Assembly (NCBI GenBank): GCA_009779195.1 | Contig: WRET01000007.1 | Span: 1 to 64,000, forward strand | DNA length: 64,000 nt | Origin: Micrococcales bacterium | GTDB lineage: Bacteria; Actinomycetota; Actinomycetes; Actinomycetales; Cellulomonadaceae | Direction of reading: 5' to 3' | Part shown: positions 1 to 64,000 of the stretch, one piece after another | Layout: each line of letters begins with the position of its first letter | Position numbering within the stretch: the first letter of the stretch is position 1 | Program-made: the position numbers and the translations under genes | The notes under the pieces: generated by a model | Told to the model about the DNA's origin: nothing | The model's input: the letters and a program-made list of their open reading frames with translations, nothing else | Database searches by the model: none

Positions 1-1
1 C

Positions 2-457
2 ACCACCTACGCCACCATCCCGTGGGTGAAGGACGACCTGTTCGGCTCGGACTCCGACGTCGTGGCGACCTATGAGCTGTCGATCGGCAAGACCGACGTC
101 GACGGCACCGCCGCCAAGGCCGAATGGCGCGCTGGGTGGCCGTTCGAGTCCGCGCCGGCGCTGGCACCGCACGGGACCGCGGGCGCACCGACCGGTGCTG
201 TGCTGCCCGACGTGCCCTGCGGCGAGCTGGTGAAGTTCTCGGTGCAGACCAACGACAACACGTACGGGTTCGGCATCTTCCGTCCCGACGGTTCGATGGA
301 AGCCCAGATGCAGGTGGTGCCGCAGCACCCCAACGAGCTGCGGTGGACCTTCGTCGATGACGGCCTGTACACCATCCGTTCCACGGAGTACGCCGGGCCC
401 CTGGGTGCCGACGTCGGGGTCAAGAACGTCATCAACGTGACCGGCTGCGGGAAGTGA
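2..457 (+). CDS. Heme-copper oxidase/NO reductase-like subunit II (cupredoxin fold), 5' truncated by window edge; CuA ligands absent
   Basis: Frame stays open upstream of the GTG at 26 to the window edge (TTYATIPW-VKDDLF...). C-terminal region has a Cox2-like pattern, but the expected CSEFCGxxHxxM segment reads STEYAGPLGADVGVKN. Lies 9 bp upstream of subunit I. Confidence 0.7.
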   Translation, partial: TTYATIPWVKDDLFGSDSDVVATYELSIGKTDVDGTAAKAEWRAGWPFESAPALAPHGTAGAPTGAVLPDVPCGELVKFSVQTNDNTYGFGIFRPDGSMEAQMQVVPQHPNELRWTFVDDGLYTIRSTEYAGPLGADVGVKNVINVTGCGK

Positions 458-466
458 GGCACTGAC

Positions 467-2146
467 ATGAGCACATTCACCGATACCCTCCTCAACGGGA
501 ACAAGGGTACGTTCAAGGTCTCAACCCTCACACCGCTGCAGAAGCTCACACTGAAGTTCGTGGTGTTCGGGCTGGTCTACTATGCGTTTGCCGTCATCGA
601 AGGCATGCTCATGCGGGTCAACCAGGTCAAGCCGATGAGCTTCCTGGGAACCGAGGAAGACGGTTTCGAACGGTACTTCGCCATGCTGTCGGCCCATCCG
701 CTGGTCGGGATCTTCGGCGCCAGCTACCTCATGGTGTTTGGTGCGTTCTTGTTCCTCGTCCCGTTCCTCATGAAGAAACCGCTGTGGTCCTACAAGATGG
801 CCAACTGGACCCTGTGGCTCATCGTCGGCGGTGTCTTCACCTTCTGGCTCGACGGGTTCTTGACGCACTACGCCCCGCTGTACACGCTCTACTGGCCGCT
901 GCCGGCCGACTTCGACCAGTTCAACCCGGTCTCGGGTGCGTTGTTCATCGTCGGGATCGCCGTGGTGATGGTCGGCACGCTGCTGTACGTGATCAACCTG
1001 TTCAAGACGATCACCTTCACCCCTGAAGGCTGGACCCGTCAGCGTCCGGGCGCGTTGCTCGGCGACGCTCTGGGCCTGACGAGCTGGAAGCTGCTCTTCC
1101 AGGGCAAGCTGAGCTGGCGCAAACCACAAGAGCACCTGGTGAGCCTGCCGGTCGCAGCCATCGCCCGTGGTTCGGTCGACGTGCTGTTCAACGTGCTCAT
1201 CATCACGTTCTCGGGTGTGCTGATCTTGGTGTTCATGGTCGCGAAGATCTTCGGCAACGACCTGAGCAACACCTCCGTCGACGCGCTGCTGTACAAGAAC
1301 TGGTACTGGTGGGGCCTGGACCTCGTCGCCGACGGTCTTGTGCTGGTGTTCGTCGCTGGTGCCTGGTACCTGCTCGTGCAGCTCATCACCGGCCGCGAGG
1401 TGTTCATGGCACGCTGGGCGCGTTTTGCCCTCGGCCTCGAGCTCGTCGTGTCGTGGACGGTGTGGAGCCACCACCTGCTGTCCGACCAGGCCCAGCCTGC
1501 GGCGCTGAAGATGGGGTCGGGCGAGTTCGTCACAGCGCTCGAGCTCGTCACCCAAGGGCTGGCCTTCTTCATCGCCATGGTGACGTTGTGGCAGGCCCGT
1601 CCTTTGAAGATGACGTTCCCGCTGAAGTTCCTCATCGGCGGTCTGCTCGGCTTCGCGCTGGCGGTGCCCGCCGGCATCATGCAGGCCGACGCTGGCCTGA
1701 ACCGTGTGCTGCACAACACCCAGTGGATCGTCGGGCCGCACGTCCACGTGGCCGTGCTGGTCGGGTTGACCATGACGCTGTACGCAGCGGTGTACTTCCT
1801 GCTGCCGATCTTGACCAACGGCGCCGAGCTGTGGAGCACCAAGCTGGCGAACGTCCACTTCTGGTGCCACCTGGTCGGCGGTATCGGCATGGGTGCGTTC
1901 ATGGGTATGGCCGGGTTGCAGGGCATGCTGCGGCGCACCATGTACACCGGTGGCGAGTTCCGCTGGGAGATGGTCCTGGCAGCGGCCAGCGGCGTGCTGC
2001 TCTTCGTGGCGCTGGCGTGCTTCCTGGTCAACATCGTCATGACACTGGGCCTCAAAGGCGCTCTCGGGCTCTTCAAGCGCTCGGAAGCACCAGCCTCTGA
2101 GATCGTCCCGGGCTCCGACCTGGCTGTCCAGCCTGCCGAGGCCTGA
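467..2146 (+). CDS. Heme-copper oxidase superfamily subunit I, NO reductase-like variant
   Basis: Many TM segments. Conserved His in SAHPLVGIFG, HH in WSHHLLSD and HxH in GPHVHV. Helix VI ligand region reads WYWWGLDLVADG instead of a GHPxVY/VHLWVEG type motif. Confidence 0.8.
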   Translation: MSTFTDTLLNGNKGTFKVSTLTPLQKLTLKFVVFGLVYYAFAVIEGMLMRVNQVKPMSFLGTEEDGFERYFAMLSAHPLVGIFGASYLMVFGAFLFLVPFLMKKPLWSYKMANWTLWLIVGGVFTFWLDGFLTHYAPLYTLYWPLPADFDQFNPVSGALFIVGIAVVMVGTLLYVINLFKTITFTPEGWTRQRPGALLGDALGLTSWKLLFQGKLSWRKPQEHLVSLPVAAIARGSVDVLFNVLIITFSGVLILVFMVAKIFGNDLSNTSVDALLYKNWYWWGLDLVADGLVLVFVAGAWYLLVQLITGREVFMARWARFALGLELVVSWTVWSHHLLSDQAQPAALKMGSGEFVTALELVTQGLAFFIAMVTLWQARPLKMTFPLKFLIGGLLGFALAVPAGIMQADAGLNRVLHNTQWIVGPHVHVAVLVGLTMTLYAAVYFLLPILTNGAELWSTKLANVHFWCHLVGGIGMGAFMGMAGLQGMLRRTMYTGGEFRWEMVLAAASGVLLFVALACFLVNIVMTLGLKGALGLFKRSEAPASEIVPGSDLAVQPAEA

Positions 2147-2155
2147 CCAGGAGAC

Positions 2156-2207
2156 ACGGCCCCTCGTCCCGCGGCACTGGGTCAGTCCGGGACGAGGGGC
2201 CGTTTAC
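2156..2207 (+). terminator. Rho-independent terminator after the oxidase-like operon
   Basis: 16-bp perfect stem ACGGCCCCTCGTCCCG (2156-2171) / CGGGACGAGGGGCCGT (2188-2203) followed by TTTA. Confidence 0.85.
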
Positions 2208-2324
2208 TGTGCGACCTGTGCCGGTGCGCCGGTCGGCTGCCGGGTGGTGCGCCGCCCGGCTGCCGGGGCTCGTGCTGGCCTGTCGCATGCGGCTGATCGG
2301 GCGGTGATCGGGCAGGATGGGGGT

Positions 2325-3659
2325 ATGGACAGGCAGCAGGACTACGTGTTACGGACCGTCGAGGAACGAAACATCCGGTCGTTGAGGCTGTGGTTCACCG
2401 ACGTGCTGGGGGTGCTCAAGTCGGTGGCGATCGCCCCAGCCGAGCTGGAGTCGGCGTTCACCGAGGGCATCGGGTTCGACGGGTCGGCGATCGAAGGGCT
2501 GACCAGGGTGTACGAGGCGGATATGATCGCCCACCCTGACCCGTCGACGTTCCAGCTGTTGCCGTGGCGCGGTGAGAAACAGGTCACCGCCCGGATGTTC
2601 TGCGACCTGTTCACCCCTGACGGGGAACCGTCGGCGGCGGACTCGCGGCAGGTGCTGCGCCGGGCGCTGGCACGCGCCTCAGAGCAGGGATTCACCTACT
2701 ACACCCATCCTGAGGTGGAGTTCTACCTGTTCCAGACGCCGGTGGACCCCACCAACCTCATCCCGGTGGACTGCGGCGGGTACTTCGACCACGTCGTGCG
2801 CAGCGCCGGGCAGGACTTCCGGCGCGAGGCGATCACCATGCTCGAGGACATGGGTATCTCCGTGGAGTTCTCCCACCACGAGGCCGGGCCCGGCCAGAAC
2901 GAGATCGACCTGCGCTACGCCGACGCGCTGACCACCGCCGACAACCTCATGTCGTTCCGCACGATCGTCAAAGAGGTGGCGCTCGAGCAAGGTGTCTTCG
3001 CGTCGTTCATGCCCAAACCCTTGTCAGACCACCCAGGGTCGGGGATGCACACCCACGTGTCGCTGTTCGAGGGCGACTCCAACGCGTTCTACGAACCAGG
3101 CGCCCCCCTGGAGCTGTCACAGGTCGGCCGGTCGTTCATCGCCGGGCTGCTGCGCCACGCAGCGGAGATCACCGCGGTGACCAACCAGTTCGTCAACTCC
3201 TACAAACGTCTGTGGAGCGGGGCAGAAGCCCCCTCGTACATCTGCTGGGGGCACAACAACCGGTCGGCGCTGGTGCGCGTGCCCATGTACAGCCCGGGCA
3301 AAGGCCAGTCCACCCGCGTGGAGTACCGGGCGCTGGACTCGGCCGTCAACCCGTACCTGGCGTTCGCGGTGATCCTCGCCGCCGGGCTCCAGGGCGTCAA
3401 GAACGGGTACGAGCTGCCCGAAGGCGCCGAGGACGACGTGTGGGAGCTGACCGACGCCGAACGCCGGGCGATGGGGATCGACCCGTTGCCGACGTCGCTG
3501 GACGCCGCGATCAGCGTCATGCAGTCGTCTGAGCTGGTCGCTGAGACCCTCGGCGAGCACGTGTTCGACTTCTTCTTGCGCAACAAGCGCAAAGAGTGGG
3601 CCGACTACCGCACCCAGATCACCGCGTACGAGCTGTCGCGCTTCGTGCCGTCGTTGTGA
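2325..3659 (+). CDS. glnA2: Type I glutamine synthetase (GlnA2-like)
   Basis: GS motifs (IGFDGSAIEGL, HHEAGPGQNEID, GSGMHTHVS, NRSALVRVP) and adjacency to glnE. ATG at 2325 is in frame with the listed ORF. Confidence 0.85.
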   Translation: MDRQQDYVLRTVEERNIRSLRLWFTDVLGVLKSVAIAPAELESAFTEGIGFDGSAIEGLTRVYEADMIAHPDPSTFQLLPWRGEKQVTARMFCDLFTPDGEPSAADSRQVLRRALARASEQGFTYYTHPEVEFYLFQTPVDPTNLIPVDCGGYFDHVVRSAGQDFRREAITMLEDMGISVEFSHHEAGPGQNEIDLRYADALTTADNLMSFRTIVKEVALEQGVFASFMPKPLSDHPGSGMHTHVSLFEGDSNAFYEPGAPLELSQVGRSFIAGLLRHAAEITAVTNQFVNSYKRLWSGAEAPSYICWGHNNRSALVRVPMYSPGKGQSTRVEYRALDSAVNPYLAFAVILAAGLQGVKNGYELPEGAEDDVWELTDAERRAMGIDPLPTSLDAAISVMQSSELVAETLGEHVFDFFLRNKRKEWADYRTQITAYELSRFVPSL

Positions 3660-6600
3660 TGAGCGGACCGCCGGGGCGTTCTGGCCGCACCCCTTCTATG
3701 GCTGCCAGGCTCGGCCGCGCCGGTGTGCGAGACGTGGCACGGACCGAACGGCTGCTGGCGGACGCGGCACTGACCGCGGTGGTCCCCGCTGACGCCGACC
3801 TGCCTGGCCTGCTCGGTGAGGTCGCCGACCCGGACCTGGCCGCCCTGGGCCTGGTGAAAGTCGCCGACGCGGTTCGGCCCGGCCCGGCCCGTACGGCGCT
3901 CGTCGCTGCGCTGGCCGACCCGGGGCCTGCGGCGGCCCGGTTGCTGGCGGTGCTCGGCGCGTCGACCGAGCTGGGCAACTTCGTCGCCACACACCCCAAC
4001 GCCCTGCTGGCGGTGCTCGACGACGAACCCGCGACCGGTGTGGACGCTGGTGCGGTCCGTGCCGAGCTGTTGGGCGTCGTCGGTGCTGACCCTGCCGCTG
4101 ACGTGCCTGTCGCCGAACCGGGCGGACCGGCTGGTGTCGACGCCATGAGGGTGGCCTACCGCACCCGGTTGGTGCGGATCGCCGCGGCGGACCTCGTCGC
4201 CGAAGACCCAGCGCAGACCATGCCGCAGGTCGCCGCGGCGCTGGCCGACCTGGCCGCCGCAGCCTTGGAGGCGAGCCTGGCCCTGGCGCGCGCGGAGATG
4301 GACGACCACGGTGCGGGGGTCCGTCTGGCTGTCATCGGTATGGGCAAGTGCGGTGGACGCGAGCTGAACTACGTCTCCGACGTGGATGTGGTCTACGTCG
4401 CCGAACCATGCGAGGGGACACCTGAGGACGAGGCCATGGTCGTCGGCGCACGCCTGGCCACGTCGTTGGCCCGGGCCTGCTCGTCAGTGTCGGGCGAACC
4501 TGCTCTGTGGCCCGTGGACGCTGCTTTGCGCCCCGAAGGCAAAGACGGCCCGCTGGTGCGCACCTTGGCCAGCCACCGCACGTACTACGAGCGCTGGGCC
4601 CGCACCTGGGAGTTCCAAGCCCTGCTCAAAGCCCGTCCGCTGGCCGGTGACGCCGGGCTCGGTGCCGCGTACGTCGAGATGACCCAACCGTTCGTGTGGT
4701 CAGCGGTGACCCGCGAGCACTTCGTCGAAGACTCCCAGGCCATGCGCCGCCGCGTCGAAGAGCACCTGCCGCGTGCGCAGGCAGACCGGCAGATCAAGCT
4801 GGGTGTCGGCGGGCTGCGTGACGTGGAGTTCACTGTGCAGCTGCTGCAGCTGGTCCACGGCCGCGCCGACGAGACCATCCGCTCGGGCAACACCTTGACG
4901 GCGCTGGCAGCGCTGGCATCGGTCGGGTACGTCGGACGAGACCACGCCGCCCAGCTCGACCAGCACTACCGGTTCTTGCGCGTCATGGAGCACCGGTTGC
5001 AGCTGGCACGGCTGCAGCGCACGCATGTGCTGCCCACCGCCGAGGCAGACCTGGAACGTCTGGCCCGGTCGATGGGGATGCGCGGCGCCGACGTGCTCAC
5101 CGAACGGTGGCGGTCCACCCAGCGTGACGTGCGCCACCTGCACGAAGAGATGTTCTACCGTCCGCTCCTGCCTGCCACCGCCCAGCTGTCCACCGACGAG
5201 GCCCGGCTCGCCCCCGACGCAGCCAAAGCCCGCCTGGCAGCCATCGGCTACCGCGACCCCGCCGGAGCGGTACGCCATATCGCTGCGCTCACAGAGGGCC
5301 TGTCGCGCCGGGCCGCGATCCAGCGCCAGCTGCTGCCGGTGATGCTCGGGTGGTTCGCCGACGGCGCCGACCCCGACGCTGGTCTCCTGGCGTTCCGACG
5401 GTTGTCGGACACCCTCGGCTCGACCCACTGGTACCTGAAGCTGCTGCGCGACTCCGGCAACGCCGCCCAGAACCTGTCGTCGGTGCTGTCCACGTCACGC
5501 TATGTGGCCGACGTGCTGACCCGCTCGCCCAAGTCCGTCATGTGGCTCGGCGACGACGCCGAGCTCGAACCCCGCCCGCACCAGGTGCTGTGGGCCGAGG
5601 CCGAGGCGATCTTGGACCGCACCGAAGAACCTGTCGCCGCAGCCGTCGCCCTGCGGGCGCTACGCCGTCGCGAGATGGCACGGGCCGCGTGCGCCCAGGT
5701 GCTGGCCCAGGTCACCGAAGACCGGGTGGCCGCGTCGGTGACCACCGCCACCGACGTGGTGCTCGCCGGAGGGGTGCGGATCGCCCGCCACCAGGCCCGT
5801 CACAGCCTCGGCCTGGACCAGGACCCGGCGCAGTTCGCGGTCGTCGCCATGGGTCGGCTCGGCGGTCAGGAGATGGGTTACTCCTCGGACGCGGACGTCA
5901 TGTACGTCTACGACCCTGTTGCGTCCGCAGACGCCGCCGTCGCCCAGGAATGGGCCGTCCAGGTGGCTGTCATGCTGCGCGCCCTGCTGGTCGACACCGC
6001 CGCCGAACCGCCCCTGGAGCTCGACACCGACCTGCGCCCCGAAGGACGCAACGGACCGCTGGTGCGCAGCCTCGCCGCGTTCGAGGAGTACTACGAGCGC
6101 TGGTCGTCGGTGTGGGAAGCCCAGGCGCTGCTGCGTGCCCGGCCGGTCGCCGGTGACCAGGACCTGGGGGAGAGGTTCATGGCCCTGGCCGACCCGGTGC
6201 GCTACCCCACCGGAGGGCTGGCCCTGGCCGACGTGCGCGAGATCCGCCGTATCAAAGCACGGGTCGAGGCTGAGCGCCTGCCCCGCGGCGTCGACCCTGC
6301 ACGGCACGTCAAGCTCGGCCGTGGGGGTCTGTCCGACGTGGAGTGGACCGCACAGCTGTACCAGCTGTGCCACGCCCACGAGGTCGTGGCCCTGCGCACC
6401 ACGTCGACCACCGGCGCCCTGGACGCCGCCGCCGAGGCCGGCCTGCTCGAGAGCGACGACGTGCAGGTGCTGCGTGCTGCCTGGGAGCTGGCCATGCGGG
6501 TGCGTGACGCGAACGTCCTGTGGTCTGGCCGCACCGACCCCGCGCACACCAACCAGCTGCCGCACGACCGGCGCACCCTTGTCGGGGTCGCCCGTGCCAT

Positions 6601-6697
6601 GGGTTACGGACCTGGCGGTGGAGCGGCGCTGGAGGAGGAGTACCTGCGCTCGGCCCGTCGTTCGCGTGCTGTCGTCGAACGTGTCTTCTACGGCTGA
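3659..6697 (+). CDS. glnE: Bifunctional glutamine synthetase adenylyltransferase/deadenylylase
   Basis: Two nucleotidyltransferase repeats (GMGKCGGRELNYVSDVDVVYV; AMGRLGGQEMGYSSDADVMYVYD). ATG overlaps the glnA stop. Confidence 0.95.
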   Translation: MSGPPGRSGRTPSMAARLGRAGVRDVARTERLLADAALTAVVPADADLPGLLGEVADPDLAALGLVKVADAVRPGPARTALVAALADPGPAAARLLAVLGASTELGNFVATHPNALLAVLDDEPATGVDAGAVRAELLGVVGADPAADVPVAEPGGPAGVDAMRVAYRTRLVRIAAADLVAEDPAQTMPQVAAALADLAAAALEASLALARAEMDDHGAGVRLAVIGMGKCGGRELNYVSDVDVVYVAEPCEGTPEDEAMVVGARLATSLARACSSVSGEPALWPVDAALRPEGKDGPLVRTLASHRTYYERWARTWEFQALLKARPLAGDAGLGAAYVEMTQPFVWSAVTREHFVEDSQAMRRRVEEHLPRAQADRQIKLGVGGLRDVEFTVQLLQLVHGRADETIRSGNTLTALAALASVGYVGRDHAAQLDQHYRFLRVMEHRLQLARLQRTHVLPTAEADLERLARSMGMRGADVLTERWRSTQRDVRHLHEEMFYRPLLPATAQLSTDEARLAPDAAKARLAAIGYRDPAGAVRHIAALTEGLSRRAAIQRQLLPVMLGWFADGADPDAGLLAFRRLSDTLGSTHWYLKLLRDSGNAAQNLSSVLSTSRYVADVLTRSPKSVMWLGDDAELEPRPHQVLWAEAEAILDRTEEPVAAAVALRALRRREMARAACAQVLAQVTEDRVAASVTTATDVVLAGGVRIARHQARHSLGLDQDPAQFAVVAMGRLGGQEMGYSSDADVMYVYDPVASADAAVAQEWAVQVAVMLRALLVDTAAEPPLELDTDLRPEGRNGPLVRSLAAFEEYYERWSSVWEAQALLRARPVAGDQDLGERFMALADPVRYPTGGLALADVREIRRIKARVEAERLPRGVDPARHVKLGRGGLSDVEWTAQLYQLCHAHEVVALRTTSTTGALDAAAEAGLLESDDVQVLRAAWELAMRVRDANVLWSGRTDPAHTNQLPHDRRTLVGVARAMGYGPGGGAALEEEYLRSARRSRAVVERVFYG

Positions 6698-6784
6698 GCT
6701 TCGATCCACAGGTTTTCGTCGTGAGCGTCACCTAACAGAGGTGAAGTGGGTCCTGCGGCTGCCAGATCGGGCTAGGGTTGTCCT

Positions 6785-7168
6785 GTGCTCAGAGCGTTGC
6801 CGGTCGTCATCGATGTCGCTCTGCTCGTCTACTGCCTGATCGACTGTATCCAGACCCCGCCGTGCCAGGTGAGGAACCTGTCCAAAACGGTGTGGTTGCT
6901 GTTGATCATCTTCATCGCGTTCGCCGGTCCCATCGCCTGGCTGGTCGCAGGCCGCCCGTCGCGGACCCCGCTGTGGCAGCCGTCAGCTGAGCCGGCAGGC
7001 GGGCGGTACACCGGTCGGCGCGCACCCGACGACGACCCGGAGTTCCTGGCTTCTATCCAGGCGTCCGACGAGCGCCACGAGCAGATGCTCGCCGAGTGGG
7101 AAGCCCAGCTGCGCGAACGCGAGAGCCGCCTGCGCGACCACGACTCCGACGACGACTCGTCGCGCTGA
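6785..7168 (+). CDS. PLDc_N-type small membrane protein
   Basis: Two hydrophobic segments, RNLSKTVWLLLIIF...GPIAWLVAGRP pattern, charged C-terminal tail. Confidence 0.7.
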   Translation: MLRALPVVIDVALLVYCLIDCIQTPPCQVRNLSKTVWLLLIIFIAFAGPIAWLVAGRPSRTPLWQPSAEPAGGRYTGRRAPDDDPEFLASIQASDERHEQMLAEWEAQLRERESRLRDHDSDDDSSR

Positions 7169-7182
7169 CCAGGCCGATACCT

Positions 7183-7551
7183 ATGCTCAGGGCACTTGCA
7201 GTGACCATCGGGGTCGGTCTGCTCCTGTACTGCTTCATCGACGCGCTCCAGGCCGACCCGGCCCGGGTCCGCAACCTGCCGCGCATGCTGTGGCTGCTGG
7301 TCATCGTCGCCGTGCCGGTCTTCGGCCCTCTCGCCTGGTTGTTCCTCGGCCGTCCGCTGTGGCAGGCCCCCTGGCACACCGCCCCGCCGCGTCGCCGAGG
7401 CCCCGACGACGACCCCGACTTCCTCGCGTCCCTGCGCCCCAACGACCCCACCCGCGAACAAAAGCTTGCCCAGTGGGAAGCCGAGCTGCGCGAACGCGAA
7501 CGTCGCCTCGGCGACAACCCCGACGACGAGACCCCCTCCTCGCGACGCTAG
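7183..7551 (+). CDS. PLDc_N-type small membrane protein, paralogue of the upstream gene
   Basis: RNLPRMLWLLVIVAVPVFGPLAWLFLGRP. ATG 7183 aligns with the start of the preceding gene. Confidence 0.7.
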   Translation: MLRALAVTIGVGLLLYCFIDALQADPARVRNLPRMLWLLVIVAVPVFGPLAWLFLGRPLWQAPWHTAPPRRRGPDDDPDFLASLRPNDPTREQKLAQWEAELRERERRLGDNPDDETPSSRR

Positions 7552-7566
7552 CGGCGTTGTCCTGCC

Positions 7567-8049
7567 CTATCCGACGCGCTGGAGCACCAGCTTCGGAGAA
7601 TCGTCCGACCCGCTGTAGAGCTCGATGTTGTTCGCGTCGATGATCACCACACGGAAGTTGGTGGTCCCACCGAGAAGTCCGGTGACGACCAGCCGCCACG
7701 TGCCGTTCTCCTTGTAGAACGCGTAGGTGTCCTGCGGGCTGTAGAGAGTGGCCTGACCATCGCCGAACAGCACGATCGCACCCGGCTGGGCCTGGCCCCA
7801 ACCTTCGCTGCCGACAGATTTCCAGGTCCCGCGGATGTCGTACGAGTCCGGGACGGACGGACGAGAGTCCTGCTGACCCGTCGCGGGTGGGTCGTCCACC
7901 GAAGGCTCGTCTGGCACACCTTGGGGCACGTCCTGGCCCACAGGCTGGCCGCCGACAGCACCGGAGCCACTGTCACCATCACTGTTCCCACAGGCGCCCA
8001 ACACCAACGCCGTGATGAGCACCGAAACCAGCAACACCAGCTTCTTCAT
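7567..8049 (-). CDS. Putative lipoprotein
   Basis: MKKLVLLVSVLITALVLGAC lipobox. Confidence 0.7.
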   Translation of the reverse strand: MKKLVLLVSVLITALVLGACGNSDGDSGSGAVGGQPVGQDVPQGVPDEPSVDDPPATGQQDSRPSVPDSYDIRGTWKSVGSEGWGQAQPGAIVLFGDGQATLYSPQDTYAFYKENGTWRLVVTGLLGGTTNFRVVIIDANNIELYSGSDDSPKLVLQRVG

Positions 8050-8163
8050 CGTCACTCCTGAGGTCGAGGCCTTCTCAGACGGTGCAGCCTTCGTCCCGGA
8101 CCCTAGCGCTCGACACCGTCGCTGTCGCCGCGGACAGTGGCGACCGCGGTGCGGTCGGCTGTC

Positions 8164-9195
8164 TCAACCAGCGGCGACAGCGAGGAAGTCGTCGACGTCA
8201 GCGTTGGTCGTGTCCCAGGCGCACATGAGGCGGACCTCGTGGCCGTCGGGGGTCCAGTCGTAGAAGGCCCAGTGTTCGCGCAGGCGGGCTGTGGTGGCAG
8301 GGGGGATCTCGGCGAAGACGGCGTTGGCCTGCACGGGCATGGTGATGCGGACGCCAGGGAGGCGGGCCAGGCCCTCGGCGAGGCGGGTGGCCGTGGTGTT
8401 GGCCTGGCGGGCGCAGTCGAGCCACAGGTCGGTGCCGTACAGGGCGAGCATCTGGGCGCAGGTGAAGCGGGACTTGCTGGACAGCTGTGCGTCCATCTTG
8501 CGCACGTGCTCGACACCGTCGGCCGACCCTGGGGTCAGCACGACGAGCGCTTCTGCGGCGAACGCGCCGTTCTTGGTGCCACCGACGGTGACCACGTCGA
8601 CACCGACGTCGGTGGTCAAGGCCCGCAGAGGCAGGCCCAGGTGGGCTGCGGCGTTGGCCACACGTGCGCCGTCCACGTAGAGCCGCAGGCCACGGGAGTG
8701 GGCGGTCTCGGCCAGCGCGGCGGTCTCTTCGGGGGTGTAGACCGTCCCCAGCTCGGTGGACTGGGAGATGGCCACCGTCGACGGCTGCGGGTGGTGGACG
8801 CCACGGGTGACGGTCGCAGCCTCGGCCAGAGCACCGGGGGTGAGCTTGCCCTCGTCGGCGGGGACCGCCAGCAGCTTCAGCCCAGCCACACGTTCAGGCG
8901 CCCCGGCTTCGTCGGTGTGCGCGTGGGCTGTGTCCACGGTGATGACCGACCCCCAGCGTGGGGTCATGGCCGACAGCGCCACGACGTTCGCGCCGGTCCC
9001 GTTGAACACTGGGTACGTGCGGGCCTGCGGGCCGAAGTGGTCGGCCATGACCTCGGCGAGCCGGGCCGTGTACGGGTCGTCGCCGTAGGAGTGGACATGT
9101 CCACCGTTGGCCTCGACCAGGGCCTTGAGCACCTGCGGGTGCACCCCGGCGTGGTTGTCGGAGGCGAAGTCGCGGTGGTCGGGGTCGTGGAGCAT
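8164..9195 (-). CDS. ltaE: Threonine aldolase family protein (PLP-dependent)
   Basis: MLHDPDHRDFASDNHAGVHPQVL...HVHSYGDDPYTARL...NGTGANV...LYVDGARVANAAAHLG...VGGTKNG. Confidence 0.85.
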   Translation of the reverse strand: MLHDPDHRDFASDNHAGVHPQVLKALVEANGGHVHSYGDDPYTARLAEVMADHFGPQARTYPVFNGTGANVVALSAMTPRWGSVITVDTAHAHTDEAGAPERVAGLKLLAVPADEGKLTPGALAEAATVTRGVHHPQPSTVAISQSTELGTVYTPEETAALAETAHSRGLRLYVDGARVANAAAHLGLPLRALTTDVGVDVVTVGGTKNGAFAAEALVVLTPGSADGVEHVRKMDAQLSSKSRFTCAQMLALYGTDLWLDCARQANTTATRLAEGLARLPGVRITMPVQANAVFAEIPPATTARLREHWAFYDWTPDGHEVRLMCAWDTTNADVDDFLAVAAG

Positions 9196-9217
9196 GGGCC
9201 CAGTCTGCCGTACGGGG

Positions 9218-11038
9218 TCAGCCCTGCCAGGACGCGACCAGGTCGGCAGCCTTGGCGGCCGACAGCAGACCGAGACGGGACTCGGCCTTCTGGTACTCGT
9301 AGGAGTCGCCGTACTCGACGGTGCAGCAGTACGGCAGGTCGGTGTAGCACAGCGTCGTCGTCGACGGCCGGCTGGCTGAGCCGTTGACCGTGAAGCTGGG
9401 TCCACGTGGATCGTCGTTGAGAGTCCAGGTCCCCGAGTTCATCACCAACACCCCACCGACGTCATCGGCACTGAGGTTGGCCCAGGCCGATCCCCCCTGG
9501 GCGGCAGAGTTCCAGCGGGTGATGTAGACGGTGGCCCTGATCCCCGACCAGGAGCACGCGAAGACCTCTTGAGCCCCACGCGGCACGTGCGACGTGGGAT
9601 CGACCTGCGTGCAGGTGGGGTTGTCAACCAGAGGGACCGCCGCTCGGGCTGCCGCGAGACCAGCGAAAGGCGGGTAGTCCGGTTCGTCGGCCGCCGGGTC
9701 TTCTGAGTCCTCGTCGTCGGGTGTTTCGGACGGGCTCGGGCTGGGTGAGGCCGGGGTCGACGCCGGTGGGCGCTGGGGTGTGGCTTGTGGTGTGGACGAC
9801 ATTCTGGCGAGCCACAGCGCAACACCGACCACCCCCACGACCAGCACGGCGACCAGGGCGGCCACGGCGACAGCGACGGCCTTGCGCGAGTCGGACGGCT
9901 GCGGTCCCGCCGACCACTCGGACCGGTCGGCGACCGACGGACCTGGGCGCTGCGCACCGGTCGGCGGTGCAGTGCCGTACGGCGGTGGGGGCGCTGTGGC
10001 AGATGGTGCAGCGCCGAAGGTCGCGGTGGGGGTCGACCACGACGGAGCACCTCCGGTGACGGGCGGACCAGTGACCTGGGCAGTGGCCGGGGACACAGCC
10101 AGAGCGGACAGCTGTTGGCACGCCGTGGCCAGGTCCAGACGCCGGCGCGGGTCTGGTTGGCACAGACCCTGCGCCACGAACGCCAGACGTGCACCGTCGG
10201 GTCCGCCAGGCAGGGGCGGCAGCTCTCCCCATGGGCCCGGTGGTGAGCCGGTGAGCATCCACACCGCCAGCGACCCCAGGTACCACGCGTCGGTGTACCG
10301 GCCGACAGCGCTGTTCCCGGCGAGCATCTCAGGGGGCAGGGAGAACCCCCGGTTGCCGACCATCTGGGTGTGGGTCGAGGTGCGGTCGGCCGGGACGGTG
10401 TGGGCGATACCCCAGTCGGCCAGCAGCAGCCGGCCTGCGTCGTCGACGAGCACGTTGGCCGGGGTGATGTCGCGGTGCACGATGTTGAGGTTGTCGTGCA
10501 CCGCACACACCGTGGCCATGACCGGCAAGATCTGGGAGGTGACGGTACGCGGGTCGCGGGCTGCCGGACCGGCCTCACGGTGGTGGTCGGCGAGGTTGCG
10601 CGGGCACCAGGCCATGACGTCGCACCACAGCTCGTGCTCGGTGGTGGGCCCGGTCATACCGATCTCGGTGCTGGACACAGCGACGACGAACGACTCGTGC
10701 ACGGGCAGCACCGCAGGATAGGTCGCCGTGTCCGCCCGGGCCGCCTCGGCCACGGTGAGCATGGCGACCAGACGTTCCATCTGGCGGGCCTTCTCCTGTT
10801 CGGACGACACGGCCTGCACCCGCAGCGCCAACGACGGTTCGTCACGCCCGTCAGGGACCGCCCGGGACACCGCCGCCTGCCCGCCGTGGGCCACCGGCAG
10901 CGCCACCTGCACCCGGTGCGAGTCGGTGGTCGTCGACACCCTCAGCAGCCCCGACGGGCTCAGCCGGACCAGCGACCCTGCCACGACGGTCCCGGCACGG
11001 GCCTGCAACCACCGTGAGAGAACGTCGCCGGAGAGCAC
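9218..11038 (-). CDS. Atypical membrane Ser/Thr protein kinase-like protein with extracytoplasmic C-terminal domain
   Basis: HRDITPANVLVDD and ADWGIAH (DWG in place of DFG), single TM AVAVAVAALVAVLVVGVVGVALWLA. GTG 11038 matches the paralogue start at 37089. Confidence 0.8.
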   Translation of the reverse strand: MLSGDVLSRWLQARAGTVVAGSLVRLSPSGLLRVSTTTDSHRVQVALPVAHGGQAAVSRAVPDGRDEPSLALRVQAVSSEQEKARQMERLVAMLTVAEAARADTATYPAVLPVHESFVVAVSSTEIGMTGPTTEHELWCDVMAWCPRNLADHHREAGPAARDPRTVTSQILPVMATVCAVHDNLNIVHRDITPANVLVDDAGRLLLADWGIAHTVPADRTSTHTQMVGNRGFSLPPEMLAGNSAVGRYTDAWYLGSLAVWMLTGSPPGPWGELPPLPGGPDGARLAFVAQGLCQPDPRRRLDLATACQQLSALAVSPATAQVTGPPVTGGAPSWSTPTATFGAAPSATAPPPPYGTAPPTGAQRPGPSVADRSEWSAGPQPSDSRKAVAVAVAALVAVLVVGVVGVALWLARMSSTPQATPQRPPASTPASPSPSPSETPDDEDSEDPAADEPDYPPFAGLAAARAAVPLVDNPTCTQVDPTSHVPRGAQEVFACSWSGIRATVYITRWNSAAQGGSAWANLSADDVGGVLVMNSGTWTLNDDPRGPSFTVNGSASRPSTTTLCYTDLPYCCTVEYGDSYEYQKAESRLGLLSAAKAADLVASWQG

Positions 11039-11131
11039 ATTTCGCACTATACGGGCTCGTTGACCACCAAGACGGCCGTCTGCGCAGGCTGACCTCTTAC
11101 GGAGGGACGAGGTCTGCGGGGCCAGTAGGCT

Positions 11132-11830
11132 GTGCCGGTGGCGAAGTCGCGGTCTGTGGTGCAGGCGAGAAAGCTCCTGGTCGGGTACGGCGGGGTACCG
11201 GTGTGCGCGCCGGTGTCGTTCAACCTGCCTGAAGGCAGGGCCTTGGCGCTGGTGGGTGCGAACGGGGCGGGCAAGTCGACCGTCCTGCGTGCTGTCATCG
11301 GCCTGGTCGAAGTGGCCGGAGGAGGGTTGACCGTGCTCGGCGAACCCCCCGACGAACGGTCGGTGGAGTTCCGGGCGAAAGTCTCCAGCGTCCTGGACGA
11401 CGACGCGTACTTCCCGGGTCTGACCGTCGCCGAGCACCTGTACCTGACCGCCCGCGGGCACGGCATGCTCGGCTCGCGCGAGCTGGTGGCCGAGCTGCTG
11501 GACGAGTTCGGGCTCACCGAGCACACCAAGTCGTTGCCCACAGCGTTGTCATCAGGCCAGCGGCGGCGGTTGCTGCTCGCTGCGGGGTTCGTGCGCCCAC
11601 GCACCCTGCTCGTGCTCGACGAACCCGAGCAGCGCCTGGACCTGCGTATGCGCGAAGACCTCGCTGACCGGCTCAACGCGGAGAAAGAAGCCGGTGGCAC
11701 GGTGCTGTTCGCCACCCACGACCCTGCGCTGGTGCGCGCCGTGGCCGACCGGGCAGTGTTCGTCGCCGACGACGAGTCCCCGCTGCTCTTGCCCGACGAC
11801 GCCGCCGCCCGGATCGAGGCCGAGCCGTGA
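11132..11830 (+). CDS. ABC transporter ATP-binding protein
   Basis: Walker A GANGAGKST, signature LSSGQRRR, Walker B LLVLDEP. Confidence 0.9.
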   Translation: MPVAKSRSVVQARKLLVGYGGVPVCAPVSFNLPEGRALALVGANGAGKSTVLRAVIGLVEVAGGGLTVLGEPPDERSVEFRAKVSSVLDDDAYFPGLTVAEHLYLTARGHGMLGSRELVAELLDEFGLTEHTKSLPTALSSGQRRRLLLAAGFVRPRTLLVLDEPEQRLDLRMREDLADRLNAEKEAGGTVLFATHDPALVRAVADRAVFVADDESPLLLPDDAAARIEAEP

Positions 11831-13554
11831 TCGACGAGTGGCACAACCAGACGCCTGAGGTCGTCGGCCTCGACGGTTGTCCCGCAGTCGCCGAGGCTGA
11901 GCTGGGTGACGTCCCCCGGGCTGGTGCGATCCGCCGGTACACCCGTGACGCGACCAAACAGCGCGCCGGGGCAGGCCTGGGGTCGTTGCTGTCGGACGTG
12001 TACTACGCCGTGGTCGTGCTGGCGATCGGTATCGCCGTGGGCGTCGGGGTGGCTGGCCAGCTCAAGGGGTCGGTGCCCGACGTCGAACGCGCCGGCGGCA
12101 CCGACCTCATCCCCACGCTCGTCGCTGTCCTCATCGGCTCGCTGGCGGCCACTGTGGTGTCCTTGGCAGGGCGGCTCGGCCCGGTCGGCGCAGGCGGTGC
12201 CGAGGCGGCCTGGTGGCTGGGGCTGCCCGTGGACCGCAGGGGGCTGCTGCGCCCGGCGACGCGGCGTCTGCCTCTGGTGGCCGCGGGTGTCGGTGGGCTC
12301 GTCGTGGCCCTGCTCGACGGTGGGCTGCTGGGCGACCCCATGGAGCGCACCGTGCGCGCCGGGGTGAGCGGTGCGCTCGCTGCTGGCACGGTGGTGCTGG
12401 TCATGTCGCTGGCGCAGACTTTCGGAGCGTCGCGGCGGTTCGGCGCGTTGGCAGGCGACGTCATGCTCGTCGTCGTACCTGTCGCCTTGGGGTTTGCTGC
12501 GTGGGTGGGTGTGACACCGGACAAGCTTCCGGTCCCGTCGTGGGTGGTGCTCGCAGGTGTCGGCCTCGTCGTGGGGGGGTTGGCGTGGGCCGCTGACGCA
12601 CGGCTGACACGGATCCGGGCTTCGTCGTTGCGTGAGAGCGGGTCGGTGGCTGCCCAGGCTGTGGGTGCCATGGTCTCCATGGACTCGCGCGAGCTGGGCA
12701 GGGCCCTGTCGGACGGCGCGGCAACGTCGTCGCGGCCATGGGCGTCGCGTCTGCGTACCATCCGCGGGCCGGTCAACCCCCTGGTCACCGCCGAGCGCAT
12801 GGTCTTTCCCCTGGATGCGGGCCTGCCGCACGGGCTGGAACGCTCAGCGGTCACCGGTCTGGTCACCGCGGACCTGGTGCTGCTGCGCCGGTCGTTGCGC
12901 CATATGGTGCAGGTGCTGCTGGCCATCGCGCTGCCGGTCGTGGCGACGGTGGTGCCACAGCTGTCAGGGCAGGGTCCGGTGCTGGTCGCGGTGCTCGTCG
13001 GAGGGTATGTGGCGGCCAGCGCGTCGGCGGAAGGGTCCCGTCGCGCGGAGATGGCCCCGATCCTCGACCGGCTGCTGCCGCTCGACCCGACCATGGCCCG
13101 CCGCGCCCGCATGATCGTGCCCGGGGCCGTCATGACAGTGTGGGCTGTCGCAGTGTTCGTCGCCGTCGGAACCTGGTTGGGCGATATCCCCAGCTGGGCC
13201 GTTCTCGGGCTGGCTGGGGTGCCGGCATGGGCTGCCGCGGCGGTGCGCGCTGCGTACCGGCCTGCCCCTGACTGGGGCGCGACGTTGGTGTCCACCCCGT
13301 TCGGGGCGCTGCCGTCCGGGGTGGGGGCTGTGCTGTCACGCGGGCCTGACATCGTCGTGCTGGCCCTGCTGCCGACGTGGATCGCGTTGGTGCTCGGCCA
13401 CACCACACAGATGCTGGGGATCGCGCAGGCCGTCACGTCGTTCATCGCGATCTTGGTGGCGTCGTCGACGTCGACCAAGACGTTCTCCGAACGGATGCTC
13501 GACGCCCAGAAAGAAGCAGAGAAAAAGCAGCGCGAGGCGGCGGCAGGCCGGTGA
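11827..13554 (+). CDS. Multi-TM membrane protein (DUF6297-like), probable partner of the upstream ATPase
   Basis: Many hydrophobic segments; start overlaps the ATPase stop. Confidence 0.7.
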   Translation: MIDEWHNQTPEVVGLDGCPAVAEAELGDVPRAGAIRRYTRDATKQRAGAGLGSLLSDVYYAVVVLAIGIAVGVGVAGQLKGSVPDVERAGGTDLIPTLVAVLIGSLAATVVSLAGRLGPVGAGGAEAAWWLGLPVDRRGLLRPATRRLPLVAAGVGGLVVALLDGGLLGDPMERTVRAGVSGALAAGTVVLVMSLAQTFGASRRFGALAGDVMLVVVPVALGFAAWVGVTPDKLPVPSWVVLAGVGLVVGGLAWAADARLTRIRASSLRESGSVAAQAVGAMVSMDSRELGRALSDGAATSSRPWASRLRTIRGPVNPLVTAERMVFPLDAGLPHGLERSAVTGLVTADLVLLRRSLRHMVQVLLAIALPVVATVVPQLSGQGPVLVAVLVGGYVAASASAEGSRRAEMAPILDRLLPLDPTMARRARMIVPGAVMTVWAVAVFVAVGTWLGDIPSWAVLGLAGVPAWAAAAVRAAYRPAPDWGATLVSTPFGALPSGVGAVLSRGPDIVVLALLPTWIALVLGHTTQMLGIAQAVTSFIAILVASSTSTKTFSERMLDAQKEAEKKQREAAAGR

Positions 13555-14105
13555 CCCGGATCGTCGCCGGGACGCTGGGCGGTCGGACCCTTCTCGTCCC
13601 GCCGCGTGGCACCCGTCCGACCAGCGAACGCGTCCGCGAAGCGGTGTTCTCGAGGCTGGAGCACCTAGGAGCAGTCGACGGCGCCCACGTCCTGGACCTG
13701 TACGCAGGCTCAGGCGCCCTAGCCCTGGAAGCCCTGAGCCGTGGCGCGTCGTCAGCCGTCCTCGTCGAATCCGACCCGACTGCAGCCCGGGTGTGCCGCA
13801 CGAACATCGCCAACCTCGACCTGTCCGACCGTGCCCACGTCGTCGCGACCCCCGTCGAACGCCACCTACCGACCGCCACCCCCGCAGACCTCGTCTTCGC
13901 CGACCCCCCCTACGCCCTCGACACCCTCGACGAGATCCTGTCCGCCCTCGTCGACGTCCTCACCCCCGGCGGAACCGTCGTCGTCGAACGTCCGACCCGC
14001 GCCACCGACCTGCGCTGGCCCGAAGGCCTGGTCGCCGACGACGACCGCCGCTACGGCGAGACCCACGTGTGGACCGCCCACCGTCCGCAGCCCGGGAATG
14101 CCTGA
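13551..14105 (+). CDS. rsmD: 16S rRNA (guanine966-N2)-methyltransferase RsmD
   Basis: RIVAGTLGGR, RPTSERVREAVFSRL, VLDLYAGSGALALEALSRGA, FADPPYAL. Confidence 0.92.
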   Translation: MTRIVAGTLGGRTLLVPPRGTRPTSERVREAVFSRLEHLGAVDGAHVLDLYAGSGALALEALSRGASSAVLVESDPTAARVCRTNIANLDLSDRAHVVATPVERHLPTATPADLVFADPPYALDTLDEILSALVDVLTPGGTVVVERPTRATDLRWPEGLVADDDRRYGETHVWTAHRPQPGNA

Positions 14106-14273
14106 CCACAGTCGGCGGGCCGGGTGCTCTTGGCGTTCATCCGACCTCCTCCTGTTTTCTGCTAACCGGCTGGGCCTGTGTCGGGTGTCGTGGGATGGTT
14201 TCGCCCGGGCGGAGTTGGGGGTGGACCGGCGGGTGTGTTGACGGGGGGTCGGGCGGTCAAGGAGAGTTCCACC

Positions 14274-15755
14274 ATGCCGGACTTGCCAGACGAGGCCGCG
14301 GAGGCCGTGACCGAACTGACCGATCCTGCGGGGCAGGATGACGCTGCCTGTGAGGGGGAGCCTGAAGCTGGGGCGCGCTCTGGTGGCGTGAAAGCGCTGT
14401 GGGGCAGGTGCGTGGGCTGGGTGCGTGGGGTGTCACGCAGGAACCTGCTCATCGCGGCGGCAGCCCTTGTGCTGGTGGTGGCCGTCGGTGTGGGGTTGGG
14501 CCTCGGGCTACGGTCGGGAGGGTCGACGGCGGCGACGACGACGGACGTGGCGCCGGACTTCGTCGACGAACCGGGGCTGGGGCCGCAGATGCAGGTGGCT
14601 GAGCTGCTCGGCGGGCAGTTCCCGCGCACTGACGTCTTGGTGTTCACCGACCCGACCCATGCCCTGCTGTGGGGTTCTGACCCTGGCAAGGGTGGGGCGC
14701 TGGTGGGTCTGGCGAACCTCGGCACGCGCACGCTCGACTGGAAGCTTGACCTGGCTGCCGAGACCGGGTTCGAGACGGTGGCGAACATCTCGGCGCGCGC
14801 TGCGGGCAACGGGTCGGCGGTGCTGTCTGTGGCTGACCTGGCCGAGGGCAGCGACAAGACCATGATCGTGGTGCTCTCGGGCGACGGGAAGGTCACCGGC
14901 ACCCGCGACACGGGCTCCCTCGTCGACGCGGTGGACGGGTACGTGGTCGTCTCCGACGACGACGAGGTCGTCGTCACCAAGACCAACCTGTCCGAAGTGT
15001 GGCGTGCCAAGGTCCACCCCAAGGCGTTCCCGGACGACTCCATGGTCCTCAAGGACGGCAGCGCTTTCTACGTCCTGGCCGAAGGTGGCTACGTCGACGG
15101 CCGCACGGGCAAACCGGTGGGTTACGGGGACGATATCGACAAGGTCGTCTACCAGATCCTGCCTGGCTCGGTGGCGGTGCGCGTGTCGTGCGCCAAAGAC
15201 GGTTGCTCGGCCGTGCGGTTCGACCCGAAGACCGGCAAGGACATGTGGGACGCCGCGCTCACCGGCCTGCACTCGCGCCACGGGATGGTCGTCGTCGACG
15301 GTACGCTCGTCGTCCAGGACTACGACGGTGAGACGGTCCGCGGGGTCACGACCTCCGACGGGAAGCAGCAGTGGTCCACGAAGGTGGCCAACGTCGACTA
15401 TCTCGTCCACCTGAACTCCGGGTACGTGGTGGCTGTCACACGAGGTTCGGTGGGTGCTGGAGACAGCCCGGCAGGTGTGCTCGTCGACCCGGAGGACGGC
15501 CGTGCCGTCGTGACCGTCGACAAGCTGTGGGGGTTCCCGGCAGCGTCGGGCAAGCAGGTGTTCTACACCGTGTACGACGACCAGCTGCGGGCCTTCTCGG
15601 CCACCGGGAAGACCGGTGAGCAGCTGTGGTCGGTGCGTGTGGACGGGTCGAACTACGGTGCGTTCCAGGTCGATGGCGGACGGCTGTTCGTCGTGGGCCG
15701 TCTGTACCTCGAACAGTCCGTCCAGACCTCGATCTGGGAGGTCGTCGACCAGTGA
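14274..15755 (+). CDS. Membrane-anchored PQQ-like beta-propeller protein
   Basis: N-terminal TM (RRNLLIAAAALVLVVAVGVGLGLGL), then repeated W/G-rich propeller-like segments. Confidence 0.6.
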   Translation: MPDLPDEAAEAVTELTDPAGQDDAACEGEPEAGARSGGVKALWGRCVGWVRGVSRRNLLIAAAALVLVVAVGVGLGLGLRSGGSTAATTTDVAPDFVDEPGLGPQMQVAELLGGQFPRTDVLVFTDPTHALLWGSDPGKGGALVGLANLGTRTLDWKLDLAAETGFETVANISARAAGNGSAVLSVADLAEGSDKTMIVVLSGDGKVTGTRDTGSLVDAVDGYVVVSDDDEVVVTKTNLSEVWRAKVHPKAFPDDSMVLKDGSAFYVLAEGGYVDGRTGKPVGYGDDIDKVVYQILPGSVAVRVSCAKDGCSAVRFDPKTGKDMWDAALTGLHSRHGMVVVDGTLVVQDYDGETVRGVTTSDGKQQWSTKVANVDYLVHLNSGYVVAVTRGSVGAGDSPAGVLVDPEDGRAVVTVDKLWGFPAASGKQVFYTVYDDQLRAFSATGKTGEQLWSVRVDGSNYGAFQVDGGRLFVVGRLYLEQSVQTSIWEVVDQ

Positions 15756-16276
15756 CGCAGACCCGCGTGCCGACGCAGGACAACCCGCCGACGAGGGTCG
15801 CGGTGTGCCCGGGGTCGTTCGACCCCATCACCAACGGTCACGTCGATGTCGTGCGCCGTGCCTTGACCATGTTCGACGAGGTGGTGGTGGCGGTCGCCAC
15901 GAACGCGGCCAAAGCCCCGCTGCTGAGCCCGCAGAGCCGGGTCGACCTGGCTGCCGGCGCGGTGGCCGGCCTTCCCGGAGCCCGCGCCGAGCTGGTCCCC
16001 GGGCTGCTGGCTGACTTCTTGCGCCAGGTTGGTGCCTGTGCGGTGGTCAAAGGGGTCCGCGGGGCCTCCGACGTGGACGCCGAGGTTCCCATGGCCCTGG
16101 TCAACCGGCACCTGGCAGGGGTGGAGACAGTGTTCGTCGCCGCAGACCAGTCGTTGACCCACATCGCGTCGTCTATCGTCAAGGACGTGGCCCGCCACGG
16201 TGGGAACATCGACGACCTCGTTCCCGCCGGTGTGGCCGCCGCCGTGTACGAGGCTCTGTCGGAGGACCACCTATGA
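15752..16276 (+). CDS. coaD: Phosphopantetheine adenylyltransferase
   Basis: RVAVCPGSFDPITNGHVDVVRRA, SSIVKDVARHGGNI. Confidence 0.95.
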   Translation: MTQTRVPTQDNPPTRVAVCPGSFDPITNGHVDVVRRALTMFDEVVVAVATNAAKAPLLSPQSRVDLAAGAVAGLPGARAELVPGLLADFLRQVGACAVVKGVRGASDVDAEVPMALVNRHLAGVETVFVAADQSLTHIASSIVKDVARHGGNIDDLVPAGVAAAVYEALSEDHL

Positions 16277-16860
16277 CCAACACCCACGGCGTCGAGGGCG
16301 TGCTCGACGCGATCTGTGACGCGCTGGCCAGCGCCCGGGGGGTGCCGATGTCCGCGTCGGTGCTGGTGAACCGGGCCGAGATGCTCGACCTCGTCGAGCA
16401 GGCGCGCCAGGCTCTGCCCGCTGAGCTGCACGACGCGGCCGATGTCCTGGCGTCGGCGCAGGCCCACCGGGCCAGCGCCCAGGCCGACGCGGACCAGACC
16501 GTCGACGACGCGCGGACCCGTGCCGAGCAGGTGCTGGCCGACGCGCGGGCCGCCAGCGAGCAGATGATGAGCGACGCGCGGGCGTCCACGGAGCAGGTGC
16601 TGGCCGACGCGCGGGCCTCTACGGAGCAGATGCTGACCGAGGCGCGTGCGCAGGCAGACCGGATGGTCGCTGCTGAGCAGGTCGCCATCGAAGCCGAGGC
16701 TGAGGCCGAGCGGGTGGCCCGGGAGGCACACGACGAGGCACAGTCGCTGCGCCGCGACGCCGACGACTACTGCGACCAGCGTCTGGCCGACCTCGAGGCC
16801 GACCTGTCCAAAGCTCTGACCCAGGTCCAGGCAGGCAGGGACAGGCTGGCCACGCGTTAG
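16273..16860 (+). CDS. DivIVA-like/coiled-coil protein with 11-residue repeats
   Basis: Overlaps coaD stop. Central hendecad repeats ARTRAEQVLAD/ARAASEQMMSD/ARASTEQVLAD/ARASTEQMLTE/ARAQADRMVAA. Confidence 0.65.
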   Translation: MTNTHGVEGVLDAICDALASARGVPMSASVLVNRAEMLDLVEQARQALPAELHDAADVLASAQAHRASAQADADQTVDDARTRAEQVLADARAASEQMMSDARASTEQVLADARASTEQMLTEARAQADRMVAAEQVAIEAEAEAERVAREAHDEAQSLRRDADDYCDQRLADLEADLSKALTQVQAGRDRLATR

Positions 16861-16873
16861 CACCAGGCGCCTG

Positions 16874-17809
16874 TCAGCCCCACACGTACAGCACGTCGGA
16901 GAAGTCGCAGGCAGCCAGGCGGTCAGGGGCGATGAAGAACGCGCCGACCCCGTCGTCGCCCCACGCGGCCTCCGTGCCGTCGAGGGAGTCCGACGCGAGC
17001 TGGAACAGCAGCGTGGTGTGCTTGGTGAACTGCTCGCGCGGGTCGAGGTTCCCTGTCAGCCCCGGGTATCCGCCGATCTGGTGGTTCTTGGGGGTGCCGC
17101 AGCGGCGCACCGCAGCCGACCACGCCCACTCGGGGACCTCGTCGGTCTCCAGGGCTGAGCACACCAGGGTGGACAGCCACGCCTCGAACCGGTGGTCGGT
17201 GCTCGACATCGGCTGGCTGGCGATCTGGCCGGACAGCAGGCACTCTCCGGCCACGGGCATGAAAGGTTCGGCCGACTGGTCGGGTGTGACGGAGGCAAGC
17301 AGGGACTCGTCCTTGACGATCCGCGAGTGGTAGACGACGCGGAAACCGCCACCGGACGTCGGGTTCAGCATGTCTGCGCCGTAGAAGTGCGAGAACCGTT
17401 CGTCGGCGGCGACGAAGAACTGCAGCAGACCCGTGGTGGGCATACCCGGCAGGGCGGGCAGCTCCTCGAAGTTCAGCTGTGCCAGCAGGTGCAGGCGCTG
17501 GCCTTCGAACTCCCCTTTGCCGCGCGGGGCACGACCACCGCCTTGCAAGTACGGGCGACCGCCGATCTTTGACGACCACGGCCGCGCCCGACCAGGGGTG
17601 AGGGAGAGCTTGACGTAGTCGACCATGGACTCGTCGACGAGGGCGTCGAGCGCTGCGGCGACGGTCGACTCGTCGTCTTTCGACGGCTTCGCGCAGGAGG
17701 TGTCGTCGACGAGCAGGTCGTCGGTGAACAGCTCAGGTCGTGGGCCAGCGGCGAAGTCGGCTTCGTCCGGTTCGTTCCTGGGGCGCAAGAGGGCGTTCAG
17801 CCAGCTCAC
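16874..17809 (-). CDS. YwqG-like (DUF1963) protein
   Basis: GRPYLQGG...LHLLAQLNFEELPALPGMPTTGLLQFFV...KNHQIGGYPGLTG. GTG start at 17809. Confidence 0.75.
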   Translation of the reverse strand: MSWLNALLRPRNEPDEADFAAGPRPELFTDDLLVDDTSCAKPSKDDESTVAAALDALVDESMVDYVKLSLTPGRARPWSSKIGGRPYLQGGGRAPRGKGEFEGQRLHLLAQLNFEELPALPGMPTTGLLQFFVAADERFSHFYGADMLNPTSGGGFRVVYHSRIVKDESLLASVTPDQSAEPFMPVAGECLLSGQIASQPMSSTDHRFEAWLSTLVCSALETDEVPEWAWSAAVRRCGTPKNHQIGGYPGLTGNLDPREQFTKHTTLLFQLASDSLDGTEAAWGDDGVGAFFIAPDRLAACDFSDVLYVWG

Positions 17810-18005
17810 GGGGGCTCCTTCCGTCTCTAGCGCGCGATCGCCTGCGACCGGTTCACCAGCGACGACCGCCGCACATCTCTTGCGGCGCGGTGGGTCCCAC
17901 GGTAGACCCCTGCGGGTCCTCGCGGAGACGAAACGGGTATCCGCTTTGGGCTGATTTTGGGTGTCGCAGCGGTGGGGCAGACACGGTCGGTGGTCCACTG
18001 GTGGA

Positions 18006-18830
18006 TCACGACCCGTCGTCGGCGACGCCGTAGGGGAGCCGGGCCAGTCCGGCAGATTCGGTGCGGGTGCGGGCCACCCGGTTCCACTCGGTGCGTCCCT
18101 CACGCTCGCGCCGTTCGGCGAGCACCGCGGTCAAGAACTCCTCGGGGTGGGTACCAGGCGGTGGCAGCGGCCGGACGTACTGCTGGACCTGCTCGGTCAG
18201 CTCGGTTCCCAGTCGGGTGCGCGAGTGGGAGTGCATCGTGGACGCCCGCCCCAGGAACTGGCGGACCGACAAGGCCAGGGGGTCAGGCAGACGCGCCACG
18301 TCGGCCCGCGCCGCCCACAGTGCCAGGCGCGGCGGCATGACGATGACGAGGTAGTCGCGTGGGCCGCCGCGCACCCGTGCGGCGTACGTCCCGGCGACCA
18401 TGTCACCCAGACGCTTGCCTTTCGGCGAGAGCATCGAGGCGAACAAGGCCAGCAAGGCGAACAGCATCCAGATCTCGACCACGGCGAGCAGGGCACGGAT
18501 CGTGGCCTGGCGCATGGTGGTGACGCCGCCGTCGTCGCGCACGATGCGCAGCCCTGCGGCGAGGCGACCCAACGAACGGCCCCGGGTCAACGTCTCGACT
18601 GTGATGGGCACGACGACCAGCATCGTCACGTAGATCACCACGGCAACCGCAGCGCCCATCTTGTAGTCGAGGTCGGTGGCGACGTCCAGCATGGCGATCA
18701 CCCACAAGGCGACGAACAGCCCGATCGCGTAGACGGTGTAGTCGATGATCCCTGACAGCATCCGGCTGAACACCGATGCGGCTTCCGACTCCAGCAGGAC
18801 GCCTTCGCCGGTGACGATGCCTGTGCTCAC
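18006..18830 (-). CDS. RDD family membrane protein
   Basis: FSRMLSGIIDYTVYAIGLFVALWV, GRSLGRLAAGLRIVRDDGG, RLGDMVAGTYAARV. Confidence 0.85.
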   Translation of the reverse strand: MSTGIVTGEGVLLESEAASVFSRMLSGIIDYTVYAIGLFVALWVIAMLDVATDLDYKMGAAVAVVIYVTMLVVVPITVETLTRGRSLGRLAAGLRIVRDDGGVTTMRQATIRALLAVVEIWMLFALLALFASMLSPKGKRLGDMVAGTYAARVRGGPRDYLVIVMPPRLALWAARADVARLPDPLALSVRQFLGRASTMHSHSRTRLGTELTEQVQQYVRPLPPPGTHPEEFLTAVLAERREREGRTEWNRVARTRTESAGLARLPYGVADDGS

Positions 18831-18879
18831 CGGCCCAGGGTAGCCCGGTACTGCGCCCAAACCATGGCAGGCTGTCCTT

Positions 18880-19869
18880 GTGGACCTCGATGCCTACACC
18901 CGCGCGCACGAAACGGACTGGGTCCGGCTGGAGGCGCTGTCCAGGCAGTCGCGCATGACCGGTGCGCAGGTCGACGAGCTCGTCCGGCTGTACCAGGCCA
19001 CCGCGACCGACCTGTCGATGGTCCGCTCCGGGGCGCCGGACGCGCGTACTGTCATGCGCCTGTCGCAGGTCCTGACCCGGGCGCGTACCCGGCTGACCGG
19101 GGCGCACGCACCGGTGTGGTCGGAGGTCGCGCGGTTCTTCGTGGTGTCGCTCCCGTCGGCGCTGTACATGATCCGCTGGTGGATCGTCTCGGTCATGGTC
19201 TCGTTCGTCAGTGTGGGGTTCGCGGTGGGGTGGTACCTGTACGAGAACCAAGACCTGCTGGCGTCGGTGATATCTCCGGCGGAACAGGAAAGCTACGTCA
19301 ACGACGCGTTCGCCCAGTACTACGACCCGGGTGCAGGGTTCGCCGCCCAGGTGTGGACCAACAACGCGTGGGTCGCCGCCCAGTGCGTCGCGTTCGGCAT
19401 CACCGGCGTCTTGGTGGTGTACGTGCTGTTCTCCAACGCGCTGGGTGTCGGGGTGATCGGTGCGGTCATGGCCACCCACGGCGAGCTCGGGTTGTTCTTC
19501 GAGCTGATCTTGCCCCACGGGATGCTCGAGCTGACTGCGGTGTTCGTCGCTGCTGCGGCTGGTCTGCGCATCTTCTGGGCCTGGCTGGCTCCTGGCCCAC
19601 GACCGCGCAGCCAGGCGCTGGCTGCGACAGGGCGGTCCCTGTTCACCGTGGTGCTCGGTCTGGTCGTCGTCTTGGGTGTGTCGGGGCTTATCGAGGGTTT
19701 CGTCACCGGTTCGGCCCTGCCGTCGTGGGCGAAGCTCACCATCGGTGCTGCGGCCCTGGCAGGGTTCTGGACGTACGTGCTCACGCTGGGGCGGGCCGGT
19801 TTCCGTGCAGGGAGCACCGGTGACCTGGAGCCCGACCGGGCTGGGTACGCGGTGGCGACCGCTGCCTGA
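18880..19869 (+). CDS. SpoIIM-like (stage II sporulation protein M family) membrane protein
   Basis: VRLYQATATDLS, ALYMIRWW, TNNAWVAAQCVAFGITG, ILPHGMLELTAVFVAAAAGLRI. Divergent from RDD gene. Confidence 0.85.
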   Translation: MDLDAYTRAHETDWVRLEALSRQSRMTGAQVDELVRLYQATATDLSMVRSGAPDARTVMRLSQVLTRARTRLTGAHAPVWSEVARFFVVSLPSALYMIRWWIVSVMVSFVSVGFAVGWYLYENQDLLASVISPAEQESYVNDAFAQYYDPGAGFAAQVWTNNAWVAAQCVAFGITGVLVVYVLFSNALGVGVIGAVMATHGELGLFFELILPHGMLELTAVFVAAAAGLRIFWAWLAPGPRPRSQALAATGRSLFTVVLGLVVVLGVSGLIEGFVTGSALPSWAKLTIGAAALAGFWTYVLTLGRAGFRAGSTGDLEPDRAGYAVATAA

Positions 19870-20101
19870 GGTGGGCGATTTTCCTCCGTCGTGGGTAGTG
19901 CGGCACCCCGCCTGGATCCGGTAGCCTTCGCCGTGCGAGACCTGCCCGTCCACCGGGGGGCGAGTTTGTTCCGCGCAGGTGGTGATCGTTCGATACAGGC
20001 TGGTACGACCTCAGGGGGAAGAGCACCTCTCAGGTGGCGGCCTACGGTGTCGGTTCAGGCGCGTACCCGACGTATGCGCGCAGGGACGAGAGGAACGTCC
20101 G

Positions 20102-21541
20102 ATGAAGAGACGCACACTGGTGCTGATCGTGGCCGGTGGCGCGGGGCTGGTCCTGGCGATGGTGCTCGTTGCCGTCTCTGCTGCTTACGGCGCGCACTAC
20201 CGCGACCGCGGGCTGCCGGGTATCACGGTCGCAGGGGAGCCTATCACCGGTAAGACCCGCGCGGAGGTCGCCGAGTCTTTGCGTGCGCGTGCCGCCGCGA
20301 CGAGCGTCACCTGGTCCACCGGTCCCGGGTCGCCGTCTGCCAGTGCCACGCTCGCCGACCTCGGTGTGAGCGTCGACGTCGACGCCACGGTGCGCGAGGC
20401 GTTCTCGCGGAACTCGTCGTTGGGCGGCCAGCTCAGCGCGCTGTTCGTGCCTGACCGTATCGACGCGGTCGTCACCAGCGACGGCAAGACCTTGGAAGCC
20501 ACAGCACGCCAGATCGCTGTCGACTCTGGTGTGGCCGGTTCTGACGCGGTCGTCGTCCTCAGCGACGACGGGACCACTTTCGAGGTCACCCCGGCGGTCG
20601 TGGGCAAGGCGGTCAACCCCGCGACGTTCCAGCAGGAGGTCAAGGCCGCCGCGGCCGGTCTGAAAAAACGTTCCATCACGGTCGAGTTCGTCGACGCTGC
20701 CCCGATGGTCTCCGACGAGGACGCCGCCAAGGCCGCGCAGGCGGCGAACGCGCTCGTCACCTTGCCTGTCGTGGTCTCTGACGGCAACAAGGACCACACT
20801 GCTGAGCCGACGGTCCAGGCCGCCTGGATCGGTGTCCCGGTCACCAAGGCTGGTCTGGGCACCCCGACGCTCGACGTGGACCAGGTCACCGCATGGGTGC
20901 AGGACCTGGCTGACGGGGCCCGCAGAGACCCGGTCAACGGCAAACGCTACGTCGACCCCAAAGGCGAGGTCCTGTCGGTCACGCAGCAGCCCAGAGACGG
21001 CCAAGAGGTGACCAACGTCGAGACTGTCACCGAGGCCATCATCGCGCAGGTGGGGGCAGGCAAGAGCTATACCGGTGCGTTCGAGTACACCAAGGTCCCA
21101 GCGGCCTGGGAGTCCAAAGAGGTCAGCTCTGCCGCCGAGGTGCTGGTGTACTTCCCGACCGGGAAAGAGAAGTGGATCGACGTCAACCTGGCCAACCACA
21201 CGGTGACGCTCTACGAGGGCACGACCGTCGTCAAGGGCCCGATCTCCATGGTCGACGGTGCCGCGGTGACTCCTACGGTCACCGGCACGTACAAGATCTA
21301 CGCCAAGTACGAGACCAAGACGATGCGCGGTTTCGAGGCCGACGGAGTGACCCCGTACGTGACCGAGAACGTGCCGTGGTCGATGTTCTTCCACGGTGGG
21401 TACGCCCTGCACGGCGCGTACTGGCGCTCGACGTTCGGGTACTCGGCGTCCCACGGGTGTGTCAACCTGCCGGTGTCGACCGCCAAGGAGATCTACCAGT
21501 GGGCGCCGATCGGGACGGTCGTGGTCGTCCACCGGGGCTGA
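20102..21541 (+). CDS. L,D-transpeptidase (YkuD) with N-terminal peptidoglycan-binding repeats
   Basis: IDVNLANHTVTLYEG..., C-terminal catalytic HGAYWRSTFGYSASHGCVNLPVSTAKEIY; N-terminal TM. Confidence 0.9.
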   Translation: MKRRTLVLIVAGGAGLVLAMVLVAVSAAYGAHYRDRGLPGITVAGEPITGKTRAEVAESLRARAAATSVTWSTGPGSPSASATLADLGVSVDVDATVREAFSRNSSLGGQLSALFVPDRIDAVVTSDGKTLEATARQIAVDSGVAGSDAVVVLSDDGTTFEVTPAVVGKAVNPATFQQEVKAAAAGLKKRSITVEFVDAAPMVSDEDAAKAAQAANALVTLPVVVSDGNKDHTAEPTVQAAWIGVPVTKAGLGTPTLDVDQVTAWVQDLADGARRDPVNGKRYVDPKGEVLSVTQQPRDGQEVTNVETVTEAIIAQVGAGKSYTGAFEYTKVPAAWESKEVSSAAEVLVYFPTGKEKWIDVNLANHTVTLYEGTTVVKGPISMVDGAAVTPTVTGTYKIYAKYETKTMRGFEADGVTPYVTENVPWSMFFHGGYALHGAYWRSTFGYSASHGCVNLPVSTAKEIYQWAPIGTVVVVHRG

Positions 21542-21582
21542 ACCACGCCAGCCGACCACCGCAGCTGATCACGGCCAGCAGG

Positions 21583-22431
21583 TCATGCCAGGGGTGCGCG
21601 CAACCACTCCAGCCAGGCGTCGACACCCTCGCCGGTACGGGCCGACAGCTCGATGACCTGCGCCTGCGGGTTGACAGCTGTGAGGTTGGACCGGAACAGG
21701 TCCATGTCGAAGTCCAGGTACGGCGCCAGGTCCATCTTGTTGACCACGACGGCACCGACCGAACGGAACATCACCGGGTACTTCAGCGGTTTGTCCTCGC
21801 CTTCGGTGATCGCGTAGACCATGGCCTTGCGGTGCTCGCCGACGTCGAACTCCGCCGGGCACACCAGGTTCCCGACGTTCTCGACCACGAGCAGGTCCGC
21901 AGCGTCCAGGTCCAGGCCGCGCAGGGCCTTGGCGACCATGGGAGCGTCGAGGTGGCACTCGCCGCCGAACCCGTCGCCAGTGTTGAGCAAGGAGATCTGC
22001 GCCCCCATGCCGCCCAGGCGTTCGGCGTCGAGGGGGGTCTCGATATCGCCTTCGATGACGGCGACCCGGACCGAGCCTTCGAACGCGGCCAGGGTCCGGG
22101 CGAGCAGGGTGGTCTTGCCGGAGCCTGGTGAGCTCATGAGGTTGACCGCGTGGACCCCGGCGGCGTCCAGGGCGGCACGGTTGGCCGCGGCGAGCTCGTC
22201 GTTCTCGGCGTAGATGTCCTGGAGGATCTCGATACGCTCCCGGCCGGTCTGATAACCGGTGTGGTCGCCGATGAGCTCGGCGAGCGCCTGCGGGTCGTCC
22301 TCGGTGGGGGCGGCGGCGTGGCGCCCACGGGGGCGGGGCTGGTCACCAGACGGGTGTTCGTGGTGGTGGCCCTCGTCGTCGTGGTCGTGGGAGTGGACAG
22401 TGCCGTCGTCATGACGGTGAAAGCGCCCCAT
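21583..22431 (-). CDS. hypB: Hydrogenase nickel incorporation GTPase HypB with His-rich N-terminus
   Basis: HRHDDGTVHSHDHDDEGHHHEH, SSPGSGKTTLLARTL, EGDIETPLDAERL, ENVGNLVCPAEFDVGE, NKMDLAPYL. Confidence 0.95.
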   Translation of the reverse strand: MGRFHRHDDGTVHSHDHDDEGHHHEHPSGDQPRPRGRHAAAPTEDDPQALAELIGDHTGYQTGRERIEILQDIYAENDELAAANRAALDAAGVHAVNLMSSPGSGKTTLLARTLAAFEGSVRVAVIEGDIETPLDAERLGGMGAQISLLNTGDGFGGECHLDAPMVAKALRGLDLDAADLLVVENVGNLVCPAEFDVGEHRKAMVYAITEGEDKPLKYPVMFRSVGAVVVNKMDLAPYLDFDMDLFRSNLTAVNPQAQVIELSARTGEGVDAWLEWLRAPLA

Positions 22432-22807
22432 CGAGCGTTCCTTCCTGTTCGGGTGTGCAGTCGTCGTCGGGTCCGTCGACGTCCACAGCGGTGAGCACGA
22501 ACTCCTCGCCGGCGGACACGTGCGTGCGCGACGACCCGCACGCTGGGCAGTCGAACCCCAGCTGGCGTCCCAGACGGGTGTTGTGCTGGCAGTCGTCGCA
22601 GGTCACGACGGCCTGGACGTGGTGCAGCTCCAGACGCGCGCCGTCGAGGGCGGTGCCTCGCACGACGAACGTCCACGCGTGCGCCATGGCCTCAGGCACC
22701 ACCTGGCGCAGCTCGCCGACGGTGACGTAGACGGTCTGGACATGACGTCCAGCGGTGGCGCGCGTGACCGCAGCCGCCACTTGGCGGCACAACGAGACCT
22801 CGTGCAC
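22409..22807 (-). CDS. hypA: Hydrogenase nickel metallochaperone HypA (copy 1)
   Basis: MHEVSLCRQV from GTG at 22807; zinc motif CDDCQ...CPAC. Confidence 0.9.
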   Translation of the reverse strand: MHEVSLCRQVAAAVTRATAGRHVQTVYVTVGELRQVVPEAMAHAWTFVVRGTALDGARLELHHVQAVVTCDDCQHNTRLGRQLGFDCPACGSSRTHVSAGEEFVLTAVDVDGPDDDCTPEQEGTLDGALSPS

Positions 22808-22886
22808 CACGCAGTCCTTTCCGTCCTTGGTCGTCTTGCGCCCGCCAGTGTTCCATGAGCGGTGCGCAGGTACGGTACCAAGCGTG

Positions 22887-22902
22887 TTGCGTCGTGTCGC
22901 AA
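22887..22902. promoter_or_regulatory. Candidate Nur-like (Fur family) operator in the hypA/hydrogenase divergent region
   Basis: TTGCGTCGTGTCGCAA: TTGCG-N6-CGCAA palindrome. TTGCG[A/T]CGTGTCGC recurs upstream of the Ni/Co importer (54551). Confidence 0.5.
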
Positions 22903-23168
22903 TAGAGTGCGGCGGGGTGAAAATTTCGAAATATTTGACTGTTCTTTTCCAAATCTTGGGCCTTGTCGGGGCCTGAGCGCTGGAGCCCTTGACCCAAGCG
23001 TGGCGTGTGACCGTCTTGTGACGAAAGTCCTGTGTCAGGTTGTCGGACAGGCGGCTCCATCCTCGATATAGTCCTGTTCGGTCTGGGTCGTCAGTGCGGC
23101 GTCAACTGCCTCACCTCGGTTCGGGTCAGGCATCCCCGCGAGAGAGAGCCAAGGGAGGATCTCTTCGA

Positions 23169-24587
23169 ATGTCGTACGAGGTGAGTGGTTGGCAAGAGCC
23201 AACTCTGGGCGAGAACCTCGCCCGAGCCGGCGTCAAGCGCCGGGACTTCCTGAAGTTCTGTGGCGGACTGGCAGGCGTGCTCGCCGCTGGTTCCCAGCTC
23301 AACGGGGGAGCAGCCCACGCCGCTCCGACGGCTGAGCAGATCGCTGCGGTCCTGGAGGGGCAGACCAAGCCCATCTTGGTGTGGCTGCAGCTGCAGGAGT
23401 GCACAGGCTGCATCGAGTCGACGCTGCGCTCAGGCGGGACCACGGTGGAGGACATCGTCCTCGACCTGCTGTCGGTGAACTACGTCGAGGCGATCATGGC
23501 GCCCTCGGGCGACGCCGCGAACCAGGCGCTGGACGAGGCGAACAAAGAGCCCCACATCCTCGTGGTCAACGGCTCGGTCCCCAAGGACCTGGACGGTGCC
23601 TACTGCACCATCGGCGGGGAGTCGGCCAAGAGGGTGCTCGAAAAGTCGGCGAAGAACGCCGTGGCGGTCCTGGCTGTCGGTGCCTGTGCGGTGTGGGGTG
23701 GCGTCCAGGCGTCGCGCGCGCCAGGTGCGGGCCCGAACGGCCCCACCAACGCTGTGGGTGTCGACCAGATCATCAAGAACAAGCCGGTCATCAACATCGG
23801 TGGCTGCCCGCCGATCGGCGAGGTCATCACTGCCACCTGCGCCTACCTGCTCACCCACGCCAAAGCTGACGGTTCGCTGAAGCTGCCCGAGCTGGACGCC
23901 GAGGGCCGGCCCCGGTTCGCCTACGACCAGCGTATCCACGACTCGTGCCCGCGCCGGGCGCACTACGACGCTGGCCAGTTCGTCAAGACTTTCGACGACG
24001 CCGCCGCACGCAACGGCTGGTGCCTGTACGAGGTCGGCTGCAAAGGCCCGAGCACGTTCAGCGCCTGCCCGGTCATCCAGTGGAACATGCACACCAGCTG
24101 GCCGATCGGCGCTGGCCACCCGTGTATCGGCTGTACGGAGAAGAACTTCTTCGACGAGTTCACCCCGTTCTACTCCACGCTGCCCGACGTCCACGGCTTC
24201 GGTATCGAGGCGTCGGCGGAGAGGGTCGGCTGGACGGTCGCCGGGATCGCCGTCGCTGGTGTCGCCGCGCACGCCACGCTCACCGCGGTACGTCACGCAG
24301 CGTCGCGCAAGGCTGCGGCCGAGGCCCCGCTGGACGCGTTCGGCGACTCCAAGGTGTGGTTGCCTGACCCGACGGTCAAGGACGCCGCAGCTGGTGAACC
24401 CGAGCCAGCCGCCGAACCTGAGCCAGCTGCCGGACCCGGGCCAGTCGAGCCCGAGGCTGGACCTCCCGCGGCTGAAGAGCCCGAGCCGGTGGAAGCACCG
24501 TCACCGCCACCATGGCTAGCCTCCGAACCGGCTGACGGCGAGCCGGAAGACACCGAGACAACCGATCCTTCCGGAAAGGCGGAGTAG
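23169..24587 (+). CDS. [NiFe]-hydrogenase group 1-type small subunit, Tat-exported
   Basis: Tat motif KRRDFLKFCGG, ECTGCIES, VGACAVWGG, HDSCPRRAHYDAGQF, PCIGCTE; C-terminal TM and Pro/Glu/Ala-rich tail. Confidence 0.93.
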   Translation: MSYEVSGWQEPTLGENLARAGVKRRDFLKFCGGLAGVLAAGSQLNGGAAHAAPTAEQIAAVLEGQTKPILVWLQLQECTGCIESTLRSGGTTVEDIVLDLLSVNYVEAIMAPSGDAANQALDEANKEPHILVVNGSVPKDLDGAYCTIGGESAKRVLEKSAKNAVAVLAVGACAVWGGVQASRAPGAGPNGPTNAVGVDQIIKNKPVINIGGCPPIGEVITATCAYLLTHAKADGSLKLPELDAEGRPRFAYDQRIHDSCPRRAHYDAGQFVKTFDDAAARNGWCLYEVGCKGPSTFSACPVIQWNMHTSWPIGAGHPCIGCTEKNFFDEFTPFYSTLPDVHGFGIEASAERVGWTVAGIAVAGVAAHATLTAVRHAASRKAAAEAPLDAFGDSKVWLPDPTVKDAAAGEPEPAAEPEPAAGPGPVEPEAGPPAAEEPEPVEAPSPPPWLASEPADGEPEDTETTDPSGKAE

Positions 24588-24591
24588 TTAG

Positions 24592-26418
24592 ATGTCCGTG
24601 AACGTCGTCATCGACCCGCTCACCCGTATCGAGGGTCACCTGCGCGTCGAGCTGGAGCACGCCAACGGCGTCATCGCCAAGGCGTGGAGCGAGACCACCC
24701 AGTTCCGTGGTCTAGAAGAGATCGTCAAGAACCGCGACCCGCGTGACGTGTGGGCGTTCCTCCAGCGGATCTGCGGGGTGTGCACCTCCGTGCACGCCAT
24801 CGCCTCGATCTCCGCCGTGGAGAACGCCCTCGGGATCGTCCCGCCCGAACAGGCGCGCCGCATCCGTGACATCGTCCTGGGCGCCCAAGAGGTCCAGGAC
24901 CACGTCATCCACTTCTACCACCTGCACGCCCTGGACTGGGTGGACGTGGTCTCGGCCGCGTCGGCCGACCCGGCCGAGGCGTTGGAGTTCGCCAGGTCGA
25001 TCGGTTCGACCTGGAAGGGCAACACCCTCGAGCGCTTCACCGCCGTGCGCGACAAGGTCGTCGAGATCGCCGAGTCTGGCCAGCTGTCCATCTTCACCGG
25101 CGGCTACTGGGGCCACGAGGCGTACAAGCTGCCGCCTGCGGCGAACCTCATGGCCGTCTCGCACTACCTCGACGCGCTGGAGTTCCAGCGGTCGGTCATC
25201 CGTATCGTCACGACGTTCGGTGGCAAGAACCCGCACCCGAACTTCCTCGTCGGCGGTATGGCGTGCAGTATCGACCCGAACCGTTCGGAGTCGATCAACC
25301 AGGTCCAGCTCGACCAGGTCCAGAAGTGGATCGACGAGACGCTCGAGTTCGTCAACACCTGCTACGTGCCTGACGGGCTGGCGATCCTCAGCGTCTACGG
25401 CGGGCCGAACCGCCCCGACCCGGCCTCCCCGGACTGGTTCACCATCGGTGCGACCGCACCGAACTTCCTGGCGTTGGGACGCTCCGGTGCCATCTACTCC
25501 GGCGACCCGGCCAAGGCCAACGTCGACCGCGACAACGACCTGCACCGCGACCTGGTGCCTGGTGTGGTGCTCGACGGCGAGCTCAAGCTCAAGGCTTTCG
25601 ACCCCCGGCTGCTCACCGAGTCCATCACCTCGGCCTGGTACACCTACGCCGACGGCAAGAAACAGCTCCACCCGAGCGAAGGCGAGACCAGCGTCAAGTA
25701 CACCGGCCCCAAGCCGCCGTACCCACCCGCAGCGGAAGGCGACTTCCTCGCCGACTCCAAGGACGGCAAGTACACCTGGTGCAAGGAACCGCGTTACGAC
25801 GGCCGTGCCATGCAGGTCGGCCCAGCTGCGCGTGTGCTGTCGGCCTACCTCCAGGGCGACAAAGACACTGTCGACCTGGTCAACACAGCCGTCGAGGTGC
25901 TCGGTATCGAGCCGGGACAGCTGAACTCCACCGCTGGGCGCACCCTGGCCCGTGCGGTCGAGGCGGCCACAGCGGCCAAACGCCTGAACGAGACCTTCGC
26001 CCAGTTCGCCGAAGCCCTCAAAGGCGGGGACATCGACGTGTTCGACGGGTCCAAGTGGGACCCGTCGACGTGGCCCAAGGACGAGGTGCACGGGTACTCG
26101 TTCGTCGAGGTCGCCCGCGGCAACCTCAGCCACTGGGTGTCCATCAAGGGCGGCAAGGTCACGCGGTACCAGGCCGTCGTGCCGACCACCTGGCTGGCCA
26201 GCGGGCGTGACCCCAACGGCGTCGCTGGCCCCTACGAGGAGGCTCTGGGCGGCGACTCCGCCCTGGCTGCGATCCCGTGGGCCACGCCGCACCCGCTGAT
26301 CGACCCCGAACAGCCGGTGGAGGTCATGCGGACCATCCACTCGTTCGACCCGTGCATGTCGTGCGCTGTGCACCTGCTCGACCCTGACGGCAACGAGCTG
26401 GGAGTCGTGACGTCATGA
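24592..26418 (+). CDS. [NiFe]-hydrogenase large subunit
   Basis: L1 RICGVCTSVHA and L2 DPCMSCAVH followed by a short extension LLDPDGNELGVVTS. Confidence 0.95.
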   Translation: MSVNVVIDPLTRIEGHLRVELEHANGVIAKAWSETTQFRGLEEIVKNRDPRDVWAFLQRICGVCTSVHAIASISAVENALGIVPPEQARRIRDIVLGAQEVQDHVIHFYHLHALDWVDVVSAASADPAEALEFARSIGSTWKGNTLERFTAVRDKVVEIAESGQLSIFTGGYWGHEAYKLPPAANLMAVSHYLDALEFQRSVIRIVTTFGGKNPHPNFLVGGMACSIDPNRSESINQVQLDQVQKWIDETLEFVNTCYVPDGLAILSVYGGPNRPDPASPDWFTIGATAPNFLALGRSGAIYSGDPAKANVDRDNDLHRDLVPGVVLDGELKLKAFDPRLLTESITSAWYTYADGKKQLHPSEGETSVKYTGPKPPYPPAAEGDFLADSKDGKYTWCKEPRYDGRAMQVGPAARVLSAYLQGDKDTVDLVNTAVEVLGIEPGQLNSTAGRTLARAVEAATAAKRLNETFAQFAEALKGGDIDVFDGSKWDPSTWPKDEVHGYSFVEVARGNLSHWVSIKGGKVTRYQAVVPTTWLASGRDPNGVAGPYEEALGGDSALAAIPWATPHPLIDPEQPVEVMRTIHSFDPCMSCAVHLLDPDGNELGVVTS

Positions 26419-27644
26419 CCGCAAGCGACGAAGCCGTGCGGGTGCAGGTCCCGCGGCTCCAGGTCGGCGACGTGGTGAGCGTCGGCGGCCTGAGCCATGG
26501 GCGTCTCGTCGCTCTGGCTGCCGCTGGGCAGCCCAGCGCGGACGACCCTGTGGGCGAGGCGCTCGGCCGGTCGTTGGAAGAACAACACCCAGGTATCCCT
26601 GCTGCCGCGGTGGCCGACGAGGATATCGACCGTGCAAGCACGGACCGGCGCTACAGCCTGGTCCGGGTGCGAGAGTTGTCGATGCCCTCAGGCGGTTCCC
26701 GCGACGTGATGGTCATGAGCGGCGAGTTCGCCGCGGTGCTCGGTGACAGCACCTCCAGCCGGGCTTCTGCGGCGTTGCTGCGCCGTAACGCCCGGCGGAC
26801 GGTGGCCCGCGAAGGGCGTCCGTTCACCGTGGCTGCGGCGCCGGTGTCTGCCGACGGCACTGTCGGGGAGTACCGGCTGCAAGGGTTCGTCGGGTTGCAC
26901 CCGGTCGGCCCGCGCTACGACCACGTCGACGACCCGGACGAGTCGTACGTCAGGGTCTACCTGTGGTCGGCGTTGCTGCGCTGGCAGCACTGGCTCAACG
27001 TGGCGCTGATCCTCACCCTGTCGGTCACCGGCTACCTCATCATGACCCCCTCGCTGCTGCCCACGGCTGCTGTGCGGGTCGGCGAGGCGTCGGGGTACAC
27101 CATGGGCTGGGTGCGCAACATCCACTTCGCCGCAGCGTTCACCTGGCTGGTCCTCGCTCTGGCACGGCTGGTCCTGGCGTTCTTGTCCTCCGACCGTTTC
27201 CTGCGGTGGCCGACGTTCTGGCCGCTGAAGTCCAAGGCAGACTTCCGTCACCTGGGCCAGGTCGTGTCGCACTACGCCCTCGTCCGGCGTGAGGCGCCGT
27301 TGTACCTGGCGCACAACCCGCTGCAGCAGCTGGCGTACACCGCGCTGTACGTCATCGCGCTGCTCCAGATGGCCTCCGGGTTCGTGCTGTACTCGCTGTA
27401 CGAGCGGACAGGCGGGATCTGGTCGGTCGTCGGCGACATCGGCTTCTGGGGCTGGGGGACCCCCGGGATCCGGTTGTTCCACGCCGTGTCCATGTTCGTC
27501 ATCTGGGCGTTCGCCATCATGCATGTCTACATGGCACTGCGGGCTGACGCTCTCGAACGCCGCGGTGGGATCTCTGCCATGATCAACGGCGGCGTGTGGC
27601 TTCCGCGGGGTTCCAAACCCGTCGACGCCCCTGAGGTTGAGTGA
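26415..27644 (+). CDS. Hydrogenase cytochrome b subunit (HyaC-like) with ~175-aa N-terminal extension
   Basis: Four-TM cytochrome b core: LLRWQHWLNVALILTLSVTGYLI, RNIHFAAAFTW, RLFHAVSMFVIWAFAIMHVYMALR. Overlaps large-subunit stop. Confidence 0.88.
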   Translation: MTASDEAVRVQVPRLQVGDVVSVGGLSHGRLVALAAAGQPSADDPVGEALGRSLEEQHPGIPAAAVADEDIDRASTDRRYSLVRVRELSMPSGGSRDVMVMSGEFAAVLGDSTSSRASAALLRRNARRTVAREGRPFTVAAAPVSADGTVGEYRLQGFVGLHPVGPRYDHVDDPDESYVRVYLWSALLRWQHWLNVALILTLSVTGYLIMTPSLLPTAAVRVGEASGYTMGWVRNIHFAAAFTWLVLALARLVLAFLSSDRFLRWPTFWPLKSKADFRHLGQVVSHYALVRREAPLYLAHNPLQQLAYTALYVIALLQMASGFVLYSLYERTGGIWSVVGDIGFWGWGTPGIRLFHAVSMFVIWAFAIMHVYMALRADALERRGGISAMINGGVWLPRGSKPVDAPEVE

Positions 27645-28144
27645 ACGACGCACAGTGGGATGCCCCGCCCACACCGGTGACGGTGCTGGGCGTGGGCAAC
27701 CCCATCATGGCCGACGACGGGACCGGCCCTGAGCTGTTGACGCGTCTGCGCGCGCAGCGGCCGGACCCGCGCGTCGGATACGTCGACGGCGTCACCGGCG
27801 GTATGGAGCTGCTCCCGGTGGTTACCGAGGCCACACGGCTGCTGGTGCTCGACGCGGTCGCCGGTGCCACACCCGGGCAGGTCGTGCGCCTGTCCGGCGA
27901 CCAGCTGCCCCGGCTGCTGTCAGGCCAGCTGTCGCCGCACCAGGTGGGTCTGCTCGACGTGTTCTCCGCCGCCCGGCTGCTGGACCGTGAGCCTGAGCAG
28001 ATCGAGGTCGTGGGGATCGTCCCGGCCAAGGTCGAGATGAGCGTCGGCCTGTCCGCTGCGGTCACCGCGGCGCTGGGCGACGCTGTCGGCGCGGCTGTCG
28101 CGGTGCTCGACGGCTGGTTGGCCGACCTGGACGGTCAGCCGTGA
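27641..28144 (+). CDS. Hydrogenase maturation endopeptidase (HyaD/HybD family)
   Basis: VLGVGNPIMADDGTGPELL, YVDGVTGGMELLP, LLVLDAV, SPHQVGLLDVF. Confidence 0.9.
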   Translation: MNDAQWDAPPTPVTVLGVGNPIMADDGTGPELLTRLRAQRPDPRVGYVDGVTGGMELLPVVTEATRLLVLDAVAGATPGQVVRLSGDQLPRLLSGQLSPHQVGLLDVFSAARLLDREPEQIEVVGIVPAKVEMSVGLSAAVTAALGDAVGAAVAVLDGWLADLDGQP

Positions 28145-28500
28145 GGTTCGGCCGGGACGTCGAGGTCAGCATGGGTGACTGCCAGCTCGCGTCCGCGCAC
28201 CAGCTGTCCGGTCGTCGTACCGCACACCGGGCACTCGAGCGCGAAGAACTGGTCGATCGGCTGCTCCGCCGCGCACGACGGGCACCACACCGCCGCCTGC
28301 ACCATCTCCACGTCCAGCCGCGCGCCTGCCACGACGGTCCCGGCTGTGGCGATCGGCCACGCCCCGTCCAACGCCTCAGGCACTGCCCCCGACAGGCTCC
28401 CCACCCGGATCCCCACCGCTTCGACCCCTGTGGCACCAGCCTCGGCTGCCACCTTCTCCACAGCAGCCACCACCGACCGCAACAACCCCAGCTCGTGCAC
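28135..28500 (-). CDS. hypA: Hydrogenase nickel metallochaperone HypA (copy 2)
   Basis: MHELGLLRSVV; CPSC...CPVC zinc motif. Confidence 0.88.
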   Translation of the reverse strand: MHELGLLRSVVAAVEKVAAEAGATGVEAVGIRVGSLSGAVPEALDGAWPIATAGTVVAGARLDVEMVQAAVWCPSCAAEQPIDQFFALECPVCGTTTGQLVRGRELAVTHADLDVPAEPHG

Positions 28501-28514
28501 GCCCCCATGGTGGC

Positions 28515-29843
28515 ATGGTTCACGGGGTCGGTTCGGCGATCGGAGACCCGGTGAGCCAGCGCTGGGTGCTCGACGAGATCGTCGACGCGTACGGGGCCAC
28601 TGTCGTGGTGGAACGTGACGCGCAGGGCAGGGCGTCAGCGGCGCGCTTCGACCTGACAGGGTTGCCCAGGGTGGACGCCATGCTCACCGGACAACCCGTG
28701 GGCGGGGTTCCTGCGCTCGTAGAACGCTTGTGCGGGATCTGCCCGGCGGCGCACCACCTGGCCGGGGTCAGGGCGTTGGAGGCTCTGGCGACGACGACCC
28801 CGACCCCAGCAGGCACAGCGGTGCGGGCGCTGCTGCACCACGGCGCCACGATCGAGACCCACGCCGCGCGCCTGGCCGTCGTCGACCCGCAGGGTGCGAT
28901 GACGTTGCGGACGTTCGGCAAGGCTGCGGCGGCTGCGGCAGGGTCCCCTGGGCACTTCCCTGCGACAGCGGTCGTCGGGGGAGTGGCTGGTCTCGTGCCG
29001 TCGTCGGCCTGTGACGAGCTGGCTGCGAGCGCAGGGCCAGCCCTGGAGGCTGCTGTGGCCATCGCCGGCCAAGAGCTGAGCACCGGGGCGGCCGGGCACC
29101 CCTACCGGGGTGCGGACGTCGCCTTGGTGGGCTCTGACGGCCATCCGGACCTGCTGGGCGAACGGCTGAGGGTGGTCGCGGCCGACGGGACCGTCGTCGA
29201 ACCGTCCGCCGCGCCCGCTGGGTGGGACGACCTCGTCGTCGAGTCGGTCCCCGGTGCCCCCGCACCACGTCCCTACCTGGTCGCGCTCGGTCCGAGCGAC
29301 GGCGGGTACAGGGTGGGCCCGGTCTCCCAGCTGCGGGTCGGCACGTTGACCACACCTGTGGCCGCTGGGCTGCAGGCACAGTGGGCAGCAGCGGGAGCAG
29401 GGGCGCGTGTGGCACGGGCCATCATCACCGTGCACTGCGTGGAGGCAGTCGCAGCAGCAGTGTCTGGCGGGACGCTCACCGAAGGGGACCCGCAGGCCGC
29501 CCCCGGCGGGTTCGACCAGCCCGGGGTGGGTGTGGGTTGGGCGGACGGTCCACGGGGCCTGCTCGTCCACCGCTACGTCACCGACGGCAGCGGAACACTG
29601 ACCCAGGCGATGATCCTCACTCCGACGGCCCAGAACGAACGCTGGCTCGCCGAGCTGTTGCTGGACGCTGTCGACCACCCGGGCGCTGCCGGCGCCGATG
29701 GTGTCGTAGCAGGTCAGCCCGCGTTGGAGGAAGCCGTCCGCGAGGCGGACCCGTGCCTGCCGGTCACCAGCGCCCCCATCGGGGGGATGGGTCTGACGGT
29801 GGCGACCGTGGCAGCATCTGAACCCCGACGAGGGAGCAGCTAG
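28515..29843 (+). CDS. Degenerate [NiFe]-hydrogenase large-subunit paralogue (HupK/HoxV-like, probable maturation scaffold)
   Basis: Retains L1-like VERLCGICPAAHHLAG; C-terminal L2-like EADPCLPVTSAP keeps one Cys only. Confidence 0.75.
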   Translation: MVHGVGSAIGDPVSQRWVLDEIVDAYGATVVVERDAQGRASAARFDLTGLPRVDAMLTGQPVGGVPALVERLCGICPAAHHLAGVRALEALATTTPTPAGTAVRALLHHGATIETHAARLAVVDPQGAMTLRTFGKAAAAAAGSPGHFPATAVVGGVAGLVPSSACDELAASAGPALEAAVAIAGQELSTGAAGHPYRGADVALVGSDGHPDLLGERLRVVAADGTVVEPSAAPAGWDDLVVESVPGAPAPRPYLVALGPSDGGYRVGPVSQLRVGTLTTPVAAGLQAQWAAAGAGARVARAIITVHCVEAVAAAVSGGTLTEGDPQAAPGGFDQPGVGVGWADGPRGLLVHRYVTDGSGTLTQAMILTPTAQNERWLAELLLDAVDHPGAAGADGVVAGQPALEEAVREADPCLPVTSAPIGGMGLTVATVAASEPRRGSS

Positions 29844-30098
29844 ATGTGCGTGTCGATCCCCGCCCGGATCGTGCAGATCACCGAGGGCGCGATGACGATG
29901 GCCGAGGTCGAGGTGGCCGGCCAGGTCGAGACCTGCTGCCTGGCGTACCTGCCGGACGCCGGGGTGGGTGACCACGTGCTGGTCCAGAACGGGTTCGCTG
30001 TGGAGCTGCTCGACCCCCAGGCCGCCGCGGAGTCGCTGGCCGCGTTCGTGGCCTTGGGGCTGGTCCCCGGGGGCGCAGCCCTCGGCGACGAAGGCTGA
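29844..30098 (+). CDS. hypC: HypC/HupF-type maturation chaperone (copy 1)
   Basis: MCVSIPARIVQI...AYLPDAGVGDHVLVQNGFAVELLD. Confidence 0.88.
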   Translation: MCVSIPARIVQITEGAMTMAEVEVAGQVETCCLAYLPDAGVGDHVLVQNGFAVELLDPQAAAESLAAFVALGLVPGGAALGDEG

Positions 30099-30109
30099 AC
30101 GGTCTCGCT

Positions 30110-32491
30110 GTGCGGCGCACGCTGCTGGTCACGGGGGTCGTCCAAGGCGTCGGTTTCCGTCCGCACGTCTACCGGCTGGCTGTCGGTCTGGGTGTGGTCG
30201 GTTCGGTGCGTAACACCGCAGCAGGGGTGGTGGTCGACGCGCAGGCACCAGCGGCGGTCCTTGACGAGCTGGCCCGGCGCATCGCGTCCGACGCCCCGCC
30301 GCTGGCTGAGATCCGCTCGGTACGCACCCAGGACGAGACCAGCGACGACCCAGACCTCGCTGGTTTCGCCATCGTCGCCTCAGCAGACGCCGACGGGCCC
30401 CGCGCCACCGTCCCACCCGACTGCGCGGTGTGCGACGACTGCCTCACCGAGCTGTTCGACCCGGCTGACCGCCGCTACCGCCATCCGTTCATCACCTGCA
30501 CGAACTGCGGCCCACGGTTCACGATCATCACCGGTGTCCCCTACGACCGCCCGAAAACCTCGATGGCCGCCTTTGCCATGTGCCCGGCCTGCGCCGGGGA
30601 GTACCAGGACCCCGCCGACCGCCGGTTCCACGCCCAGCCCGTGGCCTGCCCCGGCTGCGGCCCCCACCTGTGGACCGACGACGGCACCGGCCGCGGCACC
30701 CCCGGGGACGAGACCGCCCTCGCACAGGCCCAGCAGGTCCTGGCCGACGGCGGGACTGTTGCGGTCAAAGGTCTGGGCGGGTACCACCTGGCGTGCCGTG
30801 CCGACGACGAGAGCGCCGTGCAGCGGCTACGGGACCGCAAGCACCGCCCCGACAAACCCTTCGCCCTCATGGCCGTCGACCTGGCCTCCGCGAAGCGCCT
30901 CGTGACGCTCGACGAGCCGGCAGCCGCGCTCCTGACCGACCCTGCCCGTCCTGTCGTCCTGGCCCCTCGTCGGCCGGGTGCCCTGGTGGCTGACGCTGTG
31001 GCCCCCGGAACGCCTGAGCTTGGCGTCATGCTCGCCTACACCCCGGTGCACCACCTGCTCATGCACCCAGGCCCCTCAGGTGCACCGGTGTGCGACGTGC
31101 TCGTCATGACCTCGGCGAACCTGTCCGACGAACCGCTGTGCTACCGCGACGACCAGGCGGACCTGTTGCTCACCCTGGCTGACCTGGTGCTGGGTCACGA
31201 CCGGCCTATCGTCACCCCCTGCGACGACTCGGTGTTCCGTGTGGTCGACGGACAGCCGTACCCCGTACGACGTTCGCGCGGCCACACCCCCCTGCCGGTG
31301 CGGCTGGACCACGCCGGCCCAGCCACGTTCGCCGTGGGCGCCGAGCTGAAGAACACTGTGTGCGTCCTCGACGGCCGCGACGCCGTGTGCTCCCAGCACC
31401 TGGGAGACATGGCCGGCTGGGAGTCGCAGCAGGTGCTCGCCGCGACATCCGCGCACGTCATGGACCTGTACGAGGTCGGTGCGACCCGTTGGGCCGCCGA
31501 CGCCCACCCCGCCTACCAGACCCGTGCCTGGGCGCAGCGCTTCGCCCAGGTCCCGCTCGTCGAGGTCCAGCACCACCGCGCCCACGTCGCGTCGCTGCTG
31601 GCCGAGAACCACCTTGTCGGCACGCCGCTGCTCGCCGCCTGTTTCGACGGCACCGGCTATGGCGACGACGGCGCCGCCTGGGGAGGTGAGTGGCTCCTCG
31701 CCGACGAGCACGTCCCCCAGCGCGGTCAGTCGGCCATTGCACGTGTGGCGTCGTTGGCGCCTGTCGCCATGGTCGGCGGCGACCGTGCTGTCCGCGAACC
31801 GTGGCGTCTGGCCCTCGCCCACCTCCACCACGCCGGTGTCGACTGGTCCGACGACCTGCCCCCGGTTGCCCACGCCGACCCGTCGGCCCGCCAGGTCCTG
31901 GCCCAGCTCCTGGACCGCTGGACCCCCGCAGCACGAGGAACCGTCCCTGGCGTCGTGGCGACGACGTCCATGGGCCGCCTGTTCGACGCTGTCGCATCCC
32001 TGCTCGGCGTCCGCCACGAGATCACCTACGAAGCCCAGGCGGCTGTCGACCTGGAGACCCTCGCAGCCACCGCCATACCCGGGTCAGACCCGTTGCGCTG
32101 GACGGGTGACCAGGGTGTCGCCAGCGCAGGTGGTTGGGGCCCGGCTACCAGCCAATACCTTGGTGACCAGCGTAGACACATCCTCGACCCGGCCGGAGCC
32201 ATCGCGGCGTTGGTCCGTGGACTCGCAGATGGTCAGGACCGGGCCGCGCTCGCGCTAGGGTTCCATGTCTGGGTGTGCCGTGCCGTGGTGGCTGCGGCGC
32301 AGCACGTCCGCACAACCCACGTCGGGCTGACCGGCGGGGTGTTCGCCAATGTGCTTCTCGTGCGCCAGTGCACCGCGCTGCTGCACGAGGCAGGGTTCGA
32401 GGTGGTCCGCCACCACCTGGTGCCGTGCAACGACGGTGGTCTGAGCCTCGGCCAGGCTGTCCTGGCGGCCGCGCACGACGTGAGTCGCTGA
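30110..32491 (+). CDS. hypF: Carbamoyltransferase HypF
   Basis: Acylphosphatase GVVQGVGFRPHVYRLA, zinc fingers CAVCDDCLTEL and CTNCGPRF, Sua5-like KGLGGYHLAC, kinase-like VQHHRAHVASLLAEN. Confidence 0.95.
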   Translation: MRRTLLVTGVVQGVGFRPHVYRLAVGLGVVGSVRNTAAGVVVDAQAPAAVLDELARRIASDAPPLAEIRSVRTQDETSDDPDLAGFAIVASADADGPRATVPPDCAVCDDCLTELFDPADRRYRHPFITCTNCGPRFTIITGVPYDRPKTSMAAFAMCPACAGEYQDPADRRFHAQPVACPGCGPHLWTDDGTGRGTPGDETALAQAQQVLADGGTVAVKGLGGYHLACRADDESAVQRLRDRKHRPDKPFALMAVDLASAKRLVTLDEPAAALLTDPARPVVLAPRRPGALVADAVAPGTPELGVMLAYTPVHHLLMHPGPSGAPVCDVLVMTSANLSDEPLCYRDDQADLLLTLADLVLGHDRPIVTPCDDSVFRVVDGQPYPVRRSRGHTPLPVRLDHAGPATFAVGAELKNTVCVLDGRDAVCSQHLGDMAGWESQQVLAATSAHVMDLYEVGATRWAADAHPAYQTRAWAQRFAQVPLVEVQHHRAHVASLLAENHLVGTPLLAACFDGTGYGDDGAAWGGEWLLADEHVPQRGQSAIARVASLAPVAMVGGDRAVREPWRLALAHLHHAGVDWSDDLPPVAHADPSARQVLAQLLDRWTPAARGTVPGVVATTSMGRLFDAVASLLGVRHEITYEAQAAVDLETLAATAIPGSDPLRWTGDQGVASAGGWGPATSQYLGDQRRHILDPAGAIAALVRGLADGQDRAALALGFHVWVCRAVVAAAQHVRTTHVGLTGGVFANVLLVRQCTALLHEAGFEVVRHHLVPCNDGGLSLGQAVLAAAHDVSR

Positions 32492-32513
32492 TCACACCAG
32501 AAGGGATGACGGT

Positions 32514-32836
32514 ATGTGCCTGGGGATCCCCGGCAAGGTGGTGCGGATCTGGGACGACCGCGGCACCCTCATGGCCGACGTCGACTTCGGCGGAGCCACC
32601 AAAGACGTGTGCCTGGCCTACCTGCCTGACCTGCAGGTCGGTGACTACACCATCGTCCACGCCGGTTTCGCGCTCACCCAGCTCGACGAGGAGTCGGCCA
32701 TCGCCTCGCTCACCGCGTTCCGCGAGCTGGGCATGCTGGAGGCCGAGCTCGGTATCACCTTCAGCGACGGCGAACCTCCAGAGGCCCGCGTTGTCGAGAC
32801 CCCCGCCGCGGAGACACCCGCTGTCGAGGAGACACT

Positions 32837-32840
<4 letters not shown>
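32514..32840 (+). CDS. hypC: HypC maturation chaperone (copy 2)
   Basis: [12 protein letters not shown]...[31 protein letters not shown]. Confidence 0.92.
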
Positions 32841-33939
<1,099 letters not shown>

Positions 33940-33940
<1 letters not shown>

Positions 33941-35016
33941 TGTCACAGGACCTGCCGATCGCCCCGCTCGACGTGACCGCGTGGACGTGCCCGGTGCCGT
34001 TGCGGCACACGGACACGATCGTCTTGGGCCACGGTGGTGGGGGAGTGCTGTCAGGCGAGCTGATCGAGCACCTGTTCCTGCCTGCCCTGGGCGGTGCGAC
34101 CAACGCGGAGATGCGTGACTCAGCAGTCCTCGACGCCCCAGGTGGTCGACGTCTGGCGTTCACCACTGACTCCTATGTCGTCTCGCCGCTGTTCTTCCCC
34201 GGTGGGTGCATCGGCGACCTGGCGGTCAACGGCACGATCAACGACCTGGCCATGTCCGGTGCCCAGCCGTTAGCCCTGTCCGCAGGGTTCATCTTGGAAG
34301 AGGGTCTGGCCACTGACGTCCTGGGCCGTGTGGCCACCGCGATGGGCGCCGCGGCTCGTGCGGCGGGGGTGCCGGTCGTCACCGGTGACACCAAAGTCGT
34401 CGACCGCGGCAAAGCCGACCAGCTGTTCGTCAACACCGCAGGTATCGGTGTGGTCCCCGACGGGGTCGACGTGCGTCCGTCGCGTGCCACCCCCGGCGAT
34501 GTCGTCCTGGTCTCTGGCAATGTCGGTGAGCATGGTGTGGCGGTCATGTCGCTGCGCGAGGGTATCGAGTTCGGAACGACCCTGGCCTCGGACACCGCGC
34601 CGCTGCACGGCCTGGTCGCAGCCCTGCTCGCCGCTGTGCCCGAGGTGCACGTCCTGCGTGACCCCACCCGCGGTGGTGTCGCCGGAACCCTGTGCGAGAT
34701 CGCCGAGGTCGCCGACGTCGGTGTCGAGCTCGAAGAGCCCGCCGTCCCCGTCCCCGAAGCAGTGGCGGCCGCGTGCGGTTTCCTCGGGCTCGACCCCCTG
34801 CACGTGGCCAACGAAGGCAAGCTCGTCACCATCGTCCCGGCCGCCCACGCCGACGCAGCCCTCGCGGCTCTCCAGTCCCACCCCCTGGGCACCCACGCCG
34901 CCATCATCGGCACCGTCGTACCCGACCACCCCGGGCTCCTCGTCGCCCGTTCTTCCCTCGGCGCCGGACGCGTCGTCTCCCGTCCGTTGGGCGAACAGCT
35001 CCCTCGCATCTGCTGA
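33940..35016 (+). CDS. hypE: Hydrogenase maturation protein HypE
   Basis: GHGGGGVLSGELIEHLF, TTDSYVVSPLFFPGGCIGDLAVNGTINDLAMSGA, C-terminal PRIC*. Confidence 0.95.
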
Positions 35017-35190
35017 CCGGTTGGGCAGTCGCACACGGCCGGTCCGGATTTTGCACGTCGTGGGCGAGAGGGTGCACAACCACCTCGGTGACGTTCCTCG
35101 TCTGCGGTCGGTGGGTACTCGAATCTCCGCCCGTGGGTCCCTACGGCCTCATCACGAGTGTTCTCGGGCCGTTCGGATCGTCTAGGGGAC

Positions 35191-35250
35191 CCTTCCGCAC
35201 CGGCCGGTGGCGTAGCCGCCAGGGCCGATCGCCGAGCGGAAGGCTGGCGG
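35191..35250 (+). promoter_or_regulatory. Possible structured (pseudoknot-like) leader upstream of pilin-like gene
   Basis: Interleaved complementary segments: CCTTCCGC (35191-35198)/GCGGAAGG (35236-35243) and CCGCCAG (35216-35222)/CTGGCGG (35244-35250), ending about 20 nt before ATG 35271. Confidence 0.3.
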
Positions 35251-35270
35251 ACCGAAAGGAACGAGCGGGC

Positions 35271-37001
35271 ATGATGCACGACACCTTGCAGCGCCGTGGT
35301 AACGGCATCGTCGGTGACCAAGGGATGAGCTTAGTGGCGGTCATCGCTGTGACCGCCATCATCGCCACGGTGGTGATCGCCGGGACGGCGGTGGCGCTGA
35401 GCTCGAACAGGTTGGGCAGGCACACTGCCGACTGGTCCGCGGCGCTCGCCGCCGCCTACGCCGGGGTGGAGGACTACCGCTCGAACCTGACCAACGAGCC
35501 GGACTACTGGCGCTACGGCGACCCGACCGCCCCGTTCACCATCGCCAGCGGCAGCTCGGCAGTGGTGCTCCCGCCAGTGCCGAACCCGGCGTTCGGGCTC
35601 GGGGCCGCAGGCACCTGGGCCACAGTGAGGGGCAGCGACGCCAAGTTCCGCTACGAGGTGGACACGTCGACCTACCTGACCAACGGGCTGATCCGGGTAC
35701 GGGCGACCGGTGCGGTCGGTGACGAGACCCGTTCGGTGGTCGCATCGATCACCCAGGACGGTTTTATCAAGTTCTTGTACTGGACCGACTACGAGGTGTC
35801 GTCGGTGTTCGTCGACCAGACCGCCTGCAAGGCCAACAACTGGGACACGGTGCACAACCGGCTGAAGTACGCCTGGGAGGGCCGCGACAAGGACCAGTGC
35901 GGCGTCATCCAGTTCTCTCAGAGGGACGTCATCGACGGACCGATGTACACCAACGACCACCCGACGATCTGCGGGGGCAAGTTCAACGACGTCGTGTACA
36001 CGATGACGCCCAAGAACCCCAAGTACGAGCTGCCCGCTGGCTGTTCGAAACCCAGCTTTGCTGTTCCTGACAGCCCCACGTCCCCGGACGTGCGGATCGA
36101 CCTTCCGCCGACCAACGCGGAGATGAAGCGCGAGACCCGCTACGACCTCGGCACGAGCCCAGGGTGCCTGTACACCGGGCCGACGTCGATCACGTTCACC
36201 AGCGACGGCTACATGCAGGTCCGCTCGCCGTGGACCAAGTTCACCCAGACAGCCGGCGCTGGTTCGACGTCCGGGCTCAACCCTTCGCGCTGCGGGACCC
36301 CGGGCACGGCGGCCGGACAGCTCGCCAGCTCCGGCGGGGCCAAGGTGCCGGTGGTCGAAGGGAACCTCGTGTTCGTGCAGAGCGTGCCGACTGCGACGAC
36401 GGACGTCAACTATTCACCGCAGACCCCGGAGGCGGTCCGGTGCACCACGAACGGTCTGGGCTACCCGGCGTCCAACGAGTCTGCGCCCGCCGGCACCTAC
36501 GGCTGCACGGTCGGTGACGTGTTCGTCTCGGGGGTGGTGCGTGGCCATATGACTGTCGCCTCGGAGAACAACCTCTGGGTGGTCGGCGACATCACCTACG
36601 CCGGATCGGACGACGTCCTGGGACTCGTCGGCCAGAAGGCGGTGATGGTGTGGCACCCTGTCCGGTCCAACGACACGAACGTGCTGCCTGGCACCAACCG
36701 CACGATCAACGCCGCCATCTTGTCGGTCGCTGGGACCTTCCAGGTCCAGAACTATGACCGCGGCACCCCGACCGGCGTCCTGGACGTGCACGGGTCGATC
36801 GCCCAGAAATACCGTGGCCCGGTCGGCGCCAGCTACACCGACGGGGTGATCGCCCACGGCTACGACAAGAGCTACCACTACGACTCACGCTTCAAGACGA
36901 TCTCGCCGCCCAAGTTCCTCAAAGCGACGGCTATCACCTTCCAGACCAGCCAGATCGCCGAAGTCTCCGCGGCCTTCGACGCCACAGGCGTCGATCGCTG
37001 A
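35271..37001 (+). CDS. Pilin-like/PilX-like surface protein with N-terminal type IV pilin-like hydrophobic segment
   Basis: GDQGMSLVAVIAVTAIIATVVIAGTAVAL after a short leader, then a large extracellular domain. Confidence 0.6.
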   Translation: MMHDTLQRRGNGIVGDQGMSLVAVIAVTAIIATVVIAGTAVALSSNRLGRHTADWSAALAAAYAGVEDYRSNLTNEPDYWRYGDPTAPFTIASGSSAVVLPPVPNPAFGLGAAGTWATVRGSDAKFRYEVDTSTYLTNGLIRVRATGAVGDETRSVVASITQDGFIKFLYWTDYEVSSVFVDQTACKANNWDTVHNRLKYAWEGRDKDQCGVIQFSQRDVIDGPMYTNDHPTICGGKFNDVVYTMTPKNPKYELPAGCSKPSFAVPDSPTSPDVRIDLPPTNAEMKRETRYDLGTSPGCLYTGPTSITFTSDGYMQVRSPWTKFTQTAGAGSTSGLNPSRCGTPGTAAGQLASSGGAKVPVVEGNLVFVQSVPTATTDVNYSPQTPEAVRCTTNGLGYPASNESAPAGTYGCTVGDVFVSGVVRGHMTVASENNLWVVGDITYAGSDDVLGLVGQKAVMVWHPVRSNDTNVLPGTNRTINAAILSVAGTFQVQNYDRGTPTGVLDVHGSIAQKYRGPVGASYTDGVIAHGYDKSYHYDSRFKTISPPKFLKATAITFQTSQIAEVSAAFDATGVDR

Positions 37002-37082
37002 GGCCCCAAGGGCGTCTCGGAGGGGCGAACGTGTGGCGTTGGGCCGAGCAGACGGTTTGAGGGCAATAGTCCGGTCTAGGAT

Positions 37083-38954
37083 GTGCTGGTGCTCTCCGGG
37101 GATGTGTTGTCGCAGTGGTTGCAGCGTCGGCACGGGTCAGTGGTCCAGGGGCCGGTTGTCTCGTTGAGCCGCAGCGGGTTGCTGCGGGTGTCTGAGTCCC
37201 AGTCGCGCCCGGCCCGGGTGGAGCTGCCGGTGGTCCACGGGGGGCAGGCAGCGGTGGTCCGGGTGGTGGACCCCAACGGTGCCCAGCTGGCGCTGCGGGT
37301 GCAGGCCGTGTCGTCGGCGGAGGAGAAGTCGCGCCAGATGGAGCGGCTGGTCAACATGACGACGGTGGCCGTGGCTGCGCGTGAACGTCCCGACCGGTTC
37401 CCGGCGGTGCTGCCCGTGGTGGAGTCGTTCGTGCTGACCGTCCCCGGTGACCAGATCCCGGTGACCGGCGGGGACCTGGAGTACGAGCTGTGGTGCGACC
37501 TCATGCCCTGGTGCCCTGGCGACCTCAACCAATGGGCACAGGCCAACCCGCTGGCTGGGCGGCACCCCGGTGCGGTGCTCGGCGCTTTCTTGCCGTTGCT
37601 GGCCACGGTGCGGGCGGTCCACGAGGACCTGGGTATCGTGCACCGCGACATCACCCCGAACAACGTGCTGGTGGACGACCAAGGCCGGTTGCTGCTGGCT
37701 GACTGGGGTATCGCCCACGGCCTGGCCGCCAACCAGACCTCGACCTACACCCAGCTGGTCGGCAACCGCGGGTTCTCCCTGCCGCCGGAGATGCTCGCCG
37801 GGGACCCGGCAGTGGGCCGGTACACCGACGCGTGGTACCTGGGTTCGTTGCTGTCGTGGATGCTGACCGACCAGCCGCCAGGCCCCCAGCACGGCCCCGG
37901 CTGGCTACCTCCAGGGCTGCCAGGAGGACCAGCCGGCGAGCAGGTCCAAGCCGTCGTACGGGGGTTGTGCTGGGCCGACCCACGCGGACGTATGGACCTG
38001 GGACAAGCCCAGACCCTGCTGGCCGAAGCCGCAGCCGGCCGCGCATCGGTGAGCACGTTCGCTCCCGCCCCTTCGGCGTCTGTTGCCACGACGCCCCTGC
38101 ACGCTGGGAGCGCGACCTACCCGACCACTCGTTACCCAGCGGGCACCCACCCGACGGCCAACCACTCCGTCCACGCCTTTGCCCAGGCCCCCAGCCGCGG
38201 CCAGTACCCCATCGACGACCGTGTGACCTCGCCGTCTGACCGACCAGCCAAGGCAGGGACCGGGCGGCGCGTGGCCGTGGCCACGGCCGTGGTCGTCGCG
38301 CTGGTCCTGGTCGCAGGCTCGGCGTGGGGGGTGGTCAGGCTCGCCGCTTGGGCGAGCACCAACACCCCCGCGGCCGCACCGTCCTCCCACACCCCGACCC
38401 GCCCCCCGGTGGGTTCCGGCGGGTCAGGCCAGAGCGACGACGGACCAAGCCAGAACGACGAGCAGGATCCGGCTGTCTCAGGTCCGACCTACTCCGCCGA
38501 CCGCCTGGAGCGGATCGTCGACGACCTTGTCGAGGCTGCCGGCACCACCCAGTTCACATGGGTCGTCTTCTACGACGGCTACACGATCGCCCTCGCCCCG
38601 AAAGAGCCGGGCTCGCCCTATCTCGACGAGTTCACCTGGCGTGCTGGCAAGGTCGCCCAGAAACCGGCCACCACCCAGCCGACCGCTGGGGATGTGCCGA
38701 AGATGCTGTTCGACCTCACGAAGGTGGACTGGACGGTGGTCGAGCCGCTGCTCGCCACAGTCCCCGAACACGCCCCCGACGAGAAGGTCGGTTACGTCTC
38801 GGTCCACCGTCCGGGAACCATGATGACCTCCTACAGCTGGGTCTTCGTCTACGGTGTCACGACCGAGACGATGTTCACCGTGGCCATGACCGGCGACTAC
38901 CACAATTCGATGATCGCAGCCGACTCCTCCGGCACCATCGTCAAGGTCTTCTGA
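37083..38954 (+). CDS. Atypical membrane Ser/Thr protein kinase-like protein, paralogue of the 9218-11038 gene
   Basis: VLSGDVLSQWLQ..., HRDITPNNVLVDDQGRLLLADWGIAH, GNRGFSLPPEMLAGDPAVGRYTDAWYLGSL; TM and extracellular domain. Confidence 0.8.
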   Translation: MLVLSGDVLSQWLQRRHGSVVQGPVVSLSRSGLLRVSESQSRPARVELPVVHGGQAAVVRVVDPNGAQLALRVQAVSSAEEKSRQMERLVNMTTVAVAARERPDRFPAVLPVVESFVLTVPGDQIPVTGGDLEYELWCDLMPWCPGDLNQWAQANPLAGRHPGAVLGAFLPLLATVRAVHEDLGIVHRDITPNNVLVDDQGRLLLADWGIAHGLAANQTSTYTQLVGNRGFSLPPEMLAGDPAVGRYTDAWYLGSLLSWMLTDQPPGPQHGPGWLPPGLPGGPAGEQVQAVVRGLCWADPRGRMDLGQAQTLLAEAAAGRASVSTFAPAPSASVATTPLHAGSATYPTTRYPAGTHPTANHSVHAFAQAPSRGQYPIDDRVTSPSDRPAKAGTGRRVAVATAVVVALVLVAGSAWGVVRLAAWASTNTPAAAPSSHTPTRPPVGSGGSGQSDDGPSQNDEQDPAVSGPTYSADRLERIVDDLVEAAGTTQFTWVVFYDGYTIALAPKEPGSPYLDEFTWRAGKVAQKPATTQPTAGDVPKMLFDLTKVDWTVVEPLLATVPEHAPDEKVGYVSVHRPGTMMTSYSWVFVYGVTTETMFTVAMTGDYHNSMIAADSSGTIVKVF

Positions 38955-39254
38955 GCCGCTCTCCGTGACGGCCCAGGCAGTCGCACGGCTGCGCCAGGTC
39001 CTTGTCGCCCCCTCGTCCTCGGCGAAGTGCCTTGCGCCCTGGGTGCGGCGCCGTGGGCCCAGGTGCGCTCGCGGTGAGCCTTGGGCGGTCGTGGTCGCCC
39101 CAGAGTCCGAGCGATATCGGGATATCCCGGTGTTGTCTCGGTATCCGGTTATTCCGATACTGCACCAGAGGGGCGTCTGGCACCGTCCTTGGAAGCGGAA
39201 ACCCGCTTGCGCCGACGAACTTGTGGACGACGACCGGCGTGTGAGACTGGATAT

Positions 39255-39836
39255 ATGTCTGGTCAGTACTCCGACAGTCCGCAGGGCGTGCTGCCCGACC
39301 CGGTGGTGCTCCGCATGGCGACGGCCACGCAGGTGGCGATGGCCGCCACCGGGCTCTTGCTCTTTTTCAGCGGTATTGCGATTGTCTCCGTGACAGCCGA
39401 GGGGACAGTTGCCGACCTGCTCATCGGGGGGATGTTCTTGCTGCTCGGGCTGCTCTTCCTGGGTGGGACCGTCGCGGTGCGGTCGAGGTTCATCGCTATC
39501 GGCTCCGAAGGTATCAACTGGCATGTGCGCAACGACCGGTGGATCGGCTGGAACGAGATCAGCGCGGTCGGGATCACTTGGGTCACCGCGCCGAGAGGCG
39601 GGCCCTTTGTGTGGATCCGTATTGCCGGGTCGGTGCCTGGACTGCCGCAGCGGCCGGACCTGGACCGCTTGCGCATCCGCGACGAACCCCCGCCTTACAC
39701 CCACAGGATCCAGGCGCCGCGACCCTTCCTGCTTTCCAGCCCGACCACGGACCTGACCGCTGCGGCACTGCAACGGTACGCCGGCCCGCGGTACACAGGC
39801 GTCGAGCGACGCTTCCCGATCCGCCGCCACAGCTGA
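39255..39836 (+). CDS. Small PH-domain-like membrane protein of unknown function (tandem copy A)
   Basis: MSGQYSDSPQ...; two hydrophobic segments; GSEGINWHVRNDRWIGWNEISAVGI. Confidence 0.65.
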   Translation: MSGQYSDSPQGVLPDPVVLRMATATQVAMAATGLLLFFSGIAIVSVTAEGTVADLLIGGMFLLLGLLFLGGTVAVRSRFIAIGSEGINWHVRNDRWIGWNEISAVGITWVTAPRGGPFVWIRIAGSVPGLPQRPDLDRLRIRDEPPPYTHRIQAPRPFLLSSPTTDLTAAALQRYAGPRYTGVERRFPIRRHS

Positions 39837-40007
39837 CGGCCCGCCAGCTACCGGAACGGGTCGGTACACCCATGCTCACGGCGGTGGCGAACCGGGTCCG
39901 GTGCGGCGTCGGGACATCTCGGCCCCGCGCTCATCATCGGAAATCCTGGTACTTCTGACCTGCGCTGACGAGCCTGTGGGCGACGACCGGTGTGTGAGAC
40001 TGGGGGT

Positions 40008-40736
40008 ATGTCTGGTCAGTACTCCGACAGTCCGCAGGACGTGCCGTCGCAGGTCCCGTCCCCACCGCCGGAAGACGAGGTGACCCCGTCCGGCGGATAC
40101 TCGGTACCTGCGTACGGAACGGCTCCGGCAGGTCCTCAGGTCGACCACCCGCCGGGGACGTTGCCCGACCCGGTGGTGCTCCGGATGGCGATGGTCACGA
40201 AGCTGGTGATAGTCGTCGCCGGGATCCTGCTCGCGTTGTTGGGCGGCAGTGTGGTTGTTTCCGCGACGGTGGGTGTGTTCGTCCAGGGGGAGGTCGTCGT
40301 CGGGATCATCGGCGTGCTTGTCGGGGGGATGTTCACGCTGCTCGGGCTGTACTTCTTGCGCGGGATCATCCTGGGGTGGTCGACGTTCCTCGCCATCGGC
40401 TCCCAAGGCATCAACTGGCACGTGCACGAAGACCGGTGGATCGGCTGGGACGAGATCAGCGAGGTCGGGATCAGTCTCATCAGCTCGGCGAAAGGCGGGT
40501 CTGTCGTGCGGATCCGGATCGCCGGGACGGTGCCCGGTCTGCCGCACCGGCCGGACCTGGACCGTTGGCGCACCCGCGACGAACCCGAGCCCTACACCCA
40601 CAAGATCCTGCCACCGCGGCCCATCCTGGCCTCCAACCCGAACGTGAACCGGTCCGCCGAGGCACTGCAGCAGTACGCCGGCCCGCGGTACACCGGCATC
40701 GCCGAACGCACCACCGCGGTCCGCCGCTACAACTGA
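40008..40736 (+). CDS. Small PH-domain-like membrane protein of unknown function (tandem copy B)
   Basis: MSGQYSDSPQ...GSQGINWHVHEDRWIGWDEISEVGI; strong similarity to copy A. Confidence 0.65.
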   Translation: MSGQYSDSPQDVPSQVPSPPPEDEVTPSGGYSVPAYGTAPAGPQVDHPPGTLPDPVVLRMAMVTKLVIVVAGILLALLGGSVVVSATVGVFVQGEVVVGIIGVLVGGMFTLLGLYFLRGIILGWSTFLAIGSQGINWHVHEDRWIGWDEISEVGISLISSAKGGSVVRIRIAGTVPGLPHRPDLDRWRTRDEPEPYTHKILPPRPILASNPNVNRSAEALQQYAGPRYTGIAERTTAVRRYN

Positions 40737-40799
40737 CGACCGCTCAGCAGTCGGATCGGGTCGCTGGAGCCAGATGCAGTGGTCAGGGCCCACTGTGGG

Positions 40800-41177
40800 T
40801 CACACGAGGACGAGCCTGGCGGGCGGGTCGAGGGTCCGCAGGTCGTCGGGGTCGCTGGTGACGATCGGTTGTTCTGCTCTGCGGGCGCAGACCACGACAT
40901 GGGCGTCGGCGATGTCGCTGGTCCCGGTGGCGGCGAGCAGGACTCCCACGCTGGTGGCGTCGACCCGGTCGAGCTGGGCCACGACGGTGCGTGGCTGGCG
41001 CAGCAGGCGCATCAAACGGGCCTGGCGTGCTGGGTTGCGGACGGCCTGGGCCAGCGCCGTCGCCGGGATGACCACCGGGCTGGCGCTGCGTTGGGCTGTC
41101 ACCAACAACGCGATCACTTTCCGGTCGTCGCGGTCCAGCGCGATCAGTGGCCCCGCGTCGAGCGTGATGCCGGTCAC
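40800..41177 (-). CDS. PIN-domain toxin (VapC-like)
   Basis: ITLDAGPLIALDRDDR...DIADAHVVVCAR...IVTSDPDDL acidic residues. Start overlaps antitoxin stop. Confidence 0.8.
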   Translation of the reverse strand: MTGITLDAGPLIALDRDDRKVIALLVTAQRSASPVVIPATALAQAVRNPARQARLMRLLRQPRTVVAQLDRVDATSVGVLLAATGTSDIADAHVVVCARRAEQPIVTSDPDDLRTLDPPARLVLV

Positions 41178-41437
41178 GCGGCGGCGCTCGTGTCCGGGTC
41201 GGCGAGGCCGAGGGCCGAACATGCCCACTGTTGCTCGGCGGGGGTCAGCTCACCGCCGGTCTGGGCCAGGGCCTCAGCCAGCATCTGGCCCCACCCAGCG
41301 ACATCGTCCAACGAGACCCGAACTGCGTGCTGTACGAACCCCGAGACGCTGTCAGCCTTCCCGGTAGCAACCAGCTCTTGGATCGCCAGCAGCGAGGAGT
41401 GGGGCAACGTCACCGTCACTTTCCGCGTGTTCGCCAT
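41174..41437 (-). CDS. Ribbon-helix-helix-type antitoxin of the PIN toxin pair
   Basis: MANTRKVTVTLPHSSLLAIQELVATGKADSVSGFVQHAV. Confidence 0.75.
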   Translation of the reverse strand: MANTRKVTVTLPHSSLLAIQELVATGKADSVSGFVQHAVRVSLDDVAGWGQMLAEALAQTGGELTPAEQQWACSALGLADPDTSAAA

Positions 41438-41476
41438 ACCAGTCACCATACCAAACGCTCATACCTGTTGGGGGCC

Positions 41477-44400
41477 CTAGGAGAGGCGGTAGCGGGTGTC
41501 GGTGAGGGTGATGCGGGCGGTGGCGACGGCTTGGTCGAGGACGGGGTCGAAGACTGCGGCGAAGGCTGGGGAGGGGTGGATGCCCAGGGTGCGGGCGCAT
41601 TCGCAGGTGAGCTCGCGGCGGTCGGCGGAGCAGGCGGCGCGTAGGACTTCGCCGATCGTGGCGTCGAGCTCGCCGGGGTGGATCTCGGTGGGGGTGCGGG
41701 CGCCTTTGGGGGTGGGGCGGACGGGTAGGGGGGTGTCGCGGCCGGTGCCGGGGGGCCAGACGAAACCGTGCTCGTCGGTGCCGAAGGTGGTCTGGAGGAA
41801 GGACTCGAGGTCGGTGCGTTTACGTTCGCCCAGGCGGGAGTAGTCGAAACGGTGGGCGGTGTGGTTGACGAGGCGGGCCAGGAGCATCGGGCCCTCGGCA
41901 GCCAGGGCTTCGGTGACGACCTGGGTGACCGCGTGGCGTGACCGTGGCGACTGGAGGTTGCTGAGGACTGACTGCGGACCAGCGTTCGGCTCGGGAGCGG
42001 GGGTGAACCAGACGGTGTCATCAGTGTTCAGGGTGGAGGAAGGTGCGCCCCAGTGTGGCGCGTCGGGATCGTCAGCGAGGGCACCAGCCGGGCCGACGAC
42101 GTTCCCACCAACGATCCCGACACGCCCGGTTGTGTCCATGGGATCGGCCACTGGGTCGGCTACGGGATCGGCCACCGGGGGATCCACCGGGTCGGTCACG
42201 GGATCCGCCACAGGATCTGTCGCCAGGGGATCGTCGGCGGGGGTGTCGGGCGCGGCCGGGGTGTCGGGCACGGCGGTGTCGGGCACGGCGGGGACGGCTT
42301 CGGCGGCCATCAGCTCAGCGAGGGTGGGGGCACTGCGGGCGGTATCGACGATACGGGCGACGACCTGGTCTCGGTTGCGTAGCCAGTCGGGGAGCCAGAC
42401 ACGGGTCACCGCAGGCCAGCGCATGAGGTCGGCGAGCATGGCCGGGGCGCCGTCGCGGTCGGCGACAGTGGGGCGTGAGGCCCAGCCGGGGCCGTCGACC
42501 AGGACCGCCAGGCGCCAGTCGCTGTCGCCGCGAGCCCGTACGGCCAGGTCGACGCGGAACGACGACAGGCCCACGTCTAGCGCACACTCCAGGCCCGCGG
42601 CGCCAAGTGCCTCGGCGAGCGCTTCGGTGAACCGGCCTCGGTTCGCTGACCGTGTTGCGCTCTGCCCGTCGGGGGTGCCGTGGGACCCGGCGACAGCAGC
42701 CTCCAGGTAGGCGCGCAGGTCGGCCAGGCCTTGGGCGTTCGTGCGCCGCAGGTCGATATGCGCGGGGTCGAAGGAGGAGAACAGCAGGACTTGTTGACGG
42801 GCCCGGGTGATCGCGACGTTGAGGCGTCGTTCGCCGCCTTCGAGGACCAGGGGGCCGAAGTTCAGCGGGAGCTGGCCAGTTTTCGGGTCGACCGAGAATG
42901 CCAGGGAGAACATGATCGTGTCGCGTTCGTCGCCCTGGACGTTCTCCAGGTTCTTGACGAACAGGCGCTCACCTTCACCGCGGGCCAGGGCACGCACGAT
43001 CCCCGGGTCGGTGGATTCTTCGACGAGGTTCGTGATGAGGTCGCGCTGGTAAATGTTGAAGCACACCACGCCGATGGAGTCGGCGGCAGTGGCCGGGTCG
43101 GCCAGGCGGGCGGCGATCTCGTCCACGATGGCTTGCGCTTCGACCGGGTTGGTGCGTGAGCGTCCACGGCCGAACACCCCGTCCAGGCGCCGCCAGCCGA
43201 TACCTGTGCTGGGCAGGTCGCCGGGTGACGGCAAGGTGACCAGACGTCCGTCGTAGTAGCGCTCGTTGGAGAACGCGACGAGCTTTTCGTTGCGGCTGCG
43301 GTAGTGCCACGACAACCAGGTGCGTGGCAGGCCCGCGGCGACTGCCTCGTCGAGGATGGACTCGACGTCGTCGTCAGTGTCGACAGTCTCAGCCGAGACG
43401 GTCGAGGTCGTAGCCATGAACTTGCTCGGAGGCATCTGCTTGGAGTCGCCGACCACGACGACCGAACGTCCGCGGCCCATCGCCCCGATCGCCTCGGCCA
43501 CCGGGATCTGGGACGCCTCGTCGAAGATCACCATGTCGAACCGGAAGTCCGGGTCCAGGAAGTGCGCCACCGCGCCCGGGCTCATCAAGAACGCGGGGAC
43601 GACAGCGTGCAGCGCGGCGGGGTAGCGGGTGGTGATCTCGCGCAGGGTCATACCCCCGCGGCGCCTGTCCGCCTGGCGGCGCAGGGCCGCGACCTCGCCG
43701 GTGAGGTTGTCAGGGGCGAAGGGGCGGATGGCCAGCAGACGGGCTGGTCCGCGTCCGTCGGCCAGGGCTCGTAGGCCCGCGGCGGCGCGGGTGTATCGGG
43801 CGACGGTGAGGTCATGGGTCTTGCCGTCGAAACCGTCGACCCGGGTGCGGCGTTCAGCCAGCCCGGCTTCGGCCAGACCTCGGACTGCAGCAGTGGTCGC
43901 ATCGGCGGGGGTCACGAGTCCGCTGGTCAGACGGTCGGACAGGTCCTGGCCGCCGGTACGGTCCAGCTCAGCCAGCACGGCGCTGAGCGCTGCGTGGCGC
44001 TGGGGGACGACATAGGCGGCTTCGGCGCGCCAGCGTGGGGCGTCGGCGGCCCACGCGTCGGGCCAGGTGCGTCCGCCCAACCAGGCGGTCACGGTGCGCG
44101 GTGTCGCAGCCGTCGCGGCCAGCCAGGTGGCCCAGGCGGTCTGGATCTCGACGACGGCGGCGCGCTGCTGGTCTGACGGCTCGCCGAGCACAGCTGCCCA
44201 GGCTGCTGGGGCGGTCCGCGACAGGTGGTGCGCCGTGCGGGCGACGGCCACCGCTGCGTCGAACGTTGTCACGGCGTCGGTGCGGTGCGGTGCCCATCCG
44301 CCGGGTAGCACCAGACCCCCGATTCCCTGCGTCCGGGCGGCCAAGGCTTGCGACCTCGTGCGTGTGGCCAGTGCTGCGTCCAGGGTGGGGCCTAGCTCGA

Positions 44401-47400
44401 GGGGGTCGACCGGCCCGACGAGCGCTTCGACCGCTGCCTGGACCTTACGCAGCCGCCACCGTGCGAACACCGCCCCGGTCAGCGACCGGGCCTGCTGTGC
44501 CCACAGGTCCAGGTCAGGTGCTTCGACCAGCCCGGGAGGCGCCCAGGCCCCGGTCATCGCGGCCCGGCACACGGCGACCTCGCTGGCCCACCCTGGTCCG
44601 TCGACCGCTGCCACGTCGGTGGCCAGCAACCCGGTGGCCCGGGCGTGCGTCAGCCGCACGACATCGTCTATGCACGCGGTGGCCCCCGGGGCGGGGGACA
44701 GCTCGGCAAAGGCCGCGTGCCAGGTCGCCCCGAGCCAGTCGAGGTGACCGGCGACCGCGTCCAGGCGGGCCAGCGCTGTGGGCAGGGCGCTCGCGTCCGA
44801 AGCGGTCGGGCCGAACAACGCCCACGGTGCGGGGACGGTGAACCCCAGCTGGGCGGACGCTTCGGAGAACCGTCCGGCGGCACGGCGCAGGGCGTCGGGG
44901 TCGAGGGTCGCCTCCGGGCTGGTGTCGGGGACGAAGCTTGGCCCAGGTCCCGACGAGACCACCGCATCGTGCGCCGACCACAGCGAATGCCCGGCCGGGC
45001 CGGGTTGGTGCACCAGGGGCGGGTACGCCGACAGGGCGTCCACCCCGGCGACGTACTCGGCTTCGGCAGCCTGCCACGCGCCCACGTCGTACCCGGCTTC
45101 GGCGCCGAACGCGGCCCGCAGCTGGGCCCGCACATCACGCATGGTGACTTTCGAACCGTGCAGCTCCAGGACGAAGTCGCCCATGCCGACAGCGTCCAGG
45201 CGGCGGCGCACCACGTCGAGGGCAGCCTGTTTGGCAGTGACGAACGCGACAGTGTGGCCGCTGTCGAGAGCGTGGGCGATGAGGTTGGTGATGGTCTGGG
45301 ACTTGCCGGTGCCCGGCGGTCCTTCCAGCACGAACGACTGCCCTGCGGAGGCGCGGACGATCGCGTCCATCTGTGACCCGTCGGCGGCGACCGGCAGCCG
45401 CAACGACCGTTCGGGCAGGCGCGGCGGGGTTTGGACGTCCTGGGTGAACGTCTCACCAGGCCGTTCGACCAGGTGCTTGACCACGTCGTTGCGCATGAGG
45501 GCGCCCCAGTTGGTGTCCAGGTCTTGCCAGATCTGGAACGTGGAGAACCGCAGCAGGCCCAGTGTCACTGTCTCGTCGATGCGGAACGGCAGCTCGGCTT
45601 CCAGCAGGCGGGCGCGGATAGCCGCCAGGGCTGCGCCGATGGCCACACCAGACTCGTCGGCGGGTGGTTCGGCCAGCTCGGGCAGGTCGAAACCGCGGGT
45701 GGCCTTGAGCCACTCCAGCAGGCACAGGTTGGGCTGGGGTGGGTCGTTACCGTCGGCGGCGAACGTGTAGCTGCGCCCCGCCAGGGTTTTCAGGCGCACC
45801 GGGACCAGGAACAGCGGGGCCCGGGCTTCGCTGGTTGGCTCAGGTTCGGCCGTGTGTTCCTCAGCGGCCACCGGCTCCGTCGAACGGGCGAACGCGTTCG
45901 GCCTTCGCTTCGACCGGGTATGGACCAATGTGCCCAGCGCCAAGAACAGGTAGTTCGAACCGGTCTCGGCTTCTAGCAGCTCGGCGTCACGTCGCAGCGC
46001 CTGCAGACGGGCGGTGTGCAGACCCGGGCGCAGCACCGACACCAGGCGCCGTTGTGTGGTGAACACGGACCGGAGCGCGTCGGGGGCCGGGGTAGCGCCG
46101 GACTCGTCGGCGCCGGTGGTGCGGATGGTGTACCCAGCGGAGACGGCGTCTTCGATCTTGGCCAGCATGCCGTCGGGCACCACGAAGTCCAGCACACGGG
46201 AGGTGCGCGGCAGGTTGAGCAACGGGTTGCGCAACGACAGGTCCAGCAGCTGGCGTTTCCAGGTGCGGAAACGTGGCGGGGACGGGTCTTCGCGCCGCAG
46301 CGTCCCGGTGACGTGCTCGACATCGTCGTCAGGCAAGGTGATCGAACGCAGCGCGGAACGCACCACGTACGGACGGTCGGGTTCGTCGTCGACGACCCCG
46401 GCAGGCCCGGGCATGGGCAAGATCCCGTCCAACCGGGCCCGGGGGATATCGACCAGGGTGACCATGGCGTGTGGCGAGCCAGGGTGTGCAGGGCCCGCCA
46501 CACGTCCTGGCTGGCCGAAGAGCCTGCGGACGTGGCCGTGCCCCTCGGCGACGGCTTTGCCGAACGGCAGGTGGTTGGCCCCAGGCCCGACCCTGGTCAG
46601 CTCGACCGGCAGCAGCGCCCCGGTCTCGACGAGGTTGGCGACAGTGTTCGGGTCGTCGACGACAGCGTGGTCGCCGATCCCCGGGGCGGTGCGTACGCAC
46701 GCGAAAGCGTGGTGCTCGGTCAGCACGACCAACGGGTCCAGCCCGACCGCCTCGGCCAGCGCCGCGTACGTGACTGCTAGGTCCAGGCAGGTGCCCATAC
46801 CGTCGGTGAGCACCTGGGTCGGCGTGCGGACTTTTTGCCCTGTGGTCTCGTACGACGCTGGCGGCAACGTGTAGGCGACTCCCGTGGACCCCAGGGCTGC
46901 GTACAGGGCGCCAGCCAGCTGCTGGGCGCGGGCGGGCCCCTGGGTGTACCCGGCGAGAGACCCGTCGTCGGTGTGTTCGGCCAGCCAGTCCGACGCGGCT
47001 TTGAGCACCGGCGACAGCACCCGTGCGTTCGGCTGGACGAACGACGCCAGGTACTGGCGCAACCCCGGCAGGTTCAAGAACTCGTTCGCCGCCCCGACCA
47101 TGATCGGCACCGACACGCTGACCTGGTCAGGTGTGGCGTCCTGGACGTCGTCGGTGGGCTGGTCCCACGGTTGCGCAGTGCCCCAGGCAGGCTCGTCGTC
47201 GGGCGCCTGCTCGGCGGTAGCGTCCGCCAGCGCGAAGACGTCGGTGGCCAGGTCGGCTGCCGCGTTGGTCGGCGTGACCCGCAACGTCACCCACGCGGTC
47301 GTCTTCTCCGTCGACGTGGCGACGCTGAGCTGCCCGAACAGCTCGTCCTCGGCGATCGACACACTCTGCCCCGCAGCGACCACACCAGTGACGACCTGTG

Positions 47401-47611
47401 CCGACGTGGCTCGCCCGTTCCCCAGGTCCAGCTCAGCAGTGACGGTGAACGGCCCCACAGCCGTCGATGTCTCGTTGTGCACCCGCACGTCCCGCACCAG
47501 CCGGACGCTGCCCAACAGTGCCGGGTTCACCCGCGGCAGGAACAGCGCGCGGATCCGTACCCCACCCGACACTTGTTCAACCGTCTGGTACAGCCCGTCC
47601 CGCTCCTCCAC
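41477..47611 (-). CDS. 2044-aa multidomain protein: N-terminal beta-sandwich, transglutaminase-like domain, DUF4011-like/SF1 helicase, C-terminal nuclease-like region
   Basis: Transglutaminase-like MGTCLDLAVTYAALAEAVGLDPLVVLTEHHAFACV; Walker A EGPPGTGKSQTITNL; DEASQIPVAEAIG; VVVVGDSKQMPP; NVAITRARQQVLLFSS; C-terminal VLVDGPGWASRPTVADRD...LPDWLRNRDQVVARI. Confidence 0.85.
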   Translation of the reverse strand: MEERDGLYQTVEQVSGGVRIRALFLPRVNPALLGSVRLVRDVRVHNETSTAVGPFTVTAELDLGNGRATSAQVVTGVVAAGQSVSIAEDELFGQLSVATSTEKTTAWVTLRVTPTNAAADLATDVFALADATAEQAPDDEPAWGTAQPWDQPTDDVQDATPDQVSVSVPIMVGAANEFLNLPGLRQYLASFVQPNARVLSPVLKAASDWLAEHTDDGSLAGYTQGPARAQQLAGALYAALGSTGVAYTLPPASYETTGQKVRTPTQVLTDGMGTCLDLAVTYAALAEAVGLDPLVVLTEHHAFACVRTAPGIGDHAVVDDPNTVANLVETGALLPVELTRVGPGANHLPFGKAVAEGHGHVRRLFGQPGRVAGPAHPGSPHAMVTLVDIPRARLDGILPMPGPAGVVDDEPDRPYVVRSALRSITLPDDDVEHVTGTLRREDPSPPRFRTWKRQLLDLSLRNPLLNLPRTSRVLDFVVPDGMLAKIEDAVSAGYTIRTTGADESGATPAPDALRSVFTTQRRLVSVLRPGLHTARLQALRRDAELLEAETGSNYLFLALGTLVHTRSKRRPNAFARSTEPVAAEEHTAEPEPTSEARAPLFLVPVRLKTLAGRSYTFAADGNDPPQPNLCLLEWLKATRGFDLPELAEPPADESGVAIGAALAAIRARLLEAELPFRIDETVTLGLLRFSTFQIWQDLDTNWGALMRNDVVKHLVERPGETFTQDVQTPPRLPERSLRLPVAADGSQMDAIVRASAGQSFVLEGPPGTGKSQTITNLIAHALDSGHTVAFVTAKQAALDVVRRRLDAVGMGDFVLELHGSKVTMRDVRAQLRAAFGAEAGYDVGAWQAAEAEYVAGVDALSAYPPLVHQPGPAGHSLWSAHDAVVSSGPGPSFVPDTSPEATLDPDALRRAAGRFSEASAQLGFTVPAPWALFGPTASDASALPTALARLDAVAGHLDWLGATWHAAFAELSPAPGATACIDDVVRLTHARATGLLATDVAAVDGPGWASEVAVCRAAMTGAWAPPGLVEAPDLDLWAQQARSLTGAVFARWRLRKVQAAVEALVGPVDPLELGPTLDAALATRTRSQALAARTQGIGGLVLPGGWAPHRTDAVTTFDAAVAVARTAHHLSRTAPAAWAAVLGEPSDQQRAAVVEIQTAWATWLAATAATPRTVTAWLGGRTWPDAWAADAPRWRAEAAYVVPQRHAALSAVLAELDRTGGQDLSDRLTSGLVTPADATTAAVRGLAEAGLAERRTRVDGFDGKTHDLTVARYTRAAAGLRALADGRGPARLLAIRPFAPDNLTGEVAALRRQADRRRGGMTLREITTRYPAALHAVVPAFLMSPGAVAHFLDPDFRFDMVIFDEASQIPVAEAIGAMGRGRSVVVVGDSKQMPPSKFMATTSTVSAETVDTDDDVESILDEAVAAGLPRTWLSWHYRSRNEKLVAFSNERYYDGRLVTLPSPGDLPSTGIGWRRLDGVFGRGRSRTNPVEAQAIVDEIAARLADPATAADSIGVVCFNIYQRDLITNLVEESTDPGIVRALARGEGERLFVKNLENVQGDERDTIMFSLAFSVDPKTGQLPLNFGPLVLEGGERRLNVAITRARQQVLLFSSFDPAHIDLRRTNAQGLADLRAYLEAAVAGSHGTPDGQSATRSANRGRFTEALAEALGAAGLECALDVGLSSFRVDLAVRARGDSDWRLAVLVDGPGWASRPTVADRDGAPAMLADLMRWPAVTRVWLPDWLRNRDQVVARIVDTARSAPTLAELMAAEAVPAVPDTAVPDTPAAPDTPADDPLATDPVADPVTDPVDPPVADPVADPVADPMDTTGRVGIVGGNVVGPAGALADDPDAPHWGAPSSTLNTDDTVWFTPAPEPNAGPQSVLSNLQSPRSRHAVTQVVTEALAAEGPMLLARLVNHTAHRFDYSRLGERKRTDLESFLQTTFGTDEHGFVWPPGTGRDTPLPVRPTPKGARTPTEIHPGELDATIGEVLRAACSADRRELTCECARTLGIHPSPAFAAVFDPVLDQAVATARITLTDTRYRLS

Positions 47612-47694
47612 CCTCGCATCGTACGCACCACACCCCCTGCTCTGACCGGGATGGTCCCGCGAGCGGCACCTTCACCCGCATCACGAAAGGTGAG

Positions 47695-47780
47695 CCGGGT
47701 CTGCGACATGCGAACACGATTGCGTCGTGCGAACCTCTGCGTTCGCACGACGCGATCGTGTTCGCATCCCGCAGACCCGG
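47695..47780. repeat. Long near-perfect hairpin (40-bp arms, 6-nt loop)
   Basis: CCGGGTCTGCGACATGCGAACACGATTGCGTCGTGCGAAC / CTCTGC / GTTCGCACGACGCGATCGTGTTCGCATCCCGCAGACCCGG; 3 mismatches in 40 bp. Confidence 0.85.
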
Positions 47781-47826
47781 TCGGCAGGTGGTCAACCGGT
47801 GTCTTGCCGTGCATATCTGCACGCTG

Positions 47827-48549
47827 TCACGGTCCGGCGTCAGGGCGCGTCGTCACGAGAGCGGGTCTGCGGCTCGTCACGACGAACCAGATGAGCCAGA
47901 CCGGGAGCGCGACCTCGAGCCAGCCGACCGGGTTGGAGCCGGTGTAGCCGGCGACAAGGATCTGGCCGAAGCCGTCGACCAGGTACCCAGCCGCGACGAC
48001 CCACATCACGATACCGAGCACCTTCTTCATGTACCCGGCGGCGAACAGCAGCCAGCCGCGCAGGAGCAGGTGGACGCCGAACATCACCATCCCTGCCTGC
48101 CAGGCCCAGGCGAAAGCGTCGGTCTCGGTGGCGACCTGGGCCGCGAACGCCTCGGCAGGCAGGTCAGAACTGGCCATGTGGAGCAGGTTGGTGAGGTTGG
48201 TCACCGCACCGGTCATGACGACGGTATGCGCAACACCGAACAGCAGGGCCAGCAGCGACAGGGCTCTACCCGCGGGTCTCAAGAAGTAGTACAACCCCCA
48301 GAACACGACGAGGTCCGCCACCGTGTTGACGGTGAGCAGCCCGATCGCCACACGGAGCTGGAGCTGCGACGACGAGACGTTGCTCAGCGTCGCCATGGGG
48401 TCGGTGCTGTCGAGGATAGGTGGCAGCAGGACGAAATATGCGATCGGTGCGACGACAATGGTGGTGAGCAGGGCGACTGCCACGATGGCAGCGAGCCCAC
48501 GGGGAGTGACACCGGTGCTGCGGGGGTCGAGCTGGGTAGTCGTGTGCAT
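47827..48549 (-). CDS. DUF4386-like multi-TM membrane protein
   Basis: Six or more TM segments; PIAYFVLLPPILDS..., VFWGLYYFLRPAGRALSLLALLFGVAHT. Confidence 0.65.
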   Translation of the reverse strand: MHTTTQLDPRSTGVTPRGLAAIVAVALLTTIVVAPIAYFVLLPPILDSTDPMATLSNVSSSQLQLRVAIGLLTVNTVADLVVFWGLYYFLRPAGRALSLLALLFGVAHTVVMTGAVTNLTNLLHMASSDLPAEAFAAQVATETDAFAWAWQAGMVMFGVHLLLRGWLLFAAGYMKKVLGIVMWVVAAGYLVDGFGQILVAGYTGSNPVGWLEVALPVWLIWFVVTSRRPALVTTRPDAGP

Positions 48550-48563
48550 CCGTCGGTCCTCGT

Positions 48564-48615
48564 CTTACGGCGTAAGAAACCTTACAATGTAAAGAGATTA
48601 CGCTTACATTGTAAG
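48564..48615. promoter_or_regulatory. Cluster of three palindromic operator-like sites
   Basis: CTTACGGCGTAAG (48564-48576), TTACAATGTAA (48582-48592), CTTACATTGTAAG (48603-48615), each a perfect palindrome around a central base. Confidence 0.7.
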
Positions 48616-48706
48616 ATAGTCAAGGTCGAGCGAGGAAGCACCCGCGGACGACTCGCGACGTCCGGCCTCGCGCCAAGACCGTCAGCCCACTCCATTCTGA
48701 TGTGTT

Positions 48707-48739
48707 GATATACACACAATAGCCAGTTGTGTTAATATC
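48707..48739. promoter_or_regulatory. Inverted repeat upstream of hipB, candidate autoregulatory operator
   Basis: GATATACACACAA-N7-TTGTGTTAATATC (11/13 arm match), ending about 20 bp before the ATG. Confidence 0.55.
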
Positions 48740-48760
48740 CTCTCAACTAGAGGAGACGGC

Positions 48761-49033
48761 ATGGTTCGGCGAGAGGTGAGCAGTGAGTTGGACTGGGCGA
48801 CGGTCCGGTCTGCGGACGGGTTGGGGACCTTCCTCAACCACTTGCGGGTGCAGCGGGGGTGGACGCAGGCAGACGTGGCCGAGCACCTGGGGATACCGCG
48901 GCGGTACCTGCACGAGCTGGAGAGTGGGAAGCAGATCTTGGCCTACTCTCGGCTGTTCTCGCTGATGAACCTGCTGAGGGCCCAGATGGTGCTACGAGCC
49001 GAGAGCGAGGAGAACGACCCGTGGCAGGTCTGA
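48761..49033 (+). CDS. hipB: XRE-family antitoxin HipB-like
   Basis: LGTFLNHLRVQRGWTQADVAEHLGIPRRYLHELESGKQILAYSRLFSLMNLL; overlaps hipA. Confidence 0.88.
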   Translation: MVRREVSSELDWATVRSADGLGTFLNHLRVQRGWTQADVAEHLGIPRRYLHELESGKQILAYSRLFSLMNLLRAQMVLRAESEENDPWQV

Positions 49034-50358
49034 ACGTGCTTGACGCGTGGTGCTACGGGGTGCACGTGGCCCAGCTGGTGCGTGTGGACGAGCGGCGGAT
49101 CGCCTGGGAGTGGACCGATGACGCCGTGCGCCAGTGGGGGAGCGACAGCCGGGTGGTCTCGCACCTGCTGCCGGTCGGGCAGGTGCCGCACCCGCTGGCG
49201 CCGAAGGTGTTCCTCGACGGGTACCTGCCTGAGGGGTCGGCACGGGTAGACCATGGCGTCGAGGCGGGGGTCGAACCGGACGACACGTTCGGGCTCGTCA
49301 GCGTGTACGGGCGGGACCTTGCTGGGGCTCTCGTCGTCGTGCCCGCAGGTGGACCGCCTGAACCTGACGACCCGGGGTACCAGCCGCTGACAGACGACGA
49401 CGTTGCCGACCGTCTGCGGCATACCGGGCGGCGCAGTGGGTACGACTCGTACTCGTCGTTGCCAGGTGTTGTTCCTAAGGTCTTGCTGCACCGCGATGGT
49501 GACCAGTGGTTCGCCCCCCAGCGCGGTGCGCCGTCGACGTGGATCGTCAAACGTGGGTCCGACGAGGGGCCAGCGTCCGACATCGTCGCCACCGAAGTGT
49601 TGTCGTTGCGGGTCGCCCGGCGTCTGGGACTGACCAATGTGGACGCCGACGTGGTCGAGCTGGGTGGTCTTCGTGGTATCGCGGTCCGGCGCTACGACCG
49701 GGCCGTCCAACCCGACGGGACTGTCCGCCGCCTGCACCAAGAAGACCTCGCCCAGGCCATCGGGCTCAACACCGACGACCCCGCGCGCAAAGCACAACGC
49801 GGTACCGCGACGATACCGTCCTGGGGCCACGCTGCGAAGGTCCTGGCCGCAGGTGGTGCTCGGCTCGACCAGCTGTTCGGTTTCGTCGTGCTCAACCACC
49901 TGCTGGGCAACACCGACCTGCACGCCAAGAACGTGTCGTTCGTCCACCCCCGCAGCGGTGGCACGGCGCTCGCGCCCGCCTATGACATCGCCATGCACCT
50001 GCACTCGACAACCGTGCGCCGCCAGGTCGCCCTCCAGGTGAACCACAAGAGCGCGTTCGACGACATCGGCTGGGAGGACCTGGTCGCCGAAGGCCACACG
50101 TGGGGCCTGGCCGACACCCAGTGCCAGACGTTGGCCACCGCAACCGTCAACCAGTTCCGTGCCGCTCTCGACGCCGAGCAGGCCACCGACGACCACCCGG
50201 GAGTCTGCGAGGCGGCCTGGCAGACAGTGCGCGCGCGGGCGGCCGAGCTCAGCGAACAGCTGGCAGCGGCTGGTGCCGACGTTGGTCAGGTTGACGGTGT
50301 GGGGTCGTTGCGGGCTGGACGCCCCGTGCGGGGGCACCATCGGCGGGGCAGGAGCTAG
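49024..50358 (+). CDS. hipA: HipA-family Ser/Thr kinase toxin
   Basis: STWIVKRGSDEGPASDIVATEVLSLRVARRLGL, FGFVVLNHLLGNTDLHAKNVSF, ALAPAYDIAM. Confidence 0.92.
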   Translation, partial: AGLNVLDAWCYGVHVAQLVRVDERRIAWEWTDDAVRQWGSDSRVVSHLLPVGQVPHPLAPKVFLDGYLPEGSARVDHGVEAGVEPDDTFGLVSVYGRDLAGALVVVPAGGPPEPDDPGYQPLTDDDVADRLRHTGRRSGYDSYSSLPGVVPKVLLHRDGDQWFAPQRGAPSTWIVKRGSDEGPASDIVATEVLSLRVARRLGLTNVDADVVELGGLRGIAVRRYDRAVQPDGTVRRLHQEDLAQAIGLNTDDPARKAQRGTATIPSWGHAAKVLAAGGARLDQLFGFVVLNHLLGNTDLHAKNVSFVHPRSGGTALAPAYDIAMHLHSTTVRRQVALQVNHKSAFDDIGWEDLVAEGHTWGLADTQCQTLATATVNQFRAALDAEQATDDHPGVCEAAWQTVRARAAELSEQLAAAGADVGQVDGVGSLRAGRPVRGHHRRGRS

Positions 50359-50407
50359 CCATCAGGCGTGCAACAGCGCGGTGGTGAGGACCGACAGCAC
50401 CCCGGTG

Positions 50408-50902
50408 ATGGGGCACACTGGGGCTGTGGGCTCCCCGGTGCCAGACGACGTGCTTGTTGCCACGTTGCTGCAAGACGTCGGCGCACAGCTGCGCGCGCGG
50501 GGGGAGCGGATGACCCGTCCGCGCCGCGCGGTGCTGACTGCTCTGGCCCGCCGCGGGGGGCACGTCTTGGCTGCTGAGGTCGTCGAGGCTGTCGGGCAGG
50601 TCGACCCGTCCGTGCACCGCGCCAGCGTGTACCGCACCCTGGACGCACTGTCTGCGCTGGGTGTCGTCCAGCACCTGCACCTGGGCCACGGTGGGACGGC
50701 CTACCACCTGTCCGACGGGGTGCACCACCACGTCCACGCCCAGTGCCAGTCGTGCGGTGCCGTCGAAGACCTGCCCGCGAACACCCTCGACGACGTCGCC
50801 GAACAGCTGGCCCTACGCTCCGGCTTTCTCCTCGACCCAGGTCACGTCGCCCTCTCCGGCACCTGTCGCACCTGCGCTCTGCACGGCACACACCACCACT
50901 GA
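50408..50902 (+). CDS. Fur-family metalloregulator (Nur/Zur/Fur-like)
   Basis: RMTRPRRAVLTALARRGGHVLAAEVVEAV, VHRASVYRTLDALSALGVVQHL, HHHVHAQCQSCGAVEDLP, CRTC, His-rich C-terminus. Confidence 0.92.
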   Translation: MGHTGAVGSPVPDDVLVATLLQDVGAQLRARGERMTRPRRAVLTALARRGGHVLAAEVVEAVGQVDPSVHRASVYRTLDALSALGVVQHLHLGHGGTAYHLSDGVHHHVHAQCQSCGAVEDLPANTLDDVAEQLALRSGFLLDPGHVALSGTCRTCALHGTHHH

Positions 50903-50921
50903 CCGTCGTTCGGTGGGGCGG

Positions 50922-51329
50922 CTATGTCTGCTGCTGGGTGTTCGTCACGTCGACCCCTGCCTTCGTGGCGCGGTCGGCCAGCACGGTGTCGAAAGTCGCG
51001 AGATCGGCACCCAGTGCCTGGGCGGTGGCCAGGACGATGGCGTCGGGGATGCGGAGCCCCGAATCGGCACGGGTTGTGGCGATGGCCACAGGGGCGACCA
51101 CGTCGCCTGGTTGTGTCGTCACTCCCGCCGCGCCGACCGCTGCCTGGGCTTTGGCGCCGACGTTCTTGCGGACAGCGCCGACCAGGACCTCAGCCAGCGT
51201 CAGCGGGTGCACAGTCATCGTCTGGGGGCCGAGGGATGTCATGAGGGCGACAGCGCGGCGATGGTGGGCGTCGGACGGTTCGAGAGCGGCGATGAGGACG
51301 CTCGCGTCCAGCACGGTTGTGCCCGTCAC
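50922..51329 (-). CDS. PIN-domain toxin (VapC-like)
   Basis: TVLDASVLIAALEPSDAHHRRA...LRIPDAIVLATAQALGADLATFD. Confidence 0.85.
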   Translation of the reverse strand: MTGTTVLDASVLIAALEPSDAHHRRAVALMTSLGPQTMTVHPLTLAEVLVGAVRKNVGAKAQAAVGAAGVTTQPGDVVAPVAIATTRADSGLRIPDAIVLATAQALGADLATFDTVLADRATKAGVDVTNTQQQT

Positions 51330-51574
51330 TGCGGCCACTCCGCCCGGAGCTCGTCGAGGTAACCCTCGGGGTACGTTCCTGCGAACTGGGCGAGGGCATG
51401 GACGGCAGCGGCGTGCTGGTCCTGCGTGTCTTCGAGGTGCTTGGCGCCTGCCACCACCAGCCGTACCAACGCCTGGGACCGGGGGATACCCGGCCATCTG
51501 CGCTGGGCCACGTCGAGGGCTCGGGCCACGTCGCCAGTGTCGGTGACCGCGTACCGAGGCTTTGTCGTCGGCAT
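51326..51574 (-). CDS. Antitoxin partner of the PIN toxin
   Basis: Small ORF overlapping the toxin start by 4 bp: MPTTKPRYAVTDTGDVARALDVAQRRWPGIPRSQALVRLVVAG. Confidence 0.7.
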   Translation of the reverse strand: MPTTKPRYAVTDTGDVARALDVAQRRWPGIPRSQALVRLVVAGAKHLEDTQDQHAAAVHALAQFAGTYPEGYLDELRAEWPQ

Positions 51575-51747
51575 AAGAGCAAGTGTAGCTCCCGAGGTCA
51601 TCGGTGCGACACCCATGTCATCCTCCCAGGTGGACGTCTTGTCGACGGTGGATATGGGTCTGGGTCGTCGTGTCATAGGTCCAGGGTGGGGCACCGCCCG
51701 GGTGGCCTGCGCCCATCGTGAAAACCTGTGGACAAGCCAGTGGACGG

Positions 51748-52503
51748 TCAGGGTTCGCTGACGAGGTTGGCGGCGACGAGCAGGTCGCGGTCGGCCAGGA
51801 CCTGTCCGGGGGTGGTGTCGGCGAGGACGCGGTGGTCTTCGCCGAGGATGACCGCACGGTCGGCGACCTGGTCCAGACGGTCCAGGTCATGGGTGGCGGC
51901 GACGATGGCAGTGCCTGAGGCGGCCAGGGTGGCCAGCAGGTCGTCGAGCCAGCGGCGCGAACGGGGGTCGAGGGAGGCGCCAGGTTCGTCGAACAGCAAG
52001 ACCTGCGGGTTCATGACCAGGACCGAGGCGATGGCGACCTTCTTCTTCTGGCCGCCGGACAGCTCGAAGGGGGTGCGGTCGATGAGGTCTTCGATACCGA
52101 GCAGGCGCAGGACGTCGGCGGTGCGGTCCGCGGTCGCACCGGGGGTCAGACCCAGCTGGAGGGGGCCGAAAGCGACCTCGTCGCGCACGGTCGGGCTGAA
52201 GACCTGCACATCAGGGTTCTGGAAGCAGAAGCCGACCCTGGCGCGGAACGCGGCGGAGATCCCGGCGTCTTCCAGGGCCTGTTCGGTCAGGGGCTGCCCG
52301 AACGCGGTGACCGTGCCCGAACCGGGGAAGACCAGCCCGGCGAGGACTTTCAGGAGCGTCGTCTTGCCGCAGCCGTTGGCACCGAGCAGAGCCAGACGCT
52401 GGCCAGGCAGGACGTCCACGGTGACCTGGTCCAGCGCGCAGAAGCGGTCGGCGTAGGAGTAGGACACGTCGTGGCACGACAGCACGACGTCCGTCTCACC
52501 CAA
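51748..52503 (-). CDS. ECF-type nickel/cobalt transporter ATPase (CbiO/NikO)
   Basis: LGANGCGKTTLLKVLAGL, FQNPDVQVFSPTV, FELSGGQKKKVAIA, LLFDEPGASLD; TTG start at 52503 inferred. Confidence 0.9.
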   Translation of the reverse strand: MGETDVVLSCHDVSYSYADRFCALDQVTVDVLPGQRLALLGANGCGKTTLLKVLAGLVFPGSGTVTAFGQPLTEQALEDAGISAAFRARVGFCFQNPDVQVFSPTVRDEVAFGPLQLGLTPGATADRTADVLRLLGIEDLIDRTPFELSGGQKKKVAIASVLVMNPQVLLFDEPGASLDPRSRRWLDDLLATLAASGTAIVAATHDLDRLDQVADRAVILGEDHRVLADTTPGQVLADRDLLVAANLVSEP

Positions 52504-53440
52504 GGGCACCGTCCCAGACCAGCAGGCCACCGAGCGTCGCGACGAGCACCAGCACCGCGACCAGGTCGGCCAGCCCGAAGCGGAAGGTCTGCAGGGTGCG
52601 GGTGTGGCCGCGGTAGCCGCGGGCGACCATGGCTTGGTGCACCTCGTCGGCCATGAGGTGCGACTTGCCGACCAGCGCCCCGACCGACGCACCAAGGACG
52701 GCCCGGCCTGTCCGGTCGTGACGCACCCCGGCGACGGTGCGCACCTGGCGGCTGGTCACCATATCGGCGACCACACCAGTGACCAGCACCAGGTAGCGGT
52801 GCGCCATCGACAGCACCATGCAGAAAACTCGCGGGACCCCCAGGGAGCCCAGGGCCGCGAACAACCGGTTCCACGACGTGGTGGCGGTGATGGTGAGCAC
52901 CACCGACACCGAGCACCCTGCCCGGGTGACCAGCAGCGCTGCCGCGGTCAGCCCTTGTGAGGTCAGGCCGTGGCCGGTGCCGTGCCACGTCCACAACGTC
53001 ACGACGACATCCCCGGCCCGGACCACCGACAGCGTCGCCGGGGCTGCGACGAACGCCGCGAAGACGGGGACGAGCACCCACGCCCGGCTCGTCTGGCGCA
53101 GGGGCACATGGCTCGCCAAGGCCAACCCCAGCACGAGCGCCCACGCGGCGAGCAGCACCACCACGTGGTGCACCAGGGCCAAGACGACGAGCACCGCGAC
53201 CATGGCCACTGCCGCCCCACGTGGGTCGAGGCGCTGCAGCAGCCCGCGGCGGGCAGCAGTCTCGTCGGCCACGACGACCTGGCGCAGCACCTGCGCAGAC
53301 TGGTCCGCCGTGGCCTCCAAGAACCCGCGTCGGCGGCGCTGGCCGTTCGGTTCGTACGCAGGGAGGTTGGGCTCATCCGCGACGAGCCAACCCGGCACCG
53401 TCACGGCATCCGGACCACGGACCGCGCACTCAGACGGCAT
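52496..53440 (-). CDS. ECF-type nickel/cobalt transporter transmembrane component (CbiQ/NikQ)
   Basis: Position between CbiM and CbiO; DEVHQAMVARGYRG coupling motif; ATG 53440. Confidence 0.85.
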   Translation of the reverse strand: MPSECAVRGPDAVTVPGWLVADEPNLPAYEPNGQRRRRGFLEATADQSAQVLRQVVVADETAARRGLLQRLDPRGAAVAMVAVLVVLALVHHVVVLLAAWALVLGLALASHVPLRQTSRAWVLVPVFAAFVAAPATLSVVRAGDVVVTLWTWHGTGHGLTSQGLTAAALLVTRAGCSVSVVLTITATTSWNRLFAALGSLGVPRVFCMVLSMAHRYLVLVTGVVADMVTSRQVRTVAGVRHDRTGRAVLGASVGALVGKSHLMADEVHQAMVARGYRGHTRTLQTFRFGLADLVAVLVLVATLGGLLVWDGALG

Positions 53441-54494
53441 CGCTGACAGCCCGGCCACGAGCGGTGACGGCCTGGACGGCGCGGGCGAGCAGGTACACCA
53501 CCACCCCCACGACCGCCACACCGAGCAGCGCCGACACCCAGTACCCCAGCACCGGGCTCTGGCCTTCGCCGAAACCGTAGTCGTCGATGAGGGTGTGGCT
53601 CCAGAACCCTGCGAACCGGTCCATCCCCACAGGGACCGCCTGCAGGCCGTGGCTTGCCAGGTCCAGGTCCGCCGGGGCCTCCTCGGCGAACGCTCCTCCG
53701 GGGGCGAGCAACCCCAGCGGGCACAGCGCGACCATGGCCACGACGAACCCGGCTGCCACAGTGACGGGCCGCACCCGTGGACGTGACGCAGCACGCGAGG
53801 CAGCACCGGTCGGCAAGGGGTGGGTACCAGCCAGACGCCCTGGCGCAGCGCGCACGAGATAGGCCAGCACCGCGGCGGTGAGGACCGCCTCGGCCGCACC
53901 AGCGAACGTCAGGTGCGGCACAGCCATGGCTGGGATGGTCTGGGCCAGGGTGTACGGGGAGTACAGGGGTGTGCCGTCGGCGCTGTGGTGCAAGGCAGGC
54001 TGCACCCCGAGGAACACTGCTGTGGACAGCCCCGCGACTGTGATACCGACGTACCCGGCCACACCAGCGGCCACGAGCCGTCGTCGGCTGTCCAGCGGTG
54101 AGCCCCCGGCGACCAGCCGGTACACCCCGAACCCGACGAACGGCATGATCACGGCGAGGTTCAGCGCGTTCACCCCGAAGGCGAGCACCCCGCCGTCGCC
54201 GAACACCAGCGCCTGCAGCACCAGTGCCACCGACACGGCGATGACCGCCGACCAGGGCCCGAGGACGACCGCCACCACCACCGCCCCGACAGCGTGCGCG
54301 CTCGTCCCCCCAGGCAGGGGGATGTTGAACATCATGATGAGGAAGACCAGGGCCGAGAACATGGCCAGCAGGGGCACGTCCTTGGTCTTGACCACGTCGG
54401 AGACCTTGCGGGTGGCGACCACCCAGAACGGCACCGTCGCCGCCAACGCGATGACGCAGGTCTGCGGCGAGACGTATCCGTCGGGGACGTGCAC
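53430..54494 (-). CDS. ECF-type Ni/Co transporter substrate-binding subunit CbiM/NikM fused to CbiN/NikN-like C-terminus
   Basis: (M)HVPDGYVSPQT N-terminal metal-site motif from GTG 54494; C-terminal AGFWSHTLIDDYGFGEGQSPVLGYWVSALLGVAVVG. Confidence 0.9.
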   Translation of the reverse strand: MHVPDGYVSPQTCVIALAATVPFWVVATRKVSDVVKTKDVPLLAMFSALVFLIMMFNIPLPGGTSAHAVGAVVVAVVLGPWSAVIAVSVALVLQALVFGDGGVLAFGVNALNLAVIMPFVGFGVYRLVAGGSPLDSRRRLVAAGVAGYVGITVAGLSTAVFLGVQPALHHSADGTPLYSPYTLAQTIPAMAVPHLTFAGAAEAVLTAAVLAYLVRAAPGRLAGTHPLPTGAASRAASRPRVRPVTVAAGFVVAMVALCPLGLLAPGGAFAEEAPADLDLASHGLQAVPVGMDRFAGFWSHTLIDDYGFGEGQSPVLGYWVSALLGVAVVGVVVYLLARAVQAVTARGRAVSDAV

Positions 54495-54550
54495 TGCCAG
54501 CCTCACGCTTCCTGGGCGTCGTCGGTGGCGCCCGCGCACACGCTACCCTA

Positions 54551-54567
54551 TTGCGACGTGTCGCGTT
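54551..54567. promoter_or_regulatory. Candidate Nur-like operator upstream of the Ni/Co importer
   Basis: TTGCGACGTGTCGCGTT; first 14 nt differ at one position from the site at 22887. 57 bp upstream of the CbiM start. Confidence 0.5.
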
Positions 54568-54655
54568 TACCGTTTTGGCCCAGGCGTCAGACCGGGGAGC
54601 GGCGCCCCCAGGCCATCAGCTACAGTGCGCGCAGGTCTGATCCAAGGAGGTCCTG

Positions 54656-55414
54656 CTGAGCACCGCACCACGTCTGGTCGCTTTCGACCTGGACGACACC
54701 CTCGCCGCGTCGAAGTCGCCCCTCGAACCGCAGATGAGCAAGCTGCTGGCCGAGCTGCTCAACCACGTCGAGGTGTGCGTCATCTCCGGGGGGCAGTTCG
54801 AGCAGTTCCGCACCCAGGTGGTCGAACAGCTACCCCAGCTGGACCAGACGCAGACCGCCCGCCTGCACCTCATGCCGACCTGCGGCACCCAGTACTGGCG
54901 TGCGGACGCGGCCGGCTGGGCACCGGTCTACGCCGAGAACCTCACCGACGACGAAAAACACCGCGCCACCGCGGCGCTGGAAGGACAAGCCCGGCGCCTG
55001 GGGCTGTGGGAGACCAAGACCTGGGGCCCGATCCTCGAAGACCGCGGCAGCCAGATCACGTTCTCCGCCCTCGGCCAGGCGGCCCCCGTCGCCGACAAGA
55101 GTGCGTGGGACCCGACAGGAGCGCGTAAGTCCGCCCTGCGTGAGGCCGTCGCCGCCCTCGTGCCCGACCTGGAGGTCCGCTCAGGCGGGTCCACGTCGGT
55201 CGACATCACCCGCAAAGGCATCGACAAGGCGTACGGCATGCGCAAGCTCGCCGAGGTCACTGGTATCGCCTTGGCCGACATGCTCTTCGTCGGCGACCGC
55301 CTCGACCCTGACGGCAACGACTACCCCGTCAAGGCCCTCGGTGTGCCCACCCACGCGGTCACCGGCTGGCAAGACACCGTCGACTACCTCGAAACCCTGG
55401 TCCCCACCCTGTAG
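54656..55414 (+). CDS. HAD-superfamily hydrolase (phosphomannomutase-like, HAD-IIB) with probable CTG start
   Basis: AAGGAGG at 54644-54650, then CTG (54656) AGCACCGCA...; motif I FDLDDTLAASK lies upstream of the first ATG (54734); C-terminal GDRLDPDGNDYPVKALG. Confidence 0.75.
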   Translation: MSTAPRLVAFDLDDTLAASKSPLEPQMSKLLAELLNHVEVCVISGGQFEQFRTQVVEQLPQLDQTQTARLHLMPTCGTQYWRADAAGWAPVYAENLTDDEKHRATAALEGQARRLGLWETKTWGPILEDRGSQITFSALGQAAPVADKSAWDPTGARKSALREAVAALVPDLEVRSGGSTSVDITRKGIDKAYGMRKLAEVTGIALADMLFVGDRLDPDGNDYPVKALGVPTHAVTGWQDTVDYLETLVPTL

Positions 55415-55433
55415 CTGGAAGCAGCTGGCGCGC

Positions 55434-55952
55434 TCAGTCCTCGGCTGGGGGCACCTGGTTGTCGAGAGCTTTGAACAGCTGGACCCCGGTGCCCAGCCCA
55501 CAGGTGATGATCTGGTCGAGCTGGTCGTCGTTGGCGCCCGACTCCAGGTCGACCGACACTTCCGCGTACACCGCGATCCGGCCGTCCTCCTCGCGCAGGT
55601 ACGACTTGGGCCAGATCCGTTCGCGGTTCCAGTCGTTGAGCGCCAGCAGGGCAGGGCGGCGCTGGCGCAGGGTCAGGGTCCGGGCCCAACGTCCGCGCAC
55701 CTGCACGACGTCCGCGTCGTCACCGAGCAGCAAGAACCAGAACTGGTGGGTGTTCCAGCTGCCGGTCAGGTCACCGTCGGCGTCGACGACGAAGCTGTAC
55801 CCGCGCCCGCGCAGGCACGTGGCGATGCGGTCGTGGTCCACCGGGAGCGGAAGGCCGCCGAGCGGCTCGGGGGTGACTTCAGGCTCCAGCGCCGGACGGC
55901 CGAAACGTCTGGTCCACCGGTTGGCTGCCCACTGCGTCCACGGTGTCCTCAT
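55434..55952 (-). CDS. YbjN-domain protein (paralogue 1)
   Basis: DHDRIATCLRGRGYSFVVDADGDLTGSWNTHQFWF...LNDWNRERIWPKSYLREEDG... Confidence 0.75.
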   Translation of the reverse strand: MRTPWTQWAANRWTRRFGRPALEPEVTPEPLGGLPLPVDHDRIATCLRGRGYSFVVDADGDLTGSWNTHQFWFLLLGDDADVVQVRGRWARTLTLRQRRPALLALNDWNRERIWPKSYLREEDGRIAVYAEVSVDLESGANDDQLDQIITCGLGTGVQLFKALDNQVPPAED

Positions 55953-56479
55953 GGCGCCTGCCCCACCGGGTCGGGGTAGTGGCTGTCCAGGGCGTCGAAC
56001 AGCATGGTTGCGGTGGCCAGGCCGCAGTGCAGGGTCCCGGAGAGCTGTTCGTCGGTCGCGCCGTGCTCGAAATCCACGGCGACCTCCCCGACGACGTGGA
56101 CGTGCCCGTCGTCGCGCACACGCACGTACGCCTTGGGCCAGATCCGCTCGGTGTTCCAGGTGTTGCAGAACTCCAGGATCTCGACCAGCCGTTCGATCGC
56201 CCCCTCGCGCTGCCAGTGCCCACGCACCTGCAAGATCTCTTGGTGCTCGCCGAACAAGAAGAAGTAGAACACCCGCGAGCGCCACAGCCCGCCCACATCC
56301 CCGTCGTTGTCGACGAAAAAGCTGAACGACGAGTCGGTCAGCCAGCGCGCCAGACGGTCAGGCGACAAGGCTGTGGGTGTCTCACCGAGCTCGTGGACGA
56401 GCAGGGCCACGATGTCGTCGGCGGAGCCAGGCGAGTGGTCGCGCGACCACCAACGCCTCATCCGTGACGACCACGACAT
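55949..56479 (-). CDS. YbjN-domain protein (paralogue 2)
   Basis: SPDRLARWLTDSSFSFFVDNDGDVGGLWRSRVFYFFLFG...CNTWNTERIWPKAYVRVRDDG... Confidence 0.75.
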   Translation of the reverse strand: MSWSSRMRRWWSRDHSPGSADDIVALLVHELGETPTALSPDRLARWLTDSSFSFFVDNDGDVGGLWRSRVFYFFLFGEHQEILQVRGHWQREGAIERLVEILEFCNTWNTERIWPKAYVRVRDDGHVHVVGEVAVDFEHGATDEQLSGTLHCGLATATMLFDALDSHYPDPVGQAP

Positions 56480-56575
56480 GTATGGCAGAGTACCTCCGGT
56501 CACCGACGGATTACGGACCCGCCCGGCGGGCCGACCCGGTATCCTCGGGGGCGTCGATACATCGGGAGCTCGGGC

Positions 56576-57070
56576 ATGTCGTACTTCGCCACGTCGATCG
56601 GTGCCGCTGCTTCGCTGGTGCCAGTCTCGGTCGACCGGCTTGCTGAGATCCTCGAGGAGCAGGATCCGCCGCTGCACTTCGGGTACAGCGACGACCGTTC
56701 CCGTCTCGGCGGGTTCTGGGACGACCACCTCGTAGAGTTCATCTTCCGTGGTGAGGTGCTGCAGATCCGCGCCCACTGGGGCCGTCCGCTGGCTGAGGAC
56801 CACACCCCTGAGCTCTTGGAATGGTTGAACACCCGTAACTGGCAGTGGATCTGGCCCAAGCTGTACGTCGAGCGTGACGACGACGACGGGCTGGCTGTGG
56901 CGGCCGAGCACTCCATCAACTACGAGCACGGTGCGTCCGACGAGCAGCTGTTGCTGCACGTGCAGTGCGCGATCGCCACGTCGTTGGCGGCGTTCAGAGA
57001 GCTGGACCACAAGTTCCCGCAGGCTGTGGAGGCTTTCCGCGCCGAGCACCCCGACTGGTGCGACGAGTGA
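56576..57070 (+). CDS. YbjN-domain protein (paralogue 3)
   Basis: SVDRLAEILEEQDPPLHFGYSDDRSRLGGFWDDHLVEFIF...LNTRNWQWIWPKLYVERDDD... Confidence 0.75.
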   Translation: MSYFATSIGAAASLVPVSVDRLAEILEEQDPPLHFGYSDDRSRLGGFWDDHLVEFIFRGEVLQIRAHWGRPLAEDHTPELLEWLNTRNWQWIWPKLYVERDDDDGLAVAAEHSINYEHGASDEQLLLHVQCAIATSLAAFRELDHKFPQAVEAFRAEHPDWCDE

Positions 57071-58869
57071 GCGACCCCCAGGCGTTCCAGGTCGACCTGC
57101 GCGGTGTGGTCGACCTGTTCGCCCGCCACCTGTACTCCGGTCCGCGTGTGTACGTGCGCGAGCTGTTGCAGAACGCGGTCGACGCGATCACCGCACGCCG
57201 GGCCTTCGACCCGGACACCCCTGCCCGGGTGCGTTTCACCTTCCCCGCCGACGGTACCCTCGAGGTCACCGACACCGGTGTGGGCCTGACGCAGGCCGAG
57301 GCCGCTGATGTCCTGGCGACGATCGGACGGTCGTCCAAACGCGACGTCGAGCTGGGCCTGGGCCGCGCGGAGTTCCTCGGCCAGTTCGGTATCGGGCTGC
57401 TCTCGGCGTTCATGGTCGCCGAGTCGGTCGAGGTCGTCTCGCGCTCAGCCGCAGACCCGTCAGCGCCTGCCGTGCGCTGGCGTGGTTTCGACGACGGGCG
57501 CTACACCCTCGAGACGATCGACCCGGCCCAGGCCGACGACGAGATACCCACCTGCGGCACGAGGCTGCGCCTGGTCGCCCGCCGTGACGCTGAGCACTGG
57601 CTCGCCCCCGAGACCGTCGTCATGCTCGCTGAGGAGTTCGGCGCCCTGCTGCCCGTGGACGTGGCTGTGTCGGTGACCAGCCCCGCAGGCGAACAGCTGT
57701 GGCGGCGCACGTCACGCACGGACCTGCCGTGGGCACGCCCCGAGGCGTTGGAGGGTTACTGCCGTGACCTGCTGGGGTTCGCCCCGCTGACCTGGTTCGA
57801 GCTGTCGGTGCCTCTGGCGGGGCTGAGCGGGGTGGCGTTCGTCTTGCCCACAGCGCCGCCGCCTGGCCCGGGAGCCCACCGGGTGTACCTCAAACGCATG
57901 CTCTTGGGCACCAGGGTCGAGCTGTTGCTGCCCGACTGGGCGTTCTTCGTGCGGTGCGTCATCGACACCGACGGTCTGCGTCCCACCGCCTCGCGTGAGG
58001 CGCTGTACGAGGACGAGGTGCTGCTGGCGGTGCGTGACGCCCTGGCCTCGCAGATCAAGGCGTGGGTGCTCGACACACTCAGCAGCGCGACCTGGTCGCC
58101 CGGCTCCCTGGCCGACCAGTTCATCAAGGTGCACGACGTCGCGCTGCGTGCCATGGCCCGCACCGACGACGAGATGCTCGCCCTCGTCGCACAGGTCCTG
58201 CCGTACGAGACGACCGACGGCCTGCGCACCTTGGTGCAGGTCCGCGACGACCACGGCCAGGTCCTGTACACCGACACCACCGAAGAGTTCCGCCGGGTCG
58301 CGCCGGTGGCCCGTGCCCAGGGGCTGGCGGTGGTCAACGCTGGGTACGTCTACGACGCCGAGCTGCTCGCCCGGCTCGCCTCGAAGCCCGGCTGGACGGT
58401 ACGTCCCCTGCTCACCTCCGACGTGTCCGCGGTGCTGGCCGACCTGGACCTGCACGAGGCGCTGCGGTTGGAAGAGGCCCGCCGCGACGCTGTGCGGCTC
58501 CTGGCCGACCAGGACTGCGACGTCCTGCTGCGCACCTTCGAACCGGACGTGCTGCCGGCGATGCTCCTGACCGACAGGGAGGCGACCTTCGGCCGCGCCG
58601 TGCGCCAGACCCATGCCGAAGGTGACGACGTGTGGTCCAAGGCCCTGGGGGACCTCACCGACGTGCCCTCGGGCCCGTCGCGCCGCCTGGTGCTCAACTG
58701 CGCCAACGCTGCGGTCGAGTCGCTGCTCGCTGCCCCTGCTGGTGAGCGCCGTGACGCAGGGGTGCACGCGCTGTACGTCAGTGCCGTCTTGCTGTCCGGG
58801 GAGCCGGTACGGGCGGCCGAGTCGACGTTGCTGTCCACCGCGCTGGCCCGGCTGCTGGACAACACCTGA
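57067..58869 (+). CDS. HSP90 family ATPase (HtpG-like)
   Basis: GHKL motifs RELLQNAVDAI, EVTDTGVGLT, FLGQFGIGLLSAFMVAESVEV; GTG 57067 overlaps the upstream stop. Confidence 0.9.
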   Translation: MSDPQAFQVDLRGVVDLFARHLYSGPRVYVRELLQNAVDAITARRAFDPDTPARVRFTFPADGTLEVTDTGVGLTQAEAADVLATIGRSSKRDVELGLGRAEFLGQFGIGLLSAFMVAESVEVVSRSAADPSAPAVRWRGFDDGRYTLETIDPAQADDEIPTCGTRLRLVARRDAEHWLAPETVVMLAEEFGALLPVDVAVSVTSPAGEQLWRRTSRTDLPWARPEALEGYCRDLLGFAPLTWFELSVPLAGLSGVAFVLPTAPPPGPGAHRVYLKRMLLGTRVELLLPDWAFFVRCVIDTDGLRPTASREALYEDEVLLAVRDALASQIKAWVLDTLSSATWSPGSLADQFIKVHDVALRAMARTDDEMLALVAQVLPYETTDGLRTLVQVRDDHGQVLYTDTTEEFRRVAPVARAQGLAVVNAGYVYDAELLARLASKPGWTVRPLLTSDVSAVLADLDLHEALRLEEARRDAVRLLADQDCDVLLRTFEPDVLPAMLLTDREATFGRAVRQTHAEGDDVWSKALGDLTDVPSGPSRRLVLNCANAAVESLLAAPAGERRDAGVHALYVSAVLLSGEPVRAAESTLLSTALARLLDNT

Positions 58870-60815
58870 TGAGGGACAAGAACAGCGTCGACGGCCAGCT
58901 GGTGGCGGTCCGCAAGATCCCCTACGGCACGACGCGTACCGTCGCCGCCGAACGGCTCGTCGCGCAGATCGAGGCCGAGGGCCCGCAGGCGTGCCTGGCG
59001 TTCGCCTACCTGGTGCTCGTCGAGGCGTACGCCCACGGCGGGGAGGGCCGTAAGGTGCTCGTCCCGTACACCAAAGTCCTGCGTCTGGCCGACCAGAGCC
59101 CGGACCTGCTCGACGAGTACGACGCGCACACCTTGCTGTGGGCCGCCAAGTGGGTGGTCAACGAAGTCATCGAGACCCCCCAGGTCCCCGTCGAACGGGT
59201 CGACGCGCTGCTGGTGGACATGGAGCGGCGGTTCGTGGTCGCCGGGGCAGGGCTGGACGCCATCTGGTACCTGCGCACCGTGTGGGCCGACGAACGCGAT
59301 GACCCGTCCGTGCAGTCGGTCTACGAGACGTGGGTGGCCACACCCCGCGACGACTTCTCCCAGTGCTCGGTGTGCGACCCCGGCGACCGTGCCGGGTACC
59401 TGTACGGCTGGGGCCGCACCGAAGAAGCGGTGAGGATCATCGAGCAGACCCTCGTCGAGGGGGAACGGTGCCTGTCCGAACCAGCCGACATGCTCTCCCG
59501 GGCAGCCCTGGCGTACCTGGACCTGGGCCGCACCGACGAGGCGGTCGTCGCGCACCGGCGCACCCTGGCCGAGCTGGACCGGGCGGAGGTGCCGTTGGTC
59601 GGGGTGCGTGGCAAGGTGCTGCGGTTCTTGGCCCGTGTCGGCGCGCACGACGCGGTGGTGCGCCGGATCAGCGACGACGAGCAGGTGATGCTCGCACAGG
59701 GGGAGTCCGCCGGGTACCGCATGGGGGCGTTCGTGGCCCTGGGCTCGGCAGCCTCGTGCGTGGCCGCCACCGACCCGGACCGTGAGTTGCGGTCGCTGGC
59801 CTCCGGGACGACGACGGTCGCCGGGTACGCCGCCTGGTGCCGCGCCCAGGCTGACCAGATCGCCGCAACTTTCGACGCCCGGTACGGCGACGACCACGTC
59901 AGCCGTCGGATCGCCTCAGCGTGGGAGCTGTCGGTCGTCCCTGTCGACCTGTCGGTCCTGAGCACCCCAGATCCCGACAGCCCGCCCGCCGTCGACAGGG
60001 TCGAGGTGCTCAGCGGGTCCGACGGTCGCAGCCAGCCGGCTGTTGCCTGGGAGACCGAGATCTCCAGCACGTCGTTGGTCGAGCAGGCTGAGGAGGCGTC
60101 CAGCCGTGGTGACCTCGCCCAGGCGGCGCCGAAGTACCAGCAGGCCGGGCGCGACCTCGTCGAGGCAGGCATGCTCGTCGACGCTGGTTTCGCTTTCGCC
60201 GAGGCCGCCCACTGCGCCCAGGTGCTCGAAGACCACGACGGTGCCCACACAGCTTTTGCCCGTGCCGTGGACCTGCTGGCCGCCGGGGGAGCCGAACCAG
60301 CGCTCGTCGCGCCGGTGGTCCGCGCGTGGACGGCCACCGCGTGCGCTGTCGGGGACGCCGAAGCCGCTCTTGACCGCCTGGCGAGCACAGCGACCACCCT
60401 GGTCACCGAAGCCGTCGCAGACGACCGTTCCGCTGGTGCGGTGCCGGTCCGCCCCCAGGTGGCTCGTGCCCGTCGCCACGAAGCCGCAGCCGTCGCCGAC
60501 GTGCGTGCCCGCACCCTGGCCACCTTGGGCCGCTGGGACGAAGCGGTGACCAGCGGGAGCCAGGCCGCCGACGTGCTCGAAGAGCTCGGTTCGTGGGCAG
60601 CGGCCGGGCAAGCGTCCTGGCTGGTCGGGCGGCTGCTCGCCCGCCGTGGTGACGCCGGTGCCGCAGCCGGGCGTTACCGTACCGCTGCCGCCCAGCTCGG
60701 TCGTGCCCACCAGCGCGACACCCAGGTCAAAGTCCTCGACGACCTCGTCGCCCTCCTGCGCGGCGCGGGCCTCCACGACGAAGCCGACGAGATCGTCACC
60801 GACCTGCTGGGCTGA
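58869..60815 (+). CDS. TPR-like helical repeat protein
   Basis: Ala/Leu-rich helical repeats; start overlaps the HSP90 gene stop. Confidence 0.55.
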   Translation: MRDKNSVDGQLVAVRKIPYGTTRTVAAERLVAQIEAEGPQACLAFAYLVLVEAYAHGGEGRKVLVPYTKVLRLADQSPDLLDEYDAHTLLWAAKWVVNEVIETPQVPVERVDALLVDMERRFVVAGAGLDAIWYLRTVWADERDDPSVQSVYETWVATPRDDFSQCSVCDPGDRAGYLYGWGRTEEAVRIIEQTLVEGERCLSEPADMLSRAALAYLDLGRTDEAVVAHRRTLAELDRAEVPLVGVRGKVLRFLARVGAHDAVVRRISDDEQVMLAQGESAGYRMGAFVALGSAASCVAATDPDRELRSLASGTTTVAGYAAWCRAQADQIAATFDARYGDDHVSRRIASAWELSVVPVDLSVLSTPDPDSPPAVDRVEVLSGSDGRSQPAVAWETEISSTSLVEQAEEASSRGDLAQAAPKYQQAGRDLVEAGMLVDAGFAFAEAAHCAQVLEDHDGAHTAFARAVDLLAAGGAEPALVAPVVRAWTATACAVGDAEAALDRLASTATTLVTEAVADDRSAGAVPVRPQVARARRHEAAAVADVRARTLATLGRWDEAVTSGSQAADVLEELGSWAAAGQASWLVGRLLARRGDAGAAAGRYRTAAAQLGRAHQRDTQVKVLDDLVALLRGAGLHDEADEIVTDLLG

Positions 60816-60830
60816 CGGTACCGTCGTCGG

Positions 60831-61778
60831 GTGAACGTCGTCGCTGTCGTCGGGCCCACCGCCACGGGTAAGTCTGGGTTGGGGGTCGAGCTGGCGCTCG
60901 CGCTGGGCGGCCAGGTGGTCAACGCCGACGCGTTCGCGCTGTACCGGGGGATGGATATCGGGACCGCCAAGACCACCAAGGCCCAGCGTCGGGGGGTGGT
61001 GCACCACCTGGTAGACGTCGTCGGCCCGGACGTCGCAGTGTCGGTCGCCCAGTACCGTGAGGCAGGGCGGACGGTGCTGGCAGACCTGGCGGAACGGGGC
61101 CAGCGGGCGGTCGTCGTGGGAGGGTCGGGGTTGTACGTACGGGCGTTGCTCGACCCCATGCAGTTCCCCGGAACCGACCCCGGGCTGCGTGAGACCCTCG
61201 AACGCCGGGCCGAGACCGAAGGCGCCGCAGCTGTGCACGCCGAGCTCGCGGCCCTGGCGCCTCAGGCTGCCGCAGCGATCGACCCGCGTAACGTCCGCCG
61301 GGTGGTCCGGGCCCTGGAGGTCTACGCCCTGACCGGCAGACCCCCCACGACTGACCTGCCCACGTACACCTACGAGGTCCCCGCCGTCCAGCTCGGCCTA
61401 GAGCTGGACCGCGAAGCCTTGGACGCAGCGATCACCACCCGGGTCGAATCCATGTGGGCCGCGGGCCTCGTCGAGGAGGTACGGACCCTGCGCGACGCCG
61501 GGATGTCGCGCACCGCCCGCGGTGCCGTCGGTTACGCCCAGGTCTTGGCCATGCTCGACGGCCAGGTCGACGAACCCACCGCCCAGGCCCAGACCGTGAC
61601 CGCCACCCGGCGCCTGGCCCGCAAGCAGATGGGCTGGTTCGGCCGTGACCCCAGGGTCCACTGGCTGGCCGCCGACGCCCCCGACCTGCTCGACCAAGCC
61701 CTCGCCCTCGTCGCCGACGCCGACGCCGGCCGCCTCGTCGACCCAGCCGCCCCCACCCGTCGTCCGCTGCCCGGCTAG
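60831..61778 (+). CDS. miaA: tRNA dimethylallyltransferase
   Basis: VVGPTATGKSGLGVELALALGGQVVNADAFALYRGMDIGTAK, GGSGLYVRALLDPM, DPRNVRRVVRALEVY. Confidence 0.95.
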   Translation: MNVVAVVGPTATGKSGLGVELALALGGQVVNADAFALYRGMDIGTAKTTKAQRRGVVHHLVDVVGPDVAVSVAQYREAGRTVLADLAERGQRAVVVGGSGLYVRALLDPMQFPGTDPGLRETLERRAETEGAAAVHAELAALAPQAAAAIDPRNVRRVVRALEVYALTGRPPTTDLPTYTYEVPAVQLGLELDREALDAAITTRVESMWAAGLVEEVRTLRDAGMSRTARGAVGYAQVLAMLDGQVDEPTAQAQTVTATRRLARKQMGWFGRDPRVHWLAADAPDLLDQALALVADADAGRLVDPAAPTRRPLPG

Positions 61779-61950
61779 AAGACAATGGGGACGGTTCCTA
61801 TGTCTTGCCTGGTCAGCGCCACCTCTGCTGCCCTGCCCCGACCGATGCAGATCCACCTCAGCCGTCTACGGACCCAAGGTTGTGATGGAGACCACCTGCG
61901 GATTCGGCGCTGACCAGGCAAGACATAGGAACCGTCCCCACTGTCTTCTA
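61776..61950. mobile_element. MITE/REPIN-like nonautonomous element with 45-bp terminal inverted repeats
   Basis: 61776-61820 TAGAAGACAATGGGGACGGTTCCTATGTCTTGCCTGGTCAGCGCC is the reverse complement of 61906-61950 with one mismatch; 85-bp centre. Confidence 0.75.
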
Positions 61951-62820
61951 GGTCAGCAGGGTCCGGTCGCTGAGCCCGCCTTTGGTGGCGAAGAGGTCGA
62001 GGAGGTCGGAGACCGTGGCCTTGGCTTTTTCTTCTGGGCTCAGCGAGCGGACGATCTCGCCGTCGTGCATCATGAGCAACCGGTTGCCCATACGCAGGGC
62101 GTGGTCCATGTTGTGGGTCACCATGAGGGCGGTCAGCTGGTGGTCGGAGATCATCTGCGCGGTCAGGCGCAAGACCAGCTCGGCACGCTCAGGGTCCAAA
62201 GCTGCGGTGTGCTCGTCGAGCAGCAGCAGGTCGGGGTGGGTGAAGGTCGCCATCAACAGGCTCAGGGCCTGGCGTTGACCCCCCGACAGGAGCCCGACCC
62301 GGTGGTTCATCCGGTGCTCCAGGCCCTGTTCCAGCGTGGCCAGCTGCTCGACGAAACACCTGCGGCGCGACCTGGTCAGCCCCAGGCCCAACGTCAGACG
62401 CCGGCCCCGGTTGAGCGCGACGGACAGGTTCTGCTCGATGGTCAGGTGCGGGGCGGTACCGGCCTGGGGGTCCTGGAAAACCCGGGCGATCCGCGCGGCC
62501 CGCCGGTGGGCGGGACTCCTCGTCACGTCCTTGCCGTTGATCCGCACCTTTCCGGAGTCGACCGACAACGACCCCGCGGTGACGTTGAGCAAGGTCGACT
62601 TGCCAGCCCCGTTCGAGCCGATGATGGTGACGAAGTCTCCGGTCGCCAGCTCCAGGTCCACGTCGCGCAGCGCCACACGTTCGTTGGGAGTCCCGGGGTA
62701 GAACGTCTTGCAGATCCCCGCCAGAGACAGCATCGACGGGACCTTGTCGTCGGCGGTCTTGTCGGGAGGCGTCTGCTGCGGTGTACCCCAGGCCGGCCCG
62801 TTCTCGTCAGCCTGGGTCAT
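61948..62820 (-). CDS. ABC transporter ATP-binding protein
   Basis: GSNGAGKSTLLNVTAGSL, LLSGGQRQALSLLMA, LLLLDEHTAALDP. Confidence 0.92.
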   Translation of the reverse strand: MTQADENGPAWGTPQQTPPDKTADDKVPSMLSLAGICKTFYPGTPNERVALRDVDLELATGDFVTIIGSNGAGKSTLLNVTAGSLSVDSGKVRINGKDVTRSPAHRRAARIARVFQDPQAGTAPHLTIEQNLSVALNRGRRLTLGLGLTRSRRRCFVEQLATLEQGLEHRMNHRVGLLSGGQRQALSLLMATFTHPDLLLLDEHTAALDPERAELVLRLTAQMISDHQLTALMVTHNMDHALRMGNRLLMMHDGEIVRSLSPEEKAKATVSDLLDLFATKGGLSDRTLLT

Positions 62821-63895
62821 CGGGACCTCGTCTGGGGTTGTCGGGACCGCACGGAGGGGGAGCTTTGTGCCGGGCGTGTCCAGACCCGGTGTGGGTCGGC
62901 TGGGCAGTCGAAGCCTGGTGCGCGGCGTCGAGCTCTGCCATGGGGGAGAAGGGGTTGGGGACCACGCTCATCTGCTCAGGGATATCAGCGCGCTGGCGCC
63001 ACGGAGACAACTTCGTCACCAGGGTGTTCGCGCTCTTGGACTGCGAGAGCACGAGAGCGACGACCACCAAGACCGCCGACATCAGCTTCATGTCGGAGTT
63101 CTCGATGAACTCCCACTTCAACGCCCAGAAGATCGCCACCCGGTAGAGCACAGCCCCGACGACGACACCGATCGCCGCCAGCCACAGGTACCGGGTGCCG
63201 AAGATGGCGTTGCCCAAGATGACTGAGGCGAGCCCGATCAAGATCATGCCCCTGCCGTCTTCGATGTTCGACGAGCTGACGTACTGGGCTGTGATCGCTC
63301 CGCACAACCCCACCAGGCCGTTGGAGACCATGAGCGTCACGGTTTTTGTCATCGCCGTGTTGATACCCATGGCCGACGCCATCCCCGGGTTGTCCCCGGT
63401 GGTCATGACGGCGAAACCGAACTTGGTGGCCAAGAACCACACCATCACAGCAGCCACGACCAAGACACCAGCACCGATGCAGCCGACCGAGACCCACGTC
63501 CCCCGCAACCGGTTCTCGACCAGCGGCGTGAAGATCGTGTCTTTGCCCAGCAGCCCGACGTTGGAGCGGTGCAGACCGTCGTGGCCCATCCACATGATCC
63601 GCGTGTTCACGGTGTACATCGCCAGCATCACCAGGATCGACGCGAGCAACGGGTCGATGTGGAACTTGGTGTGCAAGACGCCGGTGACCAACCCAGCCAG
63701 CGCCCCGGCGACGATCCCGCCACCGATCGCCACCACCGGCGGGACGCCGTTGAAGATCAAGATGGCGGTGGAGGCGGTGCCCGCCGTGAAGGAGCCGTCG
63801 ACCGTGAGATCCGCAAAGTTGAGGATGCGGAAGGTCAAGAACACCCCCAGTGCGAGCACTGCGGTGATCAGACCTTGGTCGACGGCTCCCAGCAC
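62807..63895 (-). CDS. ABC transporter permease (BPD_transp_2-like)
   Basis: GLITAVLALGVFLTFRILNFADLTVDGSFTAGT...; many TM segments; overlaps the ATPase gene. Confidence 0.88.
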   Translation of the reverse strand: MLGAVDQGLITAVLALGVFLTFRILNFADLTVDGSFTAGTASTAILIFNGVPPVVAIGGGIVAGALAGLVTGVLHTKFHIDPLLASILVMLAMYTVNTRIMWMGHDGLHRSNVGLLGKDTIFTPLVENRLRGTWVSVGCIGAGVLVVAAVMVWFLATKFGFAVMTTGDNPGMASAMGINTAMTKTVTLMVSNGLVGLCGAITAQYVSSSNIEDGRGMILIGLASVILGNAIFGTRYLWLAAIGVVVGAVLYRVAIFWALKWEFIENSDMKLMSAVLVVVALVLSQSKSANTLVTKLSPWRQRADIPEQMSVVPNPFSPMAELDAAHQASTAQPTHTGSGHARHKAPPPCGPDNPRRGPDDPG

Positions 63896-63900
63896 GGGCG

Positions 63901-64000
63901 TTACTTGGTCTCGACGACAGTGCCTTGGGCGACCAGTGCCTCAGGAAGTGTCAGCCCGAACTTCTTGGCTGCGTCCGGGTTGACGAGCAGCTCGGTCTCG
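63901..64000 (-). CDS. ABC transporter substrate-binding protein, C-terminal fragment (continues beyond window)
   Basis: Minus-strand frame ends ...ETELLVNPDAAKKFGLTLPEALVAQGTVVETK*, upstream of the permease. Confidence 0.65.
   Translation of the reverse strand, partial: ETELLVNPDAAKKFGLTLPEALVAQGTVVETK

Follow-up and report, generated by a model that had tools for sequence, protein, structure and literature searches.

A predicted Nur-type operator shared by a nickel/cobalt importer and the hypAB/hydrogenase region in a Cellulomonadaceae genome

The DNA analyzed here (the window) is the 64,000-nucleotide stretch at the start of contig WRET01000007.1 from a Micrococcales bacterium of the Cellulomonadaceae. 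It encodes a [NiFe]-hydrogenase with its maturation proteins and, further downstream, a Fur-family regulator and a nickel/cobalt importer of the energy-coupling factor (ECF) type. Two similar palindromes, sites A and B, precede hypA and the importer genes, respectively. The relevant features are:

21583-22431, minus strand: hypB, nickel-inserting GTPase (PF02492, cobW/HypB/UreG)
22409-22807, minus strand: hypA, nickel metallochaperone (PF01155)
22887-22902, unstranded: site A, predicted Nur-type operator TTGCGT-cgtg-TCGCAA, in the hypA/hydrogenase intergenic region
23044-23072, plus strand: predicted hydrogenase promoter CGGACA-N17-TATAGT, a pattern match only, about 140 bp downstream of site A
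23169-24587, plus strand: [NiFe]-hydrogenase small subunit, divergent from hypA (PF14720, PF01058)
24592-26418, plus strand: [NiFe]-hydrogenase large subunit, group-1 type (PF00374; nearest solved structures 3myr and Hydrogenase-1)
26415-35016, plus strand except for the second hypA (minus): remaining hydrogenase cluster, comprising cytochrome b, HycI protease, second hypA, truncated large-subunit-like protein, hypC, hypF, hypC, hypD and hypE
50408-50902, plus strand: nur-like gene, predicted Fur-family metal-dependent repressor (PF01475; best solved structure 3EYY; histidine alignment)
51748-52509, minus strand: cbiO, ATPase (PF00005; start inferred)
52496-53439, minus strand: cbiQ, transmembrane component (PF02361; start approximate)
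53430-54494, minus strand: cbiM-type substrate-binding component of the Ni/Co ECF importer with a C-terminal PDGLE domain (PF01891, PF13190; start inferred)
54551-54566, unstranded: site B, predicted Nur-type operator TTGCGA-cgtg-TCGCGT, 56 bp upstream of cbiM

The hydrogenase cluster beside site A is complete, of the group-1 [NiFe] type, and carries its own hyp genes. The second hypA (28135-28500, minus strand) and the gene for the truncated large-subunit-like protein (28515-29843) lie within this cluster. Site A is located in the region between hypA on the minus strand and the plus-strand small-subunit gene, whose ATG at 23169 is 266 bp away. Because of this position, the target of site A could be either hypAB or the hydrogenase operon. 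The Fur-family gene is convergent to cbiO, and a PIN-domain gene and its small partner are found between them. An open reading frame of 2044 codons occupies positions 41477-47611 on the minus strand.

An earlier note on this DNA had drawn attention to both sites, and its description agrees with our inspection. Site A reads TTGCGTCGTGTCGCAA at 22887-22902, the stretch containing site B reads TTGCGACGTGTCGCGTT at 54551-54567, and 13 of the 14 shared positions are indeed identical. The reported 79 bp between site A and hypA hold if GTG at 22807 is taken as the start. For site B, our count to cbiM (start taken as GTG at 54494) is 56 bp instead of 57 bp, and the approximate 0.8 kb given for the distance between the Fur-family gene and the end of the importer operon corresponds to about 846 bp from the Fur-family stop codon to cbiO. 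Both palindromes have a centre of 4 bp, whereas the Nur box of Streptomyces has one of 5 bp. Site B, which aligns with the boxes of five relatives treated below, is an imperfect palindrome (...CGCGT).

For the scans, a symmetric matrix was derived from six sites found in relatives, with both window sites excluded. Site A (score 21.3) and site B (19.9) ranked first and second in the 64 kb, and the third match scored 10.0. A simulation predicts 0.003 and 0.026 matches with scores like those of sites A and B, respectively, per 64 kb. The corresponding expectations per 3.33 Mb are 0.17 and 1.3, where the value for site A is rough because the underlying count is 1 in 20 million positions. The genome-wide tests were pattern searches; when TATTGCGACRYGTCGC was searched with up to three mismatches, sites A and B were the top two matches in the genome (3.33 Mb, 125 contigs). 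The loose pattern TTGC-N8/9-GCAA was discarded as an operator marker, since its 41 genomic sites versus 92 for the control make it worthless by itself.

The protein encoded at 50408-50902 has a Fur-family fold (PF01475, E 6.7e-22). Its closest solved structure by sequence is Streptomyces coelicolor Nur (3EYY, E 4.5e-24), with which it shares 36% identity over the aligned part; the Zur-type FurB matches at 1.3e-12. The seven histidines of the Ni site and M site of Nur (H33, H70, H72, H86, H88, H90 and H126, in the numbering of 3EYY) are all present in the window protein; not every relative's regulator keeps H86. Based on its closest structure and the seven histidines, the protein is Nur-like. 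The genome contains four Fur-family matches, and the other three (one Zur-like, two FurA/CatR-like) do not have the full histidine set and are not Nur-like, so that a second Nur was dismissed as a candidate regulator. In phylogenetic trees, the window protein is separate from the Zur and FurA-like paralogues, and its join with 3EYY is ambiguous with long branches.

Comparison with related regulators, for which a search of named genomes found 80 loci, firmly ties the box to nickel or cobalt transport. In five relatives (L097, L098, L099, which is Cellulomonas citrea, L101 and L102), the 16-bp box TTGCGA-N4-TCGCAA lies between the Fur-family orthologue and cbiM, about 50 bp before the latter, and in a sixth (G201) it precedes a gene for an SBP_bac_5 transporter (solute-binding protein). 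A related regulator lies near 28 genes of the cbiM or NicO type, and 23 of these carry a box that matches at least 10 of 12 positions within about 220 bp, versus none of the 28 in the reversed-arm control, although these cases are not all independent because the genomes are partly close kin. The half-sites in this clade match those of the Streptomyces Nur box, but the spacer is 4 bp instead of 5 bp; boxes of more distant actinobacteria mostly have a 5-bp centre, as does the Streptomyces consensus tTGCaa-N5-ttGCAA (PMC3919588). In the regulator tree, the 4-bp-spacer group forms one side of a single branch, whose support of 93/91 is just below the usual mark. The link between regulator and importer proposed in the earlier note has thus gained strong support from the position of the box between orthologous regulators and cbiM in the five relatives, its occurrence near Ni/Co transporters in distant actinobacteria, and the conserved histidines, and for the importer and the regulator a nickel regulon is a well-supported prediction. 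Even 16-bp palindromes are also common among TetR- and LacI-type regulators, and one of these, for example, might bind both sites while the nearby Fur-family gene is coincidental. We regard this as highly improbable: the boxes adjoin orthologues of the Fur-family gene in five close relatives, they accompany related regulators in many more distant genomes, and they have the half-sites of Streptomyces Nur.

The nearest relative, G198, is the metagenome-assembled genome (MAG) Th196P3bin61, and Th196 refers to the humus-feeding termite Termes hospes (PMC7024585). Genomes G198 to G203 were matched across genome sets by identical coordinates. In G198, hypBA and the hydrogenase cluster are followed after about 9.5 kb by nur-cbiM-cbiQ-cbiO and a HAD gene, which share one direction. 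In the window, by comparison, cbiMQO and the operator (50903-54566) form an inverted block with respect to nur and the HAD gene, and because of this inversion the regulator gene no longer lies beside its own predicted operator. The PIN-domain gene (50922-51497) and its small partner are situated at one inversion junction and are unmatched in the compared G198 stretch.

The earlier note had also considered that the motif might be common and unlinked to metal genes. When seven genomes were searched for TGCGWCRYGTYGCAA, allowing one mismatch, few places were returned, and every intergenic match was located at a cbiM promoter (six genomes), in the hypA/hydrogenase region (the window genome and G198), or at the SBP_bac_5 gene of G201. 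The linkage to nickel-related genes is near-exclusive, and in G198 the box occurs at just two places, cbiM and hypA/hydrogenase. All other matches were found inside predicted genes or in a long hairpin (C12); this hairpin match and those inside genes at C76, C27 and C75 were rejected as regulon members. This hairpin, CCGGACTGGTGCGACACGTCGCACCAGTCCGG at G000:C12:4436-4467 (L006:1495-1526), has 15-bp arms and mimics the operator motif; on present evidence it is not regulatory.

The function of site A is less clear-cut. Its counterpart in G198, TTGCGTCATGTCGCAG, occupies the same place and keeps 14 of 16 positions, as compared to an intergenic mean of 66%. An analogous case is found in L103, a further actinomycete, where a tsaD-hypA-hypB operon is found at a distance of about 2.2 kb from the regulator gene. 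A box matching 11 of 12 positions lies 70 bp before this operon, and a second box precedes cbiM of L103. No box was detected between hypA and the hydrogenase genes in the hydrogenase-bearing congeners G200, G201, G202 and G203, nor in G551, and the contig of G199 ends before this region. The stretches examined at about 20 further hypB loci in the order contained no box; in this comparison, the window alone shows one. Owing to this patchy distribution, control of hypAB looks like a recent and patchy addition. The connection between regulator and hypAB made in the earlier note is of moderate strength: it is backed by two sister genomes and one analogous operon, it is weakened by the five hydrogenase-bearing congeners without a hyp box, and a nickel regulon that includes hypAB is moderately supported. 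The same absences would fit a scenario in which only site B is a Nur operator and site A a decayed or chance palindrome of no function for hypAB. This is unlikely, however, because site A attains the best score in the window with a matrix from which it was excluded, only 0.17 such matches are expected per genome, and its conserved counterpart is one of the two matching places in G198.

Another possibility agrees with our preferred explanation in all but the target of site A. Instead of hypAB, nickel-loaded Nur could control the hydrogenase operon on the other side of the intergenic region and either activate or repress its transcription. The spacing from box to hydrogenase start is preserved (266 bp in the window, about 277 bp in G198) and that to hypA is not (79 and about 210 bp), and for this reason the hydrogenase side may be the target. 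The -10 element of the predicted hydrogenase promoter and the leader are conserved in G198, and for hypA no convincingly conserved -10 element was found. Yet the sole promoter-like match, which is on the hydrogenase side, is separated from site A by about 140 bp in the downstream direction. This is far for a Fur-family repressor, and we consider this target possible but less likely. The hydrogenase leader of about 100 bp (23066-23168) is nearly identical to that of G198. It folds no better than shuffled sequences (z 1.15), and with no Rfam match in the window either, a riboswitch or structured leader was rejected.

As to the metal, CbiMQO-type importers carry cobalt or nickel, and the metal choice of Fur-family proteins is not readable from sequence alone. 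The regulator might therefore sense cobalt (or zinc) and the importer supply cobalt for cobalamin. This is improbable in light of the conserved Nur histidines, the linkage to hydrogenase and hyp genes, and the NicO and SBP_bac_5 transporters that were found with the same regulator or box. Furthermore, neither a cobalamin riboswitch nor any other Rfam match was detected in the window, which favours nickel over cobalt. Within the genus, 82 genomes were compared and 8 have the hydrogenase; seven of the eight make up the group that carries the 4-bp-spacer regulator clade. A urease was not found in the genome, and hydrogenase may hence be the main nickel consumer. A search for nickel superoxide dismutase (Sod_Ni) gave no match in the genome, and none in the control genomes.

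Taken together, sites A and B most probably are operators of the Nur-like repressor, which would repress the importer and the hypAB/hydrogenase region in response to nickel. When nickel is plentiful, the nickel-loaded dimer would bind TTGCGA-N4-TCGCAA. At site B it would block the cbiMQO promoter, and at site A the promoter region that separates hypAB from the hydrogenase genes. When nickel is short, the dimer would be released, and import and nickel delivery to hydrogenase would rise together. The sequence comparisons show the sites themselves, how they are conserved, how closely they are linked to nickel-related genes, and the histidines of the regulator. From these we infer that the protein binds the sites, that nickel is its effector and that it represses instead of activating, and also that site A mainly serves hypAB and not the hydrogenase operon. 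Since related genomes tie the shared 16-letter box to a nearby Nur-type repressor, the cell probably tunes nickel uptake and insertion together.

In the open-access literature searched, Nur is described from Streptomyces, with superoxide dismutase and nickel import as targets (sodF and nikABCDE); the S. coelicolor protein (PDB 3EYY) recognizes the box tTGCaa-N5-ttGCAA (PMC3919588; PMC7055735). The system predicted here resembles it in the Fur fold, the seven metal-site histidines, the half-site TTGCRA/TYGCAA and a nickel importer as a predicted target. It differs in the 4-bp spacer, in the linkage of the regulator to cbiM instead of ygfZ in the window clade, and in the hydrogenase maturation genes as an added predicted target. 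NikR regulons likewise combine importer and nickel-enzyme genes under one nickel sensor, as predicted here, but NikR belongs to the ribbon-helix-helix proteins and recognizes different operators. In Frankia cluster I, nur adjoins gcp (tsaD) and ureG (PMC4531530). The proximity of nur to tsaD and a nickel chaperone is a shared trait, with L103 having the boxed tsaD-hypA-hypB operon; for Frankia, the gene neighbourhood and not operators was reported, and the chaperone is UreG there and HypAB here. The box of the L103 operon (5281-7823), TTGCGA-cacgg-TAGCAA, is of the Nur type, and the locus recalls the gcp/ureG neighbourhood of Frankia nur.

No report linking Nur to cbiM or hydrogenase was found in the open-access literature searched, although earlier reports may exist in subscription papers. 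What appears to be new is a variant Nur regulon with an operator spacer shortened by one base and hydrogenase maturation as an added target. On balance, we slightly favour a history in which the Nur operator lost one spacer base at all sites together in one Cellulomonas/termite-gut clade, and two termite-lineage genomes added the genes for nickel insertion into hydrogenase to the regulon, so that import and maturation answer to one Fur-type sensor. This comparative prediction would bring hydrogenase maturation under a Fur-type nickel sensor in actinobacteria of the gut, a habitat in which the uptake of hydrogen may be important. The naturally occurring series of operators, with spacers of either 4 or 5 bp, also offers material for studying how Fur-family dimers read spacing.

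Two further sequence elements were noticed around site A. Repeats similar to GGGAC-N4-GTCCC, which resemble DosR/DevR boxes, precede the hydrogenase genes in the hypA/hydrogenase regions of the Cellulomonas relatives L179, L180, L181 and L243; the corresponding repeat in the window (23018-23031) is weak, matching 8 of 10 positions, a level met 57 times in the 64 kb. An AT-rich segment at 22921-22950, AATTTCGAAATATTTGAC...TTTTCC, is kept in three termite-gut genomes (the window genome, L177 and L178), one of them without a Nur box.
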